From a virus, in IMG/VR virus record IMGVR_UViG_3300030098_004828, positions 177,754-241,753 of that record: a stretch of 64,000 nucleotides of DNA; one strand, given 5' to 3'. The notes under the pieces were generated by a model, which saw nothing but the letters and a program-made list of their open reading frames with translations, had not been told where the DNA came from and ran no database searches. This document shows positions 1 through 64,000 of the stretch, one piece after another. Position 1 is the stretch's first letter. Each line of letters begins with the position of its first letter. The translations under genes were made by a program, and so were the position numbers.

Positions 1-1
1 A

Positions 2-3000
2 TTTTTAGATGCTACAATTAATTCTGAATTAGGATGGCTTGTTGAACAAGGTGGATCAGGAGGTTATACACCAACTCAATATTGTAATTATTGTGATAAT
101 CCAGTTGCAGATAATATTAATGCAATAGAAGGTTCATTAGATCTATGTAATTGTTGTACAGGAGGAGAACTTATAGTGGAAGGTTGTACAAATCCAAATG
201 CAACAAACTATAATCCTAATGCTAATGTAGATGATGGATCTTGTGAAATTGTAGGTTGTACAGATCAGTTTGCAACTAACTATAATCCAAATGCAAATAT
301 GACATGTATGGGTGAAACCGGTTTTATAGAAAATGGTTGTTGTCTTTATGATTATAGTTGTAATAATTATTATTTATGGGTTGATGCTACAATTAATTCA
401 CAATTAGGTTATGATTGGACTCCAAGTGATTATTGTACTTTTTGCTTAAATCAAGAATTTTATGCAGATGATCCTATAATGACTCTTGAAAATGCAACAG
501 AATTCTGTAGTTGTTGTAATGGAGAAGATGTAGAGATTTTTGGATGTATGGATTCAGAAGCAAATAACTTTAATCCATTTGCAACTACTCCATGTAATGG
601 AACACAAGGAGAATATGGACCTACAATTTCAATTATAAACGGTACATTTAGTGGAGGAATTACTATACCAGAAGGAATAGAAAATGTAAATGGAGATTCT
701 GTTCCTGCTGGATATTATTCTCCTACATTTTATTTACCACCAGATGGATGGCATGCATGTAAAAATGCTAATTTTAATCCTATTATGGGACAATTAGGTG
801 AAGACTGGCCTAATATTACTACATATGCAAATTCTGGAGGAGGCACTGGTGGTGGTGGTGTAAACGTTGAAACTGGAGAATGTTGGAATTTTGTTTTACC
901 AGCTTCAGATTTCTTTGGTGATGATAGCTTACCTGATTCTGGACCACATGGTAATATTACACCAGATAATTATACTGATTGGTTCTTTGATAATCTAGGG
1001 GATCCTGGAATATGTGGTGGATATTCCAGTATAATAGCAAATGATATAATTAATTCAGGTATAAGTACTCACGCATATGGAGATGGTTTTATGGGTATGG
1101 CTTGGTCTCCAAGTTTTCGGGAAGATATGCCTTATTATGTTTTTGAAACTGGTCAGGAATATGATGCAACTTGGGCGTATGAATGGCATAGAGAAGGAGT
1201 GGGACAAGAATTAAGTAGTCCAATGATAGCAAATGTTGAATATACAATGAGTGTTGTTGTAGCTAATTCATCTGGTGGTTATATATTAGATGGTTATGAG
1301 TGGGAAGCTGCTGGTGTAAGAATATGGGGTGGTAATTGTGCTTGTCCTAATGATGATAATGGAGGTGAATTATTATGGGAGTCAGAACCTCAATCTGGAA
1401 GTTCCGATGTACCTATGGAATGGGTTACACGTACTGGAACATTTACACCAACTCAAAATTTTACACATATAACTATAGAACCAGGTAATGGTGGTGAAAC
1501 ATGGAATGGACCATCTACACCTGGTAATGAATGGAATGGACAAACAACTAATGGAGAGTCAGGTATATATGGTGCCGGTAATGACGTTTATATATTTTTA
1601 GATTATGTTAGTGATATAACTCCAACAGCTATATTAGGTGAAGATAATGATTGTTGTGAATATGGATCTGAGGAAGAAGAAGAAGGAGGAGGAGAAGAAA
1701 CATTAAGTTGTGAACAAATTCAAGAAGATCCTCAAGGTTATATTGATACATTAATTAATGATCCTATAGGTTTAAATTGGCCTCCAATTGAATTTTGTAT
1801 GTTCTGTAATGGAAGTATACAAAATGAAGAGGTTGCTAGTATTGGTGAAGTTTGGAGTGCATGTAGTTGTCTTTGTACTGAAGAACCTAGACCTTTACCT
1901 GATTGTGATGACATGTGGACTTTTATTAATGATAATATTAATTCACTGGGAGTTAATTATAATTGGACAGTAGATAATTATTGTACATTTTGTTTAAATC
2001 CTTCATTATTTGGAGTTGTTCAAGATGTTGAAGGTGTTTTAGATTATTGTGATTGTCCACAATGTGAGAATACTCCTTATGATCCAAGTAATGAAACAAT
2101 AGATTGTGAATGTTTTTGTCCTGATGGTTATGATTTAGTATTTAATGATCCACCAACTTATACATTAGCAGATCCAGAAATAGATTGCGTTGCTGATGTT
2201 ATACCTCTTCTTGAAATGCCTACAGTTGAAATATGTGATACTACATTAGCTGAAAATGCAACATTTGTAACTAACCCAGGTTTAAATGTAGACGGTGGTA
2301 CATTTGGTGAGATTGGACAAAATAAAACACCATCTCCTTGGATAGTATGTATGAGAGGAAGTAATCAAGAGGCACCAGGTTATTATCCTGATGGCTTTTG
2401 TTATGACGGAATGGTAGAAGATGGTGTACAATATGATATGACATTTACAACCGACACATGGACAGGACAAGGTAATGCTCTATCTGTAGATAATTTGGAT
2501 TATGTAATGGATCCTTTTAATCAATATGCTATAGATCCTTATGAAGGAGATGCTTATGTTGGAATGCTTCATAGTTTTAGTTGTGATGGTCTATGTAGTG
2601 AAGGTTGTGATGTTGGTCTATGGCAAGAAGGAATGGCACAAGCATTAGAAGATGCAGATGGAAATCCTACATTTTTATTTGCAAACCAACAATATGTTGG
2701 TAAATTCTATGCAACACAATTAGTAGGTTGGAATACACGTCATAGAGGATACATAGATGAGGAAGAATTTTTAGAAGACGGTATAACTCCAAATCCAACT
2801 TTTGGTAATTTTATCTTAAATAATCCTTGGACTTATCCATTAGAAGAAAATTATCAAGAGCAAGGTGATTTTGCAGGATCTGTAGGATCTGCAGCTGGTG
2901 GGGATGCTGTTGATGCAGAAGGAAACCCTGTATCACACAGGATAACTCCTCAAATAGAAATATGGGGTGGTACTGATCAATGCGGAGTTCAAGGTGAAAA

Positions 3001-5776
3001 CGGTTTATATTTAGGTGGAGAATTTAATTATGAAGGTAATTATAATTCTGAATTATTATGGAGTTCAGGTCCTATAATGTCTGCAGATAATTGGACAGAA
3101 TATAATTATGAGTTTACTCCTACAAATGATTGGGCATGGATACATATAAGAGTTCAATTACTAATAGATGGAGTTCCAGCAAAAACAGATGAAGATACCA
3201 CTAATGGAGTTCCAGCAAGAGATAAAGCTACGTATGTAGTTATAGATGGTTTTGTAGCTCCAACAGAAGATGTTAAATGCTGCACATGTCCTGAAGGTTA
3301 TCAAAGAGTATTAAATGATGGAATATATCAAACACCTATATCAGAACAAGAGTGTATAAAAGAACATGATGCGGATGGTGCTTACTTAACTTATTCAGAT
3401 GAGTTTGATGTAATATGTGTAAAGTGGGAGCCTACAATGAATGACTTAGTATGTTTACAGCAATGGTCAGATATTACAGGTGATTGTGTAGATCCTCAAT
3501 ATGAAGATGATGTAGATCTTATTGAATTAACAGACGAACAATACTTTAAAGATGTTTCATGGACAGTAAGCTATGATCCAAAAATAAAAGGTTGGATTTC
3601 ATTCCATGATTGGCATCCGGAACTTAGCATGCCAAGTTTAAATCACTTCTTAACAACTAATACTTTTGAAGTTGATGATATTTATTGTCCTCCTGGATGG
3701 GAATTAAATGATGGAATTTGTTGTCAAAATATTGTTGGTAGTTTTGAAGGTACTGAAATTATTGAAGAAGAAGATGTTACTATAGATCAAAATCCTGATG
3801 AACCTAGAGAAGAATTTTGTCCTATAGATATATATATAGCATTAGATTTTTCAGGTTCAAATTTTTCCGTGCCAGGATTTCAAGGTAGTGGGGGTTCTGT
3901 TTTTAATGATTACTTTATTAGGGAATTTGTAGATACATTAGATATGCAAATGGATGGTTCAATTAGTGGAAATATGACAAATGCAACTAATCAAATACAA
4001 GTTGGTGTGGGTGCATGGACATCAATGTTACCAATGAATCTAGAACCTTTGTGTCCTTGGGGTGATTCTGATAGTGCTGGTATTATAAATCAAAATGTAA
4101 CAGGTTTAACTAATAATGCATTAGAAATATATAATACAGCAAATAGTATGATAAATAGTCAGCAGGCTATGTATGGTATAGCGGCTACTACTGGACCTGG
4201 AGATACTTATCAAGCGGCTATGTCAGTAGCTTATAATGAATTTAATAATACTGTAGGTTCTTCACCTTTAGGTGATAGATCTGGTCAAAATGGTTATCAA
4301 AAACATTTAATTATTGTTACAGATGTAACATCTATTTCTCCTTGTAATAATAATTGTACTTGTTGTGGTACTGGTAATCCTTATCCTGATCAATCTATGG
4401 ATTATTATTTACAACTAGCACAAGCTGAAGGATTTACAGTTCATGTAGTTTGGTCAGGAGCTCCAGGGGGTCAAAGTCTCCAACAAATAATAGATAGAAC
4501 TGAATGTTTACTTACTTATTCAAACGGACAACTTTATCAAATTGGTGTAAATAATATAAATGATACAGATGCTGTTGCTGCTAATACACAAGCTGTTGCA
4601 CAAAATATTGCACGAGATTTAGATTGCACTCTTCCTCCTGATCCTATAGAATGCTTATGCCCTGATGATACTTGGACAATGGTTTATTCAGCTGATGGTG
4701 GTGATACTTTTACATTAGAAGAAAATCCTGATCCAACTGCAGATTGTGAACCAGGTAGAACAGCTGTATGTAGAAAAATAAATTGTTATTGTGATGATTC
4801 ACAAGTAGAATCTGATTTAACTGATATAGATATTACTACAACGGGTGAATGTAGTGATATTTATGAAGTGGGAGAAGAAGACTATGTTAATCCAAATCCT
4901 CTTTTCTGTAGTTATGATTCTGAATATTGTACAACAGGAAGTAATATTAGAGGAGGATTATGGAGACATAATTATAGATGTAATTTATTTTCTAATTATT
5001 ATGATGTTCAATATGGTTGGGAAATTGAAATGGTTGAATCAGTTGGTCAAACAGTTAATACTTTAAGAAGTATTGAATATGAAATGGAGGCTTATTTATA
5101 TAGAAGACCTTTAGACTGTGAAGGAAATGCTATATGTGGATGGACTACATGGGATGGTGGAACTCATCCAATATATACTCCTGGTCTTGACATGGATCAA
5201 GAATGTACAATGAGAGCTCATCAATTAGATTATAATTTTAATTGGGCTTATATTTATAATACAGAACAAGTTTCAGGTGATTTACATTTAACTTTGAAAC
5301 CTAAAAATAATGCTCCAGAAATCAATAATTATCCACAGACAACTATTGATGAAGAATGTAATGAAAATAGTTTCTATGATATATTGTATGATAAGGTAGA
5401 ACAAAAATATAGATTTAATCAATTCTGGGATATTACAGCTAATAGAGGTGAAAATATACAACCCGCAGGAAACTTTGATAGTGGTAGTGGTCCAGATCCT
5501 GTTCAACATATTATAAATTTACATTTAAATGGTTATACAAGAGTTTTAAATTCTTTAAATTTAGATTATGATAAACCACCACTTCAAAGAAAAAAATTCA
5601 GACATTATTGGAATAAAGTAACTTTAATGAGAAAACCAATTCCTGTAACACCAACAAGTGATATGACGTATGGTGAAACTTATGTTTATGATAAAGATGG
5701 AAATCCAGTATTATTGGAAAGAACAAAAATGTTACTTAAATTAGATAACGCAAAAATTAATGTATCCTTTAGATAA
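2..5776 (+). CDS. Giant Cys-rich repeat protein with vWA domain, adhesin/tail-like (5' partial)
   Basis: The frame is open from the first bases of the window, so the true start lies upstream; the first internal GTG (176) is not a likely start. At least four related Cys-rich units of about 80-100 residues are visible (window start, and near nt 355, 1700 and 1900), each with a hydrophobic ATIN/DNIN segment, a YCTFC-like pair and a CxCC-like cluster. Several are followed by short repeats of the form GC-x4-A-x-NYNPNA-x4-DGSC. A von Willebrand A-like domain begins near nt 3830: its MIDAS DFSGS starts at nt 3845, with a later IIVTD strand near 4312. The C-terminal third contains further Cys-rich segments. 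No C-terminal T9SS signal is present. It overlaps the next gene by TAATG and opens a run of virion-type genes. An adhesive tail or surface protein is the best inference; the exact role is not established. Confidence 0.75.
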   Translation, partial: FLDATINSELGWLVEQGGSGGYTPTQYCNYCDNPVADNINAIEGSLDLCNCCTGGELIVEGCTNPNATNYNPNANVDDGSCEIVGCTDQFATNYNPNANMTCMGETGFIENGCCLYDYSCNNYYLWVDATINSQLGYDWTPSDYCTFCLNQEFYADDPIMTLENATEFCSCCNGEDVEIFGCMDSEANNFNPFATTPCNGTQGEYGPTISIINGTFSGGITIPEGIENVNGDSVPAGYYSPTFYLPPDGWHACKNANFNPIMGQLGEDWPNITTYANSGGGTGGGGVNVETGECWNFVLPASDFFGDDSLPDSGPHGNITPDNYTDWFFDNLGDPGICGGYSSIIANDIINSGISTHAYGDGFMGMAWSPSFREDMPYYVFETGQEYDATWAYEWHREGVGQELSSPMIANVEYTMSVVVANSSGGYILDGYEWEAAGVRIWGGNCACPNDDNGGELLWESEPQSGSSDVPMEWVTRTGTFTPTQNFTHITIEPGNGGETWNGPSTPGNEWNGQTTNGESGIYGAGNDVYIFLDYVSDITPTAILGEDNDCCEYGSEEEEEGGGEETLSCEQIQEDPQGYIDTLINDPIGLNWPPIEFCMFCNGSIQNEEVASIGEVWSACSCLCTEEPRPLPDCDDMWTFINDNINSLGVNYNWTVDNYCTFCLNPSLFGVVQDVEGVLDYCDCPQCENTPYDPSNETIDCECFCPDGYDLVFNDPPTYTLADPEIDCVADVIPLLEMPTVEICDTTLAENATFVTNPGLNVDGGTFGEIGQNKTPSPWIVCMRGSNQEAPGYYPDGFCYDGMVEDGVQYDMTFTTDTWTGQGNALSVDNLDYVMDPFNQYAIDPYEGDAYVGMLHSFSCDGLCSEGCDVGLWQEGMAQALEDADGNPTFLFANQQYVGKFYATQLVGWNTRHRGYIDEEEFLEDGITPNPTFGNFILNNPWTYPLEENYQEQGDFAGSVGSAAGGDAVDAEGNPVSHRITPQIEIWGGTDQCGVQGENGLYLGGEFNYEGNYNSELLWSSGPIMSADNWTEYNYEFTPTNDWAWIHIRVQLLIDGVPAKTDEDTTNGVPARDKATYVVIDGFVAPTEDVKCCTCPEGYQRVLNDGIYQTPISEQECIKEHDADGAYLTYSDEFDVICVKWEPTMNDLVCLQQWSDITGDCVDPQYEDDVDLIELTDEQYFKDVSWTVSYDPKIKGWISFHDWHPELSMPSLNHFLTTNTFEVDDIYCPPGWELNDGICCQNIVGSFEGTEIIEEEDVTIDQNPDEPREEFCPIDIYIALDFSGSNFSVPGFQGSGGSVFNDYFIREFVDTLDMQMDGSISGNMTNATNQIQVGVGAWTSMLPMNLEPLCPWGDSDSAGIINQNVTGLTNNALEIYNTANSMINSQQAMYGIAATTGPGDTYQAAMSVAYNEFNNTVGSSPLGDRSGQNGYQKHLIIVTDVTSISPCNNNCTCCGTGNPYPDQSMDYYLQLAQAEGFTVHVVWSGAPGGQSLQQIIDRTECLLTYSNGQLYQIGVNNINDTDAVAANTQAVAQNIARDLDCTLPPDPIECLCPDDTWTMVYSADGGDTFTLEENPDPTADCEPGRTAVCRKINCYCDDSQVESDLTDIDITTTGECSDIYEVGEEDYVNPNPLFCSYDSEYCTTGSNIRGGLWRHNYRCNLFSNYYDVQYGWEIEMVESVGQTVNTLRSIEYEMEAYLYRRPLDCEGNAICGWTTWDGGTHPIYTPGLDMDQECTMRAHQLDYNFNWAYIYNTEQVSGDLHLTLKPKNNAPEINNYPQTTIDEECNENSFYDILYDKVEQKYRFNQFWDITANRGENIQPAGNFDSGSGPDPVQHIINLHLNGYTRVLNSLNLDYDKPPLQRKKFRHYWNKVTLMRKPIPVTPTSDMTYGETYVYDKDGNPVLLERTKMLLKLDNAKINVSFR

Positions 5777-8148
5777 TGAAAAATAAGAAAAAAGAATATG
5801 GCGGTTCGGGTGGAAGAACTACAGCTCTAAGAAACTTCATGTATGATAAGAAGAGAAATAAACCATTTGGTGAAGATATTGATGATTTATATGAAGCTAG
5901 ATTTGGTAGCTGGTTAAAAGATAAATGGGATGCTAATAAAGATACAATTCAAAAATATGCAGACTATGCTTCTTATGTCCCTGTTATTGGAAAAGCTGCA
6001 GGTTTTGTTAGTGCAGGTATAGATACATATGATGCCTATCAAGCGTATCAAGCAGGTGATATGGATACCTATAGAAAGGAAAGAAATAAAGCTCTTACAA
6101 CTGCTATGTTTAGTGGTACACCTGGACAATATGTTAAAGGTGCAATTAAAACTGGTATAAAAAAAGCTACTCCACAATTAGCAACAAAGACTACTGCTCA
6201 TGTAACTAAAACAGGAATTAAAGATGGGAGTAAAGAATTACAAGATACAACACAAGAAAATCCTATTATTGATAGTTCAATACCAACAGGAGCAAATGTT
6301 AAAGATCCAAGAGAAATGGCTAGTATAGGTATAGAAACAAGAGAAATTTTACATAATCAAATAACTAATCAACTTTTAAATCAAGTAGAAAATGAATGGA
6401 CTACTGATCTTCAAAAAGATAGAAATAATGTTACAGGTAAAAGTTCTACAGATTATACTGTAGATTTTATAGAAAATACACCAGAATATTCTTCATTAAA
6501 TAATATAGAATTACCCTTTGGAAGTGTATCTGTAAACTCTCCCTTTACTCATAAATCATATATAACTGAAGGTGGAAAATCAAATAAAGATGTTAATGAT
6601 AAATATATAGAAAATATTAGTATTAATAATGATATATCTAAAGTAAAAAGTTTTAAAGAAGAATCAGATTTAACAATGGATACTTTATATAGAGAAGATG
6701 ATTGGAGTGATTATAATGTTGCACAACATAATGATGTTATAAGAATACAAAAAGAATTAGTAAATAATGGATATGATATTGGAGATTCTGATAATGAAAT
6801 TGTAAATAGAACTATAGAACCTAGATATAAAAATAAAGGTGTAGATGCAAAGTTTGGAAATAAAACTAAAAAAGCATGGTTTGAATATCAATTTAATAAA
6901 TTAAATATTCAAAATAAAAATTTAATGACAGCATCTTATTATGATAAATTAGAAAATTCTGATGATGTAAATTGGAAATTTAATATATATAATTCTAAAA
7001 ATAAAAAGTTTAATTATGAAAATGCCAGATCTAAAGAGTATAATCAAGATGATAAATTAGCTTATATAGAAAGTATTGATGGTATAATGTCTCCTGATGA
7101 ATATAAAAATACTGAAGAAATTTTAAACTTCTTAGATAATAGTATACCTGAATTAACTAAAGATATGTTGGTAGAGATAGATCATAATTGGGTAAGCAAT
7201 ACAGTTTTAGCAATGATTAAAGATAAAGTACCAGTAAATTTAGATAAAATTGATCCAGGTGTTTTAGAGTATTTTGATATAGATGAAATTAATATTAATA
7301 CAGATCCTAAAAAATTAGCAGTATTAACTGCTTATAATCTTATAAATAATTATTCTAAAATAAAATCACATTTAGAAACTTCTCAATCTTTATCAGAAAA
7401 TATTGAAGAATATCAAATAAGAGATCTTGCTAGTTTTAAAATGGGTAATAGATATATAGACCAAAGACCTGATGAATATACAGATAAAGAAATATTAGAA
7501 AATCAATTAATGACTGCAGAAAATTTAAGAAGGTTATTAGAGAATGAAACTGTTGCTGATAGAAATAAAATATTATCTACTGATAACGCTCAAGAAATTA
7601 TAGCTAATGCAAAAAATGCTTTAAGTATTAGTACAGGAAATATTGATAATATAGCTAATACTTCAAATATTAGAAATAAAATAAAAACTAAAGGTGGAGA
7701 AATAAAAGAACCAAAGTATACAGGAAAGTATGCAAAGTATGGATATCAACTTGATAAAGAATGGGCAGCAAAAAAAGAATATGAAAATGGTGGAGATATT
7801 GATTCAAAATTAGAAAAAACTTTATTAAGTAAAAAATGGATTAAACCTAGAGAACATAAGCATAAAAAATTTAATATGGCTTCGTTACCAACGCATATAA
7901 TATTAAATTCTCTTGATTTAAAGTATATGAAAAGAGGAGGTGATTATCCTGATATGGGAGTAAAAATTAAAATATATAATGATTATTTAAATGGTGTTTT
8001 TGATAAAATGGATAATAAAGAACATAAAAAGAAAGCGCATAAAATAGTTAATAAATTAAATAGATTTTATATGTATGATGCAAGAGATAATAATCAACAT
8101 GTATTTGATTATATGAAATCACAGTTAAGTAAGCCTAAGAATAAATAG
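5776..8148 (+). CDS. Large virion-associated protein with peptidoglycan-binding-like domain
   Basis: A 790-residue Lys/Asn-rich protein whose ATG overlaps the upstream stop codon (TAATG). Residues about 45-130 form Ala/Gly-rich helices that could be amphipathic or membrane-active. Residues about 320-376 match the PG_binding_1 pattern: an IQKELVNNGY helix, then a DAKFGNKTKKAWFEYQ segment corresponding to the D-x-x-FG-x-x-T-x-x-A-x-x-x-Q signature. The C-terminus contains Gly-Gly motifs (YENGGD, MKRGGD) and a basic tail. No catalytic muramidase or peptidase motif was recognised, so it may bind the cell wall during entry rather than cut it. Its position between the adhesin-like protein and other large proteins suggests a structural or injected role. 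Confidence 0.7.
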   Translation: MKNKKKEYGGSGGRTTALRNFMYDKKRNKPFGEDIDDLYEARFGSWLKDKWDANKDTIQKYADYASYVPVIGKAAGFVSAGIDTYDAYQAYQAGDMDTYRKERNKALTTAMFSGTPGQYVKGAIKTGIKKATPQLATKTTAHVTKTGIKDGSKELQDTTQENPIIDSSIPTGANVKDPREMASIGIETREILHNQITNQLLNQVENEWTTDLQKDRNNVTGKSSTDYTVDFIENTPEYSSLNNIELPFGSVSVNSPFTHKSYITEGGKSNKDVNDKYIENISINNDISKVKSFKEESDLTMDTLYREDDWSDYNVAQHNDVIRIQKELVNNGYDIGDSDNEIVNRTIEPRYKNKGVDAKFGNKTKKAWFEYQFNKLNIQNKNLMTASYYDKLENSDDVNWKFNIYNSKNKKFNYENARSKEYNQDDKLAYIESIDGIMSPDEYKNTEEILNFLDNSIPELTKDMLVEIDHNWVSNTVLAMIKDKVPVNLDKIDPGVLEYFDIDEININTDPKKLAVLTAYNLINNYSKIKSHLETSQSLSENIEEYQIRDLASFKMGNRYIDQRPDEYTDKEILENQLMTAENLRRLLENETVADRNKILSTDNAQEIIANAKNALSISTGNIDNIANTSNIRNKIKTKGGEIKEPKYTGKYAKYGYQLDKEWAAKKEYENGGDIDSKLEKTLLSKKWIKPREHKHKKFNMASLPTHIILNSLDLKYMKRGGDYPDMGVKIKIYNDYLNGVFDKMDNKEHKKKAHKIVNKLNRFYMYDARDNNQHVFDYMKSQLSKPKNK

Positions 8149-8176
8149 CTATGTTAGATTATGTGGTTAGAATTTA

Positions 8177-8186
8177 GTATATTATA
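8177..8186 (+). promoter_or_regulatory. Candidate phage promoter element GTATATTATA (copy 1)
   Basis: The decamer GTATATTATA lies in a 59-base intergenic gap, 21 bases before the ATG of the next gene. The same core recurs upstream of the genes at 41586 and 42875, and with one change upstream of 49635. A further shared block, AGTA then CTTTTAATA-like, follows just before the start and is also seen before 13300. Promoter function is inferred from recurrence and position; it could be read by the phage or the host polymerase. Confidence 0.45.
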
Positions 8187-8207
8187 ATATATAGTAGACT
8201 TTTTAAT

Positions 8208-10694
8208 ATGATGCAAAACCCAGAAAATATGATAAATCCCATGACTGCGGATATACAATCATGTCCTGTTGCTACACAGGATCCTGGTATACGAGCATCT
8301 AATACTGATCAAGCTGTTCAACTTGCTAATTATGGAGCAGCAAATATGGAAGCAAAATGTGGTAAGTGTATATATTTTGATATATCAAAAAGAATGAAAA
8401 ACTGTATAGATGAAGAAGATCCTGCAATAGGTTATTGTCATAGATGGCAATTTCAATGTCAAAAACAAAATACATGTGATGCTTGGGATGAGGGAGGTCC
8501 TATAAAATCTGAAAAACAATCATTACAAATGCAATCTGAATATCAAGAAGATGCTATAAGACAAGGACCACATGTTCCCAAAGAAGAAATAATGAGTTCT
8601 ATTACTCCTGTTCAAGAAGAACAATTACCTGCTGAAGATATGAGTGCTGAAGAATATGTTACTGCTGCTAGACGAGGTGGTCAAGTTAGTAGCATTCTTA
8701 AAAAAAAAAGATTAGGTGGTATTAAAAAAGCACAAACAGGTTCGGGATTACCTACTTATAAAGAATCTTGGGATGCAAATACAGATAATGTACAGAGTAA
8801 ATATGATTCATATGAAGATTATGTAGCAGCTGCAGAACAATGGTGGGCAGATCAAGGAAGTAGTGATGATTCAGAAAATACAGAGAATACAGAAAACAAT
8901 GAAGATACACCTTCAGATGAAAAAGGACCTTTAAAATGTGTTAAGTGTGTAGATGGTGCTATTGAACCAGTATTACCTCAAAAAGATAAAGAATTTTCTA
9001 TATGTCCACAAGGATCATTTGATGCAAGTGTTGTACCAGATCCTTGTAATATGGAAAAGGATAAAAAAGATGATAAAAAAACAGAACCAGAAGATGTTGA
9101 TATAAAAGCAACACAAAAAGGTAGACCTGGATCACCAAGTCCAGATCCTTATCATTTACCTTTTATGGATGATACTAATCTTGGTTTAGCTTTAGGAGCA
9201 GTTCATGGAACTCTTTATGATTTTGGTCTTATAGGGAATGAAAAAAAAGTAAAGGAAGAAGAAACAAAAAAAGAAGCAGATAAATTAGAAAATAAAGCAG
9301 AAGATGACGGAAGAGTTTCTTGTCAAAAATGTGAAGGAGGTTATCCAATAAGCAATCTATTTAAAGACAAATGTCCAGAAGGTTGGGTTGAATCAAGTGA
9401 TTCAAATCCTTGTGAAGAAGGTACAGATCCTGAAACAGATAAAAAAGAATCTACTGAAGATAGCACAGAAGAATCAAGCTTTGATAAAGCCTTTGCTGAT
9501 GCAAGAGCTCAAGGATTAGATGAGTTTACTTGGAATGGTAAAAGATATCATACTAAAACAAGAGAAGAAGTAGATGCTGAAAATGACCAAAAAACATTAG
9601 ATATATTAGAAGGTGGAATACAACCACCTCAATCTCAATCTGAAATAGATATCCAAAATGAAAGAAATAAAATTTTATCAGGAGATGATCAATGGTGGAA
9701 TCTAGATCCAAATCTTCAAAATCAATATAATGAAATAGATAGTAGATCAACTACGGGAGCAAGATTAGGTCATGAATATAGTGCTTTACATGATTTTATA
9801 AAAAAAGCAACTCAAGGAACTGAAACAACAGATATAGAAAAATGGTATCAAGGATATCTTCATAATATAGGTCAAGAAGAGCCTATGTCTTTTGAACAAT
9901 GGAAACAAGATAAATTACCTTTTATGGATACATCACAGGTAGCTACTCCTAATGTAACTCCTCAAGATAATTCACAAGTTAACTTAACTGTTCCTCAAAC
10001 AAATACTGCTGCTGACTTTAGTGTTATGGGAGAAGATGCTGATGGAGATGGAATTCCTAATTCAATAGATTCAGATTTTGCAGGAACGACTCCAACTGTT
10101 GGACCAGAGAATCAACCGCCTCCAGCTCCAACAGAAATATTATCATGTCAATTTTGTGATAATGGATCTCCAAGAAGTGTACCACCTGTTGATGGTAAAT
10201 GTCCAGAAGGAACAAGCCCAGAAGATGGTACAGATCCTTGTGCTAAGGAACAAGATCCTAATGCACAAGTTGAAGATAAAAAAGAAGAAGGAGAAGATAA
10301 AAGTAAACGTGGTCCTTGCCCACCTACTTATGAATGGGATGAAGAAGCTAAAACTTGTAAGCCAGGTAGAAACTTTATGAGACCGTTTGCAAGAGTTCCT
10401 AAAATGTTAGCAAAAATTAAAAGAAATGTGCAAGGTAAAAAAGATGATATGAGACGTAAATCTGTTACAACAAAATCTGATGTTGTTTTTGCAGATACTA
10501 TTGGAGAAGATTATCAAGGAGATACAAATATAAATACAGGAAAAAAACAAGGGCAAAATGTATATTCTAGGCAAGGTGCTTATGGAACAGAGGTTGATAA
10601 ATTTATACCTACTAGAGGAGGAAAAGCAACAATTGATATGGAAACTTATAAAAAACTAATTAAAGCGGGAGCTAAACTAGATATAATAGATTAA
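8208..10694 (+). CDS. Cys-rich repeat virion-type protein with HiPIP-like N-terminal motif
   Basis: An 828-residue acidic protein. Residues about 47-90 show C-x2-C-x2-F, then spaced cysteines through GYCHRWQFQC to TCDAW, resembling the small Cys-cluster (HiPIP-like) domains found in phage structural proteins. A motif starting TYKESW and ending YVAAAEQWW (near nt 8754-8846) recurs in the 51180 gene. Three later repeats (about nt 8935-9050, 9320-9420 and 10144-10245) share C-x2-C-x-(D/E/N)G, then CP-x-G, then PC. A calcium-binding DADGDGIPNSIDSD motif lies near nt 10035. The C-terminus is basic (RNFMRPFARV) and ends in a beta-rich IPTRGGKATIDM segment. Catalytic residues were not recognised. 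Only two bases separate it from the next gene. The cysteine clusters suggest metal binding or a folded virion spike; this is inference. Confidence 0.7.
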   Translation: MMQNPENMINPMTADIQSCPVATQDPGIRASNTDQAVQLANYGAANMEAKCGKCIYFDISKRMKNCIDEEDPAIGYCHRWQFQCQKQNTCDAWDEGGPIKSEKQSLQMQSEYQEDAIRQGPHVPKEEIMSSITPVQEEQLPAEDMSAEEYVTAARRGGQVSSILKKKRLGGIKKAQTGSGLPTYKESWDANTDNVQSKYDSYEDYVAAAEQWWADQGSSDDSENTENTENNEDTPSDEKGPLKCVKCVDGAIEPVLPQKDKEFSICPQGSFDASVVPDPCNMEKDKKDDKKTEPEDVDIKATQKGRPGSPSPDPYHLPFMDDTNLGLALGAVHGTLYDFGLIGNEKKVKEEETKKEADKLENKAEDDGRVSCQKCEGGYPISNLFKDKCPEGWVESSDSNPCEEGTDPETDKKESTEDSTEESSFDKAFADARAQGLDEFTWNGKRYHTKTREEVDAENDQKTLDILEGGIQPPQSQSEIDIQNERNKILSGDDQWWNLDPNLQNQYNEIDSRSTTGARLGHEYSALHDFIKKATQGTETTDIEKWYQGYLHNIGQEEPMSFEQWKQDKLPFMDTSQVATPNVTPQDNSQVNLTVPQTNTAADFSVMGEDADGDGIPNSIDSDFAGTTPTVGPENQPPPAPTEILSCQFCDNGSPRSVPPVDGKCPEGTSPEDGTDPCAKEQDPNAQVEDKKEEGEDKSKRGPCPPTYEWDEEAKTCKPGRNFMRPFARVPKMLAKIKRNVQGKKDDMRRKSVTTKSDVVFADTIGEDYQGDTNINTGKKQGQNVYSRQGAYGTEVDKFIPTRGGKATIDMETYKKLIKAGAKLDIID

Positions 10695-10696
10695 AT

Positions 10697-13240
10697 ATGA
10701 AAGTAAATATAAATAAATTACCACAAGGTTTTGATATAGTAGATGGCAAAGTTATTGAAAGCAAGTCTCATGGAGGGATGCATACAGGTGACCAATATAA
10801 TTATCATTTAGTTACAAATACTGATACACATTGGCATAACGGTAATGGAGATATTGAAGGAGGTAGAAAAGTTAATACTAGTATTCAACCTGTACCTAGA
10901 GAAGAAGCTAATATAGAAGCTGAAAAAGGAGAAACTGTTTTAACAGATATGAATGATGATGGTGTATTTGAACTATATAATATAGCTGGTAAAAGACATT
11001 CAAGAGGAGGTACACCTTTAGATCTTCCACCTCAATCTTTTATATATTCAGATACTAGAGAAATGAAGCTTAATAAAGCTGAATTAAATGAACTAGGTAT
11101 TGACTTTAAAAAGAAATTAACTCCTGCAACTGTATCAAAAAAATATCAATTAAATAAATATTTAGAAATTTTAGATAACCCGCATTCTGATAATATTGCT
11201 ATTGATACAGCAGAATATATGTTAGATAAAAATAAAAAGAAATTATCACATTTAGCTTTTGTTCAAGAAGCTAAAAAAGATTTTGTTGAAGGAGTACCTT
11301 TAGCTTCATATGCATATTTAAAAGAACAAGGTTTAGATCCAGAACAATATGCTGCAAAAATAGATACTTTAAATCAGCAAGAAATTCAATTAGAAGCAGA
11401 CTTACAAATGCCTCCTAGTCTTCAGGAAGCTGCTTTAAATTTGAACTCAATGCTTTCTGATATCAATCAAGCTGAACAAGGACTACCGCCAGAAGCTATG
11501 CAACAACCTGCACAAACACCACCTGGCGAATTACCAATGGCACAACCTTTGTCACCAGAACAAATGGCTCAAGCAATGCCTATGCCACAAGAAGCTCCTA
11601 TGGCTATGCAGCAACCAGGAATGCCTCAAGAACAAGTGCCAATTCCTGAATTTGATACAGGTGGTGATTTTGCAGGATTAAATGAAGATCAGCAAAATAA
11701 AATGAAACAAGCAGGATATACTTGGAATGGATCCAGATGGGTGCATCCAACAGGTACTGATGCTAACACTGATTTTATCATTAATCAATTAAAGAAAGGA
11801 TACAATATAGATCTTGTAGAGGATTATGATCAACCAGGTATAGGAGTAGACGGTCAACAATCCGTTGACTATATGACTAATATACCTAAAGATCTTTTTA
11901 TGGAACAAAATAAAACTATTCTTTCAGGTGTTAAAGATGCAGATGGTAATCCTATGTTTACAGATGATAATCCTTATGATCCATCTAATAAAGATCATGT
12001 TAAGGCTTATCAAACAGAACATAGAAAGTTTACAGATAATTATTATAAAACAAATCCAAAGGTTCAAGAGATGTATCCTAATATAGAGGATTACTATAGA
12101 GCAACTGGAACATTTTGGGATAACCCGGATAATAATTGGAGTAGTATTGATGGACATCATGGTGAATATACAAACCGTTCAAGGGCTTGGACTTTACCAG
12201 AAGAAAAGAAAATAGATGTTGAAATAAAAAATACAGATACATGTCCTGATGCAGAAAAGAAAGCAGCTGAATGTAAAGAAAAAGGTTTAACTTGGGTTCA
12301 AGAAAATTGTGGATGTGGTGCTGCTCCACCAGCAACAAAGACTACAACAGAATGGGAAACTCCAGAATTTTGGTTACAAGATCAAATTAAATTAACAGAT
12401 CTTTATCAAAAGAAACTTAATCAAAAGAAATATATGCCATGGGCTCAAACAGTTGCACCAGTTCAAGTTGATGCCACATATGTTGATCCTACACAAGCTA
12501 TACAAAGTATACAGGCTTCAGCTAAAGAAGCTGGTGATAATACTGTATTTGCAGGTAAAGCTGCTAATATGGCTGCTAAAATGAAAGCTCAAGGTATGGC
12601 TATGAAAGAAGCAGGTAATATATTTGCAAGAACACAAGAAGCAAACATGCAAGAAAATCAGCAAGTTAGAAAGATGAATTCATATATGAAGGCAGAAGCT
12701 GCTCAAAAAAATGCTGCAATAAAAACAAAACTATATGATGACGTACAAAGAGTTCATGCTGACTATGATAATACAAAGTCAAAATTAAATACTCAAATTG
12801 CAAATCAACTTGCTAATGCATATACTAATATGTCAAATACTGAGAATTTAAATACATTATATCCACAATTTGATATTGATCAAGGAAGTGGTGGATTTAT
12901 TAGATTTGAAAATCCACAAGATTTATTTCCTAAACAAACTGATGATGAATCAGCTACAGATAAATTTATAAGAACAACACAAGATTTACAAAAAGTAGGC
13001 ATTGATGTTAATAATATGGATGGAAGTACTTTAGAATTACTTGCTGGAATATCTGAAGCTGATAAAGAAAAAGAAGAAAAAAATAAAAATCCATATGCAG
13101 AAGTAAGTCCTTTTGTGGAAGCAATGGCAAATTCAGGATACACAAGTAAATATGGAACAGAAAAAAGAAACAGAATAAAAATGAACGGTGCAGCATTGAG
13201 GCAATGGTTCTCTCCACTTCAAAAAGGATGGGCTGATTAA
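10697..13240 (+). CDS. Large Pro/Gln/Met-rich virion-type protein
   Basis: An 847-residue protein. The N-terminal 150 residues hold a conserved-looking phage structural segment with ANIEAEKGETVLTD followed by a GGTPLDLPPQSFIYSDT motif, a pattern I associate with large structural proteins of marine and crAss-like phages. Residues about 250-320 are a low-complexity Pro/Gln/Met/Ala linker. A TCPDAEKKAAECKEKG-type Cys segment (CGCG follows) lies near residue 515, and a long helical region (about 590-720) suggests a coiled coil. No enzyme motif is visible. It follows the upstream gene after two bases and is separated from 13300 by a 59-base leader. A structural or injected protein is likely; the exact role is unknown. 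Confidence 0.7.
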   Translation: MKVNINKLPQGFDIVDGKVIESKSHGGMHTGDQYNYHLVTNTDTHWHNGNGDIEGGRKVNTSIQPVPREEANIEAEKGETVLTDMNDDGVFELYNIAGKRHSRGGTPLDLPPQSFIYSDTREMKLNKAELNELGIDFKKKLTPATVSKKYQLNKYLEILDNPHSDNIAIDTAEYMLDKNKKKLSHLAFVQEAKKDFVEGVPLASYAYLKEQGLDPEQYAAKIDTLNQQEIQLEADLQMPPSLQEAALNLNSMLSDINQAEQGLPPEAMQQPAQTPPGELPMAQPLSPEQMAQAMPMPQEAPMAMQQPGMPQEQVPIPEFDTGGDFAGLNEDQQNKMKQAGYTWNGSRWVHPTGTDANTDFIINQLKKGYNIDLVEDYDQPGIGVDGQQSVDYMTNIPKDLFMEQNKTILSGVKDADGNPMFTDDNPYDPSNKDHVKAYQTEHRKFTDNYYKTNPKVQEMYPNIEDYYRATGTFWDNPDNNWSSIDGHHGEYTNRSRAWTLPEEKKIDVEIKNTDTCPDAEKKAAECKEKGLTWVQENCGCGAAPPATKTTTEWETPEFWLQDQIKLTDLYQKKLNQKKYMPWAQTVAPVQVDATYVDPTQAIQSIQASAKEAGDNTVFAGKAANMAAKMKAQGMAMKEAGNIFARTQEANMQENQQVRKMNSYMKAEAAQKNAAIKTKLYDDVQRVHADYDNTKSKLNTQIANQLANAYTNMSNTENLNTLYPQFDIDQGSGGFIRFENPQDLFPKQTDDESATDKFIRTTQDLQKVGIDVNNMDGSTLELLAGISEADKEKEEKNKNPYAEVSPFVEAMANSGYTSKYGTEKRNRIKMNGAALRQWFSPLQKGWAD

Positions 13241-13280
13241 ACCTAAAAAGTGTATCATAGTAATTTTTAAAACTTAAAAA

Positions 13281-13299
13281 ATTTTAGTACTTTTAATAT
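13281..13299 (+). promoter_or_regulatory. A/T-rich leader resembling the 8208 leader
   Basis: The 59-base gap before 13300 ends in ATTTTAGTACTTTTAATAT directly before the ATG. The block AGTA followed by CTTTTAATA is shared with the leader of 8208 (AGTAGACTTTTTAAT). No Shine-Dalgarno site is visible, as expected for Bacteroidetes-type genes. It may be a promoter tail or translation-enhancing leader; the evidence is similarity only. Confidence 0.3.
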
Positions 13300-16200
13300 A
13301 TGGCAACTTATATACCAGGCATTGAAACTTATGTTCCCCAAGTACAGGCTTTTACACCTGATTACAAGTTCTTGGAGAATATAATGAGCACAAGACAGGA
13401 TAGATATACCAATAACTATAATCAATTGAATGAGTTATATGGTAAAGTTGTCTATGCGGATCTATCAAGAGAAGATAATCAAAACATAAGAGATCAATAT
13501 GCTAAAGAACTAACACCTAAGTTAGAGCAAATTAGTGGTTTAGATCTTTCACTTCAAGAAAATGTTAATTCAGCAGAAGCATTATTTAAACCTTTTTATG
13601 AAGATAAAGCTTTAGTAAGAGATATAATGTTTACTAAAGAGTTTAGAAAGCAAACAAATTATATGGATTCTTTACTTAATTCTCCAGATGAAAAAATACG
13701 TAAAAAGTATTGGGATTATGGAGCGAAGTGGATGAATTATCAAATGGAAGATTTTAAAAAAGCTGATAGAGATGCTACTTTAACTATGGGTAATCCTGAA
13801 TATGTAGAAAATGTTGACTTAGTAAGTAGAGGTATAGAAGCATTAAAAGAATATGGGATGAGTGTAGAAAGAACTACACCTCAAGGAGATTGGCTTATAA
13901 CAAGAAAGAATGGTCAAGAATTAACAAGACAGCTCGTTGGATATCAAGAAGTTATAGGTGAGGATGGTAAAGTTAAAAAAGATAAAAAAGGAAAACCTAT
14001 GATGGAACCTGTTTATGCTAATCCTGCTTATGATTTCTTAGAACAAACTCTTTTAGAAGATCCTGCTGTAGCAAAAGCTTATTATACAAAAGCTAGAGTT
14101 GATATGCGTGAATTTGCAACTGCTAATACAGATAAATATGGTAGTTATGAAGAAGCTCAAAAATATTGGGCTAATGATATTTTAGCAAAATTTAGAGGAC
14201 AACAAGAAGAAAAATTAGTTGAAACAGAAACTCAACTAAAAGGAATGGATGCTAGTGTAAAAAGTTGGGAAGAATATAAAGAAAAAAATGGTATAGTTCC
14301 AGGTACTGAAGAAGAAGAACAAATGTTAAAGAGAATTTTTGAGAGAGATATATTAAAACAATCTTTTGAAAAAAGACAAGATAATTTAAAAGATAAAAGT
14401 GCTCCTGTAAGTACTACAGATCTTCTTTTAAATAAAGCTTTTGGTGCTCAAATGGCATATGAAATGGGTATGGATATGACACAAGCTGCTATTGCTTATA
14501 GTATGATTGACTATAAGGAAACAATGGAAGCTAATCCTTTTAAAGTTGATTGGTATCAGCATAAATATAGACAAGCTGAAATTGCTCATAGACATGCAAA
14601 CAAAATGCGAGAAATAGAATTTAAAGCATTGGTTGATCCTGAAGGTGGTACTGGTGGAAATGGTGTTGATTTAGGATTTGGTGTTGATGGTTCTGGTGTT
14701 GAAGTTGTTACAAATATACAAGGAACTGAAGTAACTGATGAAAATTTTATTGATAGAAATAATACATCTATAAAAGAAGCTCAAAGTAAAATAACCAGTC
14801 ATGAATTAAACCATTTAGAATTTGCATATACTAATAGCACTCAATTAGAAGATGCAATGAGAGGAGATGGTCCTATTGGAACTGTATCTTATAAACGTGC
14901 TATATATGATACTAATGGAGATTTTACTGGAGAATATGAAAATGTAAATAAATCTTGGAATGAAGTAAGACATGATCTTTCATTGTATGAAAATAGAGGT
15001 GAAAAAGAAAGACTTTCAAATTTGACAGAAACAATTATGTTAGGTACTATTCCAGCTGATGGAGAAGGAAATGCAGCTTTACCTAATGATTGGTCATTAA
15101 TACAAGATCCAGATGCGCAAAAAGAATTTTTCTCTCAAAGACAACAACTTGAGTTAATGAAAAAACAATTTACATATGCTTATTCAGAAACTGTTGGAAC
15201 ATTAGCAGAAGCTTATTCATTAGTAAATTCTCAAAAACATAAGGATAAAGGAGGAATGCGAAATGCAAAAGGTTGGCAAGATGATTATGGTATGCCTCCT
15301 ATGGTTATGCCAGAAGATATGTATGATAGATTGCTTGACGGTGAACAATATAATAATATAAAGGGTGAGTATGATATGAATGCTATAGACCCAACAGATC
15401 TTATTTATTTAAACAAAGAAGACTATATAGATTTAGGTGTTAGAATGTTATCTGGAGAAGAAATAACAAATCAAATTAATGCCATTGATATGTCAGGTAT
15501 TAAAGAAGCTGATCTTCCACAATTTACTGCTAAAAAGAAACTAAATGTAAATCCTTTTGCTGTCTTATATAGATCTATTAAATATGGTGATGGTGGACAT
15601 AAGCCTACATTACTAGGTAACTTCTGGGATTATTCTGGTGGTAGAGGAGTAGGACAATTCTTAAAGGGAGCAGGAATGACTGTTGCTGGTGGGTTATCTA
15701 CTATTCCTACATTTGGAATGAGCACACCTTTATTAGCTTCAGGAGTAGAAAAAATGATTACTTCTGGTAAAGGAGACTGGTCATTTGATGAAGAAAAAGC
15801 AAGAAAATATTTTGATCAATATTATGATGTGCAAAAAGATATGATAAGTGAAGAGATAGGTAAACCAGGATCAAACTTAAGTGGGCCTACAGATTTTAAT
15901 TATTTATATAAAGGTGGAAATTATTTAGGTGGAGAAGGAGATGCTAAACAATGGAATAGTTATAGATTCCAATATGATCATTTAAATAACGGTAGTAAAG
16001 CAAGTAAAATTGCTATCAATGAAATGAAAAATATGATGCAAATTGTAAATGGTCATCCAGATACTTTTACAACTTTAATAGGTAATCAAGGAAATCTACC
16101 ACCTTGGTCTCAGTATGGAGATGGAATGAGTAAAGGAAAATATGATAGAAAAACAAGAAAAGGAAAACTTGATCAACAAGAAATGGATTTATCTATGCAG

Positions 16201-16806
16201 ATATTAAGACAATATCTTAATGATGTACAACGTAGTGATAAAACTAAAACAGCACCAGCAGCTTCTATATTATATAGTCAATATATAAATGCTGATGGTG
16301 AAGATATAGGAAGTTATACAATTACTTTTGATGAAGACTATAGTGGTAAATTAGATAATATATTAGGTGATCCTAAAAAAGATGCTTTTGCAAAAGAGTT
16401 TAAAGAAACAAACTCAATAACACTTTACTTTGATAGATCAGTTGATAATAGTCCATATAAAGCATCTAACCAAACGTTCTCACCTATACAAGCAGATTTA
16501 GATACTACAGGAGAACCTTATACACAAAACTGGCCACAAGTGGGTAGCTATACTTTTTATAAAAATGGTAGTGGTGGATATAACGCTAGAGTACAACCTG
16601 TTATATTTGATAGTAAAACAGGTAATAGAAAATTAGATGATCCATTTACTATAGCTGTAGATCCTAATGTAACTAGCTTTGAGAATTTAGCAATGGAATT
16701 AGAAGCTTATTTATATGATTTAGCTAAACAAAATAATACTGATCAAAATGCTTTTAAATATAGTTTTGCTCAATGGCAAGCTTTAAATGAAAGAAATAGA
16801 CAATAA
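13300..16806 (+). CDS. Giant crAss-like virion (injected) protein
   Basis: A 1168-residue protein. Its N-terminus (YIPGIETYVPQVQAFTPDYK, then a helical segment with ISGLDLSLQENV near residue 80) matches the opening of large proteins I associate with crAss-like phages, encoded just before the RNA-polymerase-containing giant. Residues about 1-440 are mostly helical and charged. A Gly-rich break occurs near residue 450 (GGTGGNGVDLGFG). A short hydrophobic Gly/Ala segment near residue 790 (VGQFLKGAGMTVAGGLSTIP) could be membrane-active. The C-terminal 300 residues look beta-rich. No catalytic motif was found. A 6-base gap separates it from the next gene, so the two are surely co-expressed. Packaging and ejection with the DNA is inferred from synteny with crAss-like phages. 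Confidence 0.7.
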   Translation: MATYIPGIETYVPQVQAFTPDYKFLENIMSTRQDRYTNNYNQLNELYGKVVYADLSREDNQNIRDQYAKELTPKLEQISGLDLSLQENVNSAEALFKPFYEDKALVRDIMFTKEFRKQTNYMDSLLNSPDEKIRKKYWDYGAKWMNYQMEDFKKADRDATLTMGNPEYVENVDLVSRGIEALKEYGMSVERTTPQGDWLITRKNGQELTRQLVGYQEVIGEDGKVKKDKKGKPMMEPVYANPAYDFLEQTLLEDPAVAKAYYTKARVDMREFATANTDKYGSYEEAQKYWANDILAKFRGQQEEKLVETETQLKGMDASVKSWEEYKEKNGIVPGTEEEEQMLKRIFERDILKQSFEKRQDNLKDKSAPVSTTDLLLNKAFGAQMAYEMGMDMTQAAIAYSMIDYKETMEANPFKVDWYQHKYRQAEIAHRHANKMREIEFKALVDPEGGTGGNGVDLGFGVDGSGVEVVTNIQGTEVTDENFIDRNNTSIKEAQSKITSHELNHLEFAYTNSTQLEDAMRGDGPIGTVSYKRAIYDTNGDFTGEYENVNKSWNEVRHDLSLYENRGEKERLSNLTETIMLGTIPADGEGNAALPNDWSLIQDPDAQKEFFSQRQQLELMKKQFTYAYSETVGTLAEAYSLVNSQKHKDKGGMRNAKGWQDDYGMPPMVMPEDMYDRLLDGEQYNNIKGEYDMNAIDPTDLIYLNKEDYIDLGVRMLSGEEITNQINAIDMSGIKEADLPQFTAKKKLNVNPFAVLYRSIKYGDGGHKPTLLGNFWDYSGGRGVGQFLKGAGMTVAGGLSTIPTFGMSTPLLASGVEKMITSGKGDWSFDEEKARKYFDQYYDVQKDMISEEIGKPGSNLSGPTDFNYLYKGGNYLGGEGDAKQWNSYRFQYDHLNNGSKASKIAINEMKNMMQIVNGHPDTFTTLIGNQGNLPPWSQYGDGMSKGKYDRKTRKGKLDQQEMDLSMQILRQYLNDVQRSDKTKTAPAASILYSQYINADGEDIGSYTITFDEDYSGKLDNILGDPKKDAFAKEFKETNSITLYFDRSVDNSPYKASNQTFSPIQADLDTTGEPYTQNWPQVGSYTFYKNGSGGYNARVQPVIFDSKTGNRKLDDPFTIAVDPNVTSFENLAMELEAYLYDLAKQNNTDQNAFKYSFAQWQALNERNRQ

Positions 16807-16812
16807 AACAAC

Positions 16813-19800
16813 ATGGCAGAAAATCTTAACAATATTCCTACTGTAGAAGATTCAGGTAATTTAGGATCTGTTCCAACAGAAACAGCAAACATAGGACCTG
16901 GTCAAACTCCTATGTTTAATTTACCTAGTGCTTCTATTAACCCTGCAAATTTTGCACCTGATTATAAAACAGCTCTTGATCAAATAGACTTTTCTCCTTT
17001 AACAGAAAGAGCTTATGGTCCATCACCTGTTAATCCAGAAACTGCTAAATTAATTGAAATGGCAGCTATTCCTATAAATAGAATAGCATCACCTGCTTAT
17101 AATAATATAAATTCCACTGCTCCTGGTAGAGCAACTGGAGGTTATAATCCTTATTCTCAACAAGGACAACTAGACTTAACAACTAAACAAGGCAGAAATG
17201 AACGTTTAGCTCAAGCATTTATGAATGCTTCTGATAGTACAGGAGCAGATACGACTCCTGGATATCAAGATCCTTTAGTATTTGGATCTAAGAAATTTAA
17301 CTATGATAGAATGATGGCCCATCCTAATTCTGGTGAACTAGGTTTCCATCCTTTATATGATAATGAATCTTATTATAATAAAAATTCTACATGGTATGAT
17401 GACAGTAGAAGAATGGGTAAACAGTGGCGTAGAATGTTTAGCAATGCTTTTATGAGCTCATATAGAAATATAGGAGATATGTTAAGTGGAAATTGGAGTT
17501 GGAGTGACGATGAAGGTGCTGCTATAATGGAAGATGCAATGAGAATAGGTTCATCTACTAGAGGTGGCTTCACAGAATGGTTACATAATACCACATTAAG
17601 CAGTGCTTATACTGCGGGTATTATGACTAATATAGGAGTAGAAATGGGTGTGTTAGCATTAGCTACAGCTGCAACTGGAGGTACAGCTGCACCTGCTACT
17701 GTTACTAAAGCTGCTCAATCATTATATTCAGGAGTAAGAGGTATATTTAATTCTGTTAAAAGTGTAAGTGCTATAAGTAATACTTTAAAAGCATTTAGAC
17801 TTCCTACAGTATCAAAAGATTTTTGGAATGCATTTAACGCAACAAAAGTTGCACAAGGTATAAGTACAGCTGGACAATACACTGCAAAGTTTTTAACACC
17901 TTCAACATTAAAAGCTTTTAAAGATCTTAGAACATCTGCAGCAGCATTAGATGATATGTCTCAACTTGCAAAAACTAGTAAAGTATTTGGTGCTTTTTAT
18001 AATGATATGAGATACATAAATCTAGCTGTAGCAGAATCTAGATTAGAAGCAGGTTTAGTTGAGAATGAAACCTTTAGTAAATTATATCAAGAGTTTACTC
18101 ATGCAAATGGAAGACCTCCCAATAAAGAAGAATTAGCATTAATGAGACAGCAGTCTATAAGAGCTGCAAAAACAACCTTTATGTTTAATGCTCCTATAAT
18201 ATATCTTACAAATAAAGTTACTATAGAAAAATGGATGGGTAAAATTAAGAGTTTATCTGGAATGGTAAACATGAAAGGTATGGCAGCTAGATTTGTTAAA
18301 AGTCCAGGGAAATTTGGTAAAGATGTTTACAAAGGATTTGGCAGCATGAGAGAAATGATTATGGCTGGAGGATTAAGACATAATGCTAAATATATTGGTG
18401 GTGCTGCACTTAGATATGCAGCAGATGGTGTTAACGAAGGTTTACAAGAAGTCTATCAAGAAACTGTTTCAGCAGCTGCAACACATTACTATGCAGGTTT
18501 GTATCAACAACCTATAGCAGCAGGATATGATATTTTTGAGGTGGCAATGACAAAAGATTCTTCAGATAAAGCTATGCAAGCAGTTAGACATGGTTTAGCA
18601 CACGGTCCATCTTGGGGAGTTTTTGCTTCTGGTTTCTTTACAGGTATGCTTGTAGCACCATATAGTAAAGTGATGTTCCAAGGAATTCCTAATCTATTCC
18701 AAATGGCAACTAATAATGAACAATACCAGAAAGATAAAAAAACAAGAGAAGATTGGATAAAGCAGACAGAAAAAGAATTAAATAAAATGGCTGAGGATCC
18801 AAAGTTTTTCTTTGATCCAAAAAAATTAAATGTAATTGCACAAAAGCAACTTGATGATGAATATTGGAACTTTGGTATTCAAGGTGATATATTAAATTTT
18901 ATAGATACTAAGGAACACAGTATGTTCCAACATATATATACAGCACTTCAATTAGGTAATCTTAATGAATTTAGAGATTATATAAATGATATATTACAAT
19001 TAGATGATCAAGCTTTAGAAGAAGCTTTCATGGATAAAAATACAGGTAAGGTTAAAGATGGTTATACAGCAGAACAATTAAGAAAACATTTTGATGGTTT
19101 AAATGAAAAGTTAGATGTTATTGAAGATAACTATAATAATTTTGATATTGACAATCCTTTTGATAGAAATAAATATGAAGAAGGAACTAGAGATTATTAT
19201 GAAGAGCAAATAAGAGAGTATGCTTTTAATCATGCAAAAATGCAAATGATTTTTAATAGTAATGCAATGAATGATGCTGCTTCAAGAAAAGAATCTATAG
19301 AAGCTGCTATTACGGCAATTACTGGAATGAGTGATCTTATCATAGATGACTTAATGATTCTTACTAGTAGAAGAGATATATTTCAAGAAATAAATAATCT
19401 TAATAGAGATATAGAATCTTTAAAATATTCTAAAACTCCAGACGATAAAAAAGAATTAGCAAAGTTAAAGAAAAAGAAAAAATTACTTGAAGATTTTTAT
19501 GAAGTATTAGGAGATCCAGAGAATCAACATAAAAGTTCAAAAGAATATAGAAATGATAAAAGAATAAAGCAACAAGGAACACCTTATAAAAAGAGACATC
19601 ATAAAATAAAAGAAAGACTTAAAGAAATGGTTGAAGAAAAAAGTCTTCCTGATTCAATTGATGATCCTAAATATGGAGAAAAAGATACTAAAGATTCTAT
19701 TGCAAAAATTACATCACAAGATAGAGATATAACATATATTTATAATCTACATAAAGATGGTTCTATTTCTTATACTGCAAAAGTAAAAAATGATATACTT

Positions 19801-22800
19801 GATAAAGAATTTAAATCAGAAAAACAACTTGAAAGTTATATAAAGAAAAAAGAAAAAACTGTATATGAAACTGTTATAGATAAGAAAACAGGTAAACCTA
19901 AAAAGGTAGGAACATATAAAACTTATGTTCAGGAGGTGATGCTTAAATATAAAAGAGATGCAAAGTCAATGAAAAAATTGATGAAAGTATTCACTCCTTA
20001 TGTAGAGTTCCTTGTTAAAGAATCTGGTGGAAAACCTATTAATGCAGATCAAATGAAAAATGTTTTAAGTATGATTGTAGATTATGGTCATCTTAATTTT
20101 AGAATATCTGATATGTATAAAGCCAATCAAATTCTTAGTGATCCAGCTTCTCTTAAAAGATATTCAGAAAGAATTTCTATACCAATGATAAGACTTTGGA
20201 AGAGACACAAAAGAAATCAAGGTAGAAGAGTTAGAAAGTTTGTTGATAAAGAAATACGTAAACAGTATTTAAAAACATTAGCTAAGGCTGGTATATTTGT
20301 AGATCCAAAACAAGTTAAACATTTCTTATCAGTTGAAAACTTAACACAAGCAGATATACCAACTACATTTTTAACAGATACTGGTGAAATGCTTTATGAT
20401 CCTGTATTTGGACATACAAACCAAAAGCAATATGAAATAATGGTGCAAGCTAGACAAGTTCTTATTGATGAATTAATTGCACCTAAAGAAGAAAAAAAGG
20501 ATGATGGAGATGGTGTAGATACTAAAACAATAGATGATGGATCTACTGCTGAAGATGCATTAAATGAAGATCTAACAGATGATCCCCAAGAGAAAGAAGA
20601 AATAAAAAGAATAAAGGATGAGCTTAATGAGTTTAAATCTGAAGATGAAGATACTATAGCAATACTTACAAGAGAATATGAAAAATATAGAAAAGCAGCA
20701 ATAGCATTAAATATGCCTATATTATCTCAAGCTCAATGGTTACAACAAAAGGGTGGAGGTAGAGCAATATTACAAGCAAGATATCAAGCGTATAGTGTAT
20801 ATAACGAAGATGAAGATAAAGACCAGTATGAAACTTTTAATGACTGGTTAAGAGCAAATGTTAGATCAGATAAAATTCAAAATATAGTAGAGAAATTTGG
20901 TCTTGCACCTTATGCAATAATGATAGAAGATGTAACTTCTAGTAAAAAATTAAAAGATGGGGTTTTATTACAAGGTGAGGTAGATGCAAGTCAAGGTAAA
21001 TATGCAGATTATGACATGTTTATTATTAAAACACCAGGTGCATTTGTAGATGGCAAACAACAATTTATATATAGAATAGTAAATAGTAAAGGTAAGAATG
21101 TATATGATGAAGGTACATATAATAATTTAAACTTACCTCAAGAAATATTTGATAATGGATATCTTACATTAGGAGAAGCAAACAATGCCATTAAAGAAAT
21201 ATTAAAAGCAATTCCAGAAAATACTACTTTTAATTTTGAAGGTCAAACTTTTAAAAAGGGAGATAGAGTATCTTATAAAGGTAAGAACTATGTTGTGTTA
21301 AATGATGCTGCAGACTTTACATCCAGAGGAAAGCTTATGGTTAGAGATGAATTATTTCCTGAAGCAGAGCCTATTACAATAGCTCCTGGTGAATTTACAG
21401 GTTGGAAAAAAGAAGAAACGTCTAATCAATATTTTAAAGAGGCAATAGTTGTAGGTGAAAATGTTCAACGTTTATCTCATGGTAAAGGTATGACTTTTGG
21501 TAAACCTATGAATCATGAATTAAATAAAAATTCAGAAATAAAAAATGAGAAAGATCTTCAAACCGTATTAAAAAATATGGATCCTGAACGAAGAAAGAAA
21601 TTAAGAATTCAAATTACAAGAGCTAAACAACCTAATAAAAAACATGGTGAATCAGTTAATATGAACCATGGAGAAATAAATCCTGTAATTAAAAAAGGTA
21701 GTAAAAGATTTAATGTTTTATTAATTGATCCAGATTCAGGAGATGTTATAGGAAGATTAGATGGTCTAGATAATTTTATATTTATAGATAAAAAAACTGG
21801 CAAGTCTATTACACCATTAGAAATGACATTAGATAATGTCTTTGATTATTTTAGAAACTTTAAAAGTAAAACTGCTAAACAACAGTTAAAAGAAATAAAA
21901 GAAAACTATGCACAGTTAACTTTAATAGAAGAATTGTTTGATGAGCTTTTAGATGAAACCGGAACAGATAAAGTAACAATAGGATTAGACTCTCTTAAAA
22001 AAGGTAAGATAAATAAAAGTCTAAATATAAGTGCTACAGATAAAGGTAAAGAACTAACAGAAAAACTTAAAGATGTATTTGTACATGTAACTCCTGGTAG
22101 TAAAATATTCACTGAAAGAGGTAAAAAGGATCATGAAACTCCAATAAAAGAACTTAAATATAAATATATAAACCAAAATGGTAATATGTTTATATTAGAT
22201 ACATCTAATTTAGGATCTGATATTTCAGATTTAGAGTATAGTAATCAATTAGCTATACGTGAAGCAATAGATAGACAGGGTCTTGGTGGACTTACTGGTA
22301 GATATATTCTTGCAGTAAGAACTCCAAACAATATGTATAAAGGTGGTTATTTTCATTTAGTTGAATTAAGAACCACATCAATGTCACAAGAAGACACACA
22401 ATTATTATTTAATGATATAATGTCTCAACAAAAGTTGACAGTATCTACAAATATAAATAAAAGAGGAAAAGTATTACAAGATAAAAAGAAAGGTTTAGGA
22501 TTTAAATTTAATGAAGCTTTTAATATTGATGTTCAAAATAAAATGTATATAGCAATGCCTCATGGGCATAATGTTAATATTATATTACAACCATCAGGAG
22601 ATATAACATTTAAATTTTCACAAACACGAGATGCTGGTGGTCAGACTTTTAAAGTAAACTTAAATAGAAAAACAATTACAGACGCTAAGTTAGAATCTAT
22701 GCAAGATCTTCTTGACTTGGCAAGTAGTGGTTTAAGAGAAATATTTCAAAATGAATTAAATAATAATCCTCAATTTATTATTCCATTAGGTTTTGGTGTT

Positions 22801-25800
22801 GAATTACAAGCTTCTAAATTAGGTGGAACACCTAGAAATTTAAATGTAAGTCAAATAAGAAATACAATAAAAGCAGATCCTACTTTAACAGAATTAGAAG
22901 CTGATGGTATAGTTGCTATAGCACCTAAAGATGTTACAGGAAATGTCTTTGCACAATTAAGATATAATAATACTGAAGAAGTTAATAATTTAATAGCTAG
23001 TAAAAATAATAAAACTCAAATTGAAAAAGATAGAGCTAACCCTAGTGAAATTAAAAATGATTTATTCACTTTTGAAAGATATCAAAAAGCAGGTTGGCAT
23101 CATTATCCAGAAGCAGCTTTAAAAGCATTAGCAATTAAAATGCTTACTGATGAAAATCTTTTAACTGAAGATGAAAAAAAGATTATTGCTGCTACAAAAT
23201 TAGAAGAAAAATTAAAGACAGGTGAAATAGAAGTTAATGTTGAAACTAATACAGAAGGAGGAGTAGGTATTGTAGGAGATGAGACTCAAGAAGAGTTAAT
23301 GCAAAAGAAAGAGAGAATAGAAGAAAAAATAAAAGAAGCTGAACAACAAGCAGAAGATAAAATATGGGATGAAATTGAAGGAGCTAATCCAAACTTATCA
23401 CAAGAAGATAAAAATGATTTGTTTGATAAGGCAATGGAAGAATGGGAAAAGAGTCCTGATGAAGGTTATGTAAGTTTACAAAATCAGAAAAAAGAAATAG
23501 ATTCAAAAATAAAAGCTGGTAAAATTATTAGACATGATAATTATGATGGCAATGATATAGTTGATCTTGATGAATTTATAGCTTGGTTAAAAGAAAATTT
23601 ACCTGGGTTTATTTCAGTGGAAGCTATAGAGCAATTAGGTATAAACTTAGCAACAAACGGTGTAACAGTTGGTACCTTTGCTATGACTTTAAAGAATATA
23701 GCTGGTAAAATAAATGTTGAAGGTAAAATTTATACTGGTGCAAATTCTCCATTTAAATATCATGAAGCATTTCATGCTGTATATAGAATGCTATTAACTC
23801 AAGAAGAGCAAAAAAGATTACAGGGTTTAGCAGAAAAAGAAGTTAATAAAAAATTAAATTCTAAAAGCGGTTATAGGTATCAAGGAAAAACATATAAATC
23901 ATTAGATACATTATTAAAAGATTTTAGAAAAGAAAGCATATTATATACACAATTGTCAAAATCAGAATTAAAGAAAAGACTTTATGAAGAATATATGGCA
24001 GATGAGTTTGATAAATTTAAAGTTAATCCTAGAAATTCAAAAACAAATTCTGAAATTAAAAATTTCTTTACTAGGTTAATAGAATTTATTAAATCTATAT
24101 TTAGAAACTTTTCTGGAAATGATCTAAGATCATTCTATGAAAAAATTGATTCTGGTAAATTTAAAAATACAACATTACAAGATAATGAATTTACTAGACC
24201 AGGTCAAGAAGTTAATCCTGCTCAAGAGATTACACAATATGCAACTAAGATAGTTATAGGACAACAAACAATTAAGAAATCAGTTTTAAATAGAGAGACT
24301 AACAAAAATGAAATAAAGCCTGTTAATGAAAATATTTACATGCCTGCTGATGAAGAAATTCAGTTAAGAAATAATATAGCAGCATTATTTCTTAAAAGAA
24401 TGGCAAATAATGCTGAATTAAATAAAGCAGCTTTATTACAGAAAACTGTTCAAGATTATATAAACATATACAATCCTAAGTTATCAAGACATAAAAAAAG
24501 TGCTGACTATAGAAATTTAAGAAGAACATTAAAAGCAAAATTAGATGGTTTAAAAAATGCTGAATCTGATATAATATTATCAGTTAAAAACTATTTAAAT
24601 TTATTTGATGTAAATATAGATCTTGCAAATGTTAGTGATAAAGATATTCAAGATCTTGAAGGATTTACACCAGGTGGTGCTAAAGCATGGGAAGCATCAG
24701 CTAATAAACAAGGTGGTTTAAGAAAACTTTCTAGAGATATAAGAATATTTATTGGTTCAACATCAATGCCAGCAAGTGAAGCATTGCTTGAAGATCAACT
24801 ATATGGTATTACAGGTGTACCAACTATAGATAAAGAAACAGGAAAATTAGTTGAAAGTGATATAGAAGAATTAGTTGTTAGTGTAGATGCAGCAACAGTA
24901 TATAACGGTATGTTAAAATCTGCAGGTAACTCTTCAACTCAATTAGAAGTGTTACAAAAAATGATAATGTTTGGTAAAAATAATCCACAAACTGGAGCTG
25001 TAGTAGACAACTTAATGAATAAGGCTGGTATTCAAGTTAGAGATTATGATAGAATATTAATGTTAGATAGCAGTGAACCAGTTGGTGCAATTGGTCCAGT
25101 TTCAGATCCTGTATTTTTAAATGCTGTTATAAAACAAATGACACAATTTACTTCTGATTATTTAAGAATAGAAGAAAACACTAATCCAGAAACAGGCGCA
25201 GGTGTTGTTAGTATTTATGCTGCTAATCATGCAGATGATATTTCTGCTCAATTAGATAGATGGAGAAAAAGATTTTTTACAATAAAGACATACCGTTGGG
25301 AACATCAAAAGAAAGCAAAAAGAAGTAGAGAAGCAGCAGCAGGATTTGCAAATTTTATAAGTATTATTAATGCTGGAAAAGCTCTTAATGAACAACAGTT
25401 AGAAGATAAAGCAAGTGAGATATCTAAAAACCTTAGAAATCTTACAGGTATTGATTTGAGTGTAGGGTTTATTAAATATTCTATATTGCATGAATTAAAT
25501 AATAAAGGTGTTCAATTAGAACCTTTACAAGAAAATTTCTTAAATAGAAATTCAGATTCTTATGCAATGACATTAAATGATGCAAATAAACTTGCAGGAT
25601 TACTTCAAAATAATATTGATATATTAAGTAGATCTAAAGAAAAGTTTAGTAAAGAAACAGATGATAGAGTTAAAAAAGAAAAAGTTGATCATAGAAAAGA
25701 TGGAGCAGAAGGTTCTCTTAGAGATATGGCTAGAGGAAATGCTGTATTTGATGAAAATGTAGGTAACACTGTGTTTACAGATGAAAAAGGTGATCTTATA

Positions 25801-28800
25801 TATTCTCATCAATTACCTACTTATCATTTAACTAAGGTTGCAGAAATTAATAAAAAAGATATTGAAGGTTTAGATGAATTAAGATTAGGAGATGGATATT
25901 TAAATGCTAACTATCTACTAAACCATCCTGCGTTTCAACAACTTGTTAAAGAAAATAAATTTAGAATTGGTAGAGTAAGTGGAAAAACAAAAGCTTGGAA
26001 TGTAATAGATCCAGATACAAAAACTAAAATTGCTACATCACAATCTGAAGGTATACCTTATTCAGAATTTGGAGATGCTGATTTTTTAACATCATTAATA
26101 AATTTAAAATTAGCTGGGTTTGATTCACGTAATAATAAACTATTTAAAAAAGATGTAATAAAAGAAGATGGAACACCATATGTTTTAGCTCCTGTATTTA
26201 TTCGTGTAATAGCAGATGCTTCTACAGGAGACTTTACTTATCTTCCAGTTTTACAAAGTGTTAAATTTAATGAAAGAGGGTCAATAGAATTTACTGATGA
26301 GTTTTTAGATTCTATGGAAGATCTTATTGAAAATGAATATAATAGAATCTTACAGAATGCTGAAAAACTTTTAGGTAGTAATGAAAATGTAGATACGTTC
26401 CTTAGAAAAACAATAGGTACAGGTGAGATTGTAGGATTTAATGAAGCTGTTTCAAAAGATGATATAAGTGATAATCCTGAACAAGATAGAGCATTTAAAA
26501 TAACAAACAATGCTCAATTGATTACAGCAATGATAGCTGAAGGAATGACTTTAAAAGAATCTATAGCTACACTTGCATTAAGAAAAGCAGAACAAACTAT
26601 GAATCTTCCTGAGTTTGTTATGGATACAACATTAGAAAATCCAGATGGTAGTAAAAGACTTGGTGAAACAGAAATTAAAACTACTCCGGTAATAGATAAG
26701 AAAACAAAAAAGAAAACACAAAAGGTAGAACAAACAATAAAGTTAAATGAGTTTACATTAGATGAATTCTATGATCAATTCTTTGATACTAAAAATCTTG
26801 CTGCTAAAGCAACTGTTCAAAGATTAAAAGAAAACATTGAAAAGAGAGATGGAAAAAAAGTAAAAAAAGAATATGTAATTGATAGAATAAAAAAACTTAT
26901 ACCAGACCTACAAAGTGCTCAAGCTTTTGTTTTATTACATGAACAATTTCATATAGATGAAAATCATTATAAAGATATAGAAGGTAAAGAAACACTTACT
27001 GAAGAAATGGAGGTTTCTGCAAACATGTATGCTCTTGAAGAGTTACAAAATAGATCTAAAGCTAAAAAGCAAACAACTGAATCACCTAATATATTACCAA
27101 AGGGAATATATAAACCTAATACAGAAGTTAAAAAGATATTAGAGGATAATGCTTTAGATAATAAATCTTTTGATGAAGTAAGAAAAATTCTTGAAGATGC
27201 TGGTATCCCTTTAAGAGATGTTATAGCAAGTAGATTAAATTTTGAATTTGATAGATTTATAACAAGGTTAATAGATCTAAACATAATTGAAATAAAAAAG
27301 AATGGTGACTATGTATTAAATGGTCTTGATCCAGCATTTTTAAATGGGTTTACAAATGATAAAGGTCAAAACTTAAATGAAATAAATGAAGAATTTCACT
27401 TTCAACCTGGAGAATTACTATTTAATTTAAGACAAATATTCTTTGATGATTATAGGAATACAAAATCAATTAATGAAATATTTTTTGGTGATCAAGCTCA
27501 AGTGTATAAGAATGTAATTGAGGCTATTAAAAGAGCAAAAGGTTCTAATGCTTCAGGTATGAATGTTGAGTTTGGTTTCAAATGGGAAGTAAGTGATACA
27601 TTAACTATTAGACCTTCATATCAAATAGCAGCATTTACACATAAAGATGTTGAATTATCTAAACAATATTCAGAGGGTCAACAAGAGGTGCAAGATGCAT
27701 TAGTAACAATGTCAATACAAGGATTTGCACATTGGAGAGCTGGTCTTGGTTATTTAAAACCAGCTCAAGCTAAATTAATAGACGATTTAATGCAAGGTAA
27801 GCATGTTACTGTTGAAAGACTTTTAGGAAATGGAATAGATACTACAGGTTTAATGCATGAAGGACTTGGTATTAATTCTAAAAAAATGGTATATGATGAT
27901 GGAAAGTCATATATAAAAATGTCTGTAAGAGTGTTAACACCAGACTTTACAACAGATCTAGATACAAAAGAACCATTACCAGGAATGGAAAAACTTCATC
28001 ATTTAAGAGAAAAGATAGAAGCTAAAGAAGAAGAATTATTAGATAAAAATAAAGCATTAGGATTTGATCATTTTGTACCAGTAATAGCTGTACCAGAATC
28101 TGCTTCTAAAAAGTTTAAACAAAATTTAGCTGAAGCAGAAAGTGCATATGATGAAACTACTATTCTTGATAGAAATATAGTAATGCTGGATAGCAAGTTT
28201 ATGAAAGAACAACAAGTAGTTCCTAGTAATAAGATTGAAATTGTAGATCCAAGACAAATTATAAATCTATTAATGAATGAACAATATGATGATAGTGTAA
28301 CAGTAACAATACGTGGAGAAAAATATTCAGTTGCTGATCTTAAAAGATTGTTTAATACAAATGTAGGTCTTAGACGTGAACTTGATTTTACAAATAAAAG
28401 AAATACAATATTAACATTCAATGATGTTAATGTAGATAATCATGTATATAATAGATTGTTTACAGATCATTTGGATAAAATAAAAAGAGGTGAAGTTACA
28501 ATAGATCTAGCTGCGTTTAGAAAGTTTGCATTAAATAGTTTAATGGCTGGTAAAAGTAAAGCTCAGTTGTTAGAATTTTTTGAATCAGATAATTATAATC
28601 TAAACAATCCTTTTACTAACCCAAAGTTTGAGGAATTATATTTTTCATTTTGGAAAGATGGATTTACAACTAAACAACCAGGTTATTCATTAACACTTGT
28701 ATCAGATGTAGGTTATAAAGTTGTAAAGAAAGTTATTGAAGTTGATAAAGAAACAGGAGAACCTACAAGATGGGAGGTTATACCAAAACAAACCTGGATG

Positions 28801-31800
28801 GCTATGACAAAGAATCCTAAAAAGTTTGGTTTAGATAAAGCTCCTACATTAGCAATGAAAGATTTTACTGATCAAGAAGCTGCAACGTTTGGTAAAGATA
28901 ATTTGAAGGAAGGTGATTATTATTTAGATAATCTAAGACATAATGTTATGGAGTATGATTCTAAAGGTAGACCTACAGGACAAAGATATACTGAGTTTGC
29001 AATGCCTCCTCACCATGCAAGTATACTAAAATACTGGAAACCAGGTATGCCAATAGGAGATGTATTAGGTAAAGGATTTGGTATACGTATTCCTACGCAA
29101 GATAAACACTCTGCAGCTAATATGAAAGTTGTAGATTTTATGCCAGCTTACTTTGGGTCTTCTGTTATAGTGCCTAGAGAAATAACTGAGATATCAGGAT
29201 CTGACTTTGATATAGATACTCAATATACTCATTTCAAAGAGTTTTATGTAGAAAGAAAATTAGTTAGAACTGCTGATGAAATAGAAGCAGATTGGAATAA
29301 ATATGTAACAACTCCTTATTCAACAAGAAGAGGGGGGCCTTTAACTACAAGAAGAAGTGATCCAGAATTTGAAGTTGAAAAATCTAAACGTTTATATGCA
29401 GCAAAGATGCGTAGAGAAACAGGTTTAAATTATACTTGGAATAACAGAACAGAAAAGTTTGAAGATGTATATGAAGGAAAGTTTATTGAATATGGAACTG
29501 CTGATACAATAGAAAAAGAATATCAAGAGTATATTAGATATATGATTAAGCAAGCTAGAAAGCCTGGATCAGCTGTAAGTATTGCTATAGATAAATATCA
29601 ATCTAAACAAGGGGTATTAGTTATTGAACAATTTAAAGCAAAAGATTTAGAGATATATGAAAATTCTACATGGGAAGAAATTCAAGAATACTTTAATGAA
29701 AAAGATGATAAACAAAGATATACAAATAGACTACTACTTAATGTATTAAAAACTGAAATGCATCTTCCTGATTCATTAGATACTTATAAAGAATATAAGA
29801 AATTTAATAATGGATCAGAAATGGTGGGTGGGGTAGTACCTTATAAAGCTGCATATAATAATAGAATCTTAGATCTTAAATTTGGATTACTTGGAAATGA
29901 TAATATAACAAAACCAAGAAGAGATGCAGCAATAGCTAAAGGTAATCCTTTGGCTGTACAGAATCAACCTGCTGATTTAGATCCTTTAAATGATAAAGAT
30001 TTACAAAAGAAAATAAATGAAGCATTAAAAGAAGATAAAGATATAGCAGAACTTATAAAAGAAACAACACCTGCAGTATGGCAACTTATACAAGTTAAAG
30101 CTCCTTTACTAGCACAACAATTAGAAGAAGGTAATCTTGATATTGATAACTTATATGGAAAGTCTATAATGAAATCAGCTAATGCAATGGGTACATCTAT
30201 TGTAGGAGCTGCAGTTCAACCAAATGTTGTTACGGCAATACTTAATTCTTTTGGTATTAAAATTCAAACAGCATATAGATATGATACTGAGATAGCACCT
30301 CTATATTTAAATGGTATAACTTATGATGATTATTCTACAAACTTTTTAATAGATCCTAAAACAGGAAAACAAGATCCGGGTAGAAGAAAAGCTTATGTAA
30401 TATCTGCAATTATTACAGCTTTAACAGATAATGCTAAAGAACAATTAACTGGTAAAACAGGATTACAAGTAGGAGTATTAGGTATAGTTGTAAATATGTT
30501 AGCTCTTGGTGTAGATACACAAACAGCATTTGGAATGATTAATCATCCTGCTGTTAAACAAATTTTATTAGAATCAGGAGGTATAAATGTAATTGGTGTT
30601 GCTCAAGGATATATAAAATCAATAAAGCAAGCAATTAAAGATAAGAAGTATACTCCAGAACAACTTAAAAATAAAAGAACTCAGGTTAATGAAAAAGATC
30701 TTTGGGATGATATTAATAAGAATTCATATGAATTACAAACTAATATTATAGAAAATGGATTAGAATATTTACCTGTTCTAGAACAACTTGTTTCAATACA
30801 ATATACTAAAGAATATACAAGTAAAATAATTAAACTTATAGAGTTACTTAAAGCACCTCCTAGAAACTTATGGGGAATGCAAACTGTTATGGCAGCTGCA
30901 AACGATCTTGGTTTAGATCAAACTGATTATCAAATAGAAGTGAAAGATAAAACTCCTCCGTTTGATGTTAGACCTATATTTGAAAATATAAATAATCATA
31001 TGGGAGAATTATGGCAACAAGTTAAAGAATTAAATGCTATAAGTCCTAATGTATTTATTGCATCAAGTACAATGTTTGGTAGAATTGAAAATATTATACA
31101 TAATAGTTCTAGTTTATTTGGTGAACAAGGTCAAAGAGATAGAGAAAAAATTAAGAATAATATTATTAGTTATTTGATGATTGGTGCTTACAAAGCAGCT
31201 GGTACTAAATTTAATGAAACTTTTAATAATGGTTTAATATATCCACAATTAGAAGGTGTTAAGATTACTGATATTATAGGACAGATAAAAAAGATATTAG
31301 AAAATAAAGAAATTGATGGAAAACCAAGAACAAATTATTTTATTAATTTTTATATAGATACAATAAAATCAAAAGATGGTTCAGAGATTGATAAGGTTTT
31401 AACTAATACATTCACTAAAATTTCTGATGCAGAAATAATGAGAATTCAAGTTAGTCTTTTAGAACTCATGGATCCTAGAGATAAAAATTTATCTAAGTTA
31501 GCACAATCTCTAATTAATTATCTTATAGTTAAAGATGGAATGCAATACAGATCAGGTTCATTTGTTAATGCTGTTCCAGCACATTTATTTGAAAACTTTA
31601 TTGCTCATTTAGATAGAATACAAGATGTATTTAAAAAGCTTGAAGGAATAAATGAAATGACATCTGCAGAACGTATGGCATTAAAAGATGAATTATCTGA
31701 TATATTTGGAGAAGATTTTAATAACTTTAGTTTAGATATGATAGACAATATGTTAACTCATATATCATCTAATGGTCATATAAAAAATAATTATCATAAG

Positions 31801-33192
31801 GATAGTTCAGATAAACCTGGTTCTCCTATTGTATTTACTAAACCTCAAGGTAAAAATCCTGCAAGATTGGTTATAGATTTAACTATGGGTACAGGTCTAG
31901 CAATACAACAAGATGAAAGTGATGTTTCAAATGTACCTGTAAAACTTATAACAGATAACGAATTAGTTAATGGTAATAGAGAAGAAATACGAAAATCTAA
32001 CTTAGCTGAATCAGTTAAAGTTGAAGTTGTTAAAAATGGTGTGTCTCAATATAATAATATGTCTAAGTTTCCTTATATATTAAAGTATACTTATACAGTT
32101 GGTTACGGACGTCAAAAACAACAAATTACTAAGCTGTTTAAACTAAATAAAATATATAGCCCGTTAAATGATAAAGATACAGGTTCAAGAAATAACTTAT
32201 TTAATGTTCTTGATTCAAATCAATTGGTGGGATATAGGGCTGAATATATAGATATAACAAATCAGCAAACAGGTTCTTCAGATCAATTTGCAGGAGGAGC
32301 TATAGCTGGAGCTTTACCATTTAACAATGTAGTAAAAGAAGATGCTAGTGAAGAAGTAAGTACAGATAAAGATAAAGGCAAGAAAAGTAAAGGAACTAAA
32401 CCTAAAGGTAATTATGAAAATACAATGTCTTCTGTTAAAGCTACTGAAAATGGTGTTGAAGTTACAACTGTCAATGGAAATACACATAACAGTAATGAAG
32501 TAGATCTTAATAATGCTATGAACCAAGAAGGTGAAGTAGGAAGAGGGGGATCAGTTCTTGATCTAGAAGGAATGGTTGGTAAAGAAGAAGAATTACCTTC
32601 TTTTGAAGAAGCAATAAATATAGTTTCAGAGATGGAAGATACTATTAATGAAATTGCAATGCAACCTGATAATGTAGCTAAAGTACTTTCAGGAGAAAAA
32701 ACTACTACATTAAGAACAAAAAATTTACCAAGTGGAGTGTATAATATTGGTGGACAATTATTTAATTTAACTAATAGAGGAAACTTAACAGTAGAAGAAG
32801 CAGGTGGTGTAGAAGCTATAACTAAATCAGAAGCATTTGCAAAAACAGGTCCTAAATTTTCATCAACAAAAAAATGGCTTGAAGGAGAAGGAAAACTATA
32901 TGTATATGATATTACACCTGTTAGTGAAACTATTAATGAGGCTGAAGCAGCTTTTGCTGAAACATATGATAGTGAATCTGGTCAATTAGAAATAAACTTT
33001 GGTGATGAGGTTGGAGCATCAAGTAATAAGCTGGAAAAGTTTATGGAATTATGGGAAGAATTAGATGTAGAAGAACAAAAAAAAATAATCCAACATTATG
33101 AATTAACAGCAATTGATAATGATATAGTAATTAATATGTTAATGGATAAATCACCAAAAGAAGTAATAGAACGTTTGAAAAAATGTAGTTAA
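16813..33192 (+). CDS. 5459-residue polyprotein: virion RNA polymerase core, two zincin domains, ASCH-like C-terminus
   Basis: One uninterrupted frame of 5459 residues. Residues about 270-330 and 590-630 hold hydrophobic helices. A first metallopeptidase-like site, HEAFH, starts at H2317, with a downstream YEEYMADEF supplying a likely glutamate ligand (gluzincin pattern). A second, HEQFH, starts at H3376, with EMEVSAN near E3400. The RNA polymerase signature lies at about residues 4090-4140: RIPTQDKHSAANM, then DFMP, then SGSDFDIDTQY with D4131, D4133 and D4135 as the probable Mg-binding aspartates of the second double-psi barrel. The order matches the R-x-P ... DFDGD region of multisubunit and crAss-like polymerases. 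Residues about 5275-5390 resemble an ASCH/PUA-like domain (VLSGEKTTTLR). Known crAss-like phages package such a polymerase to transcribe early genes. The zincins may cleave this or neighbouring proteins; that is inference. Confidence 0.85.
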   Translation: MAENLNNIPTVEDSGNLGSVPTETANIGPGQTPMFNLPSASINPANFAPDYKTALDQIDFSPLTERAYGPSPVNPETAKLIEMAAIPINRIASPAYNNINSTAPGRATGGYNPYSQQGQLDLTTKQGRNERLAQAFMNASDSTGADTTPGYQDPLVFGSKKFNYDRMMAHPNSGELGFHPLYDNESYYNKNSTWYDDSRRMGKQWRRMFSNAFMSSYRNIGDMLSGNWSWSDDEGAAIMEDAMRIGSSTRGGFTEWLHNTTLSSAYTAGIMTNIGVEMGVLALATAATGGTAAPATVTKAAQSLYSGVRGIFNSVKSVSAISNTLKAFRLPTVSKDFWNAFNATKVAQGISTAGQYTAKFLTPSTLKAFKDLRTSAAALDDMSQLAKTSKVFGAFYNDMRYINLAVAESRLEAGLVENETFSKLYQEFTHANGRPPNKEELALMRQQSIRAAKTTFMFNAPIIYLTNKVTIEKWMGKIKSLSGMVNMKGMAARFVKSPGKFGKDVYKGFGSMREMIMAGGLRHNAKYIGGAALRYAADGVNEGLQEVYQETVSAAATHYYAGLYQQPIAAGYDIFEVAMTKDSSDKAMQAVRHGLAHGPSWGVFASGFFTGMLVAPYSKVMFQGIPNLFQMATNNEQYQKDKKTREDWIKQTEKELNKMAEDPKFFFDPKKLNVIAQKQLDDEYWNFGIQGDILNFIDTKEHSMFQHIYTALQLGNLNEFRDYINDILQLDDQALEEAFMDKNTGKVKDGYTAEQLRKHFDGLNEKLDVIEDNYNNFDIDNPFDRNKYEEGTRDYYEEQIREYAFNHAKMQMIFNSNAMNDAASRKESIEAAITAITGMSDLIIDDLMILTSRRDIFQEINNLNRDIESLKYSKTPDDKKELAKLKKKKKLLEDFYEVLGDPENQHKSSKEYRNDKRIKQQGTPYKKRHHKIKERLKEMVEEKSLPDSIDDPKYGEKDTKDSIAKITSQDRDITYIYNLHKDGSISYTAKVKNDILDKEFKSEKQLESYIKKKEKTVYETVIDKKTGKPKKVGTYKTYVQEVMLKYKRDAKSMKKLMKVFTPYVEFLVKESGGKPINADQMKNVLSMIVDYGHLNFRISDMYKANQILSDPASLKRYSERISIPMIRLWKRHKRNQGRRVRKFVDKEIRKQYLKTLAKAGIFVDPKQVKHFLSVENLTQADIPTTFLTDTGEMLYDPVFGHTNQKQYEIMVQARQVLIDELIAPKEEKKDDGDGVDTKTIDDGSTAEDALNEDLTDDPQEKEEIKRIKDELNEFKSEDEDTIAILTREYEKYRKAAIALNMPILSQAQWLQQKGGGRAILQARYQAYSVYNEDEDKDQYETFNDWLRANVRSDKIQNIVEKFGLAPYAIMIEDVTSSKKLKDGVLLQGEVDASQGKYADYDMFIIKTPGAFVDGKQQFIYRIVNSKGKNVYDEGTYNNLNLPQEIFDNGYLTLGEANNAIKEILKAIPENTTFNFEGQTFKKGDRVSYKGKNYVVLNDAADFTSRGKLMVRDELFPEAEPITIAPGEFTGWKKEETSNQYFKEAIVVGENVQRLSHGKGMTFGKPMNHELNKNSEIKNEKDLQTVLKNMDPERRKKLRIQITRAKQPNKKHGESVNMNHGEINPVIKKGSKRFNVLLIDPDSGDVIGRLDGLDNFIFIDKKTGKSITPLEMTLDNVFDYFRNFKSKTAKQQLKEIKENYAQLTLIEELFDELLDETGTDKVTIGLDSLKKGKINKSLNISATDKGKELTEKLKDVFVHVTPGSKIFTERGKKDHETPIKELKYKYINQNGNMFILDTSNLGSDISDLEYSNQLAIREAIDRQGLGGLTGRYILAVRTPNNMYKGGYFHLVELRTTSMSQEDTQLLFNDIMSQQKLTVSTNINKRGKVLQDKKKGLGFKFNEAFNIDVQNKMYIAMPHGHNVNIILQPSGDITFKFSQTRDAGGQTFKVNLNRKTITDAKLESMQDLLDLASSGLREIFQNELNNNPQFIIPLGFGVELQASKLGGTPRNLNVSQIRNTIKADPTLTELEADGIVAIAPKDVTGNVFAQLRYNNTEEVNNLIASKNNKTQIEKDRANPSEIKNDLFTFERYQKAGWHHYPEAALKALAIKMLTDENLLTEDEKKIIAATKLEEKLKTGEIEVNVETNTEGGVGIVGDETQEELMQKKERIEEKIKEAEQQAEDKIWDEIEGANPNLSQEDKNDLFDKAMEEWEKSPDEGYVSLQNQKKEIDSKIKAGKIIRHDNYDGNDIVDLDEFIAWLKENLPGFISVEAIEQLGINLATNGVTVGTFAMTLKNIAGKINVEGKIYTGANSPFKYHEAFHAVYRMLLTQEEQKRLQGLAEKEVNKKLNSKSGYRYQGKTYKSLDTLLKDFRKESILYTQLSKSELKKRLYEEYMADEFDKFKVNPRNSKTNSEIKNFFTRLIEFIKSIFRNFSGNDLRSFYEKIDSGKFKNTTLQDNEFTRPGQEVNPAQEITQYATKIVIGQQTIKKSVLNRETNKNEIKPVNENIYMPADEEIQLRNNIAALFLKRMANNAELNKAALLQKTVQDYINIYNPKLSRHKKSADYRNLRRTLKAKLDGLKNAESDIILSVKNYLNLFDVNIDLANVSDKDIQDLEGFTPGGAKAWEASANKQGGLRKLSRDIRIFIGSTSMPASEALLEDQLYGITGVPTIDKETGKLVESDIEELVVSVDAATVYNGMLKSAGNSSTQLEVLQKMIMFGKNNPQTGAVVDNLMNKAGIQVRDYDRILMLDSSEPVGAIGPVSDPVFLNAVIKQMTQFTSDYLRIEENTNPETGAGVVSIYAANHADDISAQLDRWRKRFFTIKTYRWEHQKKAKRSREAAAGFANFISIINAGKALNEQQLEDKASEISKNLRNLTGIDLSVGFIKYSILHELNNKGVQLEPLQENFLNRNSDSYAMTLNDANKLAGLLQNNIDILSRSKEKFSKETDDRVKKEKVDHRKDGAEGSLRDMARGNAVFDENVGNTVFTDEKGDLIYSHQLPTYHLTKVAEINKKDIEGLDELRLGDGYLNANYLLNHPAFQQLVKENKFRIGRVSGKTKAWNVIDPDTKTKIATSQSEGIPYSEFGDADFLTSLINLKLAGFDSRNNKLFKKDVIKEDGTPYVLAPVFIRVIADASTGDFTYLPVLQSVKFNERGSIEFTDEFLDSMEDLIENEYNRILQNAEKLLGSNENVDTFLRKTIGTGEIVGFNEAVSKDDISDNPEQDRAFKITNNAQLITAMIAEGMTLKESIATLALRKAEQTMNLPEFVMDTTLENPDGSKRLGETEIKTTPVIDKKTKKKTQKVEQTIKLNEFTLDEFYDQFFDTKNLAAKATVQRLKENIEKRDGKKVKKEYVIDRIKKLIPDLQSAQAFVLLHEQFHIDENHYKDIEGKETLTEEMEVSANMYALEELQNRSKAKKQTTESPNILPKGIYKPNTEVKKILEDNALDNKSFDEVRKILEDAGIPLRDVIASRLNFEFDRFITRLIDLNIIEIKKNGDYVLNGLDPAFLNGFTNDKGQNLNEINEEFHFQPGELLFNLRQIFFDDYRNTKSINEIFFGDQAQVYKNVIEAIKRAKGSNASGMNVEFGFKWEVSDTLTIRPSYQIAAFTHKDVELSKQYSEGQQEVQDALVTMSIQGFAHWRAGLGYLKPAQAKLIDDLMQGKHVTVERLLGNGIDTTGLMHEGLGINSKKMVYDDGKSYIKMSVRVLTPDFTTDLDTKEPLPGMEKLHHLREKIEAKEEELLDKNKALGFDHFVPVIAVPESASKKFKQNLAEAESAYDETTILDRNIVMLDSKFMKEQQVVPSNKIEIVDPRQIINLLMNEQYDDSVTVTIRGEKYSVADLKRLFNTNVGLRRELDFTNKRNTILTFNDVNVDNHVYNRLFTDHLDKIKRGEVTIDLAAFRKFALNSLMAGKSKAQLLEFFESDNYNLNNPFTNPKFEELYFSFWKDGFTTKQPGYSLTLVSDVGYKVVKKVIEVDKETGEPTRWEVIPKQTWMAMTKNPKKFGLDKAPTLAMKDFTDQEAATFGKDNLKEGDYYLDNLRHNVMEYDSKGRPTGQRYTEFAMPPHHASILKYWKPGMPIGDVLGKGFGIRIPTQDKHSAANMKVVDFMPAYFGSSVIVPREITEISGSDFDIDTQYTHFKEFYVERKLVRTADEIEADWNKYVTTPYSTRRGGPLTTRRSDPEFEVEKSKRLYAAKMRRETGLNYTWNNRTEKFEDVYEGKFIEYGTADTIEKEYQEYIRYMIKQARKPGSAVSIAIDKYQSKQGVLVIEQFKAKDLEIYENSTWEEIQEYFNEKDDKQRYTNRLLLNVLKTEMHLPDSLDTYKEYKKFNNGSEMVGGVVPYKAAYNNRILDLKFGLLGNDNITKPRRDAAIAKGNPLAVQNQPADLDPLNDKDLQKKINEALKEDKDIAELIKETTPAVWQLIQVKAPLLAQQLEEGNLDIDNLYGKSIMKSANAMGTSIVGAAVQPNVVTAILNSFGIKIQTAYRYDTEIAPLYLNGITYDDYSTNFLIDPKTGKQDPGRRKAYVISAIITALTDNAKEQLTGKTGLQVGVLGIVVNMLALGVDTQTAFGMINHPAVKQILLESGGINVIGVAQGYIKSIKQAIKDKKYTPEQLKNKRTQVNEKDLWDDINKNSYELQTNIIENGLEYLPVLEQLVSIQYTKEYTSKIIKLIELLKAPPRNLWGMQTVMAAANDLGLDQTDYQIEVKDKTPPFDVRPIFENINNHMGELWQQVKELNAISPNVFIASSTMFGRIENIIHNSSSLFGEQGQRDREKIKNNIISYLMIGAYKAAGTKFNETFNNGLIYPQLEGVKITDIIGQIKKILENKEIDGKPRTNYFINFYIDTIKSKDGSEIDKVLTNTFTKISDAEIMRIQVSLLELMDPRDKNLSKLAQSLINYLIVKDGMQYRSGSFVNAVPAHLFENFIAHLDRIQDVFKKLEGINEMTSAERMALKDELSDIFGEDFNNFSLDMIDNMLTHISSNGHIKNNYHKDSSDKPGSPIVFTKPQGKNPARLVIDLTMGTGLAIQQDESDVSNVPVKLITDNELVNGNREEIRKSNLAESVKVEVVKNGVSQYNNMSKFPYILKYTYTVGYGRQKQQITKLFKLNKIYSPLNDKDTGSRNNLFNVLDSNQLVGYRAEYIDITNQQTGSSDQFAGGAIAGALPFNNVVKEDASEEVSTDKDKGKKSKGTKPKGNYENTMSSVKATENGVEVTTVNGNTHNSNEVDLNNAMNQEGEVGRGGSVLDLEGMVGKEEELPSFEEAINIVSEMEDTINEIAMQPDNVAKVLSGEKTTTLRTKNLPSGVYNIGGQLFNLTNRGNLTVEEAGGVEAITKSEAFAKTGPKFSSTKKWLEGEGKLYVYDITPVSETINEAEAAFAETYDSESGQLEINFGDEVGASSNKLEKFMELWEELDVEEQKKIIQHYELTAIDNDIVINMLMDKSPKEVIERLKKCS

Positions 33193-33208
33193 AAGAATAT
33201 ATTTGCAT

Positions 33209-36200
33209 ATGAAATGTTATAATAGAAATTCAGGAGAGTATCAAGAACTATACAAAAAGTATGGATCATATCTTAAGACAGACATGCTTATTGATGAATA
33301 TCAAGCTGTTCATAAAACAGATATAATTCCTACTATACAAGACGTTGCACAATTACAAAAAACTAAAAGGACTCAATTCAGTTTAAAGAAAAAAGAACTT
33401 TCTAAAGCAATTATAGCAAATCTTAGAAACAAAGGGTATATACGTAAACGTAATGGTCAATGGTGGATAGTATCCAATAAACAATATGGATACAATGATT
33501 ATGATTTTGATCCCGCTACATTTAGACGTAATGCAGAAGCTATCAAAGCTTATTTACGTTTATGGAATATTCCAAAAGAGTTTTTAATTCTTGAATTTGG
33601 TACAAGAAAAAAGTACCGTGGTTATGATAACAATCATCCATCATTAAGAGCTGCTGAAATTATTCAATGGGGAAGAATAGAATTTGATAAAGATGCTTTA
33701 ACCCTAGAAGATACACTTCCAGAAATGAGAAGTAAAAATACAACACATATTAACATGCTTTTAGAACATTTGAAAAAAGTGTTTCCTCAAATTGGTATGG
33801 ATATTGTAAGTGTTGCAGAAGCAAAAGAATATTATGAATCTTTACCTGCATCACAACAAATGGTTCCATTTTCTCAAATTAAAAGTTATATATATGATGG
33901 ACGTGCTAAAATTATAAAAGGAAGAGTAACAGCTGAAACAGCTGTAGAAGAAGTATTACACCCTTTTGTAAATGCATTGATGATAGAAAATCCTGCTTTA
34001 ACTAAAGCTTTATTAAAAGAAGCTGAAGAAAACTTTCCTGTTTTAGCTCAAGAAATAATAGAAGCATATAGTGATAAAAGAGGATTTACTAATAGAGACA
34101 GACAAAATGAATTACTTACACAAGCATTGTCTAGACATTTTAATGAAGAGTTTGAAGGGAAACCAACAAGAGGTTGGAGAGAAAAAATATTAGAACTATT
34201 ACAATGGTTAGCAAAACATGTATCAGATATATGGAAATATGTATCAGGTAATGAGTTAGTACTTACTGCAGGAATGATAAATGAAAAAACATCAATGAGT
34301 GATCTTGCTAGATTATTAAATACAAAAGACTTACAATTTAAATTGGATGAAAGAGCTATTAAAAATGATGGTAAGATTCAATTTAAATTAAGTAAAAGAT
34401 TACAAGATATCTTAGATAGAAGATTTGCAAATGCAACTGATGCACAAAACAAAACAAAAGAGAAACTTTTTCATCAAGGAAAGGTAAGTAAAGAAGAGAT
34501 TGATATACTTTCTGCTACTGGTGTAAATCCTGTAGATGGAACTAAAACACCACTTACCATTCTAGATAAAGGAAAAGATAATAAACAACATGTATATAGA
34601 AATATAGCTACAGGAGATATAGGTACCTCTGTAACAAGTCTTATTAATGGGGAGTTTGTACAAGAATATCCTGTTGGACCTAATGAAACTTTAGATGATG
34701 TTTTAAATACATATGGTCTTAAGATGGAAGAGTTAATGCTTGCAAATAGAATGACAGAGCAAGAATTAAAACAAGCATTTAAAAAAGGAAAAAATAAAAT
34801 TGGACGTATTCAAATTCCTAGAGGAAATGAATTTGCAATAAATAGAGAAATAGGTGAAGACTTTGATAACATTATGAACGGTTTAGCTGAAGGATTACCT
34901 TGGAATGAGATTAAAGAAGATATGACTTTTGAAAGAGTACCAGAAGCTTTAGCTGAAAAATTTTATAATCAAGTTTTAGATTTATTATACAATGAAGTAA
35001 CAAGTACACCAAACTGGTTTTCAAGAGGTGCAATTGTAGTTCCACAAGTTGTAGTTTCAAATATAATTAATACAGGAGAACTTAATTCAAAAGGACAACC
35101 TATACATAGATTTGTAGCAGGAACTATAGATCTTTTGGTAATAAATGAAGACGGAAGTGTATTTCCTGTAGATCTTAAAACAAGTTGGACAAGTATATCT
35201 GATCCTGCATATAATAAAGGATATCCCGTAGGTCCTGGTAGTATACTTTATGATCCCAGTAAATCACAATCAGAACAAAGAAAACTTTCTAAAAAACAAA
35301 GACATGGTGCACAGGTAAATGTATATGGAAGACTATTAGAAAATTCTGGATATGATGTAAGGGGTAAACAAACAAATGCTGATCTTAGAGCTATTACATT
35401 TCATTTTCAAGTTAAATTAGATAAAAACAATGAAAAGTTAGTTGATTATAATTATGATGGAAGTAAGAATCATGTTCCTGGTCATTTTGATGATATAGCA
35501 GAAAAAATTGCACCATATCAAGTAGATAAAAAAAGACAAAAGCAAGTTCAATCAGAAAGTGTAGATCAGTATCTTGAAGAAGAAGACAATAGTAAACAAC
35601 TAGCAGAAGAAGAAATAATTGCTTCAGATACATATCAAGCTATATTTGAAGTAATGGATCAGTTTCAGCAACACTTAATATCAAGAAGAAAAGCTGTTGA
35701 TAGATTAAGAGAGTCTGTTAAACTAATGGGAACTAAAGCTCAAGAAATAGAGAAGATAGATTTTGCAATATCTGCTATAACTTTAGCAATGAGAGATGCA
35801 AAAGTTGATGTATTATATACTGAACTTCTTAGAGATGCTATAAAACAATTAGATAGCTTTTTAGAATATATAGATCCTGCAAGAGGAAATGCAACTCATC
35901 CAGAATTTATTTCTAAAGTTGTAAACTTTCAAAGAACATTAGAAGGATTTCAAGGTTTAACAAAACTTACAAAGAATGAAGGTTTAACTAATGAACAACT
36001 TAAATTAAAAGACACACTTCAAACAAAATTAACTGAGATAGCAGATGGAGGAGATTCTAAAATAAATTTAGCTATAGATGATTATGTTAGAACTCTTGTT
36101 AGAAATGAATCATCTAGAGATTTTGATGATCAAGATTTAGATCTATTGATGCGAAGAGGACAAGATATAGGAATGGCAATTTATTATACTGGTGATATGG

Positions 36201-39163
36201 CCACGCAAAGAGATACACTTCTTGCATTAATGGATAAAATATATAAAAGACAAAGACAAAAAGTAATTGATGCTGTAATCTTAAGAAACTCAGAAATAAA
36301 AAAAGCTGCATCTAAATTAGAAAAATTAAGCGGGGGAAAAGTTGATTATAGTTTTATGTTAAGTTATGATCCTGAAGGTAACTTTACAGGTAGATATGTT
36401 AAAGAAGTAGGACGTACATATTATGATAAACTAACCAAACTTAGAGAACAATTAACTGATATAGATGGTGTTTGGAAAGAGTATGTATATAATGCAGATA
36501 CATCTTGGTATGGTACAAAAGAAGGTCAAGAAGCTTTAAAACGTAATAAAGAGATACATGCTGCTAGGCAAAAGTTGCGTGAGTTTATGCAACCTGAAAG
36601 AGTTATAGATGGTGTTCCACAAGATGGTTTAAATCATAAATATACTGCAGAGTTTAAAGAAGCTAGAGCAAAGTATCAAATTTTCAAACCTTATAAAGGA
36701 GGTAAAGGTGGAAGATGGGTTAAAGCAGATGGTATATCTAAAGAAGAATACCAACAGTTTTTATTAAAGTATTATGATACTGTAGATTATAGTAGAGCTA
36801 TATATGATCAGCAAGGAAATTTTACAGGAATGGTTCAACCAGATAGTGATTATTTTCCAAAAAGAGAGTTTACAGAAATAAGAACTGATTCTACAATAGA
36901 TGGTAAAAGTATAAAGGATGAAAAGTATGTAAAGCTTATGGAAACTGATCCTGCTGCTATGACAGAATTAGAAAAAGCACAAAAAGAATTTTATGAAATG
37001 TATATAAAACATTTTGAAAATGACTTATTACAGAAACTTCCTCCATCAGTTATGGATCAAATGATTGGAAGAGTGCCTACAATTAAAGATAATTTATATA
37101 ATGATCTTAAAAAGAAAGGACCATTTTTTGTTAGGTTATGGGCAAAAATGACAAGAAGTATTAAGAACTTTTGGCAAACAACCTCAATTGCTAGAAAAGT
37201 TACTACAGATGAAAATGGTAATATAATAAATACTCTTCCTATTTATTATGTTGGTAAACCAAGAACAGAAAAAGAATTAGCTGATATTGAAGATGCAATA
37301 AATAAACTTGATGCTGAATATAAAGCGCTTGATGATCCTAAACCAAAAGATGAAGATGCCTATAGAACTAAAAGAGGTGAGCTTATAGAAAAAAGAATGT
37401 CTTTACAAACAAGACCTACTGTAAATGAACTTCAAATGGATATAGCAGACAGCCTTATGAGATTTAGTATGATGGCTGAAAACTATGAGATCATGGGTCA
37501 GATTGAAGATACTTTACATGCAATGCTTAAAGTTATTAAGCAAAGACAATATACTCCAGCTAGTGGTGAAAAATTAAGATCTATGGTTGGTGGTGTTATG
37601 AAAACTGTTGGTAGAAGAGCAACTGATGATTTAGAAGATCCTTTAATTGTTCAAAGAGCTAAGAAGTTTATGAAAATGGTTTATTATGATAATGATAAAA
37701 CAACCAAAGATATGTTTGATAAATTATCAGATGCATTAATAAGTTATACATCTTTAACTTATGTAGGTTTTAATCCATTTGGTAACTTTAATAACTATAT
37801 GGTTGGTAGAATGTCTAATTTTATAGAGACTGCTGGTGGTATGTATTATGATAGAAGAGCTGCTGGAAGAGCTATTATGGAGTTTAATAAAAGAGCAATA
37901 CCAGATTTTATAAGATCTGTAGGTCATAGAACTTATTTAACTGAAAAATTAGGTATGGCTGCTGGACAATATGAAGACTATATACCTCAAAGTAAATATG
38001 AAGCAATGGTTGATTTCTTTAGAATGATGGATGCTAAAGCTGATATACGTGAAACAATAGGAAACAAAGGTAAAGATGGTGGTTGGGAAAGATTTAAAGG
38101 ATGGGGTTATATGATACAGGATGCTGCAGAATATAATGTACAAACTAAAGTAGGTATGTCAATCCTTATGACAATAAGAGCTGTAAAGCTTGATGAAAAT
38201 GGTGACATTGCAGAAGATATGTCTTTATATGATGCTCTTGATAATGATCCTCAAACTGGAGAAGTAAAATTAAAAGATGGTTTTACTCATATTCAAGAGT
38301 ATAGAAATGGTAAATTAAGAACTAGAAAAAATAAAGAAGGAAAAGAAGTTGCTAGATTAAAGGAGTGGAATAATGATACTAGATATGATATTAGAAATAA
38401 TATACGTGAAGTAAATAAACAAATACACGGTAACTATGCATATGAAGATAGAACTATAATGCAAACTATGGCTTTAGGTAGATTGGCAATGCAGTTTCAT
38501 AAATGGGTTGCTCCAACTATTAAAGCTAGGTTTAGACCAGAATATTATGATGAAAACTTAGGATGGGTTGAAGGTAGATATTTAACAGGATGGAGTTTTA
38601 TGAAATATGCTGTTACTAATTTAAGAGAAGGACGTAATGTGCTTAGAAATTGGAAAGCACAACAAGGTGCAAAAGGTGAATATAAAGTAAGAAATTTAAA
38701 AAGAAATATAGGAGATATAACTGTAGTATTAGCTTCAATATTCTTAAAGATAATTTTAACAGCTATGCTTAAAGGCGGAGATGCAGATGATGATGAGTCA
38801 GCATTACAAAGAAAATTAGAAAATGTTTTACTCTATCAATTAGATAGACAGAAACAAGAATTCATGATGTTCTGGCCTATATTAGGAGCTGAAGAATTAT
38901 TTAAATTAAGTAAGTCCCCTTTCTCTTCATTAAGAACATTAGAAGAATTAGCTGAAGCTGGAGGTGTTACATTTAGTACTATAACTTTAGGTTTAACAAA
39001 ATCTAAAGAAGATTTTTTAGCAGATAAAAGAGTTGTATATCAAAGAGGAAGTAGAACAGGACAATGGAAAATAAACAAAAATTGGATGGATGCTGTTCCA
39101 CTATTATATGCTTTTGAAAAATGGAAAAAGTATATGGATCAACAAGATTTTCATGTTAAATAA
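33209..39163 (+). CDS. Giant virion-type protein with degenerate zincin and PD-(D/E)XK nuclease-like domain
   Basis: The frame can begin at a TTG (33203), but the ATG at 33209 (MKCYNRNSGEYQELYKKYG) is the natural start, giving 1984 residues. The N-terminus resembles the opening of other phage giant proteins (xSxEYQxLxxKYG ... IPTIQDV). A zincin-like segment reads EEVLHPFV (H251) with NELLTQALSRH near residue 300, but it lacks a canonical HExxH. A PD-(D/E)XK-type nuclease site follows: GTIDLL (D641), VDLK (D655, K657) and HGAQVNVYG (Q702). Residues about 760-1000 look coiled coil. The last 250 residues include a hydrophobic helix (ITVVLASIFLKIILTAML) and a basic C-terminus. It lies 16 bases after the polymerase giant. 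It may be co-injected and degrade or process nucleic acid; this is not proven. Confidence 0.75.
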   Translation: MKCYNRNSGEYQELYKKYGSYLKTDMLIDEYQAVHKTDIIPTIQDVAQLQKTKRTQFSLKKKELSKAIIANLRNKGYIRKRNGQWWIVSNKQYGYNDYDFDPATFRRNAEAIKAYLRLWNIPKEFLILEFGTRKKYRGYDNNHPSLRAAEIIQWGRIEFDKDALTLEDTLPEMRSKNTTHINMLLEHLKKVFPQIGMDIVSVAEAKEYYESLPASQQMVPFSQIKSYIYDGRAKIIKGRVTAETAVEEVLHPFVNALMIENPALTKALLKEAEENFPVLAQEIIEAYSDKRGFTNRDRQNELLTQALSRHFNEEFEGKPTRGWREKILELLQWLAKHVSDIWKYVSGNELVLTAGMINEKTSMSDLARLLNTKDLQFKLDERAIKNDGKIQFKLSKRLQDILDRRFANATDAQNKTKEKLFHQGKVSKEEIDILSATGVNPVDGTKTPLTILDKGKDNKQHVYRNIATGDIGTSVTSLINGEFVQEYPVGPNETLDDVLNTYGLKMEELMLANRMTEQELKQAFKKGKNKIGRIQIPRGNEFAINREIGEDFDNIMNGLAEGLPWNEIKEDMTFERVPEALAEKFYNQVLDLLYNEVTSTPNWFSRGAIVVPQVVVSNIINTGELNSKGQPIHRFVAGTIDLLVINEDGSVFPVDLKTSWTSISDPAYNKGYPVGPGSILYDPSKSQSEQRKLSKKQRHGAQVNVYGRLLENSGYDVRGKQTNADLRAITFHFQVKLDKNNEKLVDYNYDGSKNHVPGHFDDIAEKIAPYQVDKKRQKQVQSESVDQYLEEEDNSKQLAEEEIIASDTYQAIFEVMDQFQQHLISRRKAVDRLRESVKLMGTKAQEIEKIDFAISAITLAMRDAKVDVLYTELLRDAIKQLDSFLEYIDPARGNATHPEFISKVVNFQRTLEGFQGLTKLTKNEGLTNEQLKLKDTLQTKLTEIADGGDSKINLAIDDYVRTLVRNESSRDFDDQDLDLLMRRGQDIGMAIYYTGDMATQRDTLLALMDKIYKRQRQKVIDAVILRNSEIKKAASKLEKLSGGKVDYSFMLSYDPEGNFTGRYVKEVGRTYYDKLTKLREQLTDIDGVWKEYVYNADTSWYGTKEGQEALKRNKEIHAARQKLREFMQPERVIDGVPQDGLNHKYTAEFKEARAKYQIFKPYKGGKGGRWVKADGISKEEYQQFLLKYYDTVDYSRAIYDQQGNFTGMVQPDSDYFPKREFTEIRTDSTIDGKSIKDEKYVKLMETDPAAMTELEKAQKEFYEMYIKHFENDLLQKLPPSVMDQMIGRVPTIKDNLYNDLKKKGPFFVRLWAKMTRSIKNFWQTTSIARKVTTDENGNIINTLPIYYVGKPRTEKELADIEDAINKLDAEYKALDDPKPKDEDAYRTKRGELIEKRMSLQTRPTVNELQMDIADSLMRFSMMAENYEIMGQIEDTLHAMLKVIKQRQYTPASGEKLRSMVGGVMKTVGRRATDDLEDPLIVQRAKKFMKMVYYDNDKTTKDMFDKLSDALISYTSLTYVGFNPFGNFNNYMVGRMSNFIETAGGMYYDRRAAGRAIMEFNKRAIPDFIRSVGHRTYLTEKLGMAAGQYEDYIPQSKYEAMVDFFRMMDAKADIRETIGNKGKDGGWERFKGWGYMIQDAAEYNVQTKVGMSILMTIRAVKLDENGDIAEDMSLYDALDNDPQTGEVKLKDGFTHIQEYRNGKLRTRKNKEGKEVARLKEWNNDTRYDIRNNIREVNKQIHGNYAYEDRTIMQTMALGRLAMQFHKWVAPTIKARFRPEYYDENLGWVEGRYLTGWSFMKYAVTNLREGRNVLRNWKAQQGAKGEYKVRNLKRNIGDITVVLASIFLKIILTAMLKGGDADDDESALQRKLENVLLYQLDRQKQEFMMFWPILGAEELFKLSKSPFSSLRTLEELAEAGGVTFSTITLGLTKSKEDFLADKRVVYQRGSRTGQWKINKNWMDAVPLLYAFEKWKKYMDQQDFHVK

Positions 39164-39289
39164 TTTAACATAAGCTTAACATAAAACTTACAGATAATTA
39201 ACAAGAGTTTACTATCTTATTTATATGAAGATAGATGTAACTCCTATAATATATATACTGATGATGATATCAGTTTTTACATTAGGGAT

Positions 39290-39460
39290 ATGCCTGTAAA
39301 CAAAAAAATTCTTAAAATAACTAAAGAAGAGTATGATAGACTTAGTAAAGAATATTCATACATTTTAGATTTATATATGTCAGATAATACATATTATGTT
39401 ATTGGAACTTTTGAGGATCTTAAGAGTGTGGGTCTTGATCCTGGCGTTCCTTTTGTTTAA
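39290..39460 (+). CDS. Small hypothetical protein (56 aa)
   Basis: An ATG-started frame beginning MPVNKKILKITKEEYDRL and ending in a TAA just before a strong hairpin. It is acidic/basic mixed with aromatic residues (YSYILDLYM, YYVIG) and looks globular. The frame is open further upstream without an ATG, so a non-ATG start cannot be excluded. It fills most of the 392-base gap between the giant ORF and the reductase; the rest (39164-39289) shows only A/T-rich DNA with a duplicated TTAACATAA. I do not recognise a family. Confidence 0.5.
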   Translation: MPVNKKILKITKEEYDRLSKEYSYILDLYMSDNTYYVIGTFEDLKSVGLDPGVPFV

Positions 39461-39481
39461 AAGGGCAATGCCTGCAGCCAC

Positions 39482-39522
39482 TACCGCAACAATACCCCCT
39501 TTTACGGTGGTATGATGCGGTA
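39482..39522. terminator. Hairpin between convergent genes
   Basis: TACCGCA (39482-39488) pairs with TGCGGTA (39516-39522). An inner ATACC (39492-39496) can pair with GGTAT (39509-39513), giving an extended hairpin. It lies between the plus-strand 39290 gene and the end of the minus-strand reductase, and is followed on the plus strand by a pyrimidine run with CTTTTT. Termination of plus-strand transcription is likely; the T-run is not immediate, so efficiency is uncertain. Confidence 0.55.
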
Positions 39523-39555
39523 AAGACTACCTTTCCTTTTTCATAATAGAATAGT

Positions 39556-41415
39556 TTATTTGACTTCACAAGCACCCCCAGCACACGCTAGCTCCCCAGT
39601 TAGATTAGTTTCATCATCTTGTTCAATAACCTTAGACAGATCAATGTCCATTAATGATTTAACCATTTGATCATATTGTCCTACATATATATCTTCAAAC
39701 GGAGCTTGGGTATATGTACCACCATCATATGGAAGTACAGCTAGACCATTATAATGATCTCTGTTTTCCCACATCCAGTCACCAGCTAAATCCCAGTCTT
39801 CATCTTTTAAACTAATTGTAGCAGAAACATTATGAGTATTAGATCCAGATCTATGTCCAGTTTTCACCCATTCAGTTGCTACTTTCTTTACTCTTTCTAA
39901 TAGTTGGAAAGCAGATTCAGTTCTTAAGATAGAGCCTTCCGGGGCCTTTTGGGGTATACTTATAACTGCTGTATCATGACCACGGAAGACACAATCTTCT
40001 ACTAAATCAGGATGATTCTTAGCAAGATATCCATATATAGCTTCATTCTTTCCTACACGTATTCTTCTAATGTAGTAATCATTATGCCATGCATGAATAC
40101 CGGAACTAGTCCCTAATGTTAATGATGTTGTACCAGCAGGTTTTACTGTTGTTGTTCTAGCAGCTCTTCTGATACCAATTAATTTAGCAACACGTGCATT
40201 TTCTTTCTTTACTACTTTAGCAGCAGCTTCCATATCATAACCAAGTATTCTACCAGATCCTATACCAGTCATAGATACACCAATTAATGCATCTTTTTCT
40301 GTAGTCTCTTGCCATACTGGTCTGAGATAGTGGAAGTTAGTATATCCTGCTTGAAGTGTTCCTATAAATGCAGCAGCCTTAACTCTTAACTCTAAGTCTT
40401 CTTGAGATTCAATGTTACTTACATTAACTTCACAAAGATTACAAAATTGAAAAGGACGTAAAGCAATCTCACAACAAGGATTGGTTCCCCAATCTTTATC
40501 ATTGTTAAAGTAAATACCAGGTTCACCAGCTTTACTTAACTCAACTCTCTTCCATAGATCCATAAAGAAAGACTTAGTTATCTTATGTCTCATAAGCACT
40601 GCAGAGTTATTAGCTCTACCACGTTGTGGATTTAGTTCCCACCAAGCACCAGCTTTACAAGCAATCATTTCATTATCATCAGCACTAAATAAACTAATAA
40701 GAGCAGCACGCCTAATACCTCCAGCTAATACAGCATCAGCTATATGACAAACTATATCATGTACTTCTAAAGTACTAAGTTGATCACCATCTTCTTTACT
40801 ATCTAATATACCAGTAACTTTTAATATACATTCTTTTAATGGCTGTGGACCAGGGGCTTTACCACCAGAAGTTACTAGTCTAGCGCCTTTTGGTCTAATG
40901 TCTGAATAGTCAAATACTATACGTGAACTCTTACCGTTTAAATAAGACTTCATTAGAATCTTAATAGCATCTGCCCAACCTTCAATAGAGTCACCAATTA
41001 AATAACGTCTTGTTCTTTTTGGATATGGTTTATTTATTAATGAAAGTTTATCAACGTGATGTCTTTGTACAGAGTAACCAACACCTGTTCCTCCAAGTAA
41101 TAAGAACATAGTCTCAGCAAAAGCATCTATATGATCTATAGGAAGGTATGCACAGTTATATATTCTGTTAGGACTAATCTCAATTGGTTTACCACCAAAC
41201 TGCATAGACCTCATAGAGGGCAAAACCTTTTTATCAAATACATATTCATATACACCTTTTATATCATCCTTAAGTTTAGGATATGATTTAATATGCATAT
41301 TCATATTTCTAGTGACCAGTTCTTTCCAGGTCTCTCTTCTTTTTAATTCTGGATTATACCGTGCATATTTCATATGGACAGTAATATCACTTAGGATCTT
41401 GTTATTCAATTCCAT
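39556..41415 (-). CDS. nrdJ: Adenosylcobalamin-dependent (class II) ribonucleotide reductase
   Basis: This 619-residue enzyme reduces ribonucleotides to deoxyribonucleotides with a B12-derived radical, supplying dNTPs for phage replication. Family landmarks: NCAY (C88) and C325 align with the active-site disulfide pair C119/C419 of the Lactobacillus leichmannii monomeric reductase. NPCCEI gives N312, C314 (thiyl radical cysteine) and E316, and the C314-to-C325 spacing of 11 matches that enzyme. The C-terminus CAGGACEVK carries the CxxxxC shuttle pair (C611, C616). The phosphate-binding VKPAGTTSL segment is also present. The length is slightly shorter than the 739-residue model enzyme. It stands alone on the minus strand between two plus-strand blocks, with its own leader of about 170 bases shared with the divergent 41586 gene. 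The host must provide or import cobalamin. Confidence 0.95.
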   Translation of the reverse strand: MELNNKILSDITVHMKYARYNPELKRRETWKELVTRNMNMHIKSYPKLKDDIKGVYEYVFDKKVLPSMRSMQFGGKPIEISPNRIYNCAYLPIDHIDAFAETMFLLLGGTGVGYSVQRHHVDKLSLINKPYPKRTRRYLIGDSIEGWADAIKILMKSYLNGKSSRIVFDYSDIRPKGARLVTSGGKAPGPQPLKECILKVTGILDSKEDGDQLSTLEVHDIVCHIADAVLAGGIRRAALISLFSADDNEMIACKAGAWWELNPQRGRANNSAVLMRHKITKSFFMDLWKRVELSKAGEPGIYFNNDKDWGTNPCCEIALRPFQFCNLCEVNVSNIESQEDLELRVKAAAFIGTLQAGYTNFHYLRPVWQETTEKDALIGVSMTGIGSGRILGYDMEAAAKVVKKENARVAKLIGIRRAARTTTVKPAGTTSLTLGTSSGIHAWHNDYYIRRIRVGKNEAIYGYLAKNHPDLVEDCVFRGHDTAVISIPQKAPEGSILRTESAFQLLERVKKVATEWVKTGHRSGSNTHNVSATISLKDEDWDLAGDWMWENRDHYNGLAVLPYDGGTYTQAPFEDIYVGQYDQMVKSLMDIDLSKVIEQDDETNLTGELACAGGACEVK

Positions 41416-41535
41416 GCTTTTGTTATTTAATAGTTAATAAAATGATAATACCTATGAGAAGTAGGTAATAATAATATAGTTAATTTTCCAGAAATAATCT
41501 GTGTGTTTTCCATTTTTAGTTGTTAAAGTTTTTTT

Positions 41536-41545
41536 GTATATTATA
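41536..41545 (+). promoter_or_regulatory. Candidate promoter element GTATATTATA (copy 2) in a divergent intergenic region
   Basis: It lies in the 170-base gap between nrdJ (minus) and the 41586 gene (plus). A T-run precedes the core, and GTATATAC (a perfect palindrome) follows within a few bases, so the element is nearly symmetrical and could serve both directions. The core is 41 bases from the 41586 start. On the nrdJ side a small hairpin, TACCTA (41449-41454) with TAGGTA (41462-41467), sits about 35-50 bases before its ATG. Function is inferred. Confidence 0.45.
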
Positions 41546-41585
41546 GTATATACTTTAGTATGCTAATATAATAAAAAATTTTAAT

Positions 41586-41933
41586 ATGGGAATAAATAAA
41601 ACAAATGTACCTGGATCTTTTGAGAAACAGGTTATTGCTACTGACAAAACTACTAAAGCAGTTAGAAGAGGTCTGGGTGATTATGGTGCCAAGTTTGTTG
41701 GTGATGATGCTGTACATGTAGGTAAATGGTATGCTATTCAAGGTCTTCAATCAGCCGTTCTGGATGTTTCAGATTGTGAATTTAATGGTGTGGCTGGAAA
41801 TTTAACTTCTGGTGATCAAGTAGATGTTAGTGCAGGAGATATAAAAATACCTGATGGTTGTACTATATTTCTTAATGCTAATAAACTATCATTAGTAACC
41901 GGAGGACACGCAATCTTTTATAGAAGACCTTAA
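41586..41933 (+). CDS. Small beta-rich decoration-type protein
   Basis: A 115-residue protein with alternating hydrophobic and polar residues typical of an all-beta fold. It ends IPDGCTIFLNANKLSLVTGG then AIFYRRP, resembling the C-terminal halves of the small proteins at 44666 and 49861 (a loop with a turn, then an aromatic F-F/Y strand). It is the first gene after a candidate promoter, one base before the LamG-like gene. A head-decoration or fibre-associated protein is likely; no close family is identified. Confidence 0.6.
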   Translation: MGINKTNVPGSFEKQVIATDKTTKAVRRGLGDYGAKFVGDDAVHVGKWYAIQGLQSAVLDVSDCEFNGVAGNLTSGDQVDVSAGDIKIPDGCTIFLNANKLSLVTGGHAIFYRRP

Positions 41934-41934
41934 T

Positions 41935-42855
41935 ATGCTTAATTTAGTTAATAGTCTTGGTATACAATCTGATGGTAGAATACAATATGATCCTGCCCAA
42001 ATTGCTACACATGATAAAGATGCTAGTTTGACACTTACAGGATGGTTTGATTTTAATGATGGATCTACAATTTTTGAAGACACAGGAGGAACAGATGCTG
42101 CAGAAGATGGTGATAATATAGCACGAATAAATAATAAAGCTTATGATGGATTAGGAGCAAGTTCAGCATCAATAAATGAATTTGCATCTCAAGGAACTGC
42201 TGGTGCAAGACCTGTATGGACTGCCCCTAGTGGTCTTAATGCTGGTTATGCAACATTTGCTGATGATGTTTTAGAATCTAGTGTACTACAAGGAAATGCA
42301 TCTACTGGCAGAATGGGTGGTGTTAATTTTAATCCTCAAGGGTTTACATTTATGGCAGTTGTAAAAGGTAATCCAACAGGTATAACCGGACCTGCTGAAC
42401 CTATATTCACATTTACTGACCGAACTAGATCTGATTCAGGACTTGAGTATGGAGCATCTGCACTTGGAAATGATATTGTATTTAATTTTAATACTAAAAT
42501 GAATACACCTTTTTCAACTAGTACCGTTAGACCTAATACTGATGTAACATGTATTACATTAACAGGTGGTACATCAACTAGTCCAACTAATAGTTTAAAG
42601 TGGTATATAGATGGTGATCTAGAAAACACTGATACAACAAATTACTCTGCATTTGGACGTGATTTAACTCAGAATGATCCTTCTGTTGGCTTTAATATAG
42701 GATGGTGTTTTAGTCTTAATAGGTCTGTTACTAAAGGTTGGAATGGAAGAATTTATGAAATTGTTATGTATGATAAGTGTTTAAGTGATTATCAACGGCA
42801 TCAATTACATAGATATGTAGGAACAAAGTATGATATTAGTATGACAATATCTTAA
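41935..42855 (+). CDS. LamG/concanavalin-like tail or fibre protein
   Basis: A 306-residue protein. The GWFDFNDGST opening, the GFTFMAVVKG strand and the C-terminal block GRIYEIVMYDKCLSDYQRHQ followed by VGTKYDI match the Laminin_G_3 (concanavalin-like jelly roll) domain common in phage and Bacteroidetes surface proteins. Such domains bind glycans, so a receptor-binding or virion decoration role is plausible. It has no signal peptide, consistent with a virion component. It directly follows the 41586 gene. Confidence 0.75.
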   Translation: MLNLVNSLGIQSDGRIQYDPAQIATHDKDASLTLTGWFDFNDGSTIFEDTGGTDAAEDGDNIARINNKAYDGLGASSASINEFASQGTAGARPVWTAPSGLNAGYATFADDVLESSVLQGNASTGRMGGVNFNPQGFTFMAVVKGNPTGITGPAEPIFTFTDRTRSDSGLEYGASALGNDIVFNFNTKMNTPFSTSTVRPNTDVTCITLTGGTSTSPTNSLKWYIDGDLENTDTTNYSAFGRDLTQNDPSVGFNIGWCFSLNRSVTKGWNGRIYEIVMYDKCLSDYQRHQLHRYVGTKYDISMTIS

Positions 42856-42862
42856 AATATTT

Positions 42863-42872
42863 GTATATTATA
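42863..42872 (+). promoter_or_regulatory. GTATATTATA element (copy 3)
   Basis: An exact copy of the decamer, preceded by ATTT, in the 19-base gap between two genes. It ends only two bases before the ATG at 42875. If it is a promoter the transcript would be leaderless, or would serve the following genes; otherwise it may act as a leader element. This short spacing is the main argument against a simple promoter reading. Confidence 0.35.
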
Positions 42873-42874
42873 TT

Positions 42875-43183
42875 ATGGAGTACTACATCTTTACAGTTAT
42901 AATTACAGCACTAACAGTATTGTTTAGTACAGAGGCATGGAGGTATTATAAATCTAAATTAGATATTAACTACAATAAAGAATCTATGGCAGCTAAAAAA
43001 GAAAGAGAGTATACAAATAGTCTTGTAGAAAGAGTATGTAAGCTTGAAGATCTTTTGGGAGAAAGCTCTGCAGAAAAAGATTTTTTAAGAGAGAAAGTAT
43101 TAGCATTAACAGAAGAGGTAGCAGGTTTAAGAGAAAGAGTTAAGTTTCTTGAAGCTGAAAATGAACGTTTAAAATTATTATAG
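42875..43183 (+). CDS. Membrane-anchored coiled-coil protein (i-spanin-like architecture)
   Basis: A 102-residue protein. Residues about 4-22 (YIFTVIITALTVLFSTEAW) form one transmembrane helix, followed by a charged heptad-rich coiled coil (LVERVCKLEDLLGE, then LREKVLALTEEVAGLRERV). One N-terminal anchor plus a coiled coil is the layout of inner-membrane spanins and of some phage membrane scaffolds, but no sequence family is recognised. It starts a chain of five closely packed genes, three of which have an N-terminal membrane or export segment. Confidence 0.6.
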   Translation: MEYYIFTVIITALTVLFSTEAWRYYKSKLDINYNKESMAAKKEREYTNSLVERVCKLEDLLGESSAEKDFLREKVLALTEEVAGLRERVKFLEAENERLKLL

Positions 43184-43187
43184 TAAT

Positions 43188-43427
43188 ATGAATAACGAAA
43201 TAGAAAAATACAATCAGAAAGAAAGAGCTGTTGCTAAAGCAACAAAAAATAATATGTTATTAAAAGCTGCTTTAATATTACAAAGCGAAAACAGTGAGTT
43301 AAAAGTTCAAAATGAATTACTTCAAACTAAAGTTAATAGAGGAAATTTAATTGCCGATGCTAGAAAAGTTAGCAATGTTAAAGCAAATCAAAGGAAAACA
43401 CCCACACGTTATGGTGGATCAAGATAA
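43188..43427 (+). CDS. Small basic coiled-coil protein
   Basis: A 79-residue protein with a central heptad pattern (LKAALILQSENSELKVQNEL) and a basic tail ending RKTPTRYGGSR. No membrane segment. It sits four bases after one membrane-anchored coiled-coil gene and five before another, so it may join them in a hetero-oligomer; this is inference from context. Confidence 0.55.
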   Translation: MNNEIEKYNQKERAVAKATKNNMLLKAALILQSENSELKVQNELLQTKVNRGNLIADARKVSNVKANQRKTPTRYGGSR

Positions 43428-43432
43428 TTATT

Positions 43433-43717
43433 ATGGCAAAAGAATTAAATGAAGACACAGGTTTTAAGGTAAGTATAAAAACACTTATAGGAATAGGGGT
43501 TGCAATGGCTACAGTTATTGGTATGTGGTTTGCACTTCAAGCAGACATTGAAGAAGCTAAAATGCTTCCAGAACCACCAGCACCAGATGTAACAAGAATG
43601 GAGTTTGATATGAAGGATAAAAATATACGTCTCACTATTGAGAATACTCAAGATGATGTGACAGAAATTAAAGAAGATTTAAGACGTATAGAAGACAAAA
43701 TTGATGATTTAAAATGA
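43433..43717 (+). CDS. Membrane-anchored coiled-coil protein
   Basis: A 94-residue protein with one transmembrane helix at about residues 16-34 (LIGIGVAMATVIGMWFALQ), a Pro-rich hinge (MLPEPPAPD) and a C-terminal coiled coil (VTEIKEDLRRIEDKIDDLK). The layout recalls XhlA-like or spanin-like phage lysis accessories, but the order (membrane first, coil last) and sequence do not allow a firm assignment. Its stop overlaps the next start by four bases (ATGA), indicating translational coupling. Confidence 0.6.
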   Translation: MAKELNEDTGFKVSIKTLIGIGVAMATVIGMWFALQADIEEAKMLPEPPAPDVTRMEFDMKDKNIRLTIENTQDDVTEIKEDLRRIEDKIDDLK

Positions 43718-44037
43718 AAAACCTAACATATATATTTTTACTATTTGCAGCTACAGTTAGTGCTCAAATAGAAGTTGTTCAATATAATGCGGGATGGAAT
43801 TCTAGCAATGATGTTGAATGGGTAGAAGAACTTACAGATTGTGAAATAAATTATATTGATATAGCTGCTAAGCCAAAACAGCAAGCAAAAAATAAAATAG
43901 AAGTAGTTCCTACTATCATAATATTTGATGAAGGTGAGGAAATAGAAAGATTTCAAGCAGATATATCTTTTAGCATAAAAGCAACAAGAGAAGAAATACA
44001 AGAAATAATAGATGAATTAATTGTAAATAAATTTTAA
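43714..44037 (+). CDS. Exported thioredoxin-fold protein lacking the CxxC pair
   Basis: A 107-residue protein. A signal peptide is visible (YIFLLFAATVSAQ), with cleavage likely after VSA. The mature part follows the thioredoxin plan: a VVQYNAGWN strand and turn where the active site would be, a DCEINYIDI strand, then VVPTIIIFDEGEEIERF with the conserved cis-proline (VPT). The WCxxC motif is absent: GWNSSND stands in its place, with one cysteine further on. It is therefore unlikely to be a disulfide oxidoreductase and may act as a periplasmic binding or adaptor module. It is coupled to the upstream membrane gene. Confidence 0.65.
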   Translation: MKNLTYIFLLFAATVSAQIEVVQYNAGWNSSNDVEWVEELTDCEINYIDIAAKPKQQAKNKIEVVPTIIIFDEGEEIERFQADISFSIKATREEIQEIIDELIVNKF

Positions 44038-44038
44038 A

Positions 44039-44134
44039 ATGAGAAAATTTTTATGTAAATTATTGTATATAGTTAGTTTTAAAACTGTATGTTGGCACAT
44101 CTGTAAAGAAGATAAGTGCTGTAAAGAAAAATAA
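44039..44134 (+). CDS. Cys-rich microprotein (31 aa)
   Basis: An ATG frame one base after the preceding gene. It begins MRKFLCKLLYIVSFK and ends with a CWHIC then DKCCKEK cluster (six cysteines in 31 residues). The N-terminal half is hydrophobic and basic. It is short, and no family is known to me. The tight placement and high cysteine content make it more than a random frame, but it may be spurious. Confidence 0.35.
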   Translation: MRKFLCKLLYIVSFKTVCWHICKEDKCCKEK

Positions 44135-44176
44135 CCACAAGTTATAACTAGTTAATAAATTTAAAAAAAGAATAAT

Positions 44177-44647
44177 ATGGCTTCAATAAAGACAACTTTT
44201 TCTATTATTGGTACAGGTGCCTCTTCAACAAATCCAATTAGCATTACACCACAAGCTGCTACAATTACTGTAACAGATCCTGAAGAAACAGGAACATTAG
44301 ATGTTAGTGCAACTGGAGTTTCTGGAGATGAACAGATTATAATTAATCCTACTGCTTCAGATAGTACAGCAATGGGTGCAACTGCTGCTGGTTCTTGGGT
44401 TTACTTAAGAAACGGTGCTACAACTGGTTCATCTTTACTAAAGGTTCAAGCTTACTTAAAAGCAGCTGAGCAAGCAGGTGGAGCAGCAGCTATGTGGGTT
44501 ACAATATGTTCACTTAAACCAGGTGAATTTATGTGGTATAGCCCAGTTAATGTTACTGATGGTGGAACAGATATAAAAAGAGGTTGTAAGGTAGTTAATT
44601 CAACTGCTACTGCGACAACTTGTGAATTCGCAAGGTTTAATAGATAA
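44177..44647 (+). CDS. Small beta-sandwich virion (decoration-type) protein
   Basis: A 156-residue Thr/Ala/Gly-rich protein with no signal peptide. A central AGSWVYLRNGATTGSS strand-turn and a LKPGEFMWYSPVN motif parallel the equivalent parts of 44666 (AYMFLKMTGDSGDTG, then RHNDFCFFRVPGG) and 49861 (AYVYVVNTASDAAHT, then EAGEWGFFAIPNG). The three look like diverged members of one fold. Head decoration or fibre tip is the most likely role. Confidence 0.6.
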   Translation: MASIKTTFSIIGTGASSTNPISITPQAATITVTDPEETGTLDVSATGVSGDEQIIINPTASDSTAMGATAAGSWVYLRNGATTGSSLLKVQAYLKAAEQAGGAAAMWVTICSLKPGEFMWYSPVNVTDGGTDIKRGCKVVNSTATATTCEFARFNR

Positions 44648-44665
44648 TTTTAAAAAATAATAATA

Positions 44666-45046
44666 ATGGCAAATTTAATATGTACATTTACCGCTCAAGA
44701 AACAAGTCTGGGACCTGATAAAGTAACTATTAGTGAGTTAAATAAAAGTTTTGTTGTAGAAACTCCTACTATTTCAGCTGGTGCTACCGTTGCTGCAGGT
44801 GTAACTAAAACAATTTTTACTGCTCCAACTAAGGATGCTTATATGTTCCTTAAAATGACAGGTGATAGTGGAGACACCGGTTGTGTTGTTGATGTTAATG
44901 CTCAGCCCGCTGCTACATTAAGACATAATGATTTTTGTTTTTTCAGAGTTCCTGGTGGTTTAGCAGTAACTGTTGAAAATAAAGCAGGATCTACTTCTAC
45001 TATTGAGTGGTCAACTTGGGAATGTGAGACTCAAGTAGCACGATAA
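44666..45046 (+). CDS. Small beta-sandwich virion (decoration-type) protein
   Basis: A 126-residue protein related in layout to its neighbour at 44177 and to 49861: a hydrophobic YMFLKM strand, a Gly/Asp turn, an HNDFCFFRVPGG strand-loop and a beta-rich end (STSTIEWSTWECET). No export signal. It lies 12 bases before the signal-peptide-bearing 45059 gene, so virion-type and exported proteins alternate here. Confidence 0.6.
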   Translation: MANLICTFTAQETSLGPDKVTISELNKSFVVETPTISAGATVAAGVTKTIFTAPTKDAYMFLKMTGDSGDTGCVVDVNAQPAATLRHNDFCFFRVPGGLAVTVENKAGSTSTIEWSTWECETQVAR

Positions 45047-45058
45047 TACTAATCTACA

Positions 45059-48000
45059 ATGAAGTCCTTTATAAGACATAGTCTAATATGGATTGTGTTA
45101 TTCCTGTGTTCTACAGTGAATGCTCAATCCATAGACTCTTGGATAGAGATAGAATTTCAATTTGATAATTATGCAGAAGAAGTATCATGGAGTTTATATA
45201 ATTCCACTGATACTATTTCTATTGATACAGGTTTTTACACAGCAGGTCAACCTAATGCATATGAATTTATAGAATTAGATTCAGGAGATTATACATTTCA
45301 ATTAATGGATTCATGGGGTGATGGTTTATCATGGCCTCAAGATGGTTATTGTTTAATATCCAACGAGTGTCAAGATACTCTATTTTATGCATCAGGTAAT
45401 TATGGTTTAGGTTTAATTGAATCTCTTACAATTGCTCCATGTGCTCCTCCAGAGCCTGCAGTAATTGATTGTATGGATGAAAACGCAACAAATTATAATT
45501 CAGATGCTGATGTAAATGATCAGTCTTTATGTGAATATCCACCATGTGAAGGTTGGGGTGAACCTTTTGTAGATCAGATATGTGATGGTGGTCAAGCACT
45601 TCTTTATTGGAATTGGGAAGCTTCAGATAATCCTAATTGCAATGTAATTCAAATAACTTATAGCGGTGAAAATACTAACTCTTATAACTTTGATGTTAAT
45701 ATAGACAATGGTATATGGGGTGTTTATACTGGCAATGGTCAGATGCCTCCTAATTGGGAAGAAGAATATTCATTCCAAGCAATGTTTGCTGATAGTACTA
45801 TGTCAGATACTTTAACGTATACACCATATCCGTGTACACAAGGATGTACAAATGATGATGCTCCTAATTATAATCCATGGGCTACAGTAGACGATGGGTC
45901 ATGTGGAGGTCAAGCATGTGATGTAGGATATACTTCTATAACAATAGATATAACTTTAGATAATTGGCCAAGTGAAACAGGTTGGTCATTAATTAGTGGT
46001 GGTGTAATAGATGAACACATTGATGGAGATTATAATTATCAAGATATAGGTCAAACATTTTCATATTCTTACTGTGTAATGGAAGCCGGATTTGAATTTA
46101 TTATATCAGATACATATGGTGATGGTTTAGCTGGTTCAACTACAGGCGGAGATCTGGATGGAGATGTTCTTATTAGAGGTTGTAATGGAGATACAATAAC
46201 TCAATTATCTAACGGTAATTGGTTAAACGCAGCTCAAGAAAATGTAGGTGTTGGTTTTGGTAGTGTAGCATATTCAGGATGGCAACAAGCTATTATATGT
46301 GAAACAAATGATGTTGCAGGATGTACTAATCCAATATATCAAGAATTTAATCCAGAAGCTGTTATAGATGACGGCTCATGTGTTACAGAACATATATATG
46401 GTTGTATAAATGAAAATGCATTTAACTATGATGAAAATGCAACAGCAATGGATATATATCCTAACTGTAATTATGAACTGTGGATAGGAGATGCAGCTGC
46501 TGATGGTTGGGGTAATTCATTCTTAGGAGTTGTACAAGGTGACAATCAATGGACATTTACAATGGGTCCAGGAGAATATGAACAAACTTTTCCTATTTGG
46601 TTAGAGACAGATAAACCTGTAAAAATATTTTACTTTGAGGTAGGTGGAGCACAAACTCCTCCAGAAGAAGTGGCTTTTCAAACACTACATAATTCGTTTA
46701 AATTAACTAATGCTGATGATGTTATATTAATGTATGAAGGATGGAATCCTTTTGCAAACAATGGTCAAGGTGCACTTCAAGCTTTTGAACCTCCATTCTT
46801 TCAAACATATCAAGCAATGCCTTTCTGTGGTACACTTTGTATCCCTACAGTGGAAGGTTGTTTAGATGCTACAGCACTAAACTATAATGAAGAAGCTAAT
46901 ACAGATGACGGTAGTTGTATAGAGATTATAGAAGGTTGTACTAATGAATTAGCTTTTAACTATGATGAAGAAGCTAACTATGATGACGGGTCATGTGAAG
47001 CTGTAGTTGTTGGATGCATGGATGAGATAGCATGGAACTACAATGAGGATGCTAATACAGATGGTGGTGATTGTATATACTTAGGTTGTACTGATTCTTC
47101 AGCATGTAATTTTAATCCAAATGCAAATGCAGATAGTGGAGGGTGTACTTATGCTGATCAGTATTATAACTGCAGTGATGTATGTATAAATGATGCTGAC
47201 TCAGATGGAATTTGTGATGAACTTGAAATACTAGGATGTACTAGTGTAGCTGCTATTAACTATATGCCGGAAGCAACTGATGATGATGGTAGTTGTGTTG
47301 GTATAGTATATGGCTGTACAGACCCTACTGCTTTTAATTATGACGCTACAGCTAATACAGACAATGGTTCATGTGTGCCTGTAATATACGGGTGTATAGA
47401 TAGTACAGCATTTAACTATGATCCAGCTGCTAATACAGATAATGGAACTTGTGTAGAATTTGTATACGGTTGTACTGATACTACAGCTCTTAACTTTGAT
47501 CCATTAGCAAATACATTAGATAACTCTTGTTGTTATCTTGGAGGATGTATGGATTCTACTGCATTAAACTATGATGAAGATGCTTGTTTTGATGATGGTA
47601 GTTGTATAGTTATAATAGAAGGATGTGCAGATCCTAATGCATACAACTATAATCCGCTAGTTAATTTACCAGACAATAGTACGTGTCTTTATGATGCAGG
47701 TTGTTATAGTGGACCTGGTGAACCTTATTGGTTAAATGATCCTTGCTATGCTTGGGTTATAGATATAGATAGTTATTGTTGTACAGAAATTTGGGATGAG
47801 ACTTGTCAGTCTATGTATAACTATTGTGAAGATGGCTGGCCTGTTGATTTAGATGAATTATCAGGTAGTGATATAATTGTATACCCTAATCCTACAGCAA
47901 ATACATTTACTATAGAAACAAGATTAGATATTGATGTAGAACTATATAATATAGTAGGAGAACTTATAGAAACAGATAATATTAAAAGAATAGATATATC

Positions 48001-48079
48001 AGATTATCCTGATGGAATATATAATTTGATTATTACATATGATAAAATAAGAATAACAAAAAAAATAATTAAACTATGA
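45059..48079 (+). CDS. Secreted 1006-aa repeat protein with T9SS type A sorting domain
   Basis: A signal peptide (IWIVLFLCSTVNAQS, cleavage likely after VNA) directs Sec export. The mature protein has two beta domains ending in DSWGDGL and DTYGDGL (near residues 90 and 360), a further beta domain near 475-590, and about 14 repeats of about 25-40 residues of the form GC-x4-A-x-N(Y/F)(N/D)-x2-A-x-DDGSC. The last 70 residues match the Por/T9SS type A C-terminal sorting domain: IIVYPNPTANTFTIE, then VELYNIVGE, then DISDYPDGIYNLII and a basic end (RITKKIIKL). In Bacteroidetes this signal sends the protein through the outer membrane for release or surface attachment. A phage gene carrying it is unusual. 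Its repeats match those of the virion-type protein at the left edge. The stop overlaps the following lipoprotein start. Confidence 0.85.
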   Translation: MKSFIRHSLIWIVLFLCSTVNAQSIDSWIEIEFQFDNYAEEVSWSLYNSTDTISIDTGFYTAGQPNAYEFIELDSGDYTFQLMDSWGDGLSWPQDGYCLISNECQDTLFYASGNYGLGLIESLTIAPCAPPEPAVIDCMDENATNYNSDADVNDQSLCEYPPCEGWGEPFVDQICDGGQALLYWNWEASDNPNCNVIQITYSGENTNSYNFDVNIDNGIWGVYTGNGQMPPNWEEEYSFQAMFADSTMSDTLTYTPYPCTQGCTNDDAPNYNPWATVDDGSCGGQACDVGYTSITIDITLDNWPSETGWSLISGGVIDEHIDGDYNYQDIGQTFSYSYCVMEAGFEFIISDTYGDGLAGSTTGGDLDGDVLIRGCNGDTITQLSNGNWLNAAQENVGVGFGSVAYSGWQQAIICETNDVAGCTNPIYQEFNPEAVIDDGSCVTEHIYGCINENAFNYDENATAMDIYPNCNYELWIGDAAADGWGNSFLGVVQGDNQWTFTMGPGEYEQTFPIWLETDKPVKIFYFEVGGAQTPPEEVAFQTLHNSFKLTNADDVILMYEGWNPFANNGQGALQAFEPPFFQTYQAMPFCGTLCIPTVEGCLDATALNYNEEANTDDGSCIEIIEGCTNELAFNYDEEANYDDGSCEAVVVGCMDEIAWNYNEDANTDGGDCIYLGCTDSSACNFNPNANADSGGCTYADQYYNCSDVCINDADSDGICDELEILGCTSVAAINYMPEATDDDGSCVGIVYGCTDPTAFNYDATANTDNGSCVPVIYGCIDSTAFNYDPAANTDNGTCVEFVYGCTDTTALNFDPLANTLDNSCCYLGGCMDSTALNYDEDACFDDGSCIVIIEGCADPNAYNYNPLVNLPDNSTCLYDAGCYSGPGEPYWLNDPCYAWVIDIDSYCCTEIWDETCQSMYNYCEDGWPVDLDELSGSDIIVYPNPTANTFTIETRLDIDVELYNIVGELIETDNIKRIDISDYPDGIYNLIITYDKIRITKKIIKL
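45467..47693 (+). repeat. About 14 GC...DDGSC Cys-pair protein repeats
   Basis: In the translated 45059 gene, units such as GCTNDDAPNYNPWAT + VDDGSC, GCLDATALNYNEEAN + TDDGSC and GCIDSTAFNYDPAAN + TDNGTC recur, each with one Cys near each end. Spacing is irregular early and tandem late (from about nt 46855). The DNA copies are diverged, so this is an old amplification rather than a recent tandem duplication. Confidence 0.85.
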
Positions 48080-48267
48080 AATATTTAGCAGCATTGTGGG
48101 TTTTAGTAATTGTAGGTTGCGGATTATTTAATCCTGCAAAATATAATCCTAATCCAAGACCAGTAGTAGAAGAGTGTTGTGCTAAAGATTCAATAAGAAT
48201 TGATACAATAAGATTAACAAATGGTGTTGATCATATTATTATGTTAGATACAGTAAAAATTAAATAA
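48076..48267 (+). CDS. Small lipoprotein (possible o-spanin)
   Basis: A 63-residue protein with a lipoprotein signal: hydrophobic stretch LAALWVLVIVGCG, where IVGC is a lipobox with Cys15 as the lipidated residue. The mature part is Pro/Asn-rich, has a CC pair (EECCAKD) and ends in short beta-like repeats (SIRIDTIRL, DHIIMLDTVKIK). Small lipoproteins next to phage membrane genes are often outer-membrane spanins, but the spacing to any i-spanin candidate (42875, 43433) is large. It overlaps the T9SS protein gene by four bases. Confidence 0.65.
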   Translation: MKYLAALWVLVIVGCGLFNPAKYNPNPRPVVEECCAKDSIRIDTIRLTNGVDHIIMLDTVKIK

Positions 48268-48278
48268 AATTTAAAATT

Positions 48279-48530
48279 ATGCCACAAGGAAAAGGAACTT
48301 ATGGGTCTCAAGTAGGTAGACCAAGAAAAACACAAAAAGGAGGTGCTTCTTGTTCATTAAAAGTTAAAGGTGTAAACATTTGTTCATTAACCAAAAGACA
48401 ACAAACTTCATTGCAAAAACATGCAGAACATCATACTAAAAAACATATTCAAGCTATGGTAAACGCAATGAACAATGGTGCTAGTTTTACTCAATCACAT
48501 AAAGATGCAATGCAAAAAGTAGGAAAATGA
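48279..48530 (+). CDS. Small basic phage protein of unknown function
   Basis: An 83-residue protein beginning MPQGKGTYGSQVGRPRK, an opening I recognise from small virion-associated proteins of marine phages. Two cysteines (GASCSL, NICSL) and a His-rich helix (KHAEHHTKKH) could bind metal or nucleic acid. The stop overlaps the next ATG (ATGA). The role is unknown. Confidence 0.6.
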   Translation: MPQGKGTYGSQVGRPRKTQKGGASCSLKVKGVNICSLTKRQQTSLQKHAEHHTKKHIQAMVNAMNNGASFTQSHKDAMQKVGK

Positions 48531-49585
48531 GAATAATTTTATACATATTATTACTTTTATCATTTACGATAAATGCACAAGAAGAAAGTAAATTTAAAAA
48601 AGAACTTAAAAAAACTTTTAAATTTTCTACATTCTATGCTGCAGTAAATGGTGGTACTTCTATTTCAGATCAAAATGTATATTCTGTATTAGATCAACTT
48701 CAAACCGATGTAATAGAAACTCCATTTGATTACGCACTAACTCTAGGTGTAAGAAAGATACAAAGATTTGGATACGAAAACAAGGCTAACACATTCAAAG
48801 ACGGTACAGAAACTTCATACTCTGATGCCGCTACAATAGGACGAACTAAAGGATTTGAGTTTTTATTTGAGATGGATTACCAAAGAAGATTTGGTGATAC
48901 ATATATAGATCAGAATCACTTTCTACGATACTTAGCAGATAAATGGGTTGTTAAGGTGGAGTATTTACAAGATGGCTTTGCTGATGTAGAATACATGGAA
49001 GCATCACAACGATATAGACAAAAGATAGGTAAGAGATTTTCACTTACTGCAGGGACAGCACAAAGGATCTCCGAACCTTATGGATTTGATCCGTTAGCTC
49101 AGTGGTTGTTATCCAACGGGAACTTACACTACACAAACCTTGCTTTAGAGGAAGGCTACTCAATTGGTTTTGCACCAACAGGAATAGAATACTTAGACCC
49201 TAGTGGAGCGGTCGTGGCTACAAGCAGTGAAGTTTGGGAAGAGGTGGTAATACCGCAAATGCTTGATGACTATGTTAAAGCAAGTAAAGATGCATTACCA
49301 GTACAATGGTGTCACTCTTTAGTAATTGGCTTTGACTATTATTACTATACAAAAAAGATCTGGTTACACTCATGGGGTAATGTGCTTCCTGTTCATCTTA
49401 ACACAGGAGGAGAATACTCATATCACAATTTTAATAATGGTAATTGGATAGATTATTCTGGTGGTTTAATATTTGGATATAAGATCAATAAGAACTTAGG
49501 TATCTTTGTTGAGGGTAAATATAACAAATATTGGAATAGAAACTGGCATGATTTCAAGTTTGGAATAAATTATATTATTCTTTAG
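48527..49585 (+). CDS. Exported outer-membrane beta-barrel-like protein
   Basis: A 352-residue protein with a signal peptide (IILYILLLLSFTINAQ). The mature part alternates hydrophobic and aromatic residues and has long aromatic strands (VIGFDYYYYTKKIWLHSW; SGGLIFGYKINKNLGIFVEG). It ends FKFGINYIIL, a C-terminal beta-signal pattern of outer-membrane barrels, though the terminal residue is Leu rather than Phe. It is coupled to the preceding small gene. A phage-encoded outer-membrane protein could block superinfection, change permeability, or help release; none is shown by sequence. Base composition and codon use look slightly less A/T-biased than its neighbours, hinting at separate acquisition. 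Confidence 0.65.
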   Translation: MRIILYILLLLSFTINAQEESKFKKELKKTFKFSTFYAAVNGGTSISDQNVYSVLDQLQTDVIETPFDYALTLGVRKIQRFGYENKANTFKDGTETSYSDAATIGRTKGFEFLFEMDYQRRFGDTYIDQNHFLRYLADKWVVKVEYLQDGFADVEYMEASQRYRQKIGKRFSLTAGTAQRISEPYGFDPLAQWLLSNGNLHYTNLALEEGYSIGFAPTGIEYLDPSGAVVATSSEVWEEVVIPQMLDDYVKASKDALPVQWCHSLVIGFDYYYYTKKIWLHSWGNVLPVHLNTGGEYSYHNFNNGNWIDYSGGLIFGYKINKNLGIFVEGKYNKYWNRNWHDFKFGINYIIL

Positions 49586-49602
49586 ATTTTCCTATTTTTT
49601 TT

Positions 49603-49612
49603 GTATATTATT
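49603..49612 (+). promoter_or_regulatory. GTATATTATT element (copy 4, one change)
   Basis: It is preceded by a T-run and TTT, as in copy 2, and followed by ATATAACC. It lies 17 bases after the stop of the barrel gene and 22 before the 49635 microprotein. The T-run in front could also act in termination of the barrel transcript. Promoter function is inferred from similarity to the other copies. Confidence 0.4.
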
Positions 49613-49634
49613 ATATAACCAAAACCGTAAACAT

Positions 49635-49784
49635 ATGAACTGGATAAACAGTTGGCGTGAAGGTAACAAAAAGAATATTGTTGATTTCACAGTAAGATTT
49701 GGGGTATTTACCCTATTTGAATTAAAATGGAACCCTGGTGTAAACTTTAGGTTCTTAATATTAAACTTTGGATTTGAAATATAA
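49635..49784 (+). CDS. Small hypothetical protein (49 aa)
   Basis: An ATG frame starting MNWINSWREGNKKNIVDF and ending in an aromatic, beta-like stretch (FRFLILNFGFEI). It follows a candidate promoter and overlaps the next microprotein by one base (TAATG). I recognise no family. The conserved gene-packing style supports it as real. Confidence 0.5.
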   Translation: MNWINSWREGNKKNIVDFTVRFGVFTLFELKWNPGVNFRFLILNFGFEI

Positions 49785-49855
49785 TGTGTCCTTGTCCAAT
49801 ATGTATAATAGCAGCAGTTTTTGCTGTTGTTACAGTAAAATTAATTAAAAAGTAA
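49784..49855 (+). CDS. CPCPIC membrane microprotein (23 aa)
   Basis: An ATG frame overlapping the upstream stop by TAATG. It starts MCPCPICIIAAVFAVV and continues to a basic end (KLIKK). The N-terminal C-P-C-P-x-C cluster precedes one hydrophobic helix, a layout of tiny membrane proteins. At 23 residues it could be spurious, but the coupling and the non-random Cys/Pro start favour a real gene. Confidence 0.35.
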   Translation: MCPCPICIIAAVFAVVTVKLIKK

Positions 49856-49860
49856 TATAA

Positions 49861-50223
49861 ATGGCAACATTAAACACAACAGTTAAATTAGAGACATCTT
49901 CTTCAGTAGCAGGTGTGTTAAAATTAGATTTTACTAATACACAACCTTTTACAATTGGAGATGTTGCTGGTGATGATCTTACTGTTAATGCATTAACTTC
50001 TCTTGTAGCAACTGGATATGGTGCTACAGCTTATGTTTATGTAGTGAATACAGCAAGTGATGCTGCACATACAATAGCATTAATGACTGATGCTGGTGTA
50101 CAATGGGGTACTTTAGAAGCCGGTGAATGGGGATTTTTTGCAATTCCTAATGGAACAGGATTTAAAGTACAAGCTGATGCTGGAGTACCTGTGCTTAATT
50201 ATGTTATAATGAAAAAAGCATAA
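49861..50223 (+). CDS. Small beta-sandwich virion (decoration-type) protein
   Basis: A 120-residue protein without export signal. ATAYVYVVNTASDAAHTIAL, then WGTLEAGEWGFFAIPNGTGF, then VQADAG forms a compact beta pattern seen in small head-decoration-type proteins of large Bacteroidetes phages. It shares the plan of 44177 and 44666. It lies four bases before a Cys-containing small gene. Confidence 0.6.
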   Translation: MATLNTTVKLETSSSVAGVLKLDFTNTQPFTIGDVAGDDLTVNALTSLVATGYGATAYVYVVNTASDAAHTIALMTDAGVQWGTLEAGEWGFFAIPNGTGFKVQADAGVPVLNYVIMKKA

Positions 50224-50227
50224 ACCA

Positions 50228-50488
50228 ATGTTTAAAGGATTAAAAAATATAAAAGTCACTGATACGAGAACTCAGATGACTTTTTGTGCAAGTTGTAAAA
50301 CTTGTCCAGCTATAGATATCTCAACTGAATCTGACAAAGTAATTGTTGGAGGTGATGATGAAGGATATACTGAATTTACAAAAGATCAATTTGCTCTTTT
50401 TGTAAAGACAGTTAAAGCTGGAACTTATGATAAATATTTACCAGAAGAAGGAGCAGATCTTAATGAGGACGTTCCTTTTGGAGACTAA
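50228..50488 (+). CDS. Small acidic protein with CxxCxxC motif
   Basis: An 86-residue protein: FCASCKTCPAID gives C-x2-C-x2-C, suitable for metal or Fe-S binding. It is followed by a strand, a GGDDEGYTEFTKDQFALF segment and a helix ending VKAGTYDKYLPEE. The second half superficially resembles the DUF397 layout (strand, turn, F-x-x-F helix, G-x-Y/F-D), but that family is actinobacterial, so I make no assignment. Confidence 0.55.
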   Translation: MFKGLKNIKVTDTRTQMTFCASCKTCPAIDISTESDKVIVGGDDEGYTEFTKDQFALFVKTVKAGTYDKYLPEEGADLNEDVPFGD

Positions 50489-50505
50489 TTTAAAAATAAA
50501 AAGTT

Positions 50506-51150
50506 ATGCCACAATTAGGAAATAAAAAATATTCATATGACGCAGATGGAATGCGTGAATATATAAAAGATAAAAATGCTATATCTAAAGCTATGTATGG
50601 TAGATCTCATTTTCCAATAGATGAAGCTAAAAATGGTGGTGATGATAAGAAATATAAAAAAGGTGATGATATTTTAGAGCACCTTAATATACATAGTTCA
50701 GATAGAACAGATAAAGGTGGTAAACCTGGTGATATAGATGGGGACGGTATTCCTGAAAACTATGTAGATAGTGATAAAAGAAAAGGTAATTTAAAACAAA
50801 CTGGTTGGAGAAGATATCTAGATAAAAATGCTGGTGTTGATTTAGAATTACTTGCAGATGATTTAAAAACAGGAAACTATAAAGGTAAAAGAGAGGGTCA
50901 TAAATCTGCTCTTGATAAATATTTTGGATTTTTTAATAAGCAGACAGCAAAGGTGTTTAATGCAATAGATAAAATGCAAAATAAACCTCCAAAATATTCT
51001 AATGAAGAAATAGAAAACATGACTGGTGGTCTTTCAGGAGAAGGTTTAGGAAGACAGTTTTTAAGTAATGGTGGCCGAGTCAAAGGAATAAATGGTGCAA
51101 AAAATATGAACGTTCCTGGAATGATAAAGGGAACGTTTAACGGTAAATAG
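50506..51150 (+). CDS. Basic phage protein ending in the PGMIKG C-terminal signature
   Basis: A 214-residue protein with a DIDGDGIPENYVDSD calcium-binding-type motif (about residues 76-90) like that in the 8208 protein. A helix follows (residues about 105-160), then a Gly-rich C-terminus: SNGGRVKGINGAKNMNVPGM followed by IKGTFNGK. The PGMI(K/N)G ending recurs in two neighbouring proteins (53393 and 53872). No enzyme motif. A small virion or packaged protein is likely. Confidence 0.6.
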   Translation: MPQLGNKKYSYDADGMREYIKDKNAISKAMYGRSHFPIDEAKNGGDDKKYKKGDDILEHLNIHSSDRTDKGGKPGDIDGDGIPENYVDSDKRKGNLKQTGWRRYLDKNAGVDLELLADDLKTGNYKGKREGHKSALDKYFGFFNKQTAKVFNAIDKMQNKPPKYSNEEIENMTGGLSGEGLGRQFLSNGGRVKGINGAKNMNVPGMIKGTFNGK

Positions 51151-51179
51151 TAATTAATTAATTTTAAAAATAAATAGTC

Positions 51180-52406
51180 ATGGCAAATGGTGTAACAAAA
51201 ATGAGTAAAACAGACGATAAATCTAAAAAAAAGAAAACTAGATTTACAGGTCAAGGTAATAAAGGTGGAAAAGGTAAATTTAAAACTACTAAAGAATCTG
51301 GACAACAAGGTATAAATAAAGCAGGGTTTTTAGGACCTTTAAATCCTTTTAGAAAGAAAATTAAAAATGAAGACGGTTCAACAACTACTTATAACAGAAT
51401 TACCGGTAAGAAAATAAAAACAAAAGGTAAAGATGCAGATGGTAATACTTATAAAATAAAGTATAAAGGTAAAGATGGTAATATATCTAAGATCAAACAA
51501 AAAGATTCTAAAGTAAAGTATGACAAGAAAACAGGTAATATTAGAAAAACAAAAGTTACTGTTAGAGATGAAGATGGTAAAAGAACTGGTACTGAAAAAA
51601 ATAAATTTGATAAAGACGGAAATCTTAAAAAATACAAAAAAACAAGAGGAATTTTTAAAAGATCTGAAAAAATTAAGTTTAAAAAAGATGATGAAACTGG
51701 TGCTAATATAATCAGAAAACAAAAAAATGTTAAAGCTAAAACAGGTCCAGGAGGTCAAATGACTGGTGATTTAGAAAGCTCTCCGGGTTACAAGTATAAA
51801 GTTAAAAAGAAAGGTGACGGTATACAAGTAAAAGAAAAAGGTGTTGATGTAGAAACTGGATGGGGTACTACTAAAAAAGGTACTAAGAAAACACGATATG
51901 ATGCTGATGGCAATCAAATAAGTGTTAAGACTAGACCAGGTGGTCTTCATACATCTACAACAAAAAAAGGTGATGGAAGTAAGTTTGAACCTAAAGGAAA
52001 CTTTAGTGATGTACAATCACCTGAGACTCAAACTGAAACTCAAACTGAGACTCAGAATCAAACTGATACAAACACTGATACAAATACAAATACTGATACA
52101 AATACAGATACTAAAAAAGACTCTACTTATGGAAGTAAGCGAGCTGAATATGCTGGTCAAAATATATCAGATGCACAGTTTGTTGAAAAAGATGGTAAGA
52201 AAAATCTTAGATCTTATAAAGAAGTTTGGAAGACTGATAAAGCTACTAGAGATAAGTATGGTAACAAGTATGATGACTATGTTAAAGATGCTGAATCTTA
52301 CTGGAAGAAAAAAGGACTTAGTAGAGGTGGTGAAAGACGTTTAGGCGGGGCTATAACAGGTCAAGCTAGATATGGTGGATCTATGGGACCACAAGGTATA
52401 TTATAA
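51180..52406 (+). CDS. Lys-rich beta-repeat protein with Thr/Gln/Asp linker
   Basis: A 408-residue, strongly basic protein. Residues about 60-260 are made of irregular YD-like beta repeats (short strands around DADGNTYKIKYKGKDGN, KFDKDGNLKKYKKTRG). A low-complexity Thr/Gln/Glu then Thr/Asp/Asn linker lies near residues 280-315 (nt 52021-52115). The C-terminal domain has the SYKEVW ... DYVKDAESYW motif shared with the 8208 protein and ends ARYGGSMGPQGIL. High Lys content suggests DNA or polyanion contact inside the virion; this is inference. It overlaps the next gene by one base. Confidence 0.6.
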   Translation: MANGVTKMSKTDDKSKKKKTRFTGQGNKGGKGKFKTTKESGQQGINKAGFLGPLNPFRKKIKNEDGSTTTYNRITGKKIKTKGKDADGNTYKIKYKGKDGNISKIKQKDSKVKYDKKTGNIRKTKVTVRDEDGKRTGTEKNKFDKDGNLKKYKKTRGIFKRSEKIKFKKDDETGANIIRKQKNVKAKTGPGGQMTGDLESSPGYKYKVKKKGDGIQVKEKGVDVETGWGTTKKGTKKTRYDADGNQISVKTRPGGLHTSTTKKGDGSKFEPKGNFSDVQSPETQTETQTETQNQTDTNTDTNTNTDTNTDTKKDSTYGSKRAEYAGQNISDAQFVEKDGKKNLRSYKEVWKTDKATRDKYGNKYDDYVKDAESYWKKKGLSRGGERRLGGAITGQARYGGSMGPQGIL

Positions 52407-52591
52407 TGGTTGGTGTTTTACTAGCACGTTTATTGGGGAAGCCTTACATAAAAAGTCAGGTTCCCCCTCCTACAAAATATCAAGCTCCTGTGGGGCGAGA
52501 TAATTACCTAGGAATAGGTACTATGAAAATAAAAAAGGGTGGTAGTATATGTAGATCTGGTTGTGCTGTAGGACCTAATAATGTTTTATAA
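52406..52591 (+). CDS. Small protein with C-terminal GG...GxxxL signature
   Basis: A 61-residue protein overlapping the upstream stop (TAATG). Basic, with a PPPTKYQAP segment, and ending KKGGSICRSGCAVGPNNVL, like the ends of the flanking 51180 and 52593 proteins. Function unknown. Confidence 0.5.
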   Translation: MVGVLLARLLGKPYIKSQVPPPTKYQAPVGRDNYLGIGTMKIKKGGSICRSGCAVGPNNVL

Positions 52592-52592
52592 T

Positions 52593-52973
52593 ATGGATGA
52601 GAAAAAATTACAAATGTATATGAAGATGATCCTGCAAGGGAACATTCCTTTTGCTCCACCTAAAAGTCCTGAATGGGAGATGGCTGAAAAGACAATCTTT
52701 AAACAACAGGAAGGTGAAAAGAAAAATTTAGATCTAAAACTTGATACAGAACAGCTTACTAATAAAGCAGATTCTTTATTTAAAGTAGTGACAAATGAAT
52801 TAAAAAAGATTAATATTGATAATGGCGGGTGTTTTCCTGGTAAAATAGATATTAAAGATGGTACAAGGTTTCCTGGAGGATGTTTTCCAAGTACTAAAAG
52901 TACAAAACCTTTAGGCGGCATAATTATAGCCAAAAAAAGAGGAGGCGCAGTAGGGCGCAATGGGGTTTTATAA
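52593..52973 (+). CDS. Small protein with GGCFPG repeats and GG...GxxGxL end
   Basis: The frame is open from an ATG at 52581, but the start at 52593 (MDEKKLQMYMKMIL) avoids overlapping the upstream gene and fits its local one-base spacing, giving 126 residues. The N-terminal half is helical. The C-terminal half has two FPG/FPGGCFP repeats (GGCFPGKIDIKD, TRFPGGCFPS) and ends KKRGGAVGRNGVL. No known family. Confidence 0.55.
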   Translation: MDEKKLQMYMKMILQGNIPFAPPKSPEWEMAEKTIFKQQEGEKKNLDLKLDTEQLTNKADSLFKVVTNELKKINIDNGGCFPGKIDIKDGTRFPGGCFPSTKSTKPLGGIIIAKKRGGAVGRNGVL

Positions 52974-52988
52974 ACTAAAAATTAAAAT

Positions 52989-53390
52989 ATGGGAGTATTA
53001 AATAAATTATTCTCTGGAGGAGCTAGTAAACTAGTTGAATCAGTAGGTGGTGTTATAGATAATTTAGTGACGACAGATGAGGAAAAGCTTGATGCAAAGA
53101 GAAAGCTAAAAGAACTAATCATGAACCATGAGGTTCAGATGGAAAAAAATATAACTGACCGTTGGACTGCAGATATGAATTCTGACAGTTGGTTAAGTAA
53201 AAATGTAAGACCTATGGTCCTCATTTTTTTAATTGTTTGTACTATGATATTAATCTTTATTGATGCTGGTACAATTAAATTTGAAGTAGAAGAAAAATGG
53301 ACAGATTTATTACAGTTAGTACTGATCACTGTAATAGGTGCTTATTTTGGAGGAAGATCAGTAGAAAAGTTTAATAAAAAAAAGAAATAG
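52989..53390 (+). CDS. Holin of the 3TM (Holin_3TMs) type
   Basis: A 133-residue protein. The N-terminus is an amphipathic helix (LNKLFSGGASKLVESVGGVI) with a charged KRKLKELIM linker. The family hallmark SWLSKNVRPMVLIFLIV opens the first clear transmembrane helix (to about residue 93), and WTDLLQLVLITVIGAYFGG forms the second, with a Lys-rich end. This is the layout of GTA-type 3TM phage holins, which permeabilise the inner membrane at the end of infection. No endolysin gene is adjacent, so the matching lysin lies outside the window or in one of the large proteins. Confidence 0.8.
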   Translation: MGVLNKLFSGGASKLVESVGGVIDNLVTTDEEKLDAKRKLKELIMNHEVQMEKNITDRWTADMNSDSWLSKNVRPMVLIFLIVCTMILIFIDAGTIKFEVEEKWTDLLQLVLITVIGAYFGGRSVEKFNKKKK

Positions 53391-53392
53391 TT

Positions 53393-53863
53393 ATGCCTAA
53401 TAATTTAAAAAAAGCTGGTATTAAATATAAAAAAGGTAAAGAAGTTTATAATAATGGCGGTGGTAATCCAAATATTCAACCTACAGCTACAGATACATTA
53501 CAAGCTTATATGCATCAAGTAGTACCAGGCTCTGTTTCAGGACAAGTAGATAATCTTAAGTCAGGTTTAATGGATGATGCTAAAAAATCACATGATTTAA
53601 CAGGTGATATGACTTATCAAGATTTTAAGGATGCTGCAGACCGTTTGGGTCTTAACACTAGAACAGATGTAATGAAGCATTTAACAGGTAAAACTCCAGA
53701 TGATTTACATTGGACTAAAAGGGGTTTACTCAAAAGTATAGTTGACATGGATAAAAGTTTAAGAACAGGTGGTGCTACACCAGGTAGTCCTGTATATGCA
53801 GCTAAAAATAGTACTTATAAAGGTGGACCAGCACCTGGAATGATTAATGGAACTTTTAAATAA
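53393..53863 (+). CDS. Basic phage protein ending in the PGMINGTFK signature
   Basis: A 156-residue protein, two bases after the holin. Mostly helical (DNLKSGLMDDAKKSHDL; TYQDFKDAADRLGL), ending GGPAPGMINGTFK, matching the ends of the 50506 and 53872 proteins. The repeated signature suggests a common packaging, assembly or processing tag. No family recognised. Confidence 0.55.
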   Translation: MPNNLKKAGIKYKKGKEVYNNGGGNPNIQPTATDTLQAYMHQVVPGSVSGQVDNLKSGLMDDAKKSHDLTGDMTYQDFKDAADRLGLNTRTDVMKHLTGKTPDDLHWTKRGLLKSIVDMDKSLRTGGATPGSPVYAAKNSTYKGGPAPGMINGTFK

Positions 53864-53871
53864 TATATACC

Positions 53872-54231
53872 ATGGATGAAGAACAAATAAAAATGCTCCA
53901 AGAGCTACATAATAAAAAAACAGAAGATAAGTTTAAGGATCCAGATGGTAACATGGGAAATTCTGGAACTTTACGAGAAAGATTAGATTCAATTTCTAAC
54001 AGTGCAGATGTAAACAAAGCAGATGAATGGTGGAAAAAAATACAGCATGGAAATGACGATCCTAAAGGTCCAGGAAATTTAAAAGATGATCATGGTGATA
54101 TGTATGACAAATCAAAAATTAAAACTAATCCTGCTTTAGATTATCTTTTAAAAAATAAAGAGTCTGTTGAAGGAGTTGGTGGATGGAAAGGTAAATCAGT
54201 TCCTGGTATGATAAAAGGAAGACATAAATAA
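53872..54231 (+). CDS. Small protein ending in the PGMIKG signature
   Basis: A 119-residue charged protein with helical N-terminus (EEQIKMLQELHNKKTEDKF) and an end GWKGKSVPGMIKGRHK. It overlaps the following microprotein by one base (TAATG). Third member of the signature group; function unknown. Confidence 0.55.
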   Translation: MDEEQIKMLQELHNKKTEDKFKDPDGNMGNSGTLRERLDSISNSADVNKADEWWKKIQHGNDDPKGPGNLKDDHGDMYDKSKIKTNPALDYLLKNKESVEGVGGWKGKSVPGMIKGRHK

Positions 54232-54356
54232 TGGCAAAAGGAAATACATTTACTTTTAGAGGTAGTCACAGTAAAAAAAGACGTGGTGTTCATTCTAAGA
54301 ATGCTAGCAGGTCTCAAAATGCATATAAAAAAGTATATAGAGGACAAGGAAGATAA
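54231..54356 (+). CDS. Basic 41-aa protein (YRGQGR end)
   Basis: An ATG frame overlapping the upstream stop. It starts MAKGNTFTFRGSHSKKRRGV and ends KKVYRGQGR. Very basic with Lys, Arg and Ser, it resembles small arginine-rich phage proteins of unknown role, perhaps nucleic-acid binding. It is the last gene of the plus block, directly before a terminator. Confidence 0.5.
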   Translation: MAKGNTFTFRGSHSKKRRGVHSKNASRSQNAYKKVYRGQGR

Positions 54357-54390
54357 AAAAAGAGGAGACTATTGATCTCCTCTTTCTTTT
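54355..54390. terminator. Bidirectional intrinsic terminator at the block junction
   Basis: AGAGGAGA (54361-54368) pairs with TCTCCTCT (54376-54383) around a 7-base loop. An A-tract (54355-54360) on the left and a T-rich tract (TTCTTTT, 54384-54390) on the right make it active in both directions. The last codons of the minus-strand gene (stop at 54369) lie within it. It cleanly separates the plus and minus blocks. Confidence 0.8.
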
Positions 54391-54689
54391 ATAAGTCCCT
54401 CAAGAATTATAAGATAGTTTATGGCATCTCCTATTTTTTCTTCTAACAGCTCATCTGTTGGGACCTCACCCGGGAGTTTACTTATAATGGTTTTAATACA
54501 TTCTAAATGTTTACAAGCATATTCCCATGCTACACCTTCTGGTGTATCGTGAAAAGAAAAACCCACTCCTTCTCTAAATGATTTGAATACATCCATAATG
54601 TTGGCATATTCTGTCATTTTTGTAGAATAAGTTTCTCTAGTTTTATCAAACCTATATTCCAGTAGTTTCTTGAATTCTTGGATCTTCAT
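54369..54689 (-). CDS. Small helical protein, possibly MazG/DUF1599-like
   Basis: A 106-residue helical protein. The order of helices (MTEYANIMDVFKSFREG; WEYACKHLECIKTII; LEEKIGDAINYLIILEGLI) with KHLECIK and an E-K-x-x-D-x-x-N-Y-L motif resembles the MazG/DUF1599-type nucleotide-pyrophosphohydrolase superfamily, fitting a dUTPase neighbourhood. Similarity is only in the pattern; catalytic acids are not clearly placed. Its start overlaps the end of the upstream 47-residue gene. Confidence 0.45.
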   Translation of the reverse strand: MKIQEFKKLLEYRFDKTRETYSTKMTEYANIMDVFKSFREGVGFSFHDTPEGVAWEYACKHLECIKTIISKLPGEVPTDELLEEKIGDAINYLIILEGLIKERGDQ

Positions 54690-54795
54690 GATTAAAATCT
54701 GGTTCTTGATGAATATCTACAATATTCTCTGGTATAATAATGTTAACATTAGGATTTTCTCCTATGTTGTTTAAATTAAATTTTGGTTTTAACAT
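54652..54795 (-). CDS. Small hypothetical protein (47 aa)
   Basis: A minus-strand ATG frame starting MLKPKFNLNNIGENPNVNII and ending RIQETTGI. It overlaps the start of the next gene (54689) by 38 bases. Acidic, with no membrane segment. It lies directly after the 3' pseudoknot of the dUTPase gene. No family recognised. Confidence 0.45.
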   Translation of the reverse strand: MLKPKFNLNNIGENPNVNIIIPENIVDIHQEPDFNHEDPRIQETTGI

Positions 54796-54835
54796 GTTTA
54801 AAAAATTAATGATTAATAAATATGTTAAAAGAAAT

Positions 54836-54880
54836 AACTATACCAGGAAAATGGAAGTAAACACTGGTATAGTTACTTCC
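54836..54880 (-). promoter_or_regulatory. H-type pseudoknot-like element in the dUTPase 3' region
   Basis: On the minus-strand transcript, just after the dUTPase stop, GGAAGTAA (54880-54873) can pair with TTACTTCC (54860-54853), and AACTATACCAG (54874-54864) with CTGGTATAGTT (54846-54836). The order 5'B-5'A-3'B-3'A is that of an H-type pseudoknot, with two shared bases (54873-54874). It may terminate, protect the mRNA end from exonucleases, or switch between two folds. Pairing is seen directly; the role is inferred. Confidence 0.5.
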
Positions 54881-54881
54881 T

Positions 54882-55343
54882 TTAACTAATTCCTGTGCTT
54901 CCAAATCCACCACTTCCTCTTTCAGTTTCATCAAGAGAATCAACATCTTCAAAATATGCTTGCTCATATTCAGCAATCACCATTTGAGCTATTCTGTCTC
55001 CTTTTTTAACTTCAAAGTCTTTTGTAGATAAGTTAGCTAATATTATTTTTATTTCTCCTATATAATCAGAATCTATTGTTCCAGGAGCATTAAGAACAAT
55101 GATTTGGTTTTTAGCAGTTAAACCACTACGTGATCTAATTTGTGCTTCATAACCATTAGGTAACTTAATGTGTATTCCAGTACCTATAATTTCAGAAGCT
55201 CCACTTTTAACAGTGATCTTCTCATTTGATCTAATATCCATTCCAGCTGAACCACTTGTTTCATAACTAGGATTAGGATTTTTAGATTTGTTTATAATTT
55301 GTATTTTTGGTCTAAACCAAGTCCATAATTCAAAGTTTCCCAT
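54882..55343 (-). CDS. dut: dUTP diphosphatase
   Basis: A 153-residue trimeric dUTPase-type enzyme that hydrolyses dUTP to dUMP, limiting uracil in phage DNA and feeding dTMP synthesis. All five family motifs are present: [27 protein letters not shown] (catalytic Asp); [10 protein letters not shown]; and [10 protein letters not shown] at the C-terminus, the flexible arm that closes the site. The length is standard. Its start overlaps the upstream membrane microprotein by 14 bases. It is part of the minus-strand replication and nucleotide block. Confidence 0.95.
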
Positions 55344-55509
55344 AACACTTATACATTAGTTTTGATACTTTTTCTTCTAAATATTCAACAATACTTATTG
55401 CAGTTGTAAACCATAGAAGAAGTGCCCATATAACGATCATAATTAATAGTAGAATTACTCCTAATATTGATTTGATGCAATTTAATAAAAATTTTCCTAT
55501 TTTATTCAT
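55330..55509 (-). CDS. Single-pass membrane microprotein (59 aa)
   Basis: A minus-strand ATG frame three bases after the radical-SAM gene. It starts [20 protein letters not shown], and the hydrophobic segment continues through [12 protein letters not shown], followed by a charged helix ([19 protein letters not shown]). One membrane helix. It overlaps dUTPase by 14 bases. Function unknown. Confidence 0.55.
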
Positions 55510-55512
55510 AAT

Positions 55513-56379
55513 TTAAAATATATATCTAATTTTATTCCAAGGTATTACATTATCATGTACTTTTGTAAATGATTCTATAAATCCTTGCTTTAATACTCTT
55601 TTATATCTAATATTTTTTCCTCCATATTGTGAGGTTTTTTCTTCTTGTATATCTGGTTGCCATAGATCTTTTTCTGTATGTGGATGATTTAATAAATTTC
55701 TATAATGTTTGCTTTCATTGTGTGTTAAAAATATACATTCTGCTAATACATTTTCTTCATCTCTAACATTATTATTAATTAAAGCAAATAGCTCTTCATA
55801 ATCATCTAACCAACCATCATATACGATAATAGGACTAAAATTAAGATGCACTTCATAACCTGCTTTTTTAAATTCATCTATTGCTTGTATTCTTTCTAAT
55901 ATAGTAGAGGTATTTGGTTCATGTATTTGTCTTTTGTGTTCAGGCATTAGACTAAATCTAATCCTTACTTTTTGTTGAGGGTCATATTTAAGTAATTCTG
56001 GATTAACATATTTAGTTGCAAAACTTGCCATTGCTTTATCATGATGTTTAAAGAAATTAAATATTCTTTTCCATTCATGATATTTAGCATGAAGAGCAAA
56101 GTCTTCATTACAACTTATGTCATAAGTAATATATTTTGGATGTGTTTGATTTGGTTTTTCTACTTCTAATTGTGCAAATATAGCATGGTTATTTATTTCT
56201 GTTAAAATTTGATTTGTGTTTTTAGCTATAGATAATCCTTCAGATTTATGCCTTTTCATATAGCAATATGAGCACTCATATAAACACCCCCAGCCAAAAC
56301 TAGGAGATATAAAGTCTGTAGATCTACCCGAAGGTCTAATCTTCAGACTTTTTCTAATATCTCTTGTAATTACTGTCAT
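55513..56379 (-). CDS. Radical SAM protein of the spore photoproduct lyase type
   Basis: A 288-residue protein. The Fe-S cluster motif is CLYECSYC (C-x3-C-x2-C, about residues 32-39). The second half shows features of the SplB-like family: VRIRFSLMPE, a RIHEPNT-like HEPNTSTILERIQAI segment, AGYEVHLNFSPIIVYDGW and a following DDYEELF helix. Spore photoproduct lyase reverses thymine photodimers of a special type; relatives occur outside spore-formers. In a phage this suggests DNA photo-damage repair or another SAM-radical reaction on nucleic acid. It overlaps the DUF932 gene by four bases, so the two are coupled. Confidence 0.8.
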   Translation of the reverse strand: MTVITRDIRKSLKIRPSGRSTDFISPSFGWGCLYECSYCYMKRHKSEGLSIAKNTNQILTEINNHAIFAQLEVEKPNQTHPKYITYDISCNEDFALHAKYHEWKRIFNFFKHHDKAMASFATKYVNPELLKYDPQQKVRIRFSLMPEHKRQIHEPNTSTILERIQAIDEFKKAGYEVHLNFSPIIVYDGWLDDYEELFALINNNVRDEENVLAECIFLTHNESKHYRNLLNHPHTEKDLWQPDIQEEKTSQYGGKNIRYKRVLKQGFIESFTKVHDNVIPWNKIRYIF

Positions 56380-57260
56380 ATTTTGAACTCTTCAAAAGTA
56401 TCATATTCTTGTGCTTCTATATCAGCATCAAAATCTGATCCTTTAATAGCACGACTAAATACTCCAGCAGCATCTACAGAACTAGGTAATGTATAAGTAC
56501 CATCTGCATTCCAAGTTTTGTCTCTTTTATGTAAACCGGATTGACTTAATAATTCTGCAGTCATAAACTCATGAAACTTAACTTGATCACTCATCCATGT
56601 TCTTGGGTGAGATTTCTTAAAAGCATGTGTAACATGATTGTAAAATGTCCACGCATTATTAAGATCAGCTTTATAATCATAAGATGGTTCTTTCATTTCT
56701 GCTTTAATAATAGAAACTTGTGATGCATCAATAATTTCTTCATCTAAAAATAATCTGCCCACTAATTCAGCTTGACTTTTTTTAGGTAAGAATAGTTTTC
56801 TCATTTCATTCTTATCTTGAATTAACTTAGTATAATACTTATTAGCTGATTTAATTTGTGAGCTTATCTGAGTATGAATATCATGATCTGCCTTACCTGT
56901 ATGCTTTCTAGCATAGTTTGCCATGTCTCCACATAACATACCATTGCTGCATACATTTACAAAAGCTCCTACAGCACATTGAAATCTTGTACTTTTATCA
57001 TAAGAGTTTGTCCAAGCAAACATCATTCCCATTTCTTCATCTATATTAGAAGCAAGGTGATATACTCCTTGTGCTACTTTAGCATTCATATTTGCTCTGT
57101 AAAGTTCTTTTGTGATTATAAAACCACTTTTGTCTAATAGAGTTTTAGTAACATCTATAACATCTTTATGAGGAATAACTGTGTAAGTTTTTCCATGATT
57201 AGGTAGTGGTGCTCCCACTAAAAAATCTTTTGTAGTAGTTGTTGGTCTTGTGTATCCCAT
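56376..57260 (-). CDS. DUF932 phage/plasmid-type protein
   Basis: The frame opens at a GTG (57296), but the start at 57260 (MGYTRPTTTTKDFLVG) is preferred: it is an ATG, and the upstream part falls in a structured leader. 294 residues. It matches the DUF932 pattern: an N-terminal IPHKDVIDVTKTLL helix, a central FQCAVGAFVNVCSNGMLCGD (the VCxNG hallmark) and a helical C-terminus (AWTFYNHVTHAFK). The biochemical role of DUF932 is not known to me; it is common in phages and plasmids near replication genes. Coupled to the radical-SAM gene downstream. Confidence 0.8.
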   Translation of the reverse strand: MGYTRPTTTTKDFLVGAPLPNHGKTYTVIPHKDVIDVTKTLLDKSGFIITKELYRANMNAKVAQGVYHLASNIDEEMGMMFAWTNSYDKSTRFQCAVGAFVNVCSNGMLCGDMANYARKHTGKADHDIHTQISSQIKSANKYYTKLIQDKNEMRKLFLPKKSQAELVGRLFLDEEIIDASQVSIIKAEMKEPSYDYKADLNNAWTFYNHVTHAFKKSHPRTWMSDQVKFHEFMTAELLSQSGLHKRDKTWNADGTYTLPSSVDAAGVFSRAIKGSDFDADIEAQEYDTFEEFKI

Positions 57261-57283
57261 TTTATTTAGTTTTAGTTGCCAAT

Positions 57284-57337
57284 GGGAGCCGTGCACGAAT
57301 GAAGTGTAAAATCTTTATTACACGACCTTTGGCTCCC
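57284..57337 (-). ncRNA. Structured 5' leader RNA of the DUF932 operon
   Basis: On the minus transcript GGGAGCC (57337-57331) pairs with GGCTCCC (57290-57284), closing a 54-base domain. Inside it GTGTAA (57323-57318) pairs with TTACAC (57309-57304). The 7-base outer stem is all G/C except one A-U, in very A/T-rich DNA. It begins just after a TATATTTG promoter-like box and ends 23 bases before the ATG. A regulatory leader or small RNA is likely; a known riboswitch class is not recognised. Confidence 0.5.
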
Positions 57338-57350
57338 CCTGGACTTATTG

Positions 57351-57358
57351 CAAATATA
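57351..57358 (-). promoter_or_regulatory. TATATTTG, Bacteroidetes -7-type box
   Basis: It matches TAnnTTTG of Bacteroidetes host promoters on the minus strand, between the PolB stop and the structured leader. The distance places the start of transcription near the 5' edge of the structured leader. A clear -33 TTTG at the usual spacing was not seen. Confidence 0.4.
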
Positions 57359-57368
57359 ATAATAAATT

Positions 57369-59273
57369 CTATTCAAACAATAATAATTGGTTACTTTTTA
57401 CACCAATTATGTTATTTATTTCTTTCTCAATTGCATTAAGATAATATTTCTCATTAATGTCATAGTCTGACCATTTTTTATTTTCTATTTTATTCATTAC
57501 AGTTTGAACCCATTGCCCAGACTCTAATTGAATTTCTCTTTGATCATTTTTATTTATTTTTACAATCTTACAACCTTTATTTGAAATATAATATCTATTT
57601 ATTTTTTGTAATTCATCTTGTTTTGCAACTTGATTTTCAACATATATAGCATGTTGTCTCCATGCTCCTTTAGATTTAGCTCCTATACAATAATCAAGAA
57701 TGTTTCTATTATGTTTTAATGTATGTTCTGGTAAAGTTCCATCAACAAAGTATGCATACAATGCTTTTGGAATGATCAGTTTAGATTTGTTTTTATGAAG
57801 AGCTAACCCTTCAAATTCAAATCTACCTTTACATTTAGCTTTACCATTACTATCTACTGCTATATAATTATTAACATCAGCTAATACTAGTTTACTATAT
57901 TGATCATGTTCAAGATTAAGACCAGTTATTTCTTCCCATTCTTTACATACTTCCATATATTGAGGTATGTATTCCCTAGGTATTATAGTCTCAACACCAT
58001 CAGTATTTTGCATTAAAGCAACAGCATCTGGTATCTTTGTCATAATCATTTCATATAACATCATCAATGTAAGTTGACCATTAACGGTAATAAACATAGT
58101 AAATTGTGGATCATATAGAAAAGAGTTTTTATCATTACTCAACCCATAAGTTGAATTCAAGATAATTTTATATACATAGTTCATTGGATCACTCTTTGGT
58201 ATCTTCTTTCTTTCATCAAAGAACCATTTGTATAATTCACAAAACTTTTCTTTAGGTATATGAGCCGGTGCATATTTGTTAACAATAGCTAAATTAGGAT
58301 AGAAACTAGTAACATCTGACGACATTATAACTCTCTCATTATCAGACTCATATATTCCAGCTTTAGTAGCACCATGAGCACCACCCAATCCAAAGTCAGT
58401 TTTTACACCTTTATATTTTACAGAAGATTTAAACCCTCCTTTAGTATAATTAGGATTTACTTCTACTGTTCTAAACTTTTCTAATAAAGTTTTAAATTCA
58501 GGTGTCTCAAATTTAACATAGTCTAGTATAAGATCATTTACCTTAATTACATTTCTAAAAGTTCTTAACTTTTTAACTTCATATTTTGGCATGTCCAACT
58601 CTCTGCTAAGATAATAAGCAAAAATTTCTTTACTTATTCTTGGTTCAGATGCACTAAACAAGTTAATATTATATTTTTCAGTTAAGTTCTTTCTTAATGC
58701 AATTAAAGGTTTACATCTATTAAAGATCTCTTTAGTTGCTTCCACATCATTAATACAATATTCAATAACTAGATCTAACTGATCTTGTGTATTTATTTCT
58801 GTTTCATGATGTATAGGCATATCTAAGATATTATCCCAGTCCATAGTATATTCTATCCACTTAAGACTAGATCTTTTAGCCATGTTATCCCAATGGTTTA
58901 ATTTAAACACATCTATTTGTTTAATAGACATATGCCATTCAGGAAATTCTTGAAATTCATGAGCATTACTTTTTTCTATACATTTTTGTGCATAGTGATA
59001 AATTTCTTCAGCTATTTCTTCACCAGACATAAGTTTTAAATTGCCATAATCTTTTATTATATAGTGAGTGATTTGTGCATCAAATGCTAATCCATTATAG
59101 GATATATGCCACTCTTTATTTTCAATATTTTCTTTTAGAAACTCAATAAATGATGTAAAATCATTGCGTTGTTTACACATTGCAAAAATTTTAGTCTCTT
59201 CAGTTTTATAGTGTTTAAATACACCAACAAAACAATTCACTAGAGTTTCATAATCCATTACCCAGTGATTCAT
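57369..59273 (-). CDS. Family B DNA polymerase
   Basis: A 634-residue replicative polymerase. Exonuclease motifs: ExoI MDYETL (D7, E9), ExoII YNGLAFDAQ (D65) and ExoIII YCINDVEATKE (about residue 175). Polymerase motifs: A DVTSFYPN (about 320), B YKIILNSTYGLSNDKNSF (about 370) and C MQNTDGVET (about 425), where the usual DTD reads NTD but keeps the second, catalytic Asp. The length is short for PolB but in the range of phage forms, with a compact palm/thumb. The start lies 22 bases after a terminator-like hairpin, so expression may depend on read-through. It replicates the phage genome; crAss-like phages carry either family A or family B polymerases. Confidence 0.92.
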   Translation of the reverse strand: MNHWVMDYETLVNCFVGVFKHYKTEETKIFAMCKQRNDFTSFIEFLKENIENKEWHISYNGLAFDAQITHYIIKDYGNLKLMSGEEIAEEIYHYAQKCIEKSNAHEFQEFPEWHMSIKQIDVFKLNHWDNMAKRSSLKWIEYTMDWDNILDMPIHHETEINTQDQLDLVIEYCINDVEATKEIFNRCKPLIALRKNLTEKYNINLFSASEPRISKEIFAYYLSRELDMPKYEVKKLRTFRNVIKVNDLILDYVKFETPEFKTLLEKFRTVEVNPNYTKGGFKSSVKYKGVKTDFGLGGAHGATKAGIYESDNERVIMSSDVTSFYPNLAIVNKYAPAHIPKEKFCELYKWFFDERKKIPKSDPMNYVYKIILNSTYGLSNDKNSFLYDPQFTMFITVNGQLTLMMLYEMIMTKIPDAVALMQNTDGVETIIPREYIPQYMEVCKEWEEITGLNLEHDQYSKLVLADVNNYIAVDSNGKAKCKGRFEFEGLALHKNKSKLIIPKALYAYFVDGTLPEHTLKHNRNILDYCIGAKSKGAWRQHAIYVENQVAKQDELQKINRYYISNKGCKIVKINKNDQREIQLESGQWVQTVMNKIENKKWSDYDINEKYYLNAIEKEINNIIGVKSNQLLLFE

Positions 59274-59286
59274 AATAATTTAATTT

Positions 59287-59322
59287 AAAAAAAAGGGAGC
59301 TGTCACACAAACCAGCTCCCTT
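59287..59322 (-). terminator. Intrinsic terminator or attenuator upstream of PolB
   Basis: On the minus strand, AAGGGAGCTG (59322-59313) pairs with CAGCTCCCTT (59302-59293) around a 10-base loop, followed by eight consecutive T residues in the transcript (59294-59287). This is a textbook intrinsic terminator. It lies between the 59364 gene and PolB, whose ATG is about 14 bases downstream. Partial read-through would set the PolB level. Confidence 0.85.
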
Positions 59323-59363
59323 ACAAATGAAAACATTTAATCAAATTTGAGGCTTGATCAGAC

Positions 59364-59816
59364 CTAAGCTTTTGGCATTTCTTTAACAATACCTGGTTTT
59401 TCTGGAACAAAAAGTTTTTTATCATCTTCTTCTTCCATTGCTCCATCAATTATAGAGTCATAATCAAATTCTTTTGCATTAACTGCAAATGATTCAATAA
59501 AACCTTTAATTTCTTCAGGAGTTATAATATAGAATTCAGAAAACGTATCAACTAATCTTCTTTCTTCTTTTATTTGTTTACCATTTTTTCTTGCACTAAC
59601 ATTTTTTACATAAACAGCATCTCCATTATCATCTAGTTTAGGAACCATATGATAACTTTGCTTCATTATTTTAGTGATAACAGCAAGAATTTTGTCATTT
59701 ACTGAGAATATACATTCTACATATGGACAATCTTGTGTAATAGGAATCATTTTAAATGATTTTGCTACACCTTGAAAGTCAACTGAGTTTATTAAGATCA
59801 TGTTTTTACCCGCCAT
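59364..59816 (-). CDS. Small phage protein, acidic tail
   Basis: A 150-residue protein preceded by its own promoter-like box. The first 110 residues look beta-rich (MILINSVDFQG; ECIFSVNDKILAVITKI; EFYIITPEE). The C-terminus is acidic (AMEEEDDKKLF) then Pro/Lys-rich. An OB-like fold with an acidic tail, as in single-stranded DNA-binding proteins, is conceivable given its place beside PolB, but no diagnostic motif is seen. Unrecognised family. Confidence 0.6.
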   Translation of the reverse strand: MAGKNMILINSVDFQGVAKSFKMIPITQDCPYVECIFSVNDKILAVITKIMKQSYHMVPKLDDNGDAVYVKNVSARKNGKQIKEERRLVDTFSEFYIITPEEIKGFIESFAVNAKEFDYDSIIDGAMEEEDDKKLFVPEKPGIVKEMPKA

Positions 59817-59839
59817 AGTTTTGTGTTTTAAAATTTAGT

Positions 59840-59847
59840 CAAATATA
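59840..59847 (-). promoter_or_regulatory. TATATTTG promoter box with TTG at -33 spacing
   Basis: On the minus strand, TTG (59870-59868) precedes TATATTTG (59847-59840) by 20 bases, fitting the Bacteroidetes -33 TTTG and -7 TAnnTTTG consensus. The box is 23 bases before the ATG of the 59816 gene. It suggests the last gene before the terminator has its own host-type promoter. Confidence 0.5.
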
Positions 59848-59853
59848 TAATAA

Positions 59854-60417
59854 TTATTTAAATAATTCAACTTCAATCATTTTTTTTGTAAAATTCTCTT
59901 CTTTTAAGTCTGGTTTATCACACAGTTCTCCTACTTCTACAAGTATTTCTATTGGTATATTTAATATTTCTGAATATGTTTCATAAAAATGTTCAGGATA
60001 TAAATAACTTTCAACATAATCTGTTATAGTTCCGATCTTACCAAAGAAATTTAATATTTTTATTTTTGTTCCTTCAGTAAATTTAGAATATTTTCCTTCT
60101 TTAAATTTTATTAAATCTTTTTTTAAGTGGGAAAAGTTAAATACAAAAAGATGCATTTCATTATTTATTTTATGATATTGTTCATATTTTGAATGACATG
60201 TTATATGAAGTTCTTTAAAAACTTCAAATTGTTTTAATGTTTGTTCACATTGGGTATCTATTGAATATAGACATAAGAATTTGTTCTCATTCAAATTCAT
60301 ATTATCCCAAGATATATATGTTTGAATAGGAACAAATCTTATACCCTTTCTAATCCCTAATAAGGGATATAAGAAAACTTTACTTTTTTGAAAATATTCT
60401 TTATAAATTTGTTTCAT
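59854..60417 (-). CDS. Hypothetical protein in the replication block
   Basis: A 187-residue protein rich in Lys, Phe and Tyr with mixed alpha/beta character (FVPIQTYISWDN; MHLFVFNFSHLKKDL; KIKILNFFGKIGTITDYVESY). No recognised motif or membrane segment. Its start overlaps the stop of the PD-(D/E)XK gene by four bases, indicating coupling. Confidence 0.6.
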   Translation of the reverse strand: MKQIYKEYFQKSKVFLYPLLGIRKGIRFVPIQTYISWDNMNLNENKFLCLYSIDTQCEQTLKQFEVFKELHITCHSKYEQYHKINNEMHLFVFNFSHLKKDLIKFKEGKYSKFTEGTKIKILNFFGKIGTITDYVESYLYPEHFYETYSEILNIPIEILVEVGELCDKPDLKEENFTKKMIEVELFK

Positions 60418-61433
60418 AAGATTACATTACCATTAGCAAATACATATGGCAGATCATATTTTCTTTCACTGTAATGATAGTTGGCTTCTGTTAATGCTTC
60501 TCTTAGACTATTTATCCATTTTATTTGTGTTTCTTCCGATACAGGAAAGACATAGACCTGGTCATACTTGTCTATCACAACAAATTTAAAAATAATTTTG
60601 TAATTCTGTTGGTTTTCATCAACATTTTTTATTACAAGTAGTGAATATATGGCTGCTTGGAGCCAATAATTATAAAAATCCACTGTTTCAGCAAAGTTTT
60701 CTAATGATTTTGCTGTTGTTTTTAAATCTACTATAGTTATTGTCTTTGCTTCATCATCTATTATATATTTATCTATTATACCTTTTAATCCAAATTTAAA
60801 ATCATTTAACTTACATTCTAATTTTTTCTCATTGTATACTTGAATAGTATCCATTTCAAAATCAGTGGCTTCTTGCATCAGTAACTTAGTTACATCATCA
60901 TTAGCCCGGATTATAACAACACGATCCATACAACGTGCAAATGTATCTGCATCAATTATAGTTTTACCTGTTGTTTGTAAAAATTTAAAATACTCTTCAC
61001 TCTCTTCTGTTATTATCTTATCTAATCTTTTTTGGTCTTCCTTAAACGATTGATACAAGTTCTCTTCTTTCAGAGCTTCTAGTATCTGATCATCTAAATC
61101 TTTTAACTTCATATAATTATTTGGGTCAACAATTCTACTGCTGACAATTCTTAATATTTTTTTGACTGAATCTGTAGGCATCTTTAACGGTGACATAACA
61201 AATTCTTCATCAAACCGATCTGGTTCTAATAGTAACAGGTGTATTAACTTACCTTCTATCAGATGTTTTTCCATCTTGGTTTCCCTTTCTTTAAGGATAT
61301 AATCTTTATAAAAAAGTTTGGGTGAAAATAACAACCTGTTCAAGGAAGAGTAACTGAAGTTAAACTCTCCCTTGTAAAACAGATCTTCTTTAATTTTATC
61401 TTGCATAATCATGTGATTCAATATATTCATCAA
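60414..61433 (-). CDS. PD-(D/E)XK nuclease (YqaJ/RecB/Cas4-like exonuclease)
   Basis: A 339-residue protein. The N-terminal YSSLNRLLFSPKLFYKDYIL segment and IEGKLIHLLLLEPDRF match the PDDEXK_1/RecB-like exonuclease family (the usual S-x-S/G-x-L-x-x-L ... G-x-x-H-x-x-L). The catalytic core is GIIDKY followed by TIVDLKTT (D-x-K), then LQAAIYSLLV with the conserved Gln. Such nucleases process DNA ends for phage recombination or replication. The first Met codons overlap the upstream gene by up to 38 bases; a start at residue 8 or 10 is possible. In the same operon as PolB-side genes. Confidence 0.82.
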   Translation of the reverse strand: MMNILNHMIMQDKIKEDLFYKGEFNFSYSSLNRLLFSPKLFYKDYILKERETKMEKHLIEGKLIHLLLLEPDRFDEEFVMSPLKMPTDSVKKILRIVSSRIVDPNNYMKLKDLDDQILEALKEENLYQSFKEDQKRLDKIITEESEEYFKFLQTTGKTIIDADTFARCMDRVVIIRANDDVTKLLMQEATDFEMDTIQVYNEKKLECKLNDFKFGLKGIIDKYIIDDEAKTITIVDLKTTAKSLENFAETVDFYNYWLQAAIYSLLVIKNVDENQQNYKIIFKFVVIDKYDQVYVFPVSEETQIKWINSLREALTEANYHYSERKYDLPYVFANGNVIL

Positions 61434-62676
61434 CTAAAGCTTCTAAATCTTCAATTCTATCAGGTAATTCATCTTTCATTTTTGCTTTAAGTTCCGGTTT
61501 TAATTGGATACTCTCAGGACTGATGCTAAAATTATTTTTACCATCAATACCATATTGAGAAGATAATACATCATCATACATTCTTCTAGAAATTTCTTTC
61601 CAAGCGTATTCAGTTAATGCATCATCTTTAATTAATGCTTCAATCATGTAATTATAACTATGACACCAATTCCAACCATTCATATCAATATAGTTTTGAA
61701 ACTTTTTCCTCACGGATTTAAAGTTAACACTATTCCATATACCAGCATCTTTCATAGAGTCACTCATAAATGCAAATAATAAAGCTAAGTATGTATGAGA
61801 TTCTTTAATATTACAATTAGCAATCATTGCTAATGCTAAATTCATATTCTCTTTATCTCTATTACCTTCCCAACCACAACCACTTTCAGTTTTATGCCAA
61901 CCAAGCATAGTTTTAAGTTGTACATACATTTCTTTAGTTAATATTTCAGAATCTTCTGTAGCAAGATCATTAATATTAGTATCCCAAACAAGTTTAGAAA
62001 GATTAGTTTGTATATTATTCCACTGATCTAATGATTCAATGTAATAATGATAACAACTACTATCTCCCATATTTCTTGCTTTTTCTGTCATTTTAGAATA
62101 TCTATCAATATTGCTAACATTATCATAAGAATATGAACTAAACCATTCTGATTCAAGTACAACATAAGCATCTTCAGGTATCTTATTTAACATTTCTACA
62201 ATTTCTTCATAAAGATCTTCTTCCATACAATCATTGTAAATTTGTGCCCAAGAACCTACATCTACAGGATCTACTGATGACAACCATTTAGTAGTAAATA
62301 ATCCATCAAAATACTTTTCAGATACAATACCATAATCTGCTTGATCAAAATCTCTTTTCAATTTAAGATCAAACTTTTCTTGTAGTATTTTTACTTTATC
62401 TCTTGATAAACTAAGTCTAGGAAATCTATACAATGAATTAGCATTTTTAAGATCATCAGATGTAATACTTCCAATATTTTTCATAATATTTTTAATAACT
62501 TCTCTATCATTTGATGCCATATGAGAACGTCCATAACCACTATTACTAGCTGATTCTATAAAATGACCCAATTGTTTTACTTTAACGCTGCCATTTTGCA
62601 TCATTAAAGTATTATTTACTTTTTCTAATTTATTTGGGTCAATATCAATTAACCATAATTGTTTTAAATCTTTCAT
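61396..62676 (-). CDS. Hypothetical protein in the replication block
   Basis: A 426-residue, mainly helical protein with many Trp and Tyr residues (WFSSYSYDN; YIDMNGWNWCHSYNYM) and acidic stretches. No nucleotide-binding P-loop or nuclease motif is visible. It overlaps the upstream gene by four bases and the downstream nuclease by 38. A phage replication or regulatory accessory is inferred from context only. Confidence 0.65.
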   Translation of the reverse strand: MKDLKQLWLIDIDPNKLEKVNNTLMMQNGSVKVKQLGHFIESASNSGYGRSHMASNDREVIKNIMKNIGSITSDDLKNANSLYRFPRLSLSRDKVKILQEKFDLKLKRDFDQADYGIVSEKYFDGLFTTKWLSSVDPVDVGSWAQIYNDCMEEDLYEEIVEMLNKIPEDAYVVLESEWFSSYSYDNVSNIDRYSKMTEKARNMGDSSCYHYYIESLDQWNNIQTNLSKLVWDTNINDLATEDSEILTKEMYVQLKTMLGWHKTESGCGWEGNRDKENMNLALAMIANCNIKESHTYLALLFAFMSDSMKDAGIWNSVNFKSVRKKFQNYIDMNGWNWCHSYNYMIEALIKDDALTEYAWKEISRRMYDDVLSSQYGIDGKNNFSISPESIQLKPELKAKMKDELPDRIEDLEALVDEYIESHDYAR

Positions 62677-63731
62677 TTTTTAACTTTTAAATATTTTCTA
62701 TATTCCTCTTTAACTTGTACTTTAAAGGTGTATAGTTCTCTATTATTAATACTAATTTCTTTACGAACAATAGGTTCAAGATACCTAAATGATTCTGAAT
62801 CAAGACAATCTTCTTCTTCAAGATACTTAATCATTTCTTCAGCAGTCTTATGGTTAAATGAATTAAAGTCAGATTTTTGCATCCAATAATTTAAATCTTT
62901 ATCTCTATTAAATCTATACATATAACCACTAACTTCATGTGCTAATTGCCATATAAGATGCTTTTTCTTTCTATAGTCAATAGCAGGCATCATCTTTTTA
63001 ACCATTTCATTTTCTTCAGCACCACCACTCTTAATCATTCTAACAAGATCATCCATTAGTTGTTCATCAATAACCGTTTTATTTGCTGACTCATTCAAAC
63101 ATGTTTCAGCATATATAACAGGTATTTGTTCATGTCTAATACGATATGCAATCTGAATAGCTAATGGTGTAAATACATATTTTTCATATAAATCAGCATC
63201 ATAATCCAAACTATTTCTACTATATGTCTCAGCCATTTTACTATCAAATACAATTTGAATATTAGGATCAACATTTGGTTCATCTTGTTTATCTGCTAAA
63301 TTCAAACTTGCACTAATATCCATAGCTTCATAGTTATGTACTTTAAATAACATACTATTAGTTCTAATTGACTCACCATCAGTATGATATTGACCATAAT
63401 TATCATGAGTTACAAAGAAATCAGCTGCATTCCAATCATTTGTTACAGTAATCTTATGCTCTCTTAATGCTTCCTTTAGTCTAGGTAATGATACTGGGCA
63501 TCCAGGAAACACAAAAGCTTTTTTATATTGAGTTAGATCTACTATATCTATCTCATCATTAAAATATCTTTGAAATACTTTGTAAGTGTTATTTAAGTCA
63601 CAAAATACGGCTTGACCCATATCAAAACTTTGTCTAGATAAAGCAACCTGATATACAGGCTGCCCATCTAAACCAAAGTCTTCTAATTGTTCCTTAATAG
63701 CACCCAAAGTACAATTATAAACTTTTGCCAT
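62673..63731 (-). CDS. Hypothetical protein in the replication block
   Basis: A 352-residue protein. Residues about 65-110 contain KAFVFPGCPVSLPRLKEALR followed by TVTNDWNAADFFVTHDNYG, a layout loosely like a BRCT domain (strand, helix, strand ending in a V-T motif); the resemblance is weak. The rest is helical with basic segments. It starts one base after the preceding partial gene and overlaps the next by four, so it is in one transcription unit. Confidence 0.65.
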   Translation of the reverse strand: MAKVYNCTLGAIKEQLEDFGLDGQPVYQVALSRQSFDMGQAVFCDLNNTYKVFQRYFNDEIDIVDLTQYKKAFVFPGCPVSLPRLKEALREHKITVTNDWNAADFFVTHDNYGQYHTDGESIRTNSMLFKVHNYEAMDISASLNLADKQDEPNVDPNIQIVFDSKMAETYSRNSLDYDADLYEKYVFTPLAIQIAYRIRHEQIPVIYAETCLNESANKTVIDEQLMDDLVRMIKSGGAEENEMVKKMMPAIDYRKKKHLIWQLAHEVSGYMYRFNRDKDLNYWMQKSDFNSFNHKTAEEMIKYLEEEDCLDSESFRYLEPIVRKEISINNRELYTFKVQVKEEYRKYLKVKK

Positions 63732-63732
63732 C

Positions 63733-64000
63733 TTATTTCATTGTCATTTTGATGATTTCTGGATTCATCATCATCTTGTTAAACTTAGTTTTATTACCGT
63801 TGAAAATAGTTCTAACAATAAGATATTTCAGATCATTAGCAAATACATCTTTAGTACATAATGCTATCAATCTTTCATTTATCTTTGGTGTTACAGTATT
63901 TTCATTAGCATAAACAACTGAATAGTTAGCTAACCTTGTTGCAAGAGTAGATGCAATATCTGCTCTATATGTGTCACCTTTTCCTAGAACACTATTTAAT
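63733..64000 (-). CDS. Partial hypothetical protein (C-terminal 89 residues, truncated by window edge)
   Basis: The frame is open to the right edge, so only the C-terminus is seen. It ends NGNKTKFNKMMMNPEIIKMT followed by MK. Helical and basic, with TYRADIASTLATRLANYSVV in its visible start. It precedes the 63731 gene by one base. Too little is visible to assign a family. Confidence 0.6.
   Translation of the reverse strand, partial: LNSVLGKGDTYRADIASTLATRLANYSVVYANENTVTPKINERLIALCTKDVFANDLKYLIVRTIFNGNKTKFNKMMMNPEIIKMTMK

Follow-up and report, generated by a model that had tools for sequence, protein, structure and literature searches.

Terminal cysteines at the unfused joints of virion RNA polymerase cargo proteins in crAss-like phages

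A single frame resembles a gp47-like protein joined to a gp50-like RNA polymerase

We analysed a window of 64,000 nucleotides, which spans positions 177754-241753 of a virus record 245,646 bases long. The record carries hallmark genes of the order Crassvirales: a crAss-like TerL that matches 152 mostly crAss-like records, and PHROG matches to a portal (E 2e-92) and a head protein (E 3e-26). Positions 16813-33192 of the window form a single unbroken ATG frame of 5459 aa on the plus strand, with HEAFH at residue 2317, HEQFH at 3376, RIPTQDKHSAANM from 4092, and DFDID at 4131/4133/4135; when we re-read the frame and its motifs, they agreed exactly with every residue number in an earlier sequence-only reading of this DNA. 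About 0.07 HExxH motifs would be expected by chance in a protein of this length and composition. The features of the locus are:

16813-33192, plus strand: fused virion cargo protein, gp47-like and gp50-like, 5459 aa, by homology to both
16813-24192, plus strand: gp47-like module, residues 1-2460, by profile match to crAss001 gp47 and cr85
23725-24189, plus strand: zincin-1 core, residues 2305-2459, with HEAFH at 23761-23775 and E2392/E2393 at 23986-23991
24310-33189, plus strand: gp50-like virion RNA polymerase module, residues 2500-5459, by homology
26587-27213, plus strand: hypervariable insertion slot, residues 3259-3467, holding HEQFH (26938-26952), putative zincin-2
29086-29217, plus strand: polymerase catalytic region, with RIPTQ (29086) and the DFDID metal-binding loop (29203-29217)
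32653-32928, plus strand: ASCH-like domain in the C-terminal tail, residues 5281-5372, aligned with the slot domain of relatives
33184-33186, plus strand: codon of Cys5458, the only cysteine of the 5459-aa protein
33203-39163, plus strand: gp49-like RNA polymerase-associated protein, TTG start at 33203, likely ATG start at 33209 (MKCYNR)
33215-33217, plus strand: codon of the only cysteine of the gp49-like protein, residue 3 from the likely ATG (MKC)

Searching with the DFDID region retrieved 142 phage records, overwhelmingly crAss-like, and residues 4048-4152 matched crAss001 gp50 (E 5e-14). Residues around HEAFH matched crAss001 gp47 (E 9e-6) and its Dulem41 equivalent (E 2e-8), and the next open reading frame matched gp49 of crAss001, cr85 and Dulem41 (E 2e-26 to 4e-30). 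In profiles from 60 fused relatives, the N-terminal part matched crAss001 gp47 (E 1e-7) and cr85 (E 4e-7) in two collinear stretches, and the C-terminal part matched gp50-type proteins with E down to 7e-27, with free gp47-type proteins and reversed controls remaining above threshold. The comparison with the phi14:2 polymerase, which the sequence-only reading had proposed, bore out its identification of a crAss-like single-chain, two-barrel enzyme: the solved structure, gp077 (PDB 6vr4), was matched with a full-sequence E of 6e-17 in three collinear stretches (789-1037, 1316-1375 and 1585-1835) that span both barrel regions. When the polymerase core was searched by profile against the PDB, 6vr4 was not among the hits; the homology appeared in the unfiltered phi14:2 comparison. 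Pfam and PHROG scans with the giant protein as a single sequence were uninformative. R4092, I4093, P4094, H4099, S4100 and the DxDxD aspartates D4131/4133/4135 are invariant in relatives, and by homology the window's polymerase should contain two double-psi beta-barrels. Virion packaging and early-gene transcription are known for the phi14:2 and crAss001 homologues only. We conclude, on homology, that the frame is a crAss001 gp47-like virion protein fused to a gp50-like two-barrel virion RNA polymerase, the two meeting at a poorly conserved, length-variable joint (residues 2460-2500).

Three gene layouts occur across Crassvirales: gp47, gp50 and gp49 are separate genes in Steigviridae and Dulem41; gp50 is fused to gp49, with gp47 separate, in Intestiviridae and Crevaviridae; and gp47 is fused to gp50, with gp49 separate, in Suoliviridae (cr109, cr6), Fpv1 and the window's clade. 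About 80 IMG/VR contigs carry the gp47-gp50 fusion, with proteins of about 4250-5460 aa, and crAss-like polymerase genes are reported to reach about 6000 aa (PMC10136315). Because it is found in Suoliviridae, Fpv1 and these contigs, the fusion architecture was already known, and the gp47-gp50 fusion is ordinary for the Crassvirales group. We gave virtually no credence to the long frame being an assembly artefact that merges separate genes: the whole record does look chimeric, with two related genomes head to tail, yet the same fusion is present in dozens of independent contigs, in the record's other genome and in the cultured phage Fpv1, and we dropped the artefact as its source in view of these many independent fused relatives.

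The record consists of two collinear, related crAss-like genomes (1-124,700 and 124,780-245,646), the window lying in the second, and is probably a chimera assembled from two phages that occurred together. Identity between the two genomes is 78-95% for DNA polymerase, exonuclease, portal and head protein, but only about 28-38% for the block of virion cargo and RNA polymerase. An exchange of the cargo block between them was considered and not shown; the tree keeps the copies as long-branched sisters (support 0.93). The homologue in the other genome (record 73674-91049) has 5791 aa, HEAGH, DMDND and a single penultimate cysteine. Elsewhere, window positions 1-5776 lie inside a 4217-aa frame (record 170876-183529) that carries, immediately before the window's left edge, a domain of the reprolysin-like M12 metallopeptidase type (E 1.5e-11); the in-window part of this frame has 81 cysteines in 1924 aa, compared with the almost cysteine-free cargo proteins. 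A 1006-aa frame at 45059-48079 has 54 cysteines, or 54 per 1000 residues, and its DNA contains internal repeats (about 224.6-225.4 kb of the record); a PHROG search with it found no match. On the minus strand, 55513-56379 encodes a spore photoproduct lyase-like radical SAM protein (E 1e-28), unusual in a phage.

A hypervariable slot holds the putative second zincin

The slot within the polymerase module ranges from 10 to 368 aa among relatives. HEQFH is not conserved in them, the slot being absent or differently filled, and searches of viral contigs, genome contigs, phage records and all the loci that we collected turned up no relative of the insert that carries HEQFH. Because neither viral nor genome contigs hold a relative, of the two zincins originally proposed the second is retained here as a putative, unproven and lineage-specific one.

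Some 20 relatives carry an ASCH-like domain in this slot; in the window the corresponding segment is instead in the C-terminal tail. The model of the relatives' slot domain (first sequence L030) matched E. coli YqfB with a VIA Z of 8.6 and other ASCH proteins with Z of 6-7, nothing unrelated ranking above ASCH proteins, and Foldseek gave E 0.018 and probability 0.98, indicating an ASCH/PUA-like fold. The proposed ASCH-like end thus has its fold backed in relatives, and the window's copy joins the family weakly, with an HMM i-E of 1e-4 in a one-protein search and 0.008 among 61 proteins; a GExTTTLR motif is aligned within it, and a Pfam scan of the segment found no match.

Some of these relatives have an additional domain in the slot, ART-PolyVal (L042; 33.2 bits, cut-off 31.2) or a GNAT-like segment (L021, weak match), and a PHROG 2072 domain lies in the slot of L029 and in the C-terminal tail of L090; in the record's other genome the slot holds both ASCH-like and PHROG 2072 domains. 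Crassviral polymerase frames have also been annotated as DUF1768 (cr126) or DprA-like (cr109). That ART-PolyVal, PHROG 2072, GNAT-like, DUF1768 and DprA-like domains ride in polymerase frames suggests that the accessory domains of the fusions are injected counter-defence domains.

Lone cysteines lie at the free ends of unfused joints

Cys5458 is the sole cysteine of the 5459-aa protein and its penultimate residue; a TGT or TGC codon occurs once in this frame, whereas the two alternative frames have 71 and 295. The frame that follows has 1986 codons and likewise one cysteine. Among full-length fused relatives a cysteine lies within 10 residues of the C-terminus in 59/59, is the sole cysteine in 58/59, and is found at the N-end in 0/59. 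Of 80 gp49-like frames that follow fusions, 79 have an N-terminal cysteine, at about position 3-4 from the likely start, the exception being a frame-broken piece.

Named phages give the same picture at every free joint end: a cysteine is present at the gp47 C-end in 15/15, the gp50 N-end in 16/17, the gp50 C-end in 12/12 and the gp49 N-end in 12/12. Outer ends have none (gp47 N-end, 0/18; gp49 C-end, 0/20), and joints at which the genes are fused lack the cysteine pair. Cysteines are thus placed where partners meet, at 55/56 joint ends versus 0/38 outer ends; Fisher's test gives p 1e-25, uncorrected for relatedness, and the counts are not independent because the lineages are related. As background, terminal cysteines occur at 8/87 N-ends and 10/87 C-ends of other frames, and they are mostly absent from the other virion proteins adjoining these genes. 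The cysteine counts are independent of the zincin peptides that we used in collecting loci (see below). In the sole exception, crAss002, MSCTPSNPKLDKLL lies inside the protein, and the annotated protein of the close relative cr107 begins with this same sequence; for this reason the crAss002 gp50 start is probably mis-annotated.

Two other loci were looked at in this connection. In L038 we considered whether a gene had split anew and gained a cysteine pair of its own, and dropped this reading, as the short gp49 frame stops just before a homing-endonuclease-like frame; this gp49-like gene (19190-20945) is probably interrupted by an intron insertion. CrAssphage LMMB has a gp45-like protein (L102, 2760-5345) with a lone C-terminal cysteine (860 of 861).

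We suggest that the three proteins are held end to end in the virion as one chain, gp47 > gp50 > gp49, with disulfides at the unfused joints and zincin-1 aimed elsewhere, a reading that we put at roughly 55%. The chain is proposed on the grounds that cysteines are present at free joint ends, absent from outer ends, and gone as a pair where the joint is fused. A single terminal cysteine might have a different partner, such as another virion protein, DNA or a membrane; the cysteines would then be unpaired attachment or packaging handles (to scaffold, portal, DNA or membrane) and their match to the gene splits a by-product of exposed ends. We consider this unlikely: the LMMB gp45-like protein, with no obvious partner, illustrates that a lone terminal cysteine can occur partnerless, but handles do not account for both ends of the middle protein carrying a cysteine when the outer ends score 0/38, nor for the pair disappearing exactly at gene fusions. 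The literature that we searched, with the main phi14:2 polymerase paper outside its scope, holds no description of a disulfide between these cargo proteins; the terminal-cysteine pattern is the new point here, the polymerase-zincin fusion being known already.

Zincin-1 is conserved whether or not its joint is fused

In 60 aligned relatives H2317, E2318 and H2321, together with E2392, E2393 and D2397 as the downstream acidic residues that include the third ligand, are invariant, and no segment except the catalytic DFDID one is better conserved than the 25 residues around HEAFH. This invariance is inflated, because the 80 relative loci were collected partly with two peptides from the zincin-1 domain itself, FKYHEAFH and YEEYMADE. 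The named phages were found through the polymerase region, hence independently of the motif, and HExxH lies near the C-terminal end of the module in 13 of their 18 gp47 modules. The zincin-1 HMM matches free crAss001 gp47 (iE 2.5e-15), and public records label the protein that bears it zincin, ZnMc or peptidase (MT006214, OQ198719, MT774377). Its predicted model has a helical core with pLDDT above 90 and a sheet region below 50. PPEP-2 (6fpc) is its best sequence-profile match, weakly (E 0.0098), and a weak structural match (VIA Z 2.8, 75 aligned, rmsd 3.2); Foldseek with the model gave no significant match, and no Pfam family, MPTase-PolyVal included, was matched. Judged by its conservation, zincin-1, the other zincin of the original proposal, is a real, old and shared zincin-like domain, for which the structural evidence is modest.

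Free gp47 proteins with a C-terminal zincin are found in crAss001, cr85, cr128, Dulem41, LMMB, crAss002, cr271, cr127, cr107, cr3 and Rudgehvirus, and HExxH has been lost from gp47 in phi14:2, DAC15 and cr111. Some lineages have HExxH elsewhere in the complex (gp49-like L086, L087, L088 and L091; L100 gp076; L101 gp33): it is close to the N-terminus in gp49-like proteins and close to the C-terminal end in the Fpv1 fusion.

The sequence-only reading had proposed a self-processing polyprotein that its zincins may cut after injection. Applied to the modules found here, zincin-1, perhaps with zincin-2, would cut the gp47/gp50 joint, whether inside the head or once injected, and so free the polymerase. 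The idea of zincin processing in such proteins is already published, its authors leaving three options (in-head processing, post-injection processing, and action on host proteins); the same work proposed that zincins autoprocess polyvalent proteins that are injected, and P1 DdrB is processed before packaging (PMC5512222). Zincin-1 at 2317 closely precedes the joint (about 2460-2500), the joint is linker-like in its variable length and poor conservation, and the catalytic residues are invariant. Against this, the zincin is retained in free gp47 proteins, where the joint to cut is absent; no zincin lies beside the gp47-gp50 joint of Fpv1 or the gp50-gp49 joint of Intestiviridae and Crevaviridae; the N4 virion RNA polymerase bears a zincin yet is packaged intact (PMC5512222); zincin-2 is unconserved, the contents of its slot being swappable; and the placing of the terminal cysteines points to selection for keeping the modules joined. 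Because zincin-1 is kept in free gp47 and missing at other fused joints, its distribution does not track chain cutting, and we regard a dedicated self-processing polyprotein as quite unlikely, although the fused chain could still be cut after injection.

Zincin-1 may alternatively be a host-directed protease effector delivered with the polymerase, its fusion incidental. Its retention whatever the fusion state, its loss from gp47 of phi14:2, DAC15 and cr111, and the other accessory enzymes in the same chain (ART-PolyVal in L042; PHROG 2072 in L029, L090 and the record's other genome) are consistent with this; conservation equal to that of the polymerase core, among relatives partly ascertained by the motif, would be unusual for an arms-race effector. 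We hold this role to be somewhat short of an even chance, and it is compatible with the chain.

Discussion

CrAss-like phages are the most abundant viruses of the human gut. The end-to-end chain addresses the question of how three proteins of about 150-550 kDa pass, in order and in set doses, through a tail channel of less than 50 Å. The 5459-aa frame encodes the gp47 and gp50 cargo of a Crassvirales-type phage as a fusion, which would be carried inside the head and enter the host along with the DNA, the gp47-like part being an ejection or RNA-polymerase-associated protein with the zincin domain at its end. At each unfused joint a disulfide would link the C-terminal cysteine of one protein with the N-terminal cysteine of its successor; in the window the partners would be Cys5458 and the MKC cysteine of the protein encoded at 33203-39163. 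Such a chain would set the order and the 1:1:1 dosage in which the proteins thread the narrow tail, the scarcity of stray cysteines would avoid wrong bonds in threaded proteins, and the reducing host cytoplasm would then free the disulfide-linked part. The target of zincin-1 may be a host or envelope protein, or a trimming step, instead of the fused joint, and the question about it is redirected from chain cutting to such targets.

The cytoplasm in which virions assemble is reducing, so the disulfides, which the chain requires in lineages with split genes, would have to form late, and after injection they may be broken, or the fused chain cut. Virions of crAss001 contain gp47, gp49 and gp50, and have intermolecular disulfides elsewhere, in the gp57 dimer and the tail hubs; constrictions of under 50 Å in the tail imply that cargo is partially unfolded in passage (PMC10172136). 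Genes annotated as thioredoxin-like lie near the early regions of several such phages, with a relation to these cysteines possible or none. In crAss001 the disulfides would join the tryptic end peptide CNS (gp47 C-end) to CITTNSTIEELAAK (gp50 N-end), and ICGANTLYEL (gp50 C-end) to CAIIPQVR (gp49 N-end). The masses of these proteins are 262.5 kDa for gp47, 276.9 kDa for gp50 and 154.5 kDa for gp49, which would give a full conjugate of nearly 690 kDa.

More generally, it is an even bet that the transcription machinery of Crassvirales enters and leaves the virion as one covalent chain of giant proteins with almost no other cysteines, in which peptide bonds and disulfides interchange in evolution and host reduction uncouples the disulfides. 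If the terminal cysteines couple the proteins, the fused and split gene layouts are two versions of one device. The pattern is the part worth testing, the bond itself being a prediction from sequence, and it helps to order and annotate fast-evolving genes, for instance by correcting wrong start codons.

Comparison with known systems

The closest parallel is crAss001, with the same module order, a C-terminal HEAFH zincin in gp47, DFDVD in gp50, all three proteins found in virions (PMC10172136) and a terminal cysteine at every joint; it differs in having three separate genes, and no insert like the window's HEQFH segment was seen there. The phi14:2 gp077 (KC821624; 6vr4) shares with the window the two-barrel single-chain polymerase and DFDID, and has cysteines at residue 3 and one residue before the C-terminus. 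It is, in contrast, a stand-alone protein of 2180 aa whose gp47-like partner lacks HExxH, the motif occurring in the gp49-like protein instead. The fusions of Suoliviridae cr109_1 and cr6_1 and of Fpv1 (about 4300-4400 aa) have the same gp47-gp50 followed by gp49, with a C-terminal cysteine on the fusion and an N-terminal cysteine on gp49 as in the window; those of Suoliviridae differ in having many in-frame stops under table 11 (alternative code), and that of Fpv1 in having a joint without a zincin and its HExxH near the C-terminus.

Outside Crassvirales, gp50 of N4 (Schitoviridae) is also a giant injected virion polymerase with a HExxH zincin-like domain, packaged unprocessed (PMC5512222, PMC12633501) and structurally studied at full length (PMC12633501); it has a T7-like single-subunit fold unrelated to the two-barrel enzyme, and is one protein in place of three modules. 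Polyvalent proteins (Iyer et al. 2017; P1 DdrB) are likewise large, injected and multi-domain, with zincin, ART and other effectors; they differ in that the core of the window's protein is a crAss-like polymerase, and DdrB-like cleavage is known for the P1 protein.

Follow-up and report, generated by a model that had tools for sequence, protein, structure and literature searches.

What is a phage doing with a run of genes whose products would span the inner membrane, periplasm, outer membrane and cell exterior? An earlier note placed such a run at positions 42,875–49,585 of the window, the whole 64,000-nucleotide stretch analysed here from virus record IMGVR_UViG_3300030098_004828, and proposed a previously undescribed envelope-acting module. 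The genes named there are all open on the + strand at the coordinates given below, with spacing of mostly −4 to +18 nt, which bears out both their positions and their description as mostly coupled. The module itself has to be drawn more narrowly: one set of genes is strictly linked far beyond close relatives, and the 7 kb as a whole do not form a single unit. The module is TMCC94, a Trx-like protein, a type IX secretion system (T9SS) cargo and a barrel only, and the rest of the 7 kb consists of lineage-specific extras. The core genes and the parts of the cargo are:

43433–43717, + strand: TMCC94 (core), predicted 94-aa inner-membrane protein, N-in/C-out, with a Pro-rich linker followed by a periplasmic coiled coil.
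43714–44037, + strand: Trx-like protein (core), with a signal peptide and a thioredoxin fold carrying NxxN instead of CxxC at window nt 43798–43809.
45059–48079, + strand: T9SS cargo (core), 1006 aa, with a signal peptide, beta-sandwich head domains, a Cys-rich stalk and base, and a type A sorting domain.
45128–45463, + strand: cargo head domain 1 (aa 24–135), the most variable part.
45917–46303, + strand: cargo head domain 2, similar to head domain 1.
46856–47683, + strand: cargo stalk, holding most of the protein's 12 repeats of the GC-x-D-x2-A-x-NY-x3-AN type.
47684–47854, + strand: cargo base domain (aa 876–932), Cys-rich, the most conserved part.
47870–48079, + strand: T9SS type A C-terminal sorting domain (Pfam, NCBIfam, Foldseek).
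48527–49585, + strand: barrel (core), 352 aa, with a signal peptide, 12 predicted strands and an insertion at residues 183–259.

The same four genes lie side by side in many viruses of ocean Bacteroidota. The loci compared came from IMG/VR, where TMCC94 has at least 588 relatives, and were collected by similarity to the window's family. Around 53 TMCC94 loci, the Trx-like gene was present in 53, the cargo in 53 and the barrel in 52, the next family reaching only 25; linkage was equally complete from other anchors (24/24 loci via the Trx-like gene, 31/31 via the barrel). Conservation of the cluster in relatives, on which the earlier note had made its proposal depend, was thus found for this set. 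Among the matches listed (over 500), the core order was always a rotation of cargo–barrel–TMCC94–Trx-like, with only three rotations (28, 13 and 10), and the gene contexts around the core varied; grouping these contexts by shared neighbours led to chaining and gave no firm number of unrelated ones. By parsimony on the barrel tree, the order changed about 10 times, only a few of these changes being required by strongly supported branches. TMCC94 and the Trx-like gene abut nearly always, and the cargo and barrel genes often overlap by 1–4 nt and are therefore often coupled. Since phage late genes often remain together and the loci were picked for their resemblance to the window's family, unrelated genes might share a late operon by chance or hitch-hiking; yet from each of three anchors the four-way linkage approaches 100%, even as other neighbours change, and the order has been rearranged without the set being split, which leaves this explanation with barely any probability.

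Outside these viruses, the module is hard to find. Searches of 50,697 phage records by tblastn with several members gave no clear relative of the barrel or TMCC94, only ordinary thioredoxins for the Trx-like protein, and for the cargo matches to the repeats only, in cyanophages. Bacterial genomes contain hardly any close matches to the module. Pfam, PHROGs, NCBIfam and PADLOC offered no function for TMCC94, the barrel or the accessory lipoprotein lipo63, profile searches of the PDB with the barrel and TMCC94 returned nothing useful, and eight proteins had no match in PADLOC-DB, PADLOC not being built for phage exclusion proteins.

The remaining genes of the neighbourhood are:

42875–43183, + strand: TMCC1 (accessory, group 1 only), one transmembrane (TM) helix, with weak holin/LysB-like matches.
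43188–43427, + strand: cc2 (accessory, variable), with 38% identity to its counterpart in the sister genome.
44039–44134, + strand: sm31, a 31-aa Cys-rich basic ORF directly 3′ of the Trx-like gene, mostly in group 1.
44177–45046, + strand: a pair of decoration-like proteins (accessory, unassigned), 156 and 126 aa long.
48076–48267, + strand: lipo63 (accessory, group 1), a 63-aa lipoprotein with lipobox VGC, 90.5% identical in the sister genome.
48279–48530, + strand: x83 (accessory), a basic 83-aa protein (phrog_31838), missing from the sister genome.
49635–49784, + strand: p49, a small protein near the core in 21 of 53 loci, its place differing between groups.
52989–53390, + strand: holin (phrog_3427), the nearest lysis-type gene.

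Elsewhere, TMCC1, cc2, lipo63, x83 and the decoration-like genes are variable or missing. A clear lipobox in the 63-aa protein agrees with its earlier description as a lipoprotein, whereas the label of virion decoration proteins found no backing, neither protein matching any family. The ORF sm31, kept in relatives, had been overlooked.

That the locus encodes a T9SS substrate is well founded: the sorting domain passes the curated cut-offs of Pfam (PF18962, 2.8e-10) and NCBIfam (TIGR04183, 2.6e-9), recurs in all 23 cargoes scanned (E<=0.01) and matches 8glk_D in Foldseek (TM 0.79 by target, rmsd 2.2). At its other end, the cargo has a Sec signal peptide with a rule-of-thumb cleavage site between MKSFIRHSLIWIVLFLCSTVNAQ and S, and by a crude scan 31 of 47 complete relatives begin with a signal-like sequence. 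The 12 stalk repeats of the window's cargo compare with 8–19 in relatives. Between groups, conservation is 77% in the base and 42% in the head, against about 60–66% in the barrel, and in head codons 41–100 pN exceeds pS relative to the sister genome (0.42 versus 0.26), a divergence that may reflect allelic exchange instead of selection. The structure model of the cargo is of low confidence (pTM 0.32). Because the genes lie within the late, structural region, and three copies of the stalk repeat also lie in a 4217-aa ORF from that region, the four proteins could be virion parts acting, for example, in late assembly at the envelope; the signal peptides, the T9SS domain in every cargo, the outer-membrane barrel and the lack of a PHROG structural match make this highly improbable.

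Of two membrane-anchored coiled-coil proteins claimed previously, one stands in full. TMCC94 has one TM helix followed by a heptad repeat whose score was reached by none of 300 shuffles, Lys and Arg are more numerous before the helix than after it in 55 of 59 relatives, and the sister genome encodes the protein with 100% identity (dN/dS 0.011). TMCC1 does have its TM helix, but its heptad score, matched by 29 of 300 shuffles, is weak and, judged by charges, its coil is probably cytoplasmic. The claim of an exported thioredoxin-fold protein without CxxC was upheld: a signal peptide is present, and a profile identifies the fold (E 8.2e-10 to 2vim), the window sequence alone falling below the Pfam gathering score. 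Among 61 copies counted, 58 carry NxxN, one NxxK and two CxxC, the latter probably being separate minus-strand genes; the CxxC active site of thioredoxin oxidoreductases is missing. For lack of conserved Cys, the idea that the protein takes part in disulfide exchange with the T9SS track (PMC12635249) was abandoned.

One N-terminal TM helix with a periplasmic coiled coil is also the topology of the inner subunit of the two-component spanins Rz/Rz1, and the four genes might accordingly form a lysis module in which TMCC94, acting like an inner spanin, would join the barrel across the periplasm and breach the Bacteroidota outer membrane, the cargo weakening or opening the surface layer. Most group 2 loci have a small two-TM holin-like protein after the Trx-like gene, with endolysin-like or amidase genes near, the window has its holin 3.4 kb downstream of the module, and a lysis-type family lies within 6 kb in 16 of 31 dereplicated loci. 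None of the tested families occurs in the other 15, however, and the window's own genome has the same holin-like and hydrolase genes about 78 kb away, which weakens a general link; lysis would fit only part of the neighbourhoods (16/31). Unlike Rz/Rz1, the set has no constant outer-membrane lipoprotein: its constant outer partner is the barrel, most members of which are not lipoproteins, and lipo63, the one lipoprotein family that was modelled, accompanies TMCC94 at a single locus among 53 and is absent from most groups, unrelated short lipoproteins occurring in some loci. A long surface protein with a variable head would have no evident role in lysis, which we consider unlikely as the purpose of the module.

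The beta-barrel-like outer-membrane protein, too, was recognized correctly: the AF2 model, of moderate confidence (pLDDT 66, pTM 0.60), is a barrel of 12 beta strands, and the protein's dN/dS against the sister genome is 0.083. Its fold matches are generic 12-strand barrels (EstA, KdgM, NanC, OmpG, LpxR and OMPLA), with FadL ranked below them. A lipase-like enzyme was dropped after its His/Ser pattern was checked, the Ser of HSWGN not being conserved. In the viral fold library, the one strong match was to A0A516LKJ4 (E 4.8e-17), a protein without a name; four Flavobacterium phages FPSV, considered as its possible source, yielded nothing. Similarity to the small porins KdgM, NanC, OmpG and Tsx (Z about 11), together with the head–stalk–base adhesin look of the cargo and its weak Foldseek matches to FnIII and Ca-adhesin SiiE repeats, could point to altered adhesion or uptake, the cargo being a cell-gathering adhesin or the barrel an extra outer-membrane pore that supplies the infection. 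Such generic folds reveal no function, no match to a ligand-binding family was obtained, and uptake would need neither TMCC94 nor a thioredoxin fold without a redox motif; we hold this alternative to be quite improbable.

We favour a phage-encoded trans-envelope module that would show a phage protein on the infected host via the host T9SS. As predicted from sequence, the cargo would leave via Sec and carry its type A sorting domain to the T9SS, the barrel would sit in the outer membrane, TMCC94 would have its anchor in the inner membrane and extend its coil into the periplasm, and the Trx-like protein, devoid of the usual redox motif, would be periplasmic. The invariant base of the exported cargo may dock on the barrel, with TMCC94 and the Trx-like protein either tying the barrel to the inner membrane or aiding the Cys-rich cargo across the periplasm, while the stalk would hold the variable head off the cell surface. 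Judging by gene position, expression is probably late. A surface masked in this way might keep progeny and rival phages from re-adsorbing, that is, provide superinfection exclusion, and either exclusion or surface masking fits the variable head. For the display mechanism by itself, we see the chances as roughly balanced; the whole explanation falls a little below an even chance, and exclusion, though the likeliest use of display, is rather doubtful as its purpose. Type A cargo is usually handled by the host PorV and linked to A-LPS; a dedicated barrel would therefore not be required, which counts against the display model. Also against it are the lack of a PorP/SprF sequence match, 12 predicted strands instead of the 14 of the FadL-type barrel in that family, and the moderate barrel and low-confidence cargo models. 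Receptor-blocking exclusion proteins such as Llp of T5 and Cor likewise come from phages and counter further adsorption at the host outer membrane, but they are single small lipoproteins, in contrast to a four-protein, T9SS-dependent assembly.

We read the module as functionally like SprB–SprF or PG1035–PorP–PorE, outside those families. Like SprB–SprF, the gliding adhesin and carrier of Flavobacterium johnsoniae (PMC12635249, PMC12618676), it would link a T9SS-exported surface protein with a dedicated outer-membrane barrel and extend into the periplasm, and the genes of type B cargo–carrier pairs, SprB–SprF included, are also coupled (PMC9143113, PMC12618676). It differs in having a type A (TIGR04183), not type B, sorting domain, an inner-membrane partner, carriage by phages, and a barrel of 12 predicted strands: PorP_SprF was matched by none of 32 barrels at E<=1, nor in NCBIfam by the two members searched, and the SprF-type C-tail Cys-x-Cys is not found in the barrels, which end in NYIIL or NYVIF, and no alignment column has Cys in more than a third of the members. 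PorE–PorP–PG1035 of Porphyromonas gingivalis similarly forms a chain of surface protein, outer-membrane barrel and periplasmic link, but PorE is a peptidoglycan-binding lipoprotein (PMC9143113), whereas the phage link would be an inner-membrane coiled coil plus a thioredoxin fold. Cryophage also encodes type A T9SS sorting domains on cargo varying between strains, for which exclusion was likewise proposed, but that cargo comprises enzymes and a PA14 protein, and the passages on its T9SS genes mention no linked barrel, TM-coil or thioredoxin (PMC7468147).

The literature searched contained no prior account of such a module, and the four-gene chain from inner membrane to outer membrane to variable surface protein is predicted to be a previously undescribed phage system. 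That it is a widespread, T9SS-using machine of four proteins, with a dedicated barrel and an NxxN thioredoxin fold, controlling who else attaches to the cell, we put forward tentatively, at clearly less than an even chance. Even without a known function, the set is a clear target because of its strict linkage, with two of its four families lacking any annotated relative. If the proposal is true, the module would be a new example of T9SS cargo paired with an outer-membrane partner of its own, common ocean Bacteroidota would have phages that share an envelope system that hijacks a secretion route peculiar to that phylum, and exclusion, release and host-surface change in uncultured phages would become open to direct test.

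The core of the locus at window 42875-49585 consists of four genes, encoding a 94-aa inner-membrane coiled coil (TMCC94), a thioredoxin-fold protein (Trx-like), a 1006-aa T9SS cargo and a 352-aa barrel. A search of IMG/VR with the barrel returned 60 loci in two arrangements: group 1, with the window-like order TMCC94-Trx ... T9SS-barrel, and group 2, mostly T9SS-barrel-TMCC94-Trx, whose genomes share few other neighbours with those of group 1. TMCC94 has at least 588 relatives in IMG/VR, the best 80 of which were kept. When profiles rebuilt on all loci were applied to the TMCC94 loci with 5.5 kb on either side (n = 53), Trx and T9SS were found within 6 kb of TMCC94 in 53/53 and the barrel in 52/53, the next-commonest family being a holin-like protein (25/53). 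The sole locus without a barrel, L087, has a different 710-aa protein at the possible barrel position. Dereplication of TMCC94 at 90% (59 clusters) left the linkage the same, at 31/31, 31/31 and 30/31 loci for Trx, T9SS and barrel, respectively. The remaining three core genes also accompany Trx in 24/24 full loci and the barrel in 31/31, the anchor sets not being independent, as their contigs overlap and similarity to a single family was the route to all of them. Only three of 24 possible gene orders occur, each a rotation of T9SS-barrel-TMCC94-Trx, and parsimony on a quick barrel tree counts ten order changes, no more than a few of them required by strongly supported branches; thus, the order of the core changes while the set stays.

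No close relatives of the module were found in 50,697 phage records. Among 84,980 bacteria and archaea (one genome per species), matches were confined to four contigs, nearly all from metagenome-assembled genomes and probably of phage origin, and a survey of 296 genomes of one order with such a match gave a full match in the starting genome only. The T9SS domain and signal peptides ending in AQ point to a Bacteroidota host.

The virus record (G000:C1, 245,646 bases) proved on self-comparison to hold two related genomes, collinear with each other and joined head to tail, of about 124.8 kb and 120.9 kb, the second of which contains the window (177754-241753). Their junction lies near G000:C1:124,690-124,783, with 66-91% identity in blocks. 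Contigs elsewhere that carry the module in the window's arrangement reach 114-122 kb, which puts the true genome at about 120 kb. Most likely, then, two strains were joined in assembly to a chimeric record, for which a jumbo-phage class by record length would be wrong. The sister genome served as the natural relative for pairwise comparison.

An earlier note, made from sequence alone, had proposed a 7-kb phage cassette for host-envelope remodelling. Its observation is confirmed: all the genes it named are open on a single strand, separated by short gaps or overlapping at ATGA, and it overlooked one gene, a conserved 31-aa Cys-rich basic ORF (44039-44134) directly 3′ of the Trx gene. Two curated models make the T9SS domain certain, and a profile does so for the thioredoxin relation, the window protein on its own scoring below the Pfam gathering score. 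The barrel is backed by its AF2 model, which has 12 strands and whose best fold matches are mostly small outer-membrane barrels. Of the two proposed membrane-anchored coiled coils, TMCC94 has a heptad pattern that is significant and an N-in topology, and TMCC1, whose coil is probably cytoplasmic, is weaker on both counts. Nothing except size and place lies behind the 'virion decoration' label at 44177-45046. The interpretation is partly supported, in that an undescribed module is conserved as a four-gene core, while the cassette as drawn is this core plus passengers: TMCC1, cc2, lipo63, x83 and the 120-170-aa proteins are confined to group 1 or variable inside it, with cc2 and the first decoration-like protein sharing only 35-39% identity with their sister-genome counterparts. 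Several features surround the core in the window:

1-5776 (G000:C1:170876-183529), giant ORF of 4217 aa, probably a structural protein, with three copies of the cargo-stalk repeat GC-x-D-x2-A-x-NY-x3-AN
16813-33192, 5459-aa ORF, of a length unusual in phages
39556-41415, minus strand, ribonucleotide reductase gene (phrog_367), alone amid the late plus-strand region and retained in group 1 relatives
41586-42855, 44177-45046 and 49861-50223, fast-changing proteins of 115-306 aa with no family match save a weak structural match of the 306-aa one; the first two stretches are 35-62% identical in the sister genome
49635-49784, 49-aa protein (MNWINSW...LNFGFEI), close to the module in group 1 and group 2 alike but differently placed, lying upstream of the cargo in one group and 3′ of the barrel in the other

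The cargo comprises a signal peptide, a head of two or three beta-sandwich domains (domains 1 and 2 being related), a stalk, a Cys-rich base and a sorting domain; the protein as a whole has 8-19 copies of the stalk-type repeat, which is ~26 aa long and bears paired Cys. Synechococcus phage S-CAM3 and marine virus AG-345-P14 also have similar repeats. Conservation drops from base to head, identities within group 1, within group 2 and between groups being 92, 83 and 77% for the base and 60, 47 and 42% for head 1; the sorting domain, at 47% between groups, falls below the base. Between the sister genomes, head codons 41-100 show pN 0.42 versus pS 0.26, and the rest of the cargo is under clear purifying selection, while TMCC94 is identical (dN/dS 0.011) and the barrel almost identical (dN/dS 0.083). 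Such a distribution is what characterises a variable tip carried by a constant mount.

The Trx-like protein has NxxN in place of CxxC in 58/61 copies counted, which excludes the usual CxxC redox chemistry, and the family-wide conservation of the Asn pair suggests a structural role. CxxC occurs in two copies, at loci L086 and L087, both on the opposite strand and seemingly ordinary thioredoxins rather than the module protein. For the barrel, the predicted fold of a 342-aa viral protein (BFVD A0A516LKJ4) is a strong match (E 4.8e-17, 18% identity).

That the module serves lysis is the main rival explanation, and the holin-like, amidase or endolysin-like genes adjoining it in many group 2 loci speak for this; however, half of the dereplicated loci have no tested lysis family close by, and the same lysis genes are about 78 kb from the module in the window's genome. 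A PHROG scan of neighbours still placed a few endolysin and tail-fibre matches near the module in loci without a tested lysis family, so the common setting of the module is the late region. A cluster of an SNase-like nuclease, a small holin-like protein and an endolysin-like hydrolase (G000:C1:140891-143866 and 14990-16622) is separate from the module in this record and sits right by it in other phages. Some group 2 loci have, 3′ of the holin-like gene, a 62-aa lipoprotein (2763-2951 in locus L051) that ends in a C-terminal TM and is laid out like a short unimolecular spanin.

What computation shows is the co-occurrence, the sorting signals, the topology and, with moderate confidence, the folds; the probable working of the module is an inference. 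The cargo would cross via Sec and then the host T9SS, its invariant base would dock onto the barrel, TMCC94 and Trx would either tether the barrel inward or protect the Cys-rich cargo in the periplasm, and the variable head would act outside the cell. T9SS surface proteins on their own barrel with a periplasmic link have precedents in SprB-SprF and PG1035-PorP-PorE (PMC9143113, PMC12618676, PMC12635249), although the phage barrel, by the tests made, is not a member of the PorP/SprF carrier family. No phage system is known to have this set, and membership tests set the module apart from the nearest cellular systems; its parts are of known kinds. As to its purpose, exclusion or masking is our first choice, since the cargo head is variable and the authors describing Cryophage also suggested exclusion on the basis of its variable T9SS cargo (PMC7468147).
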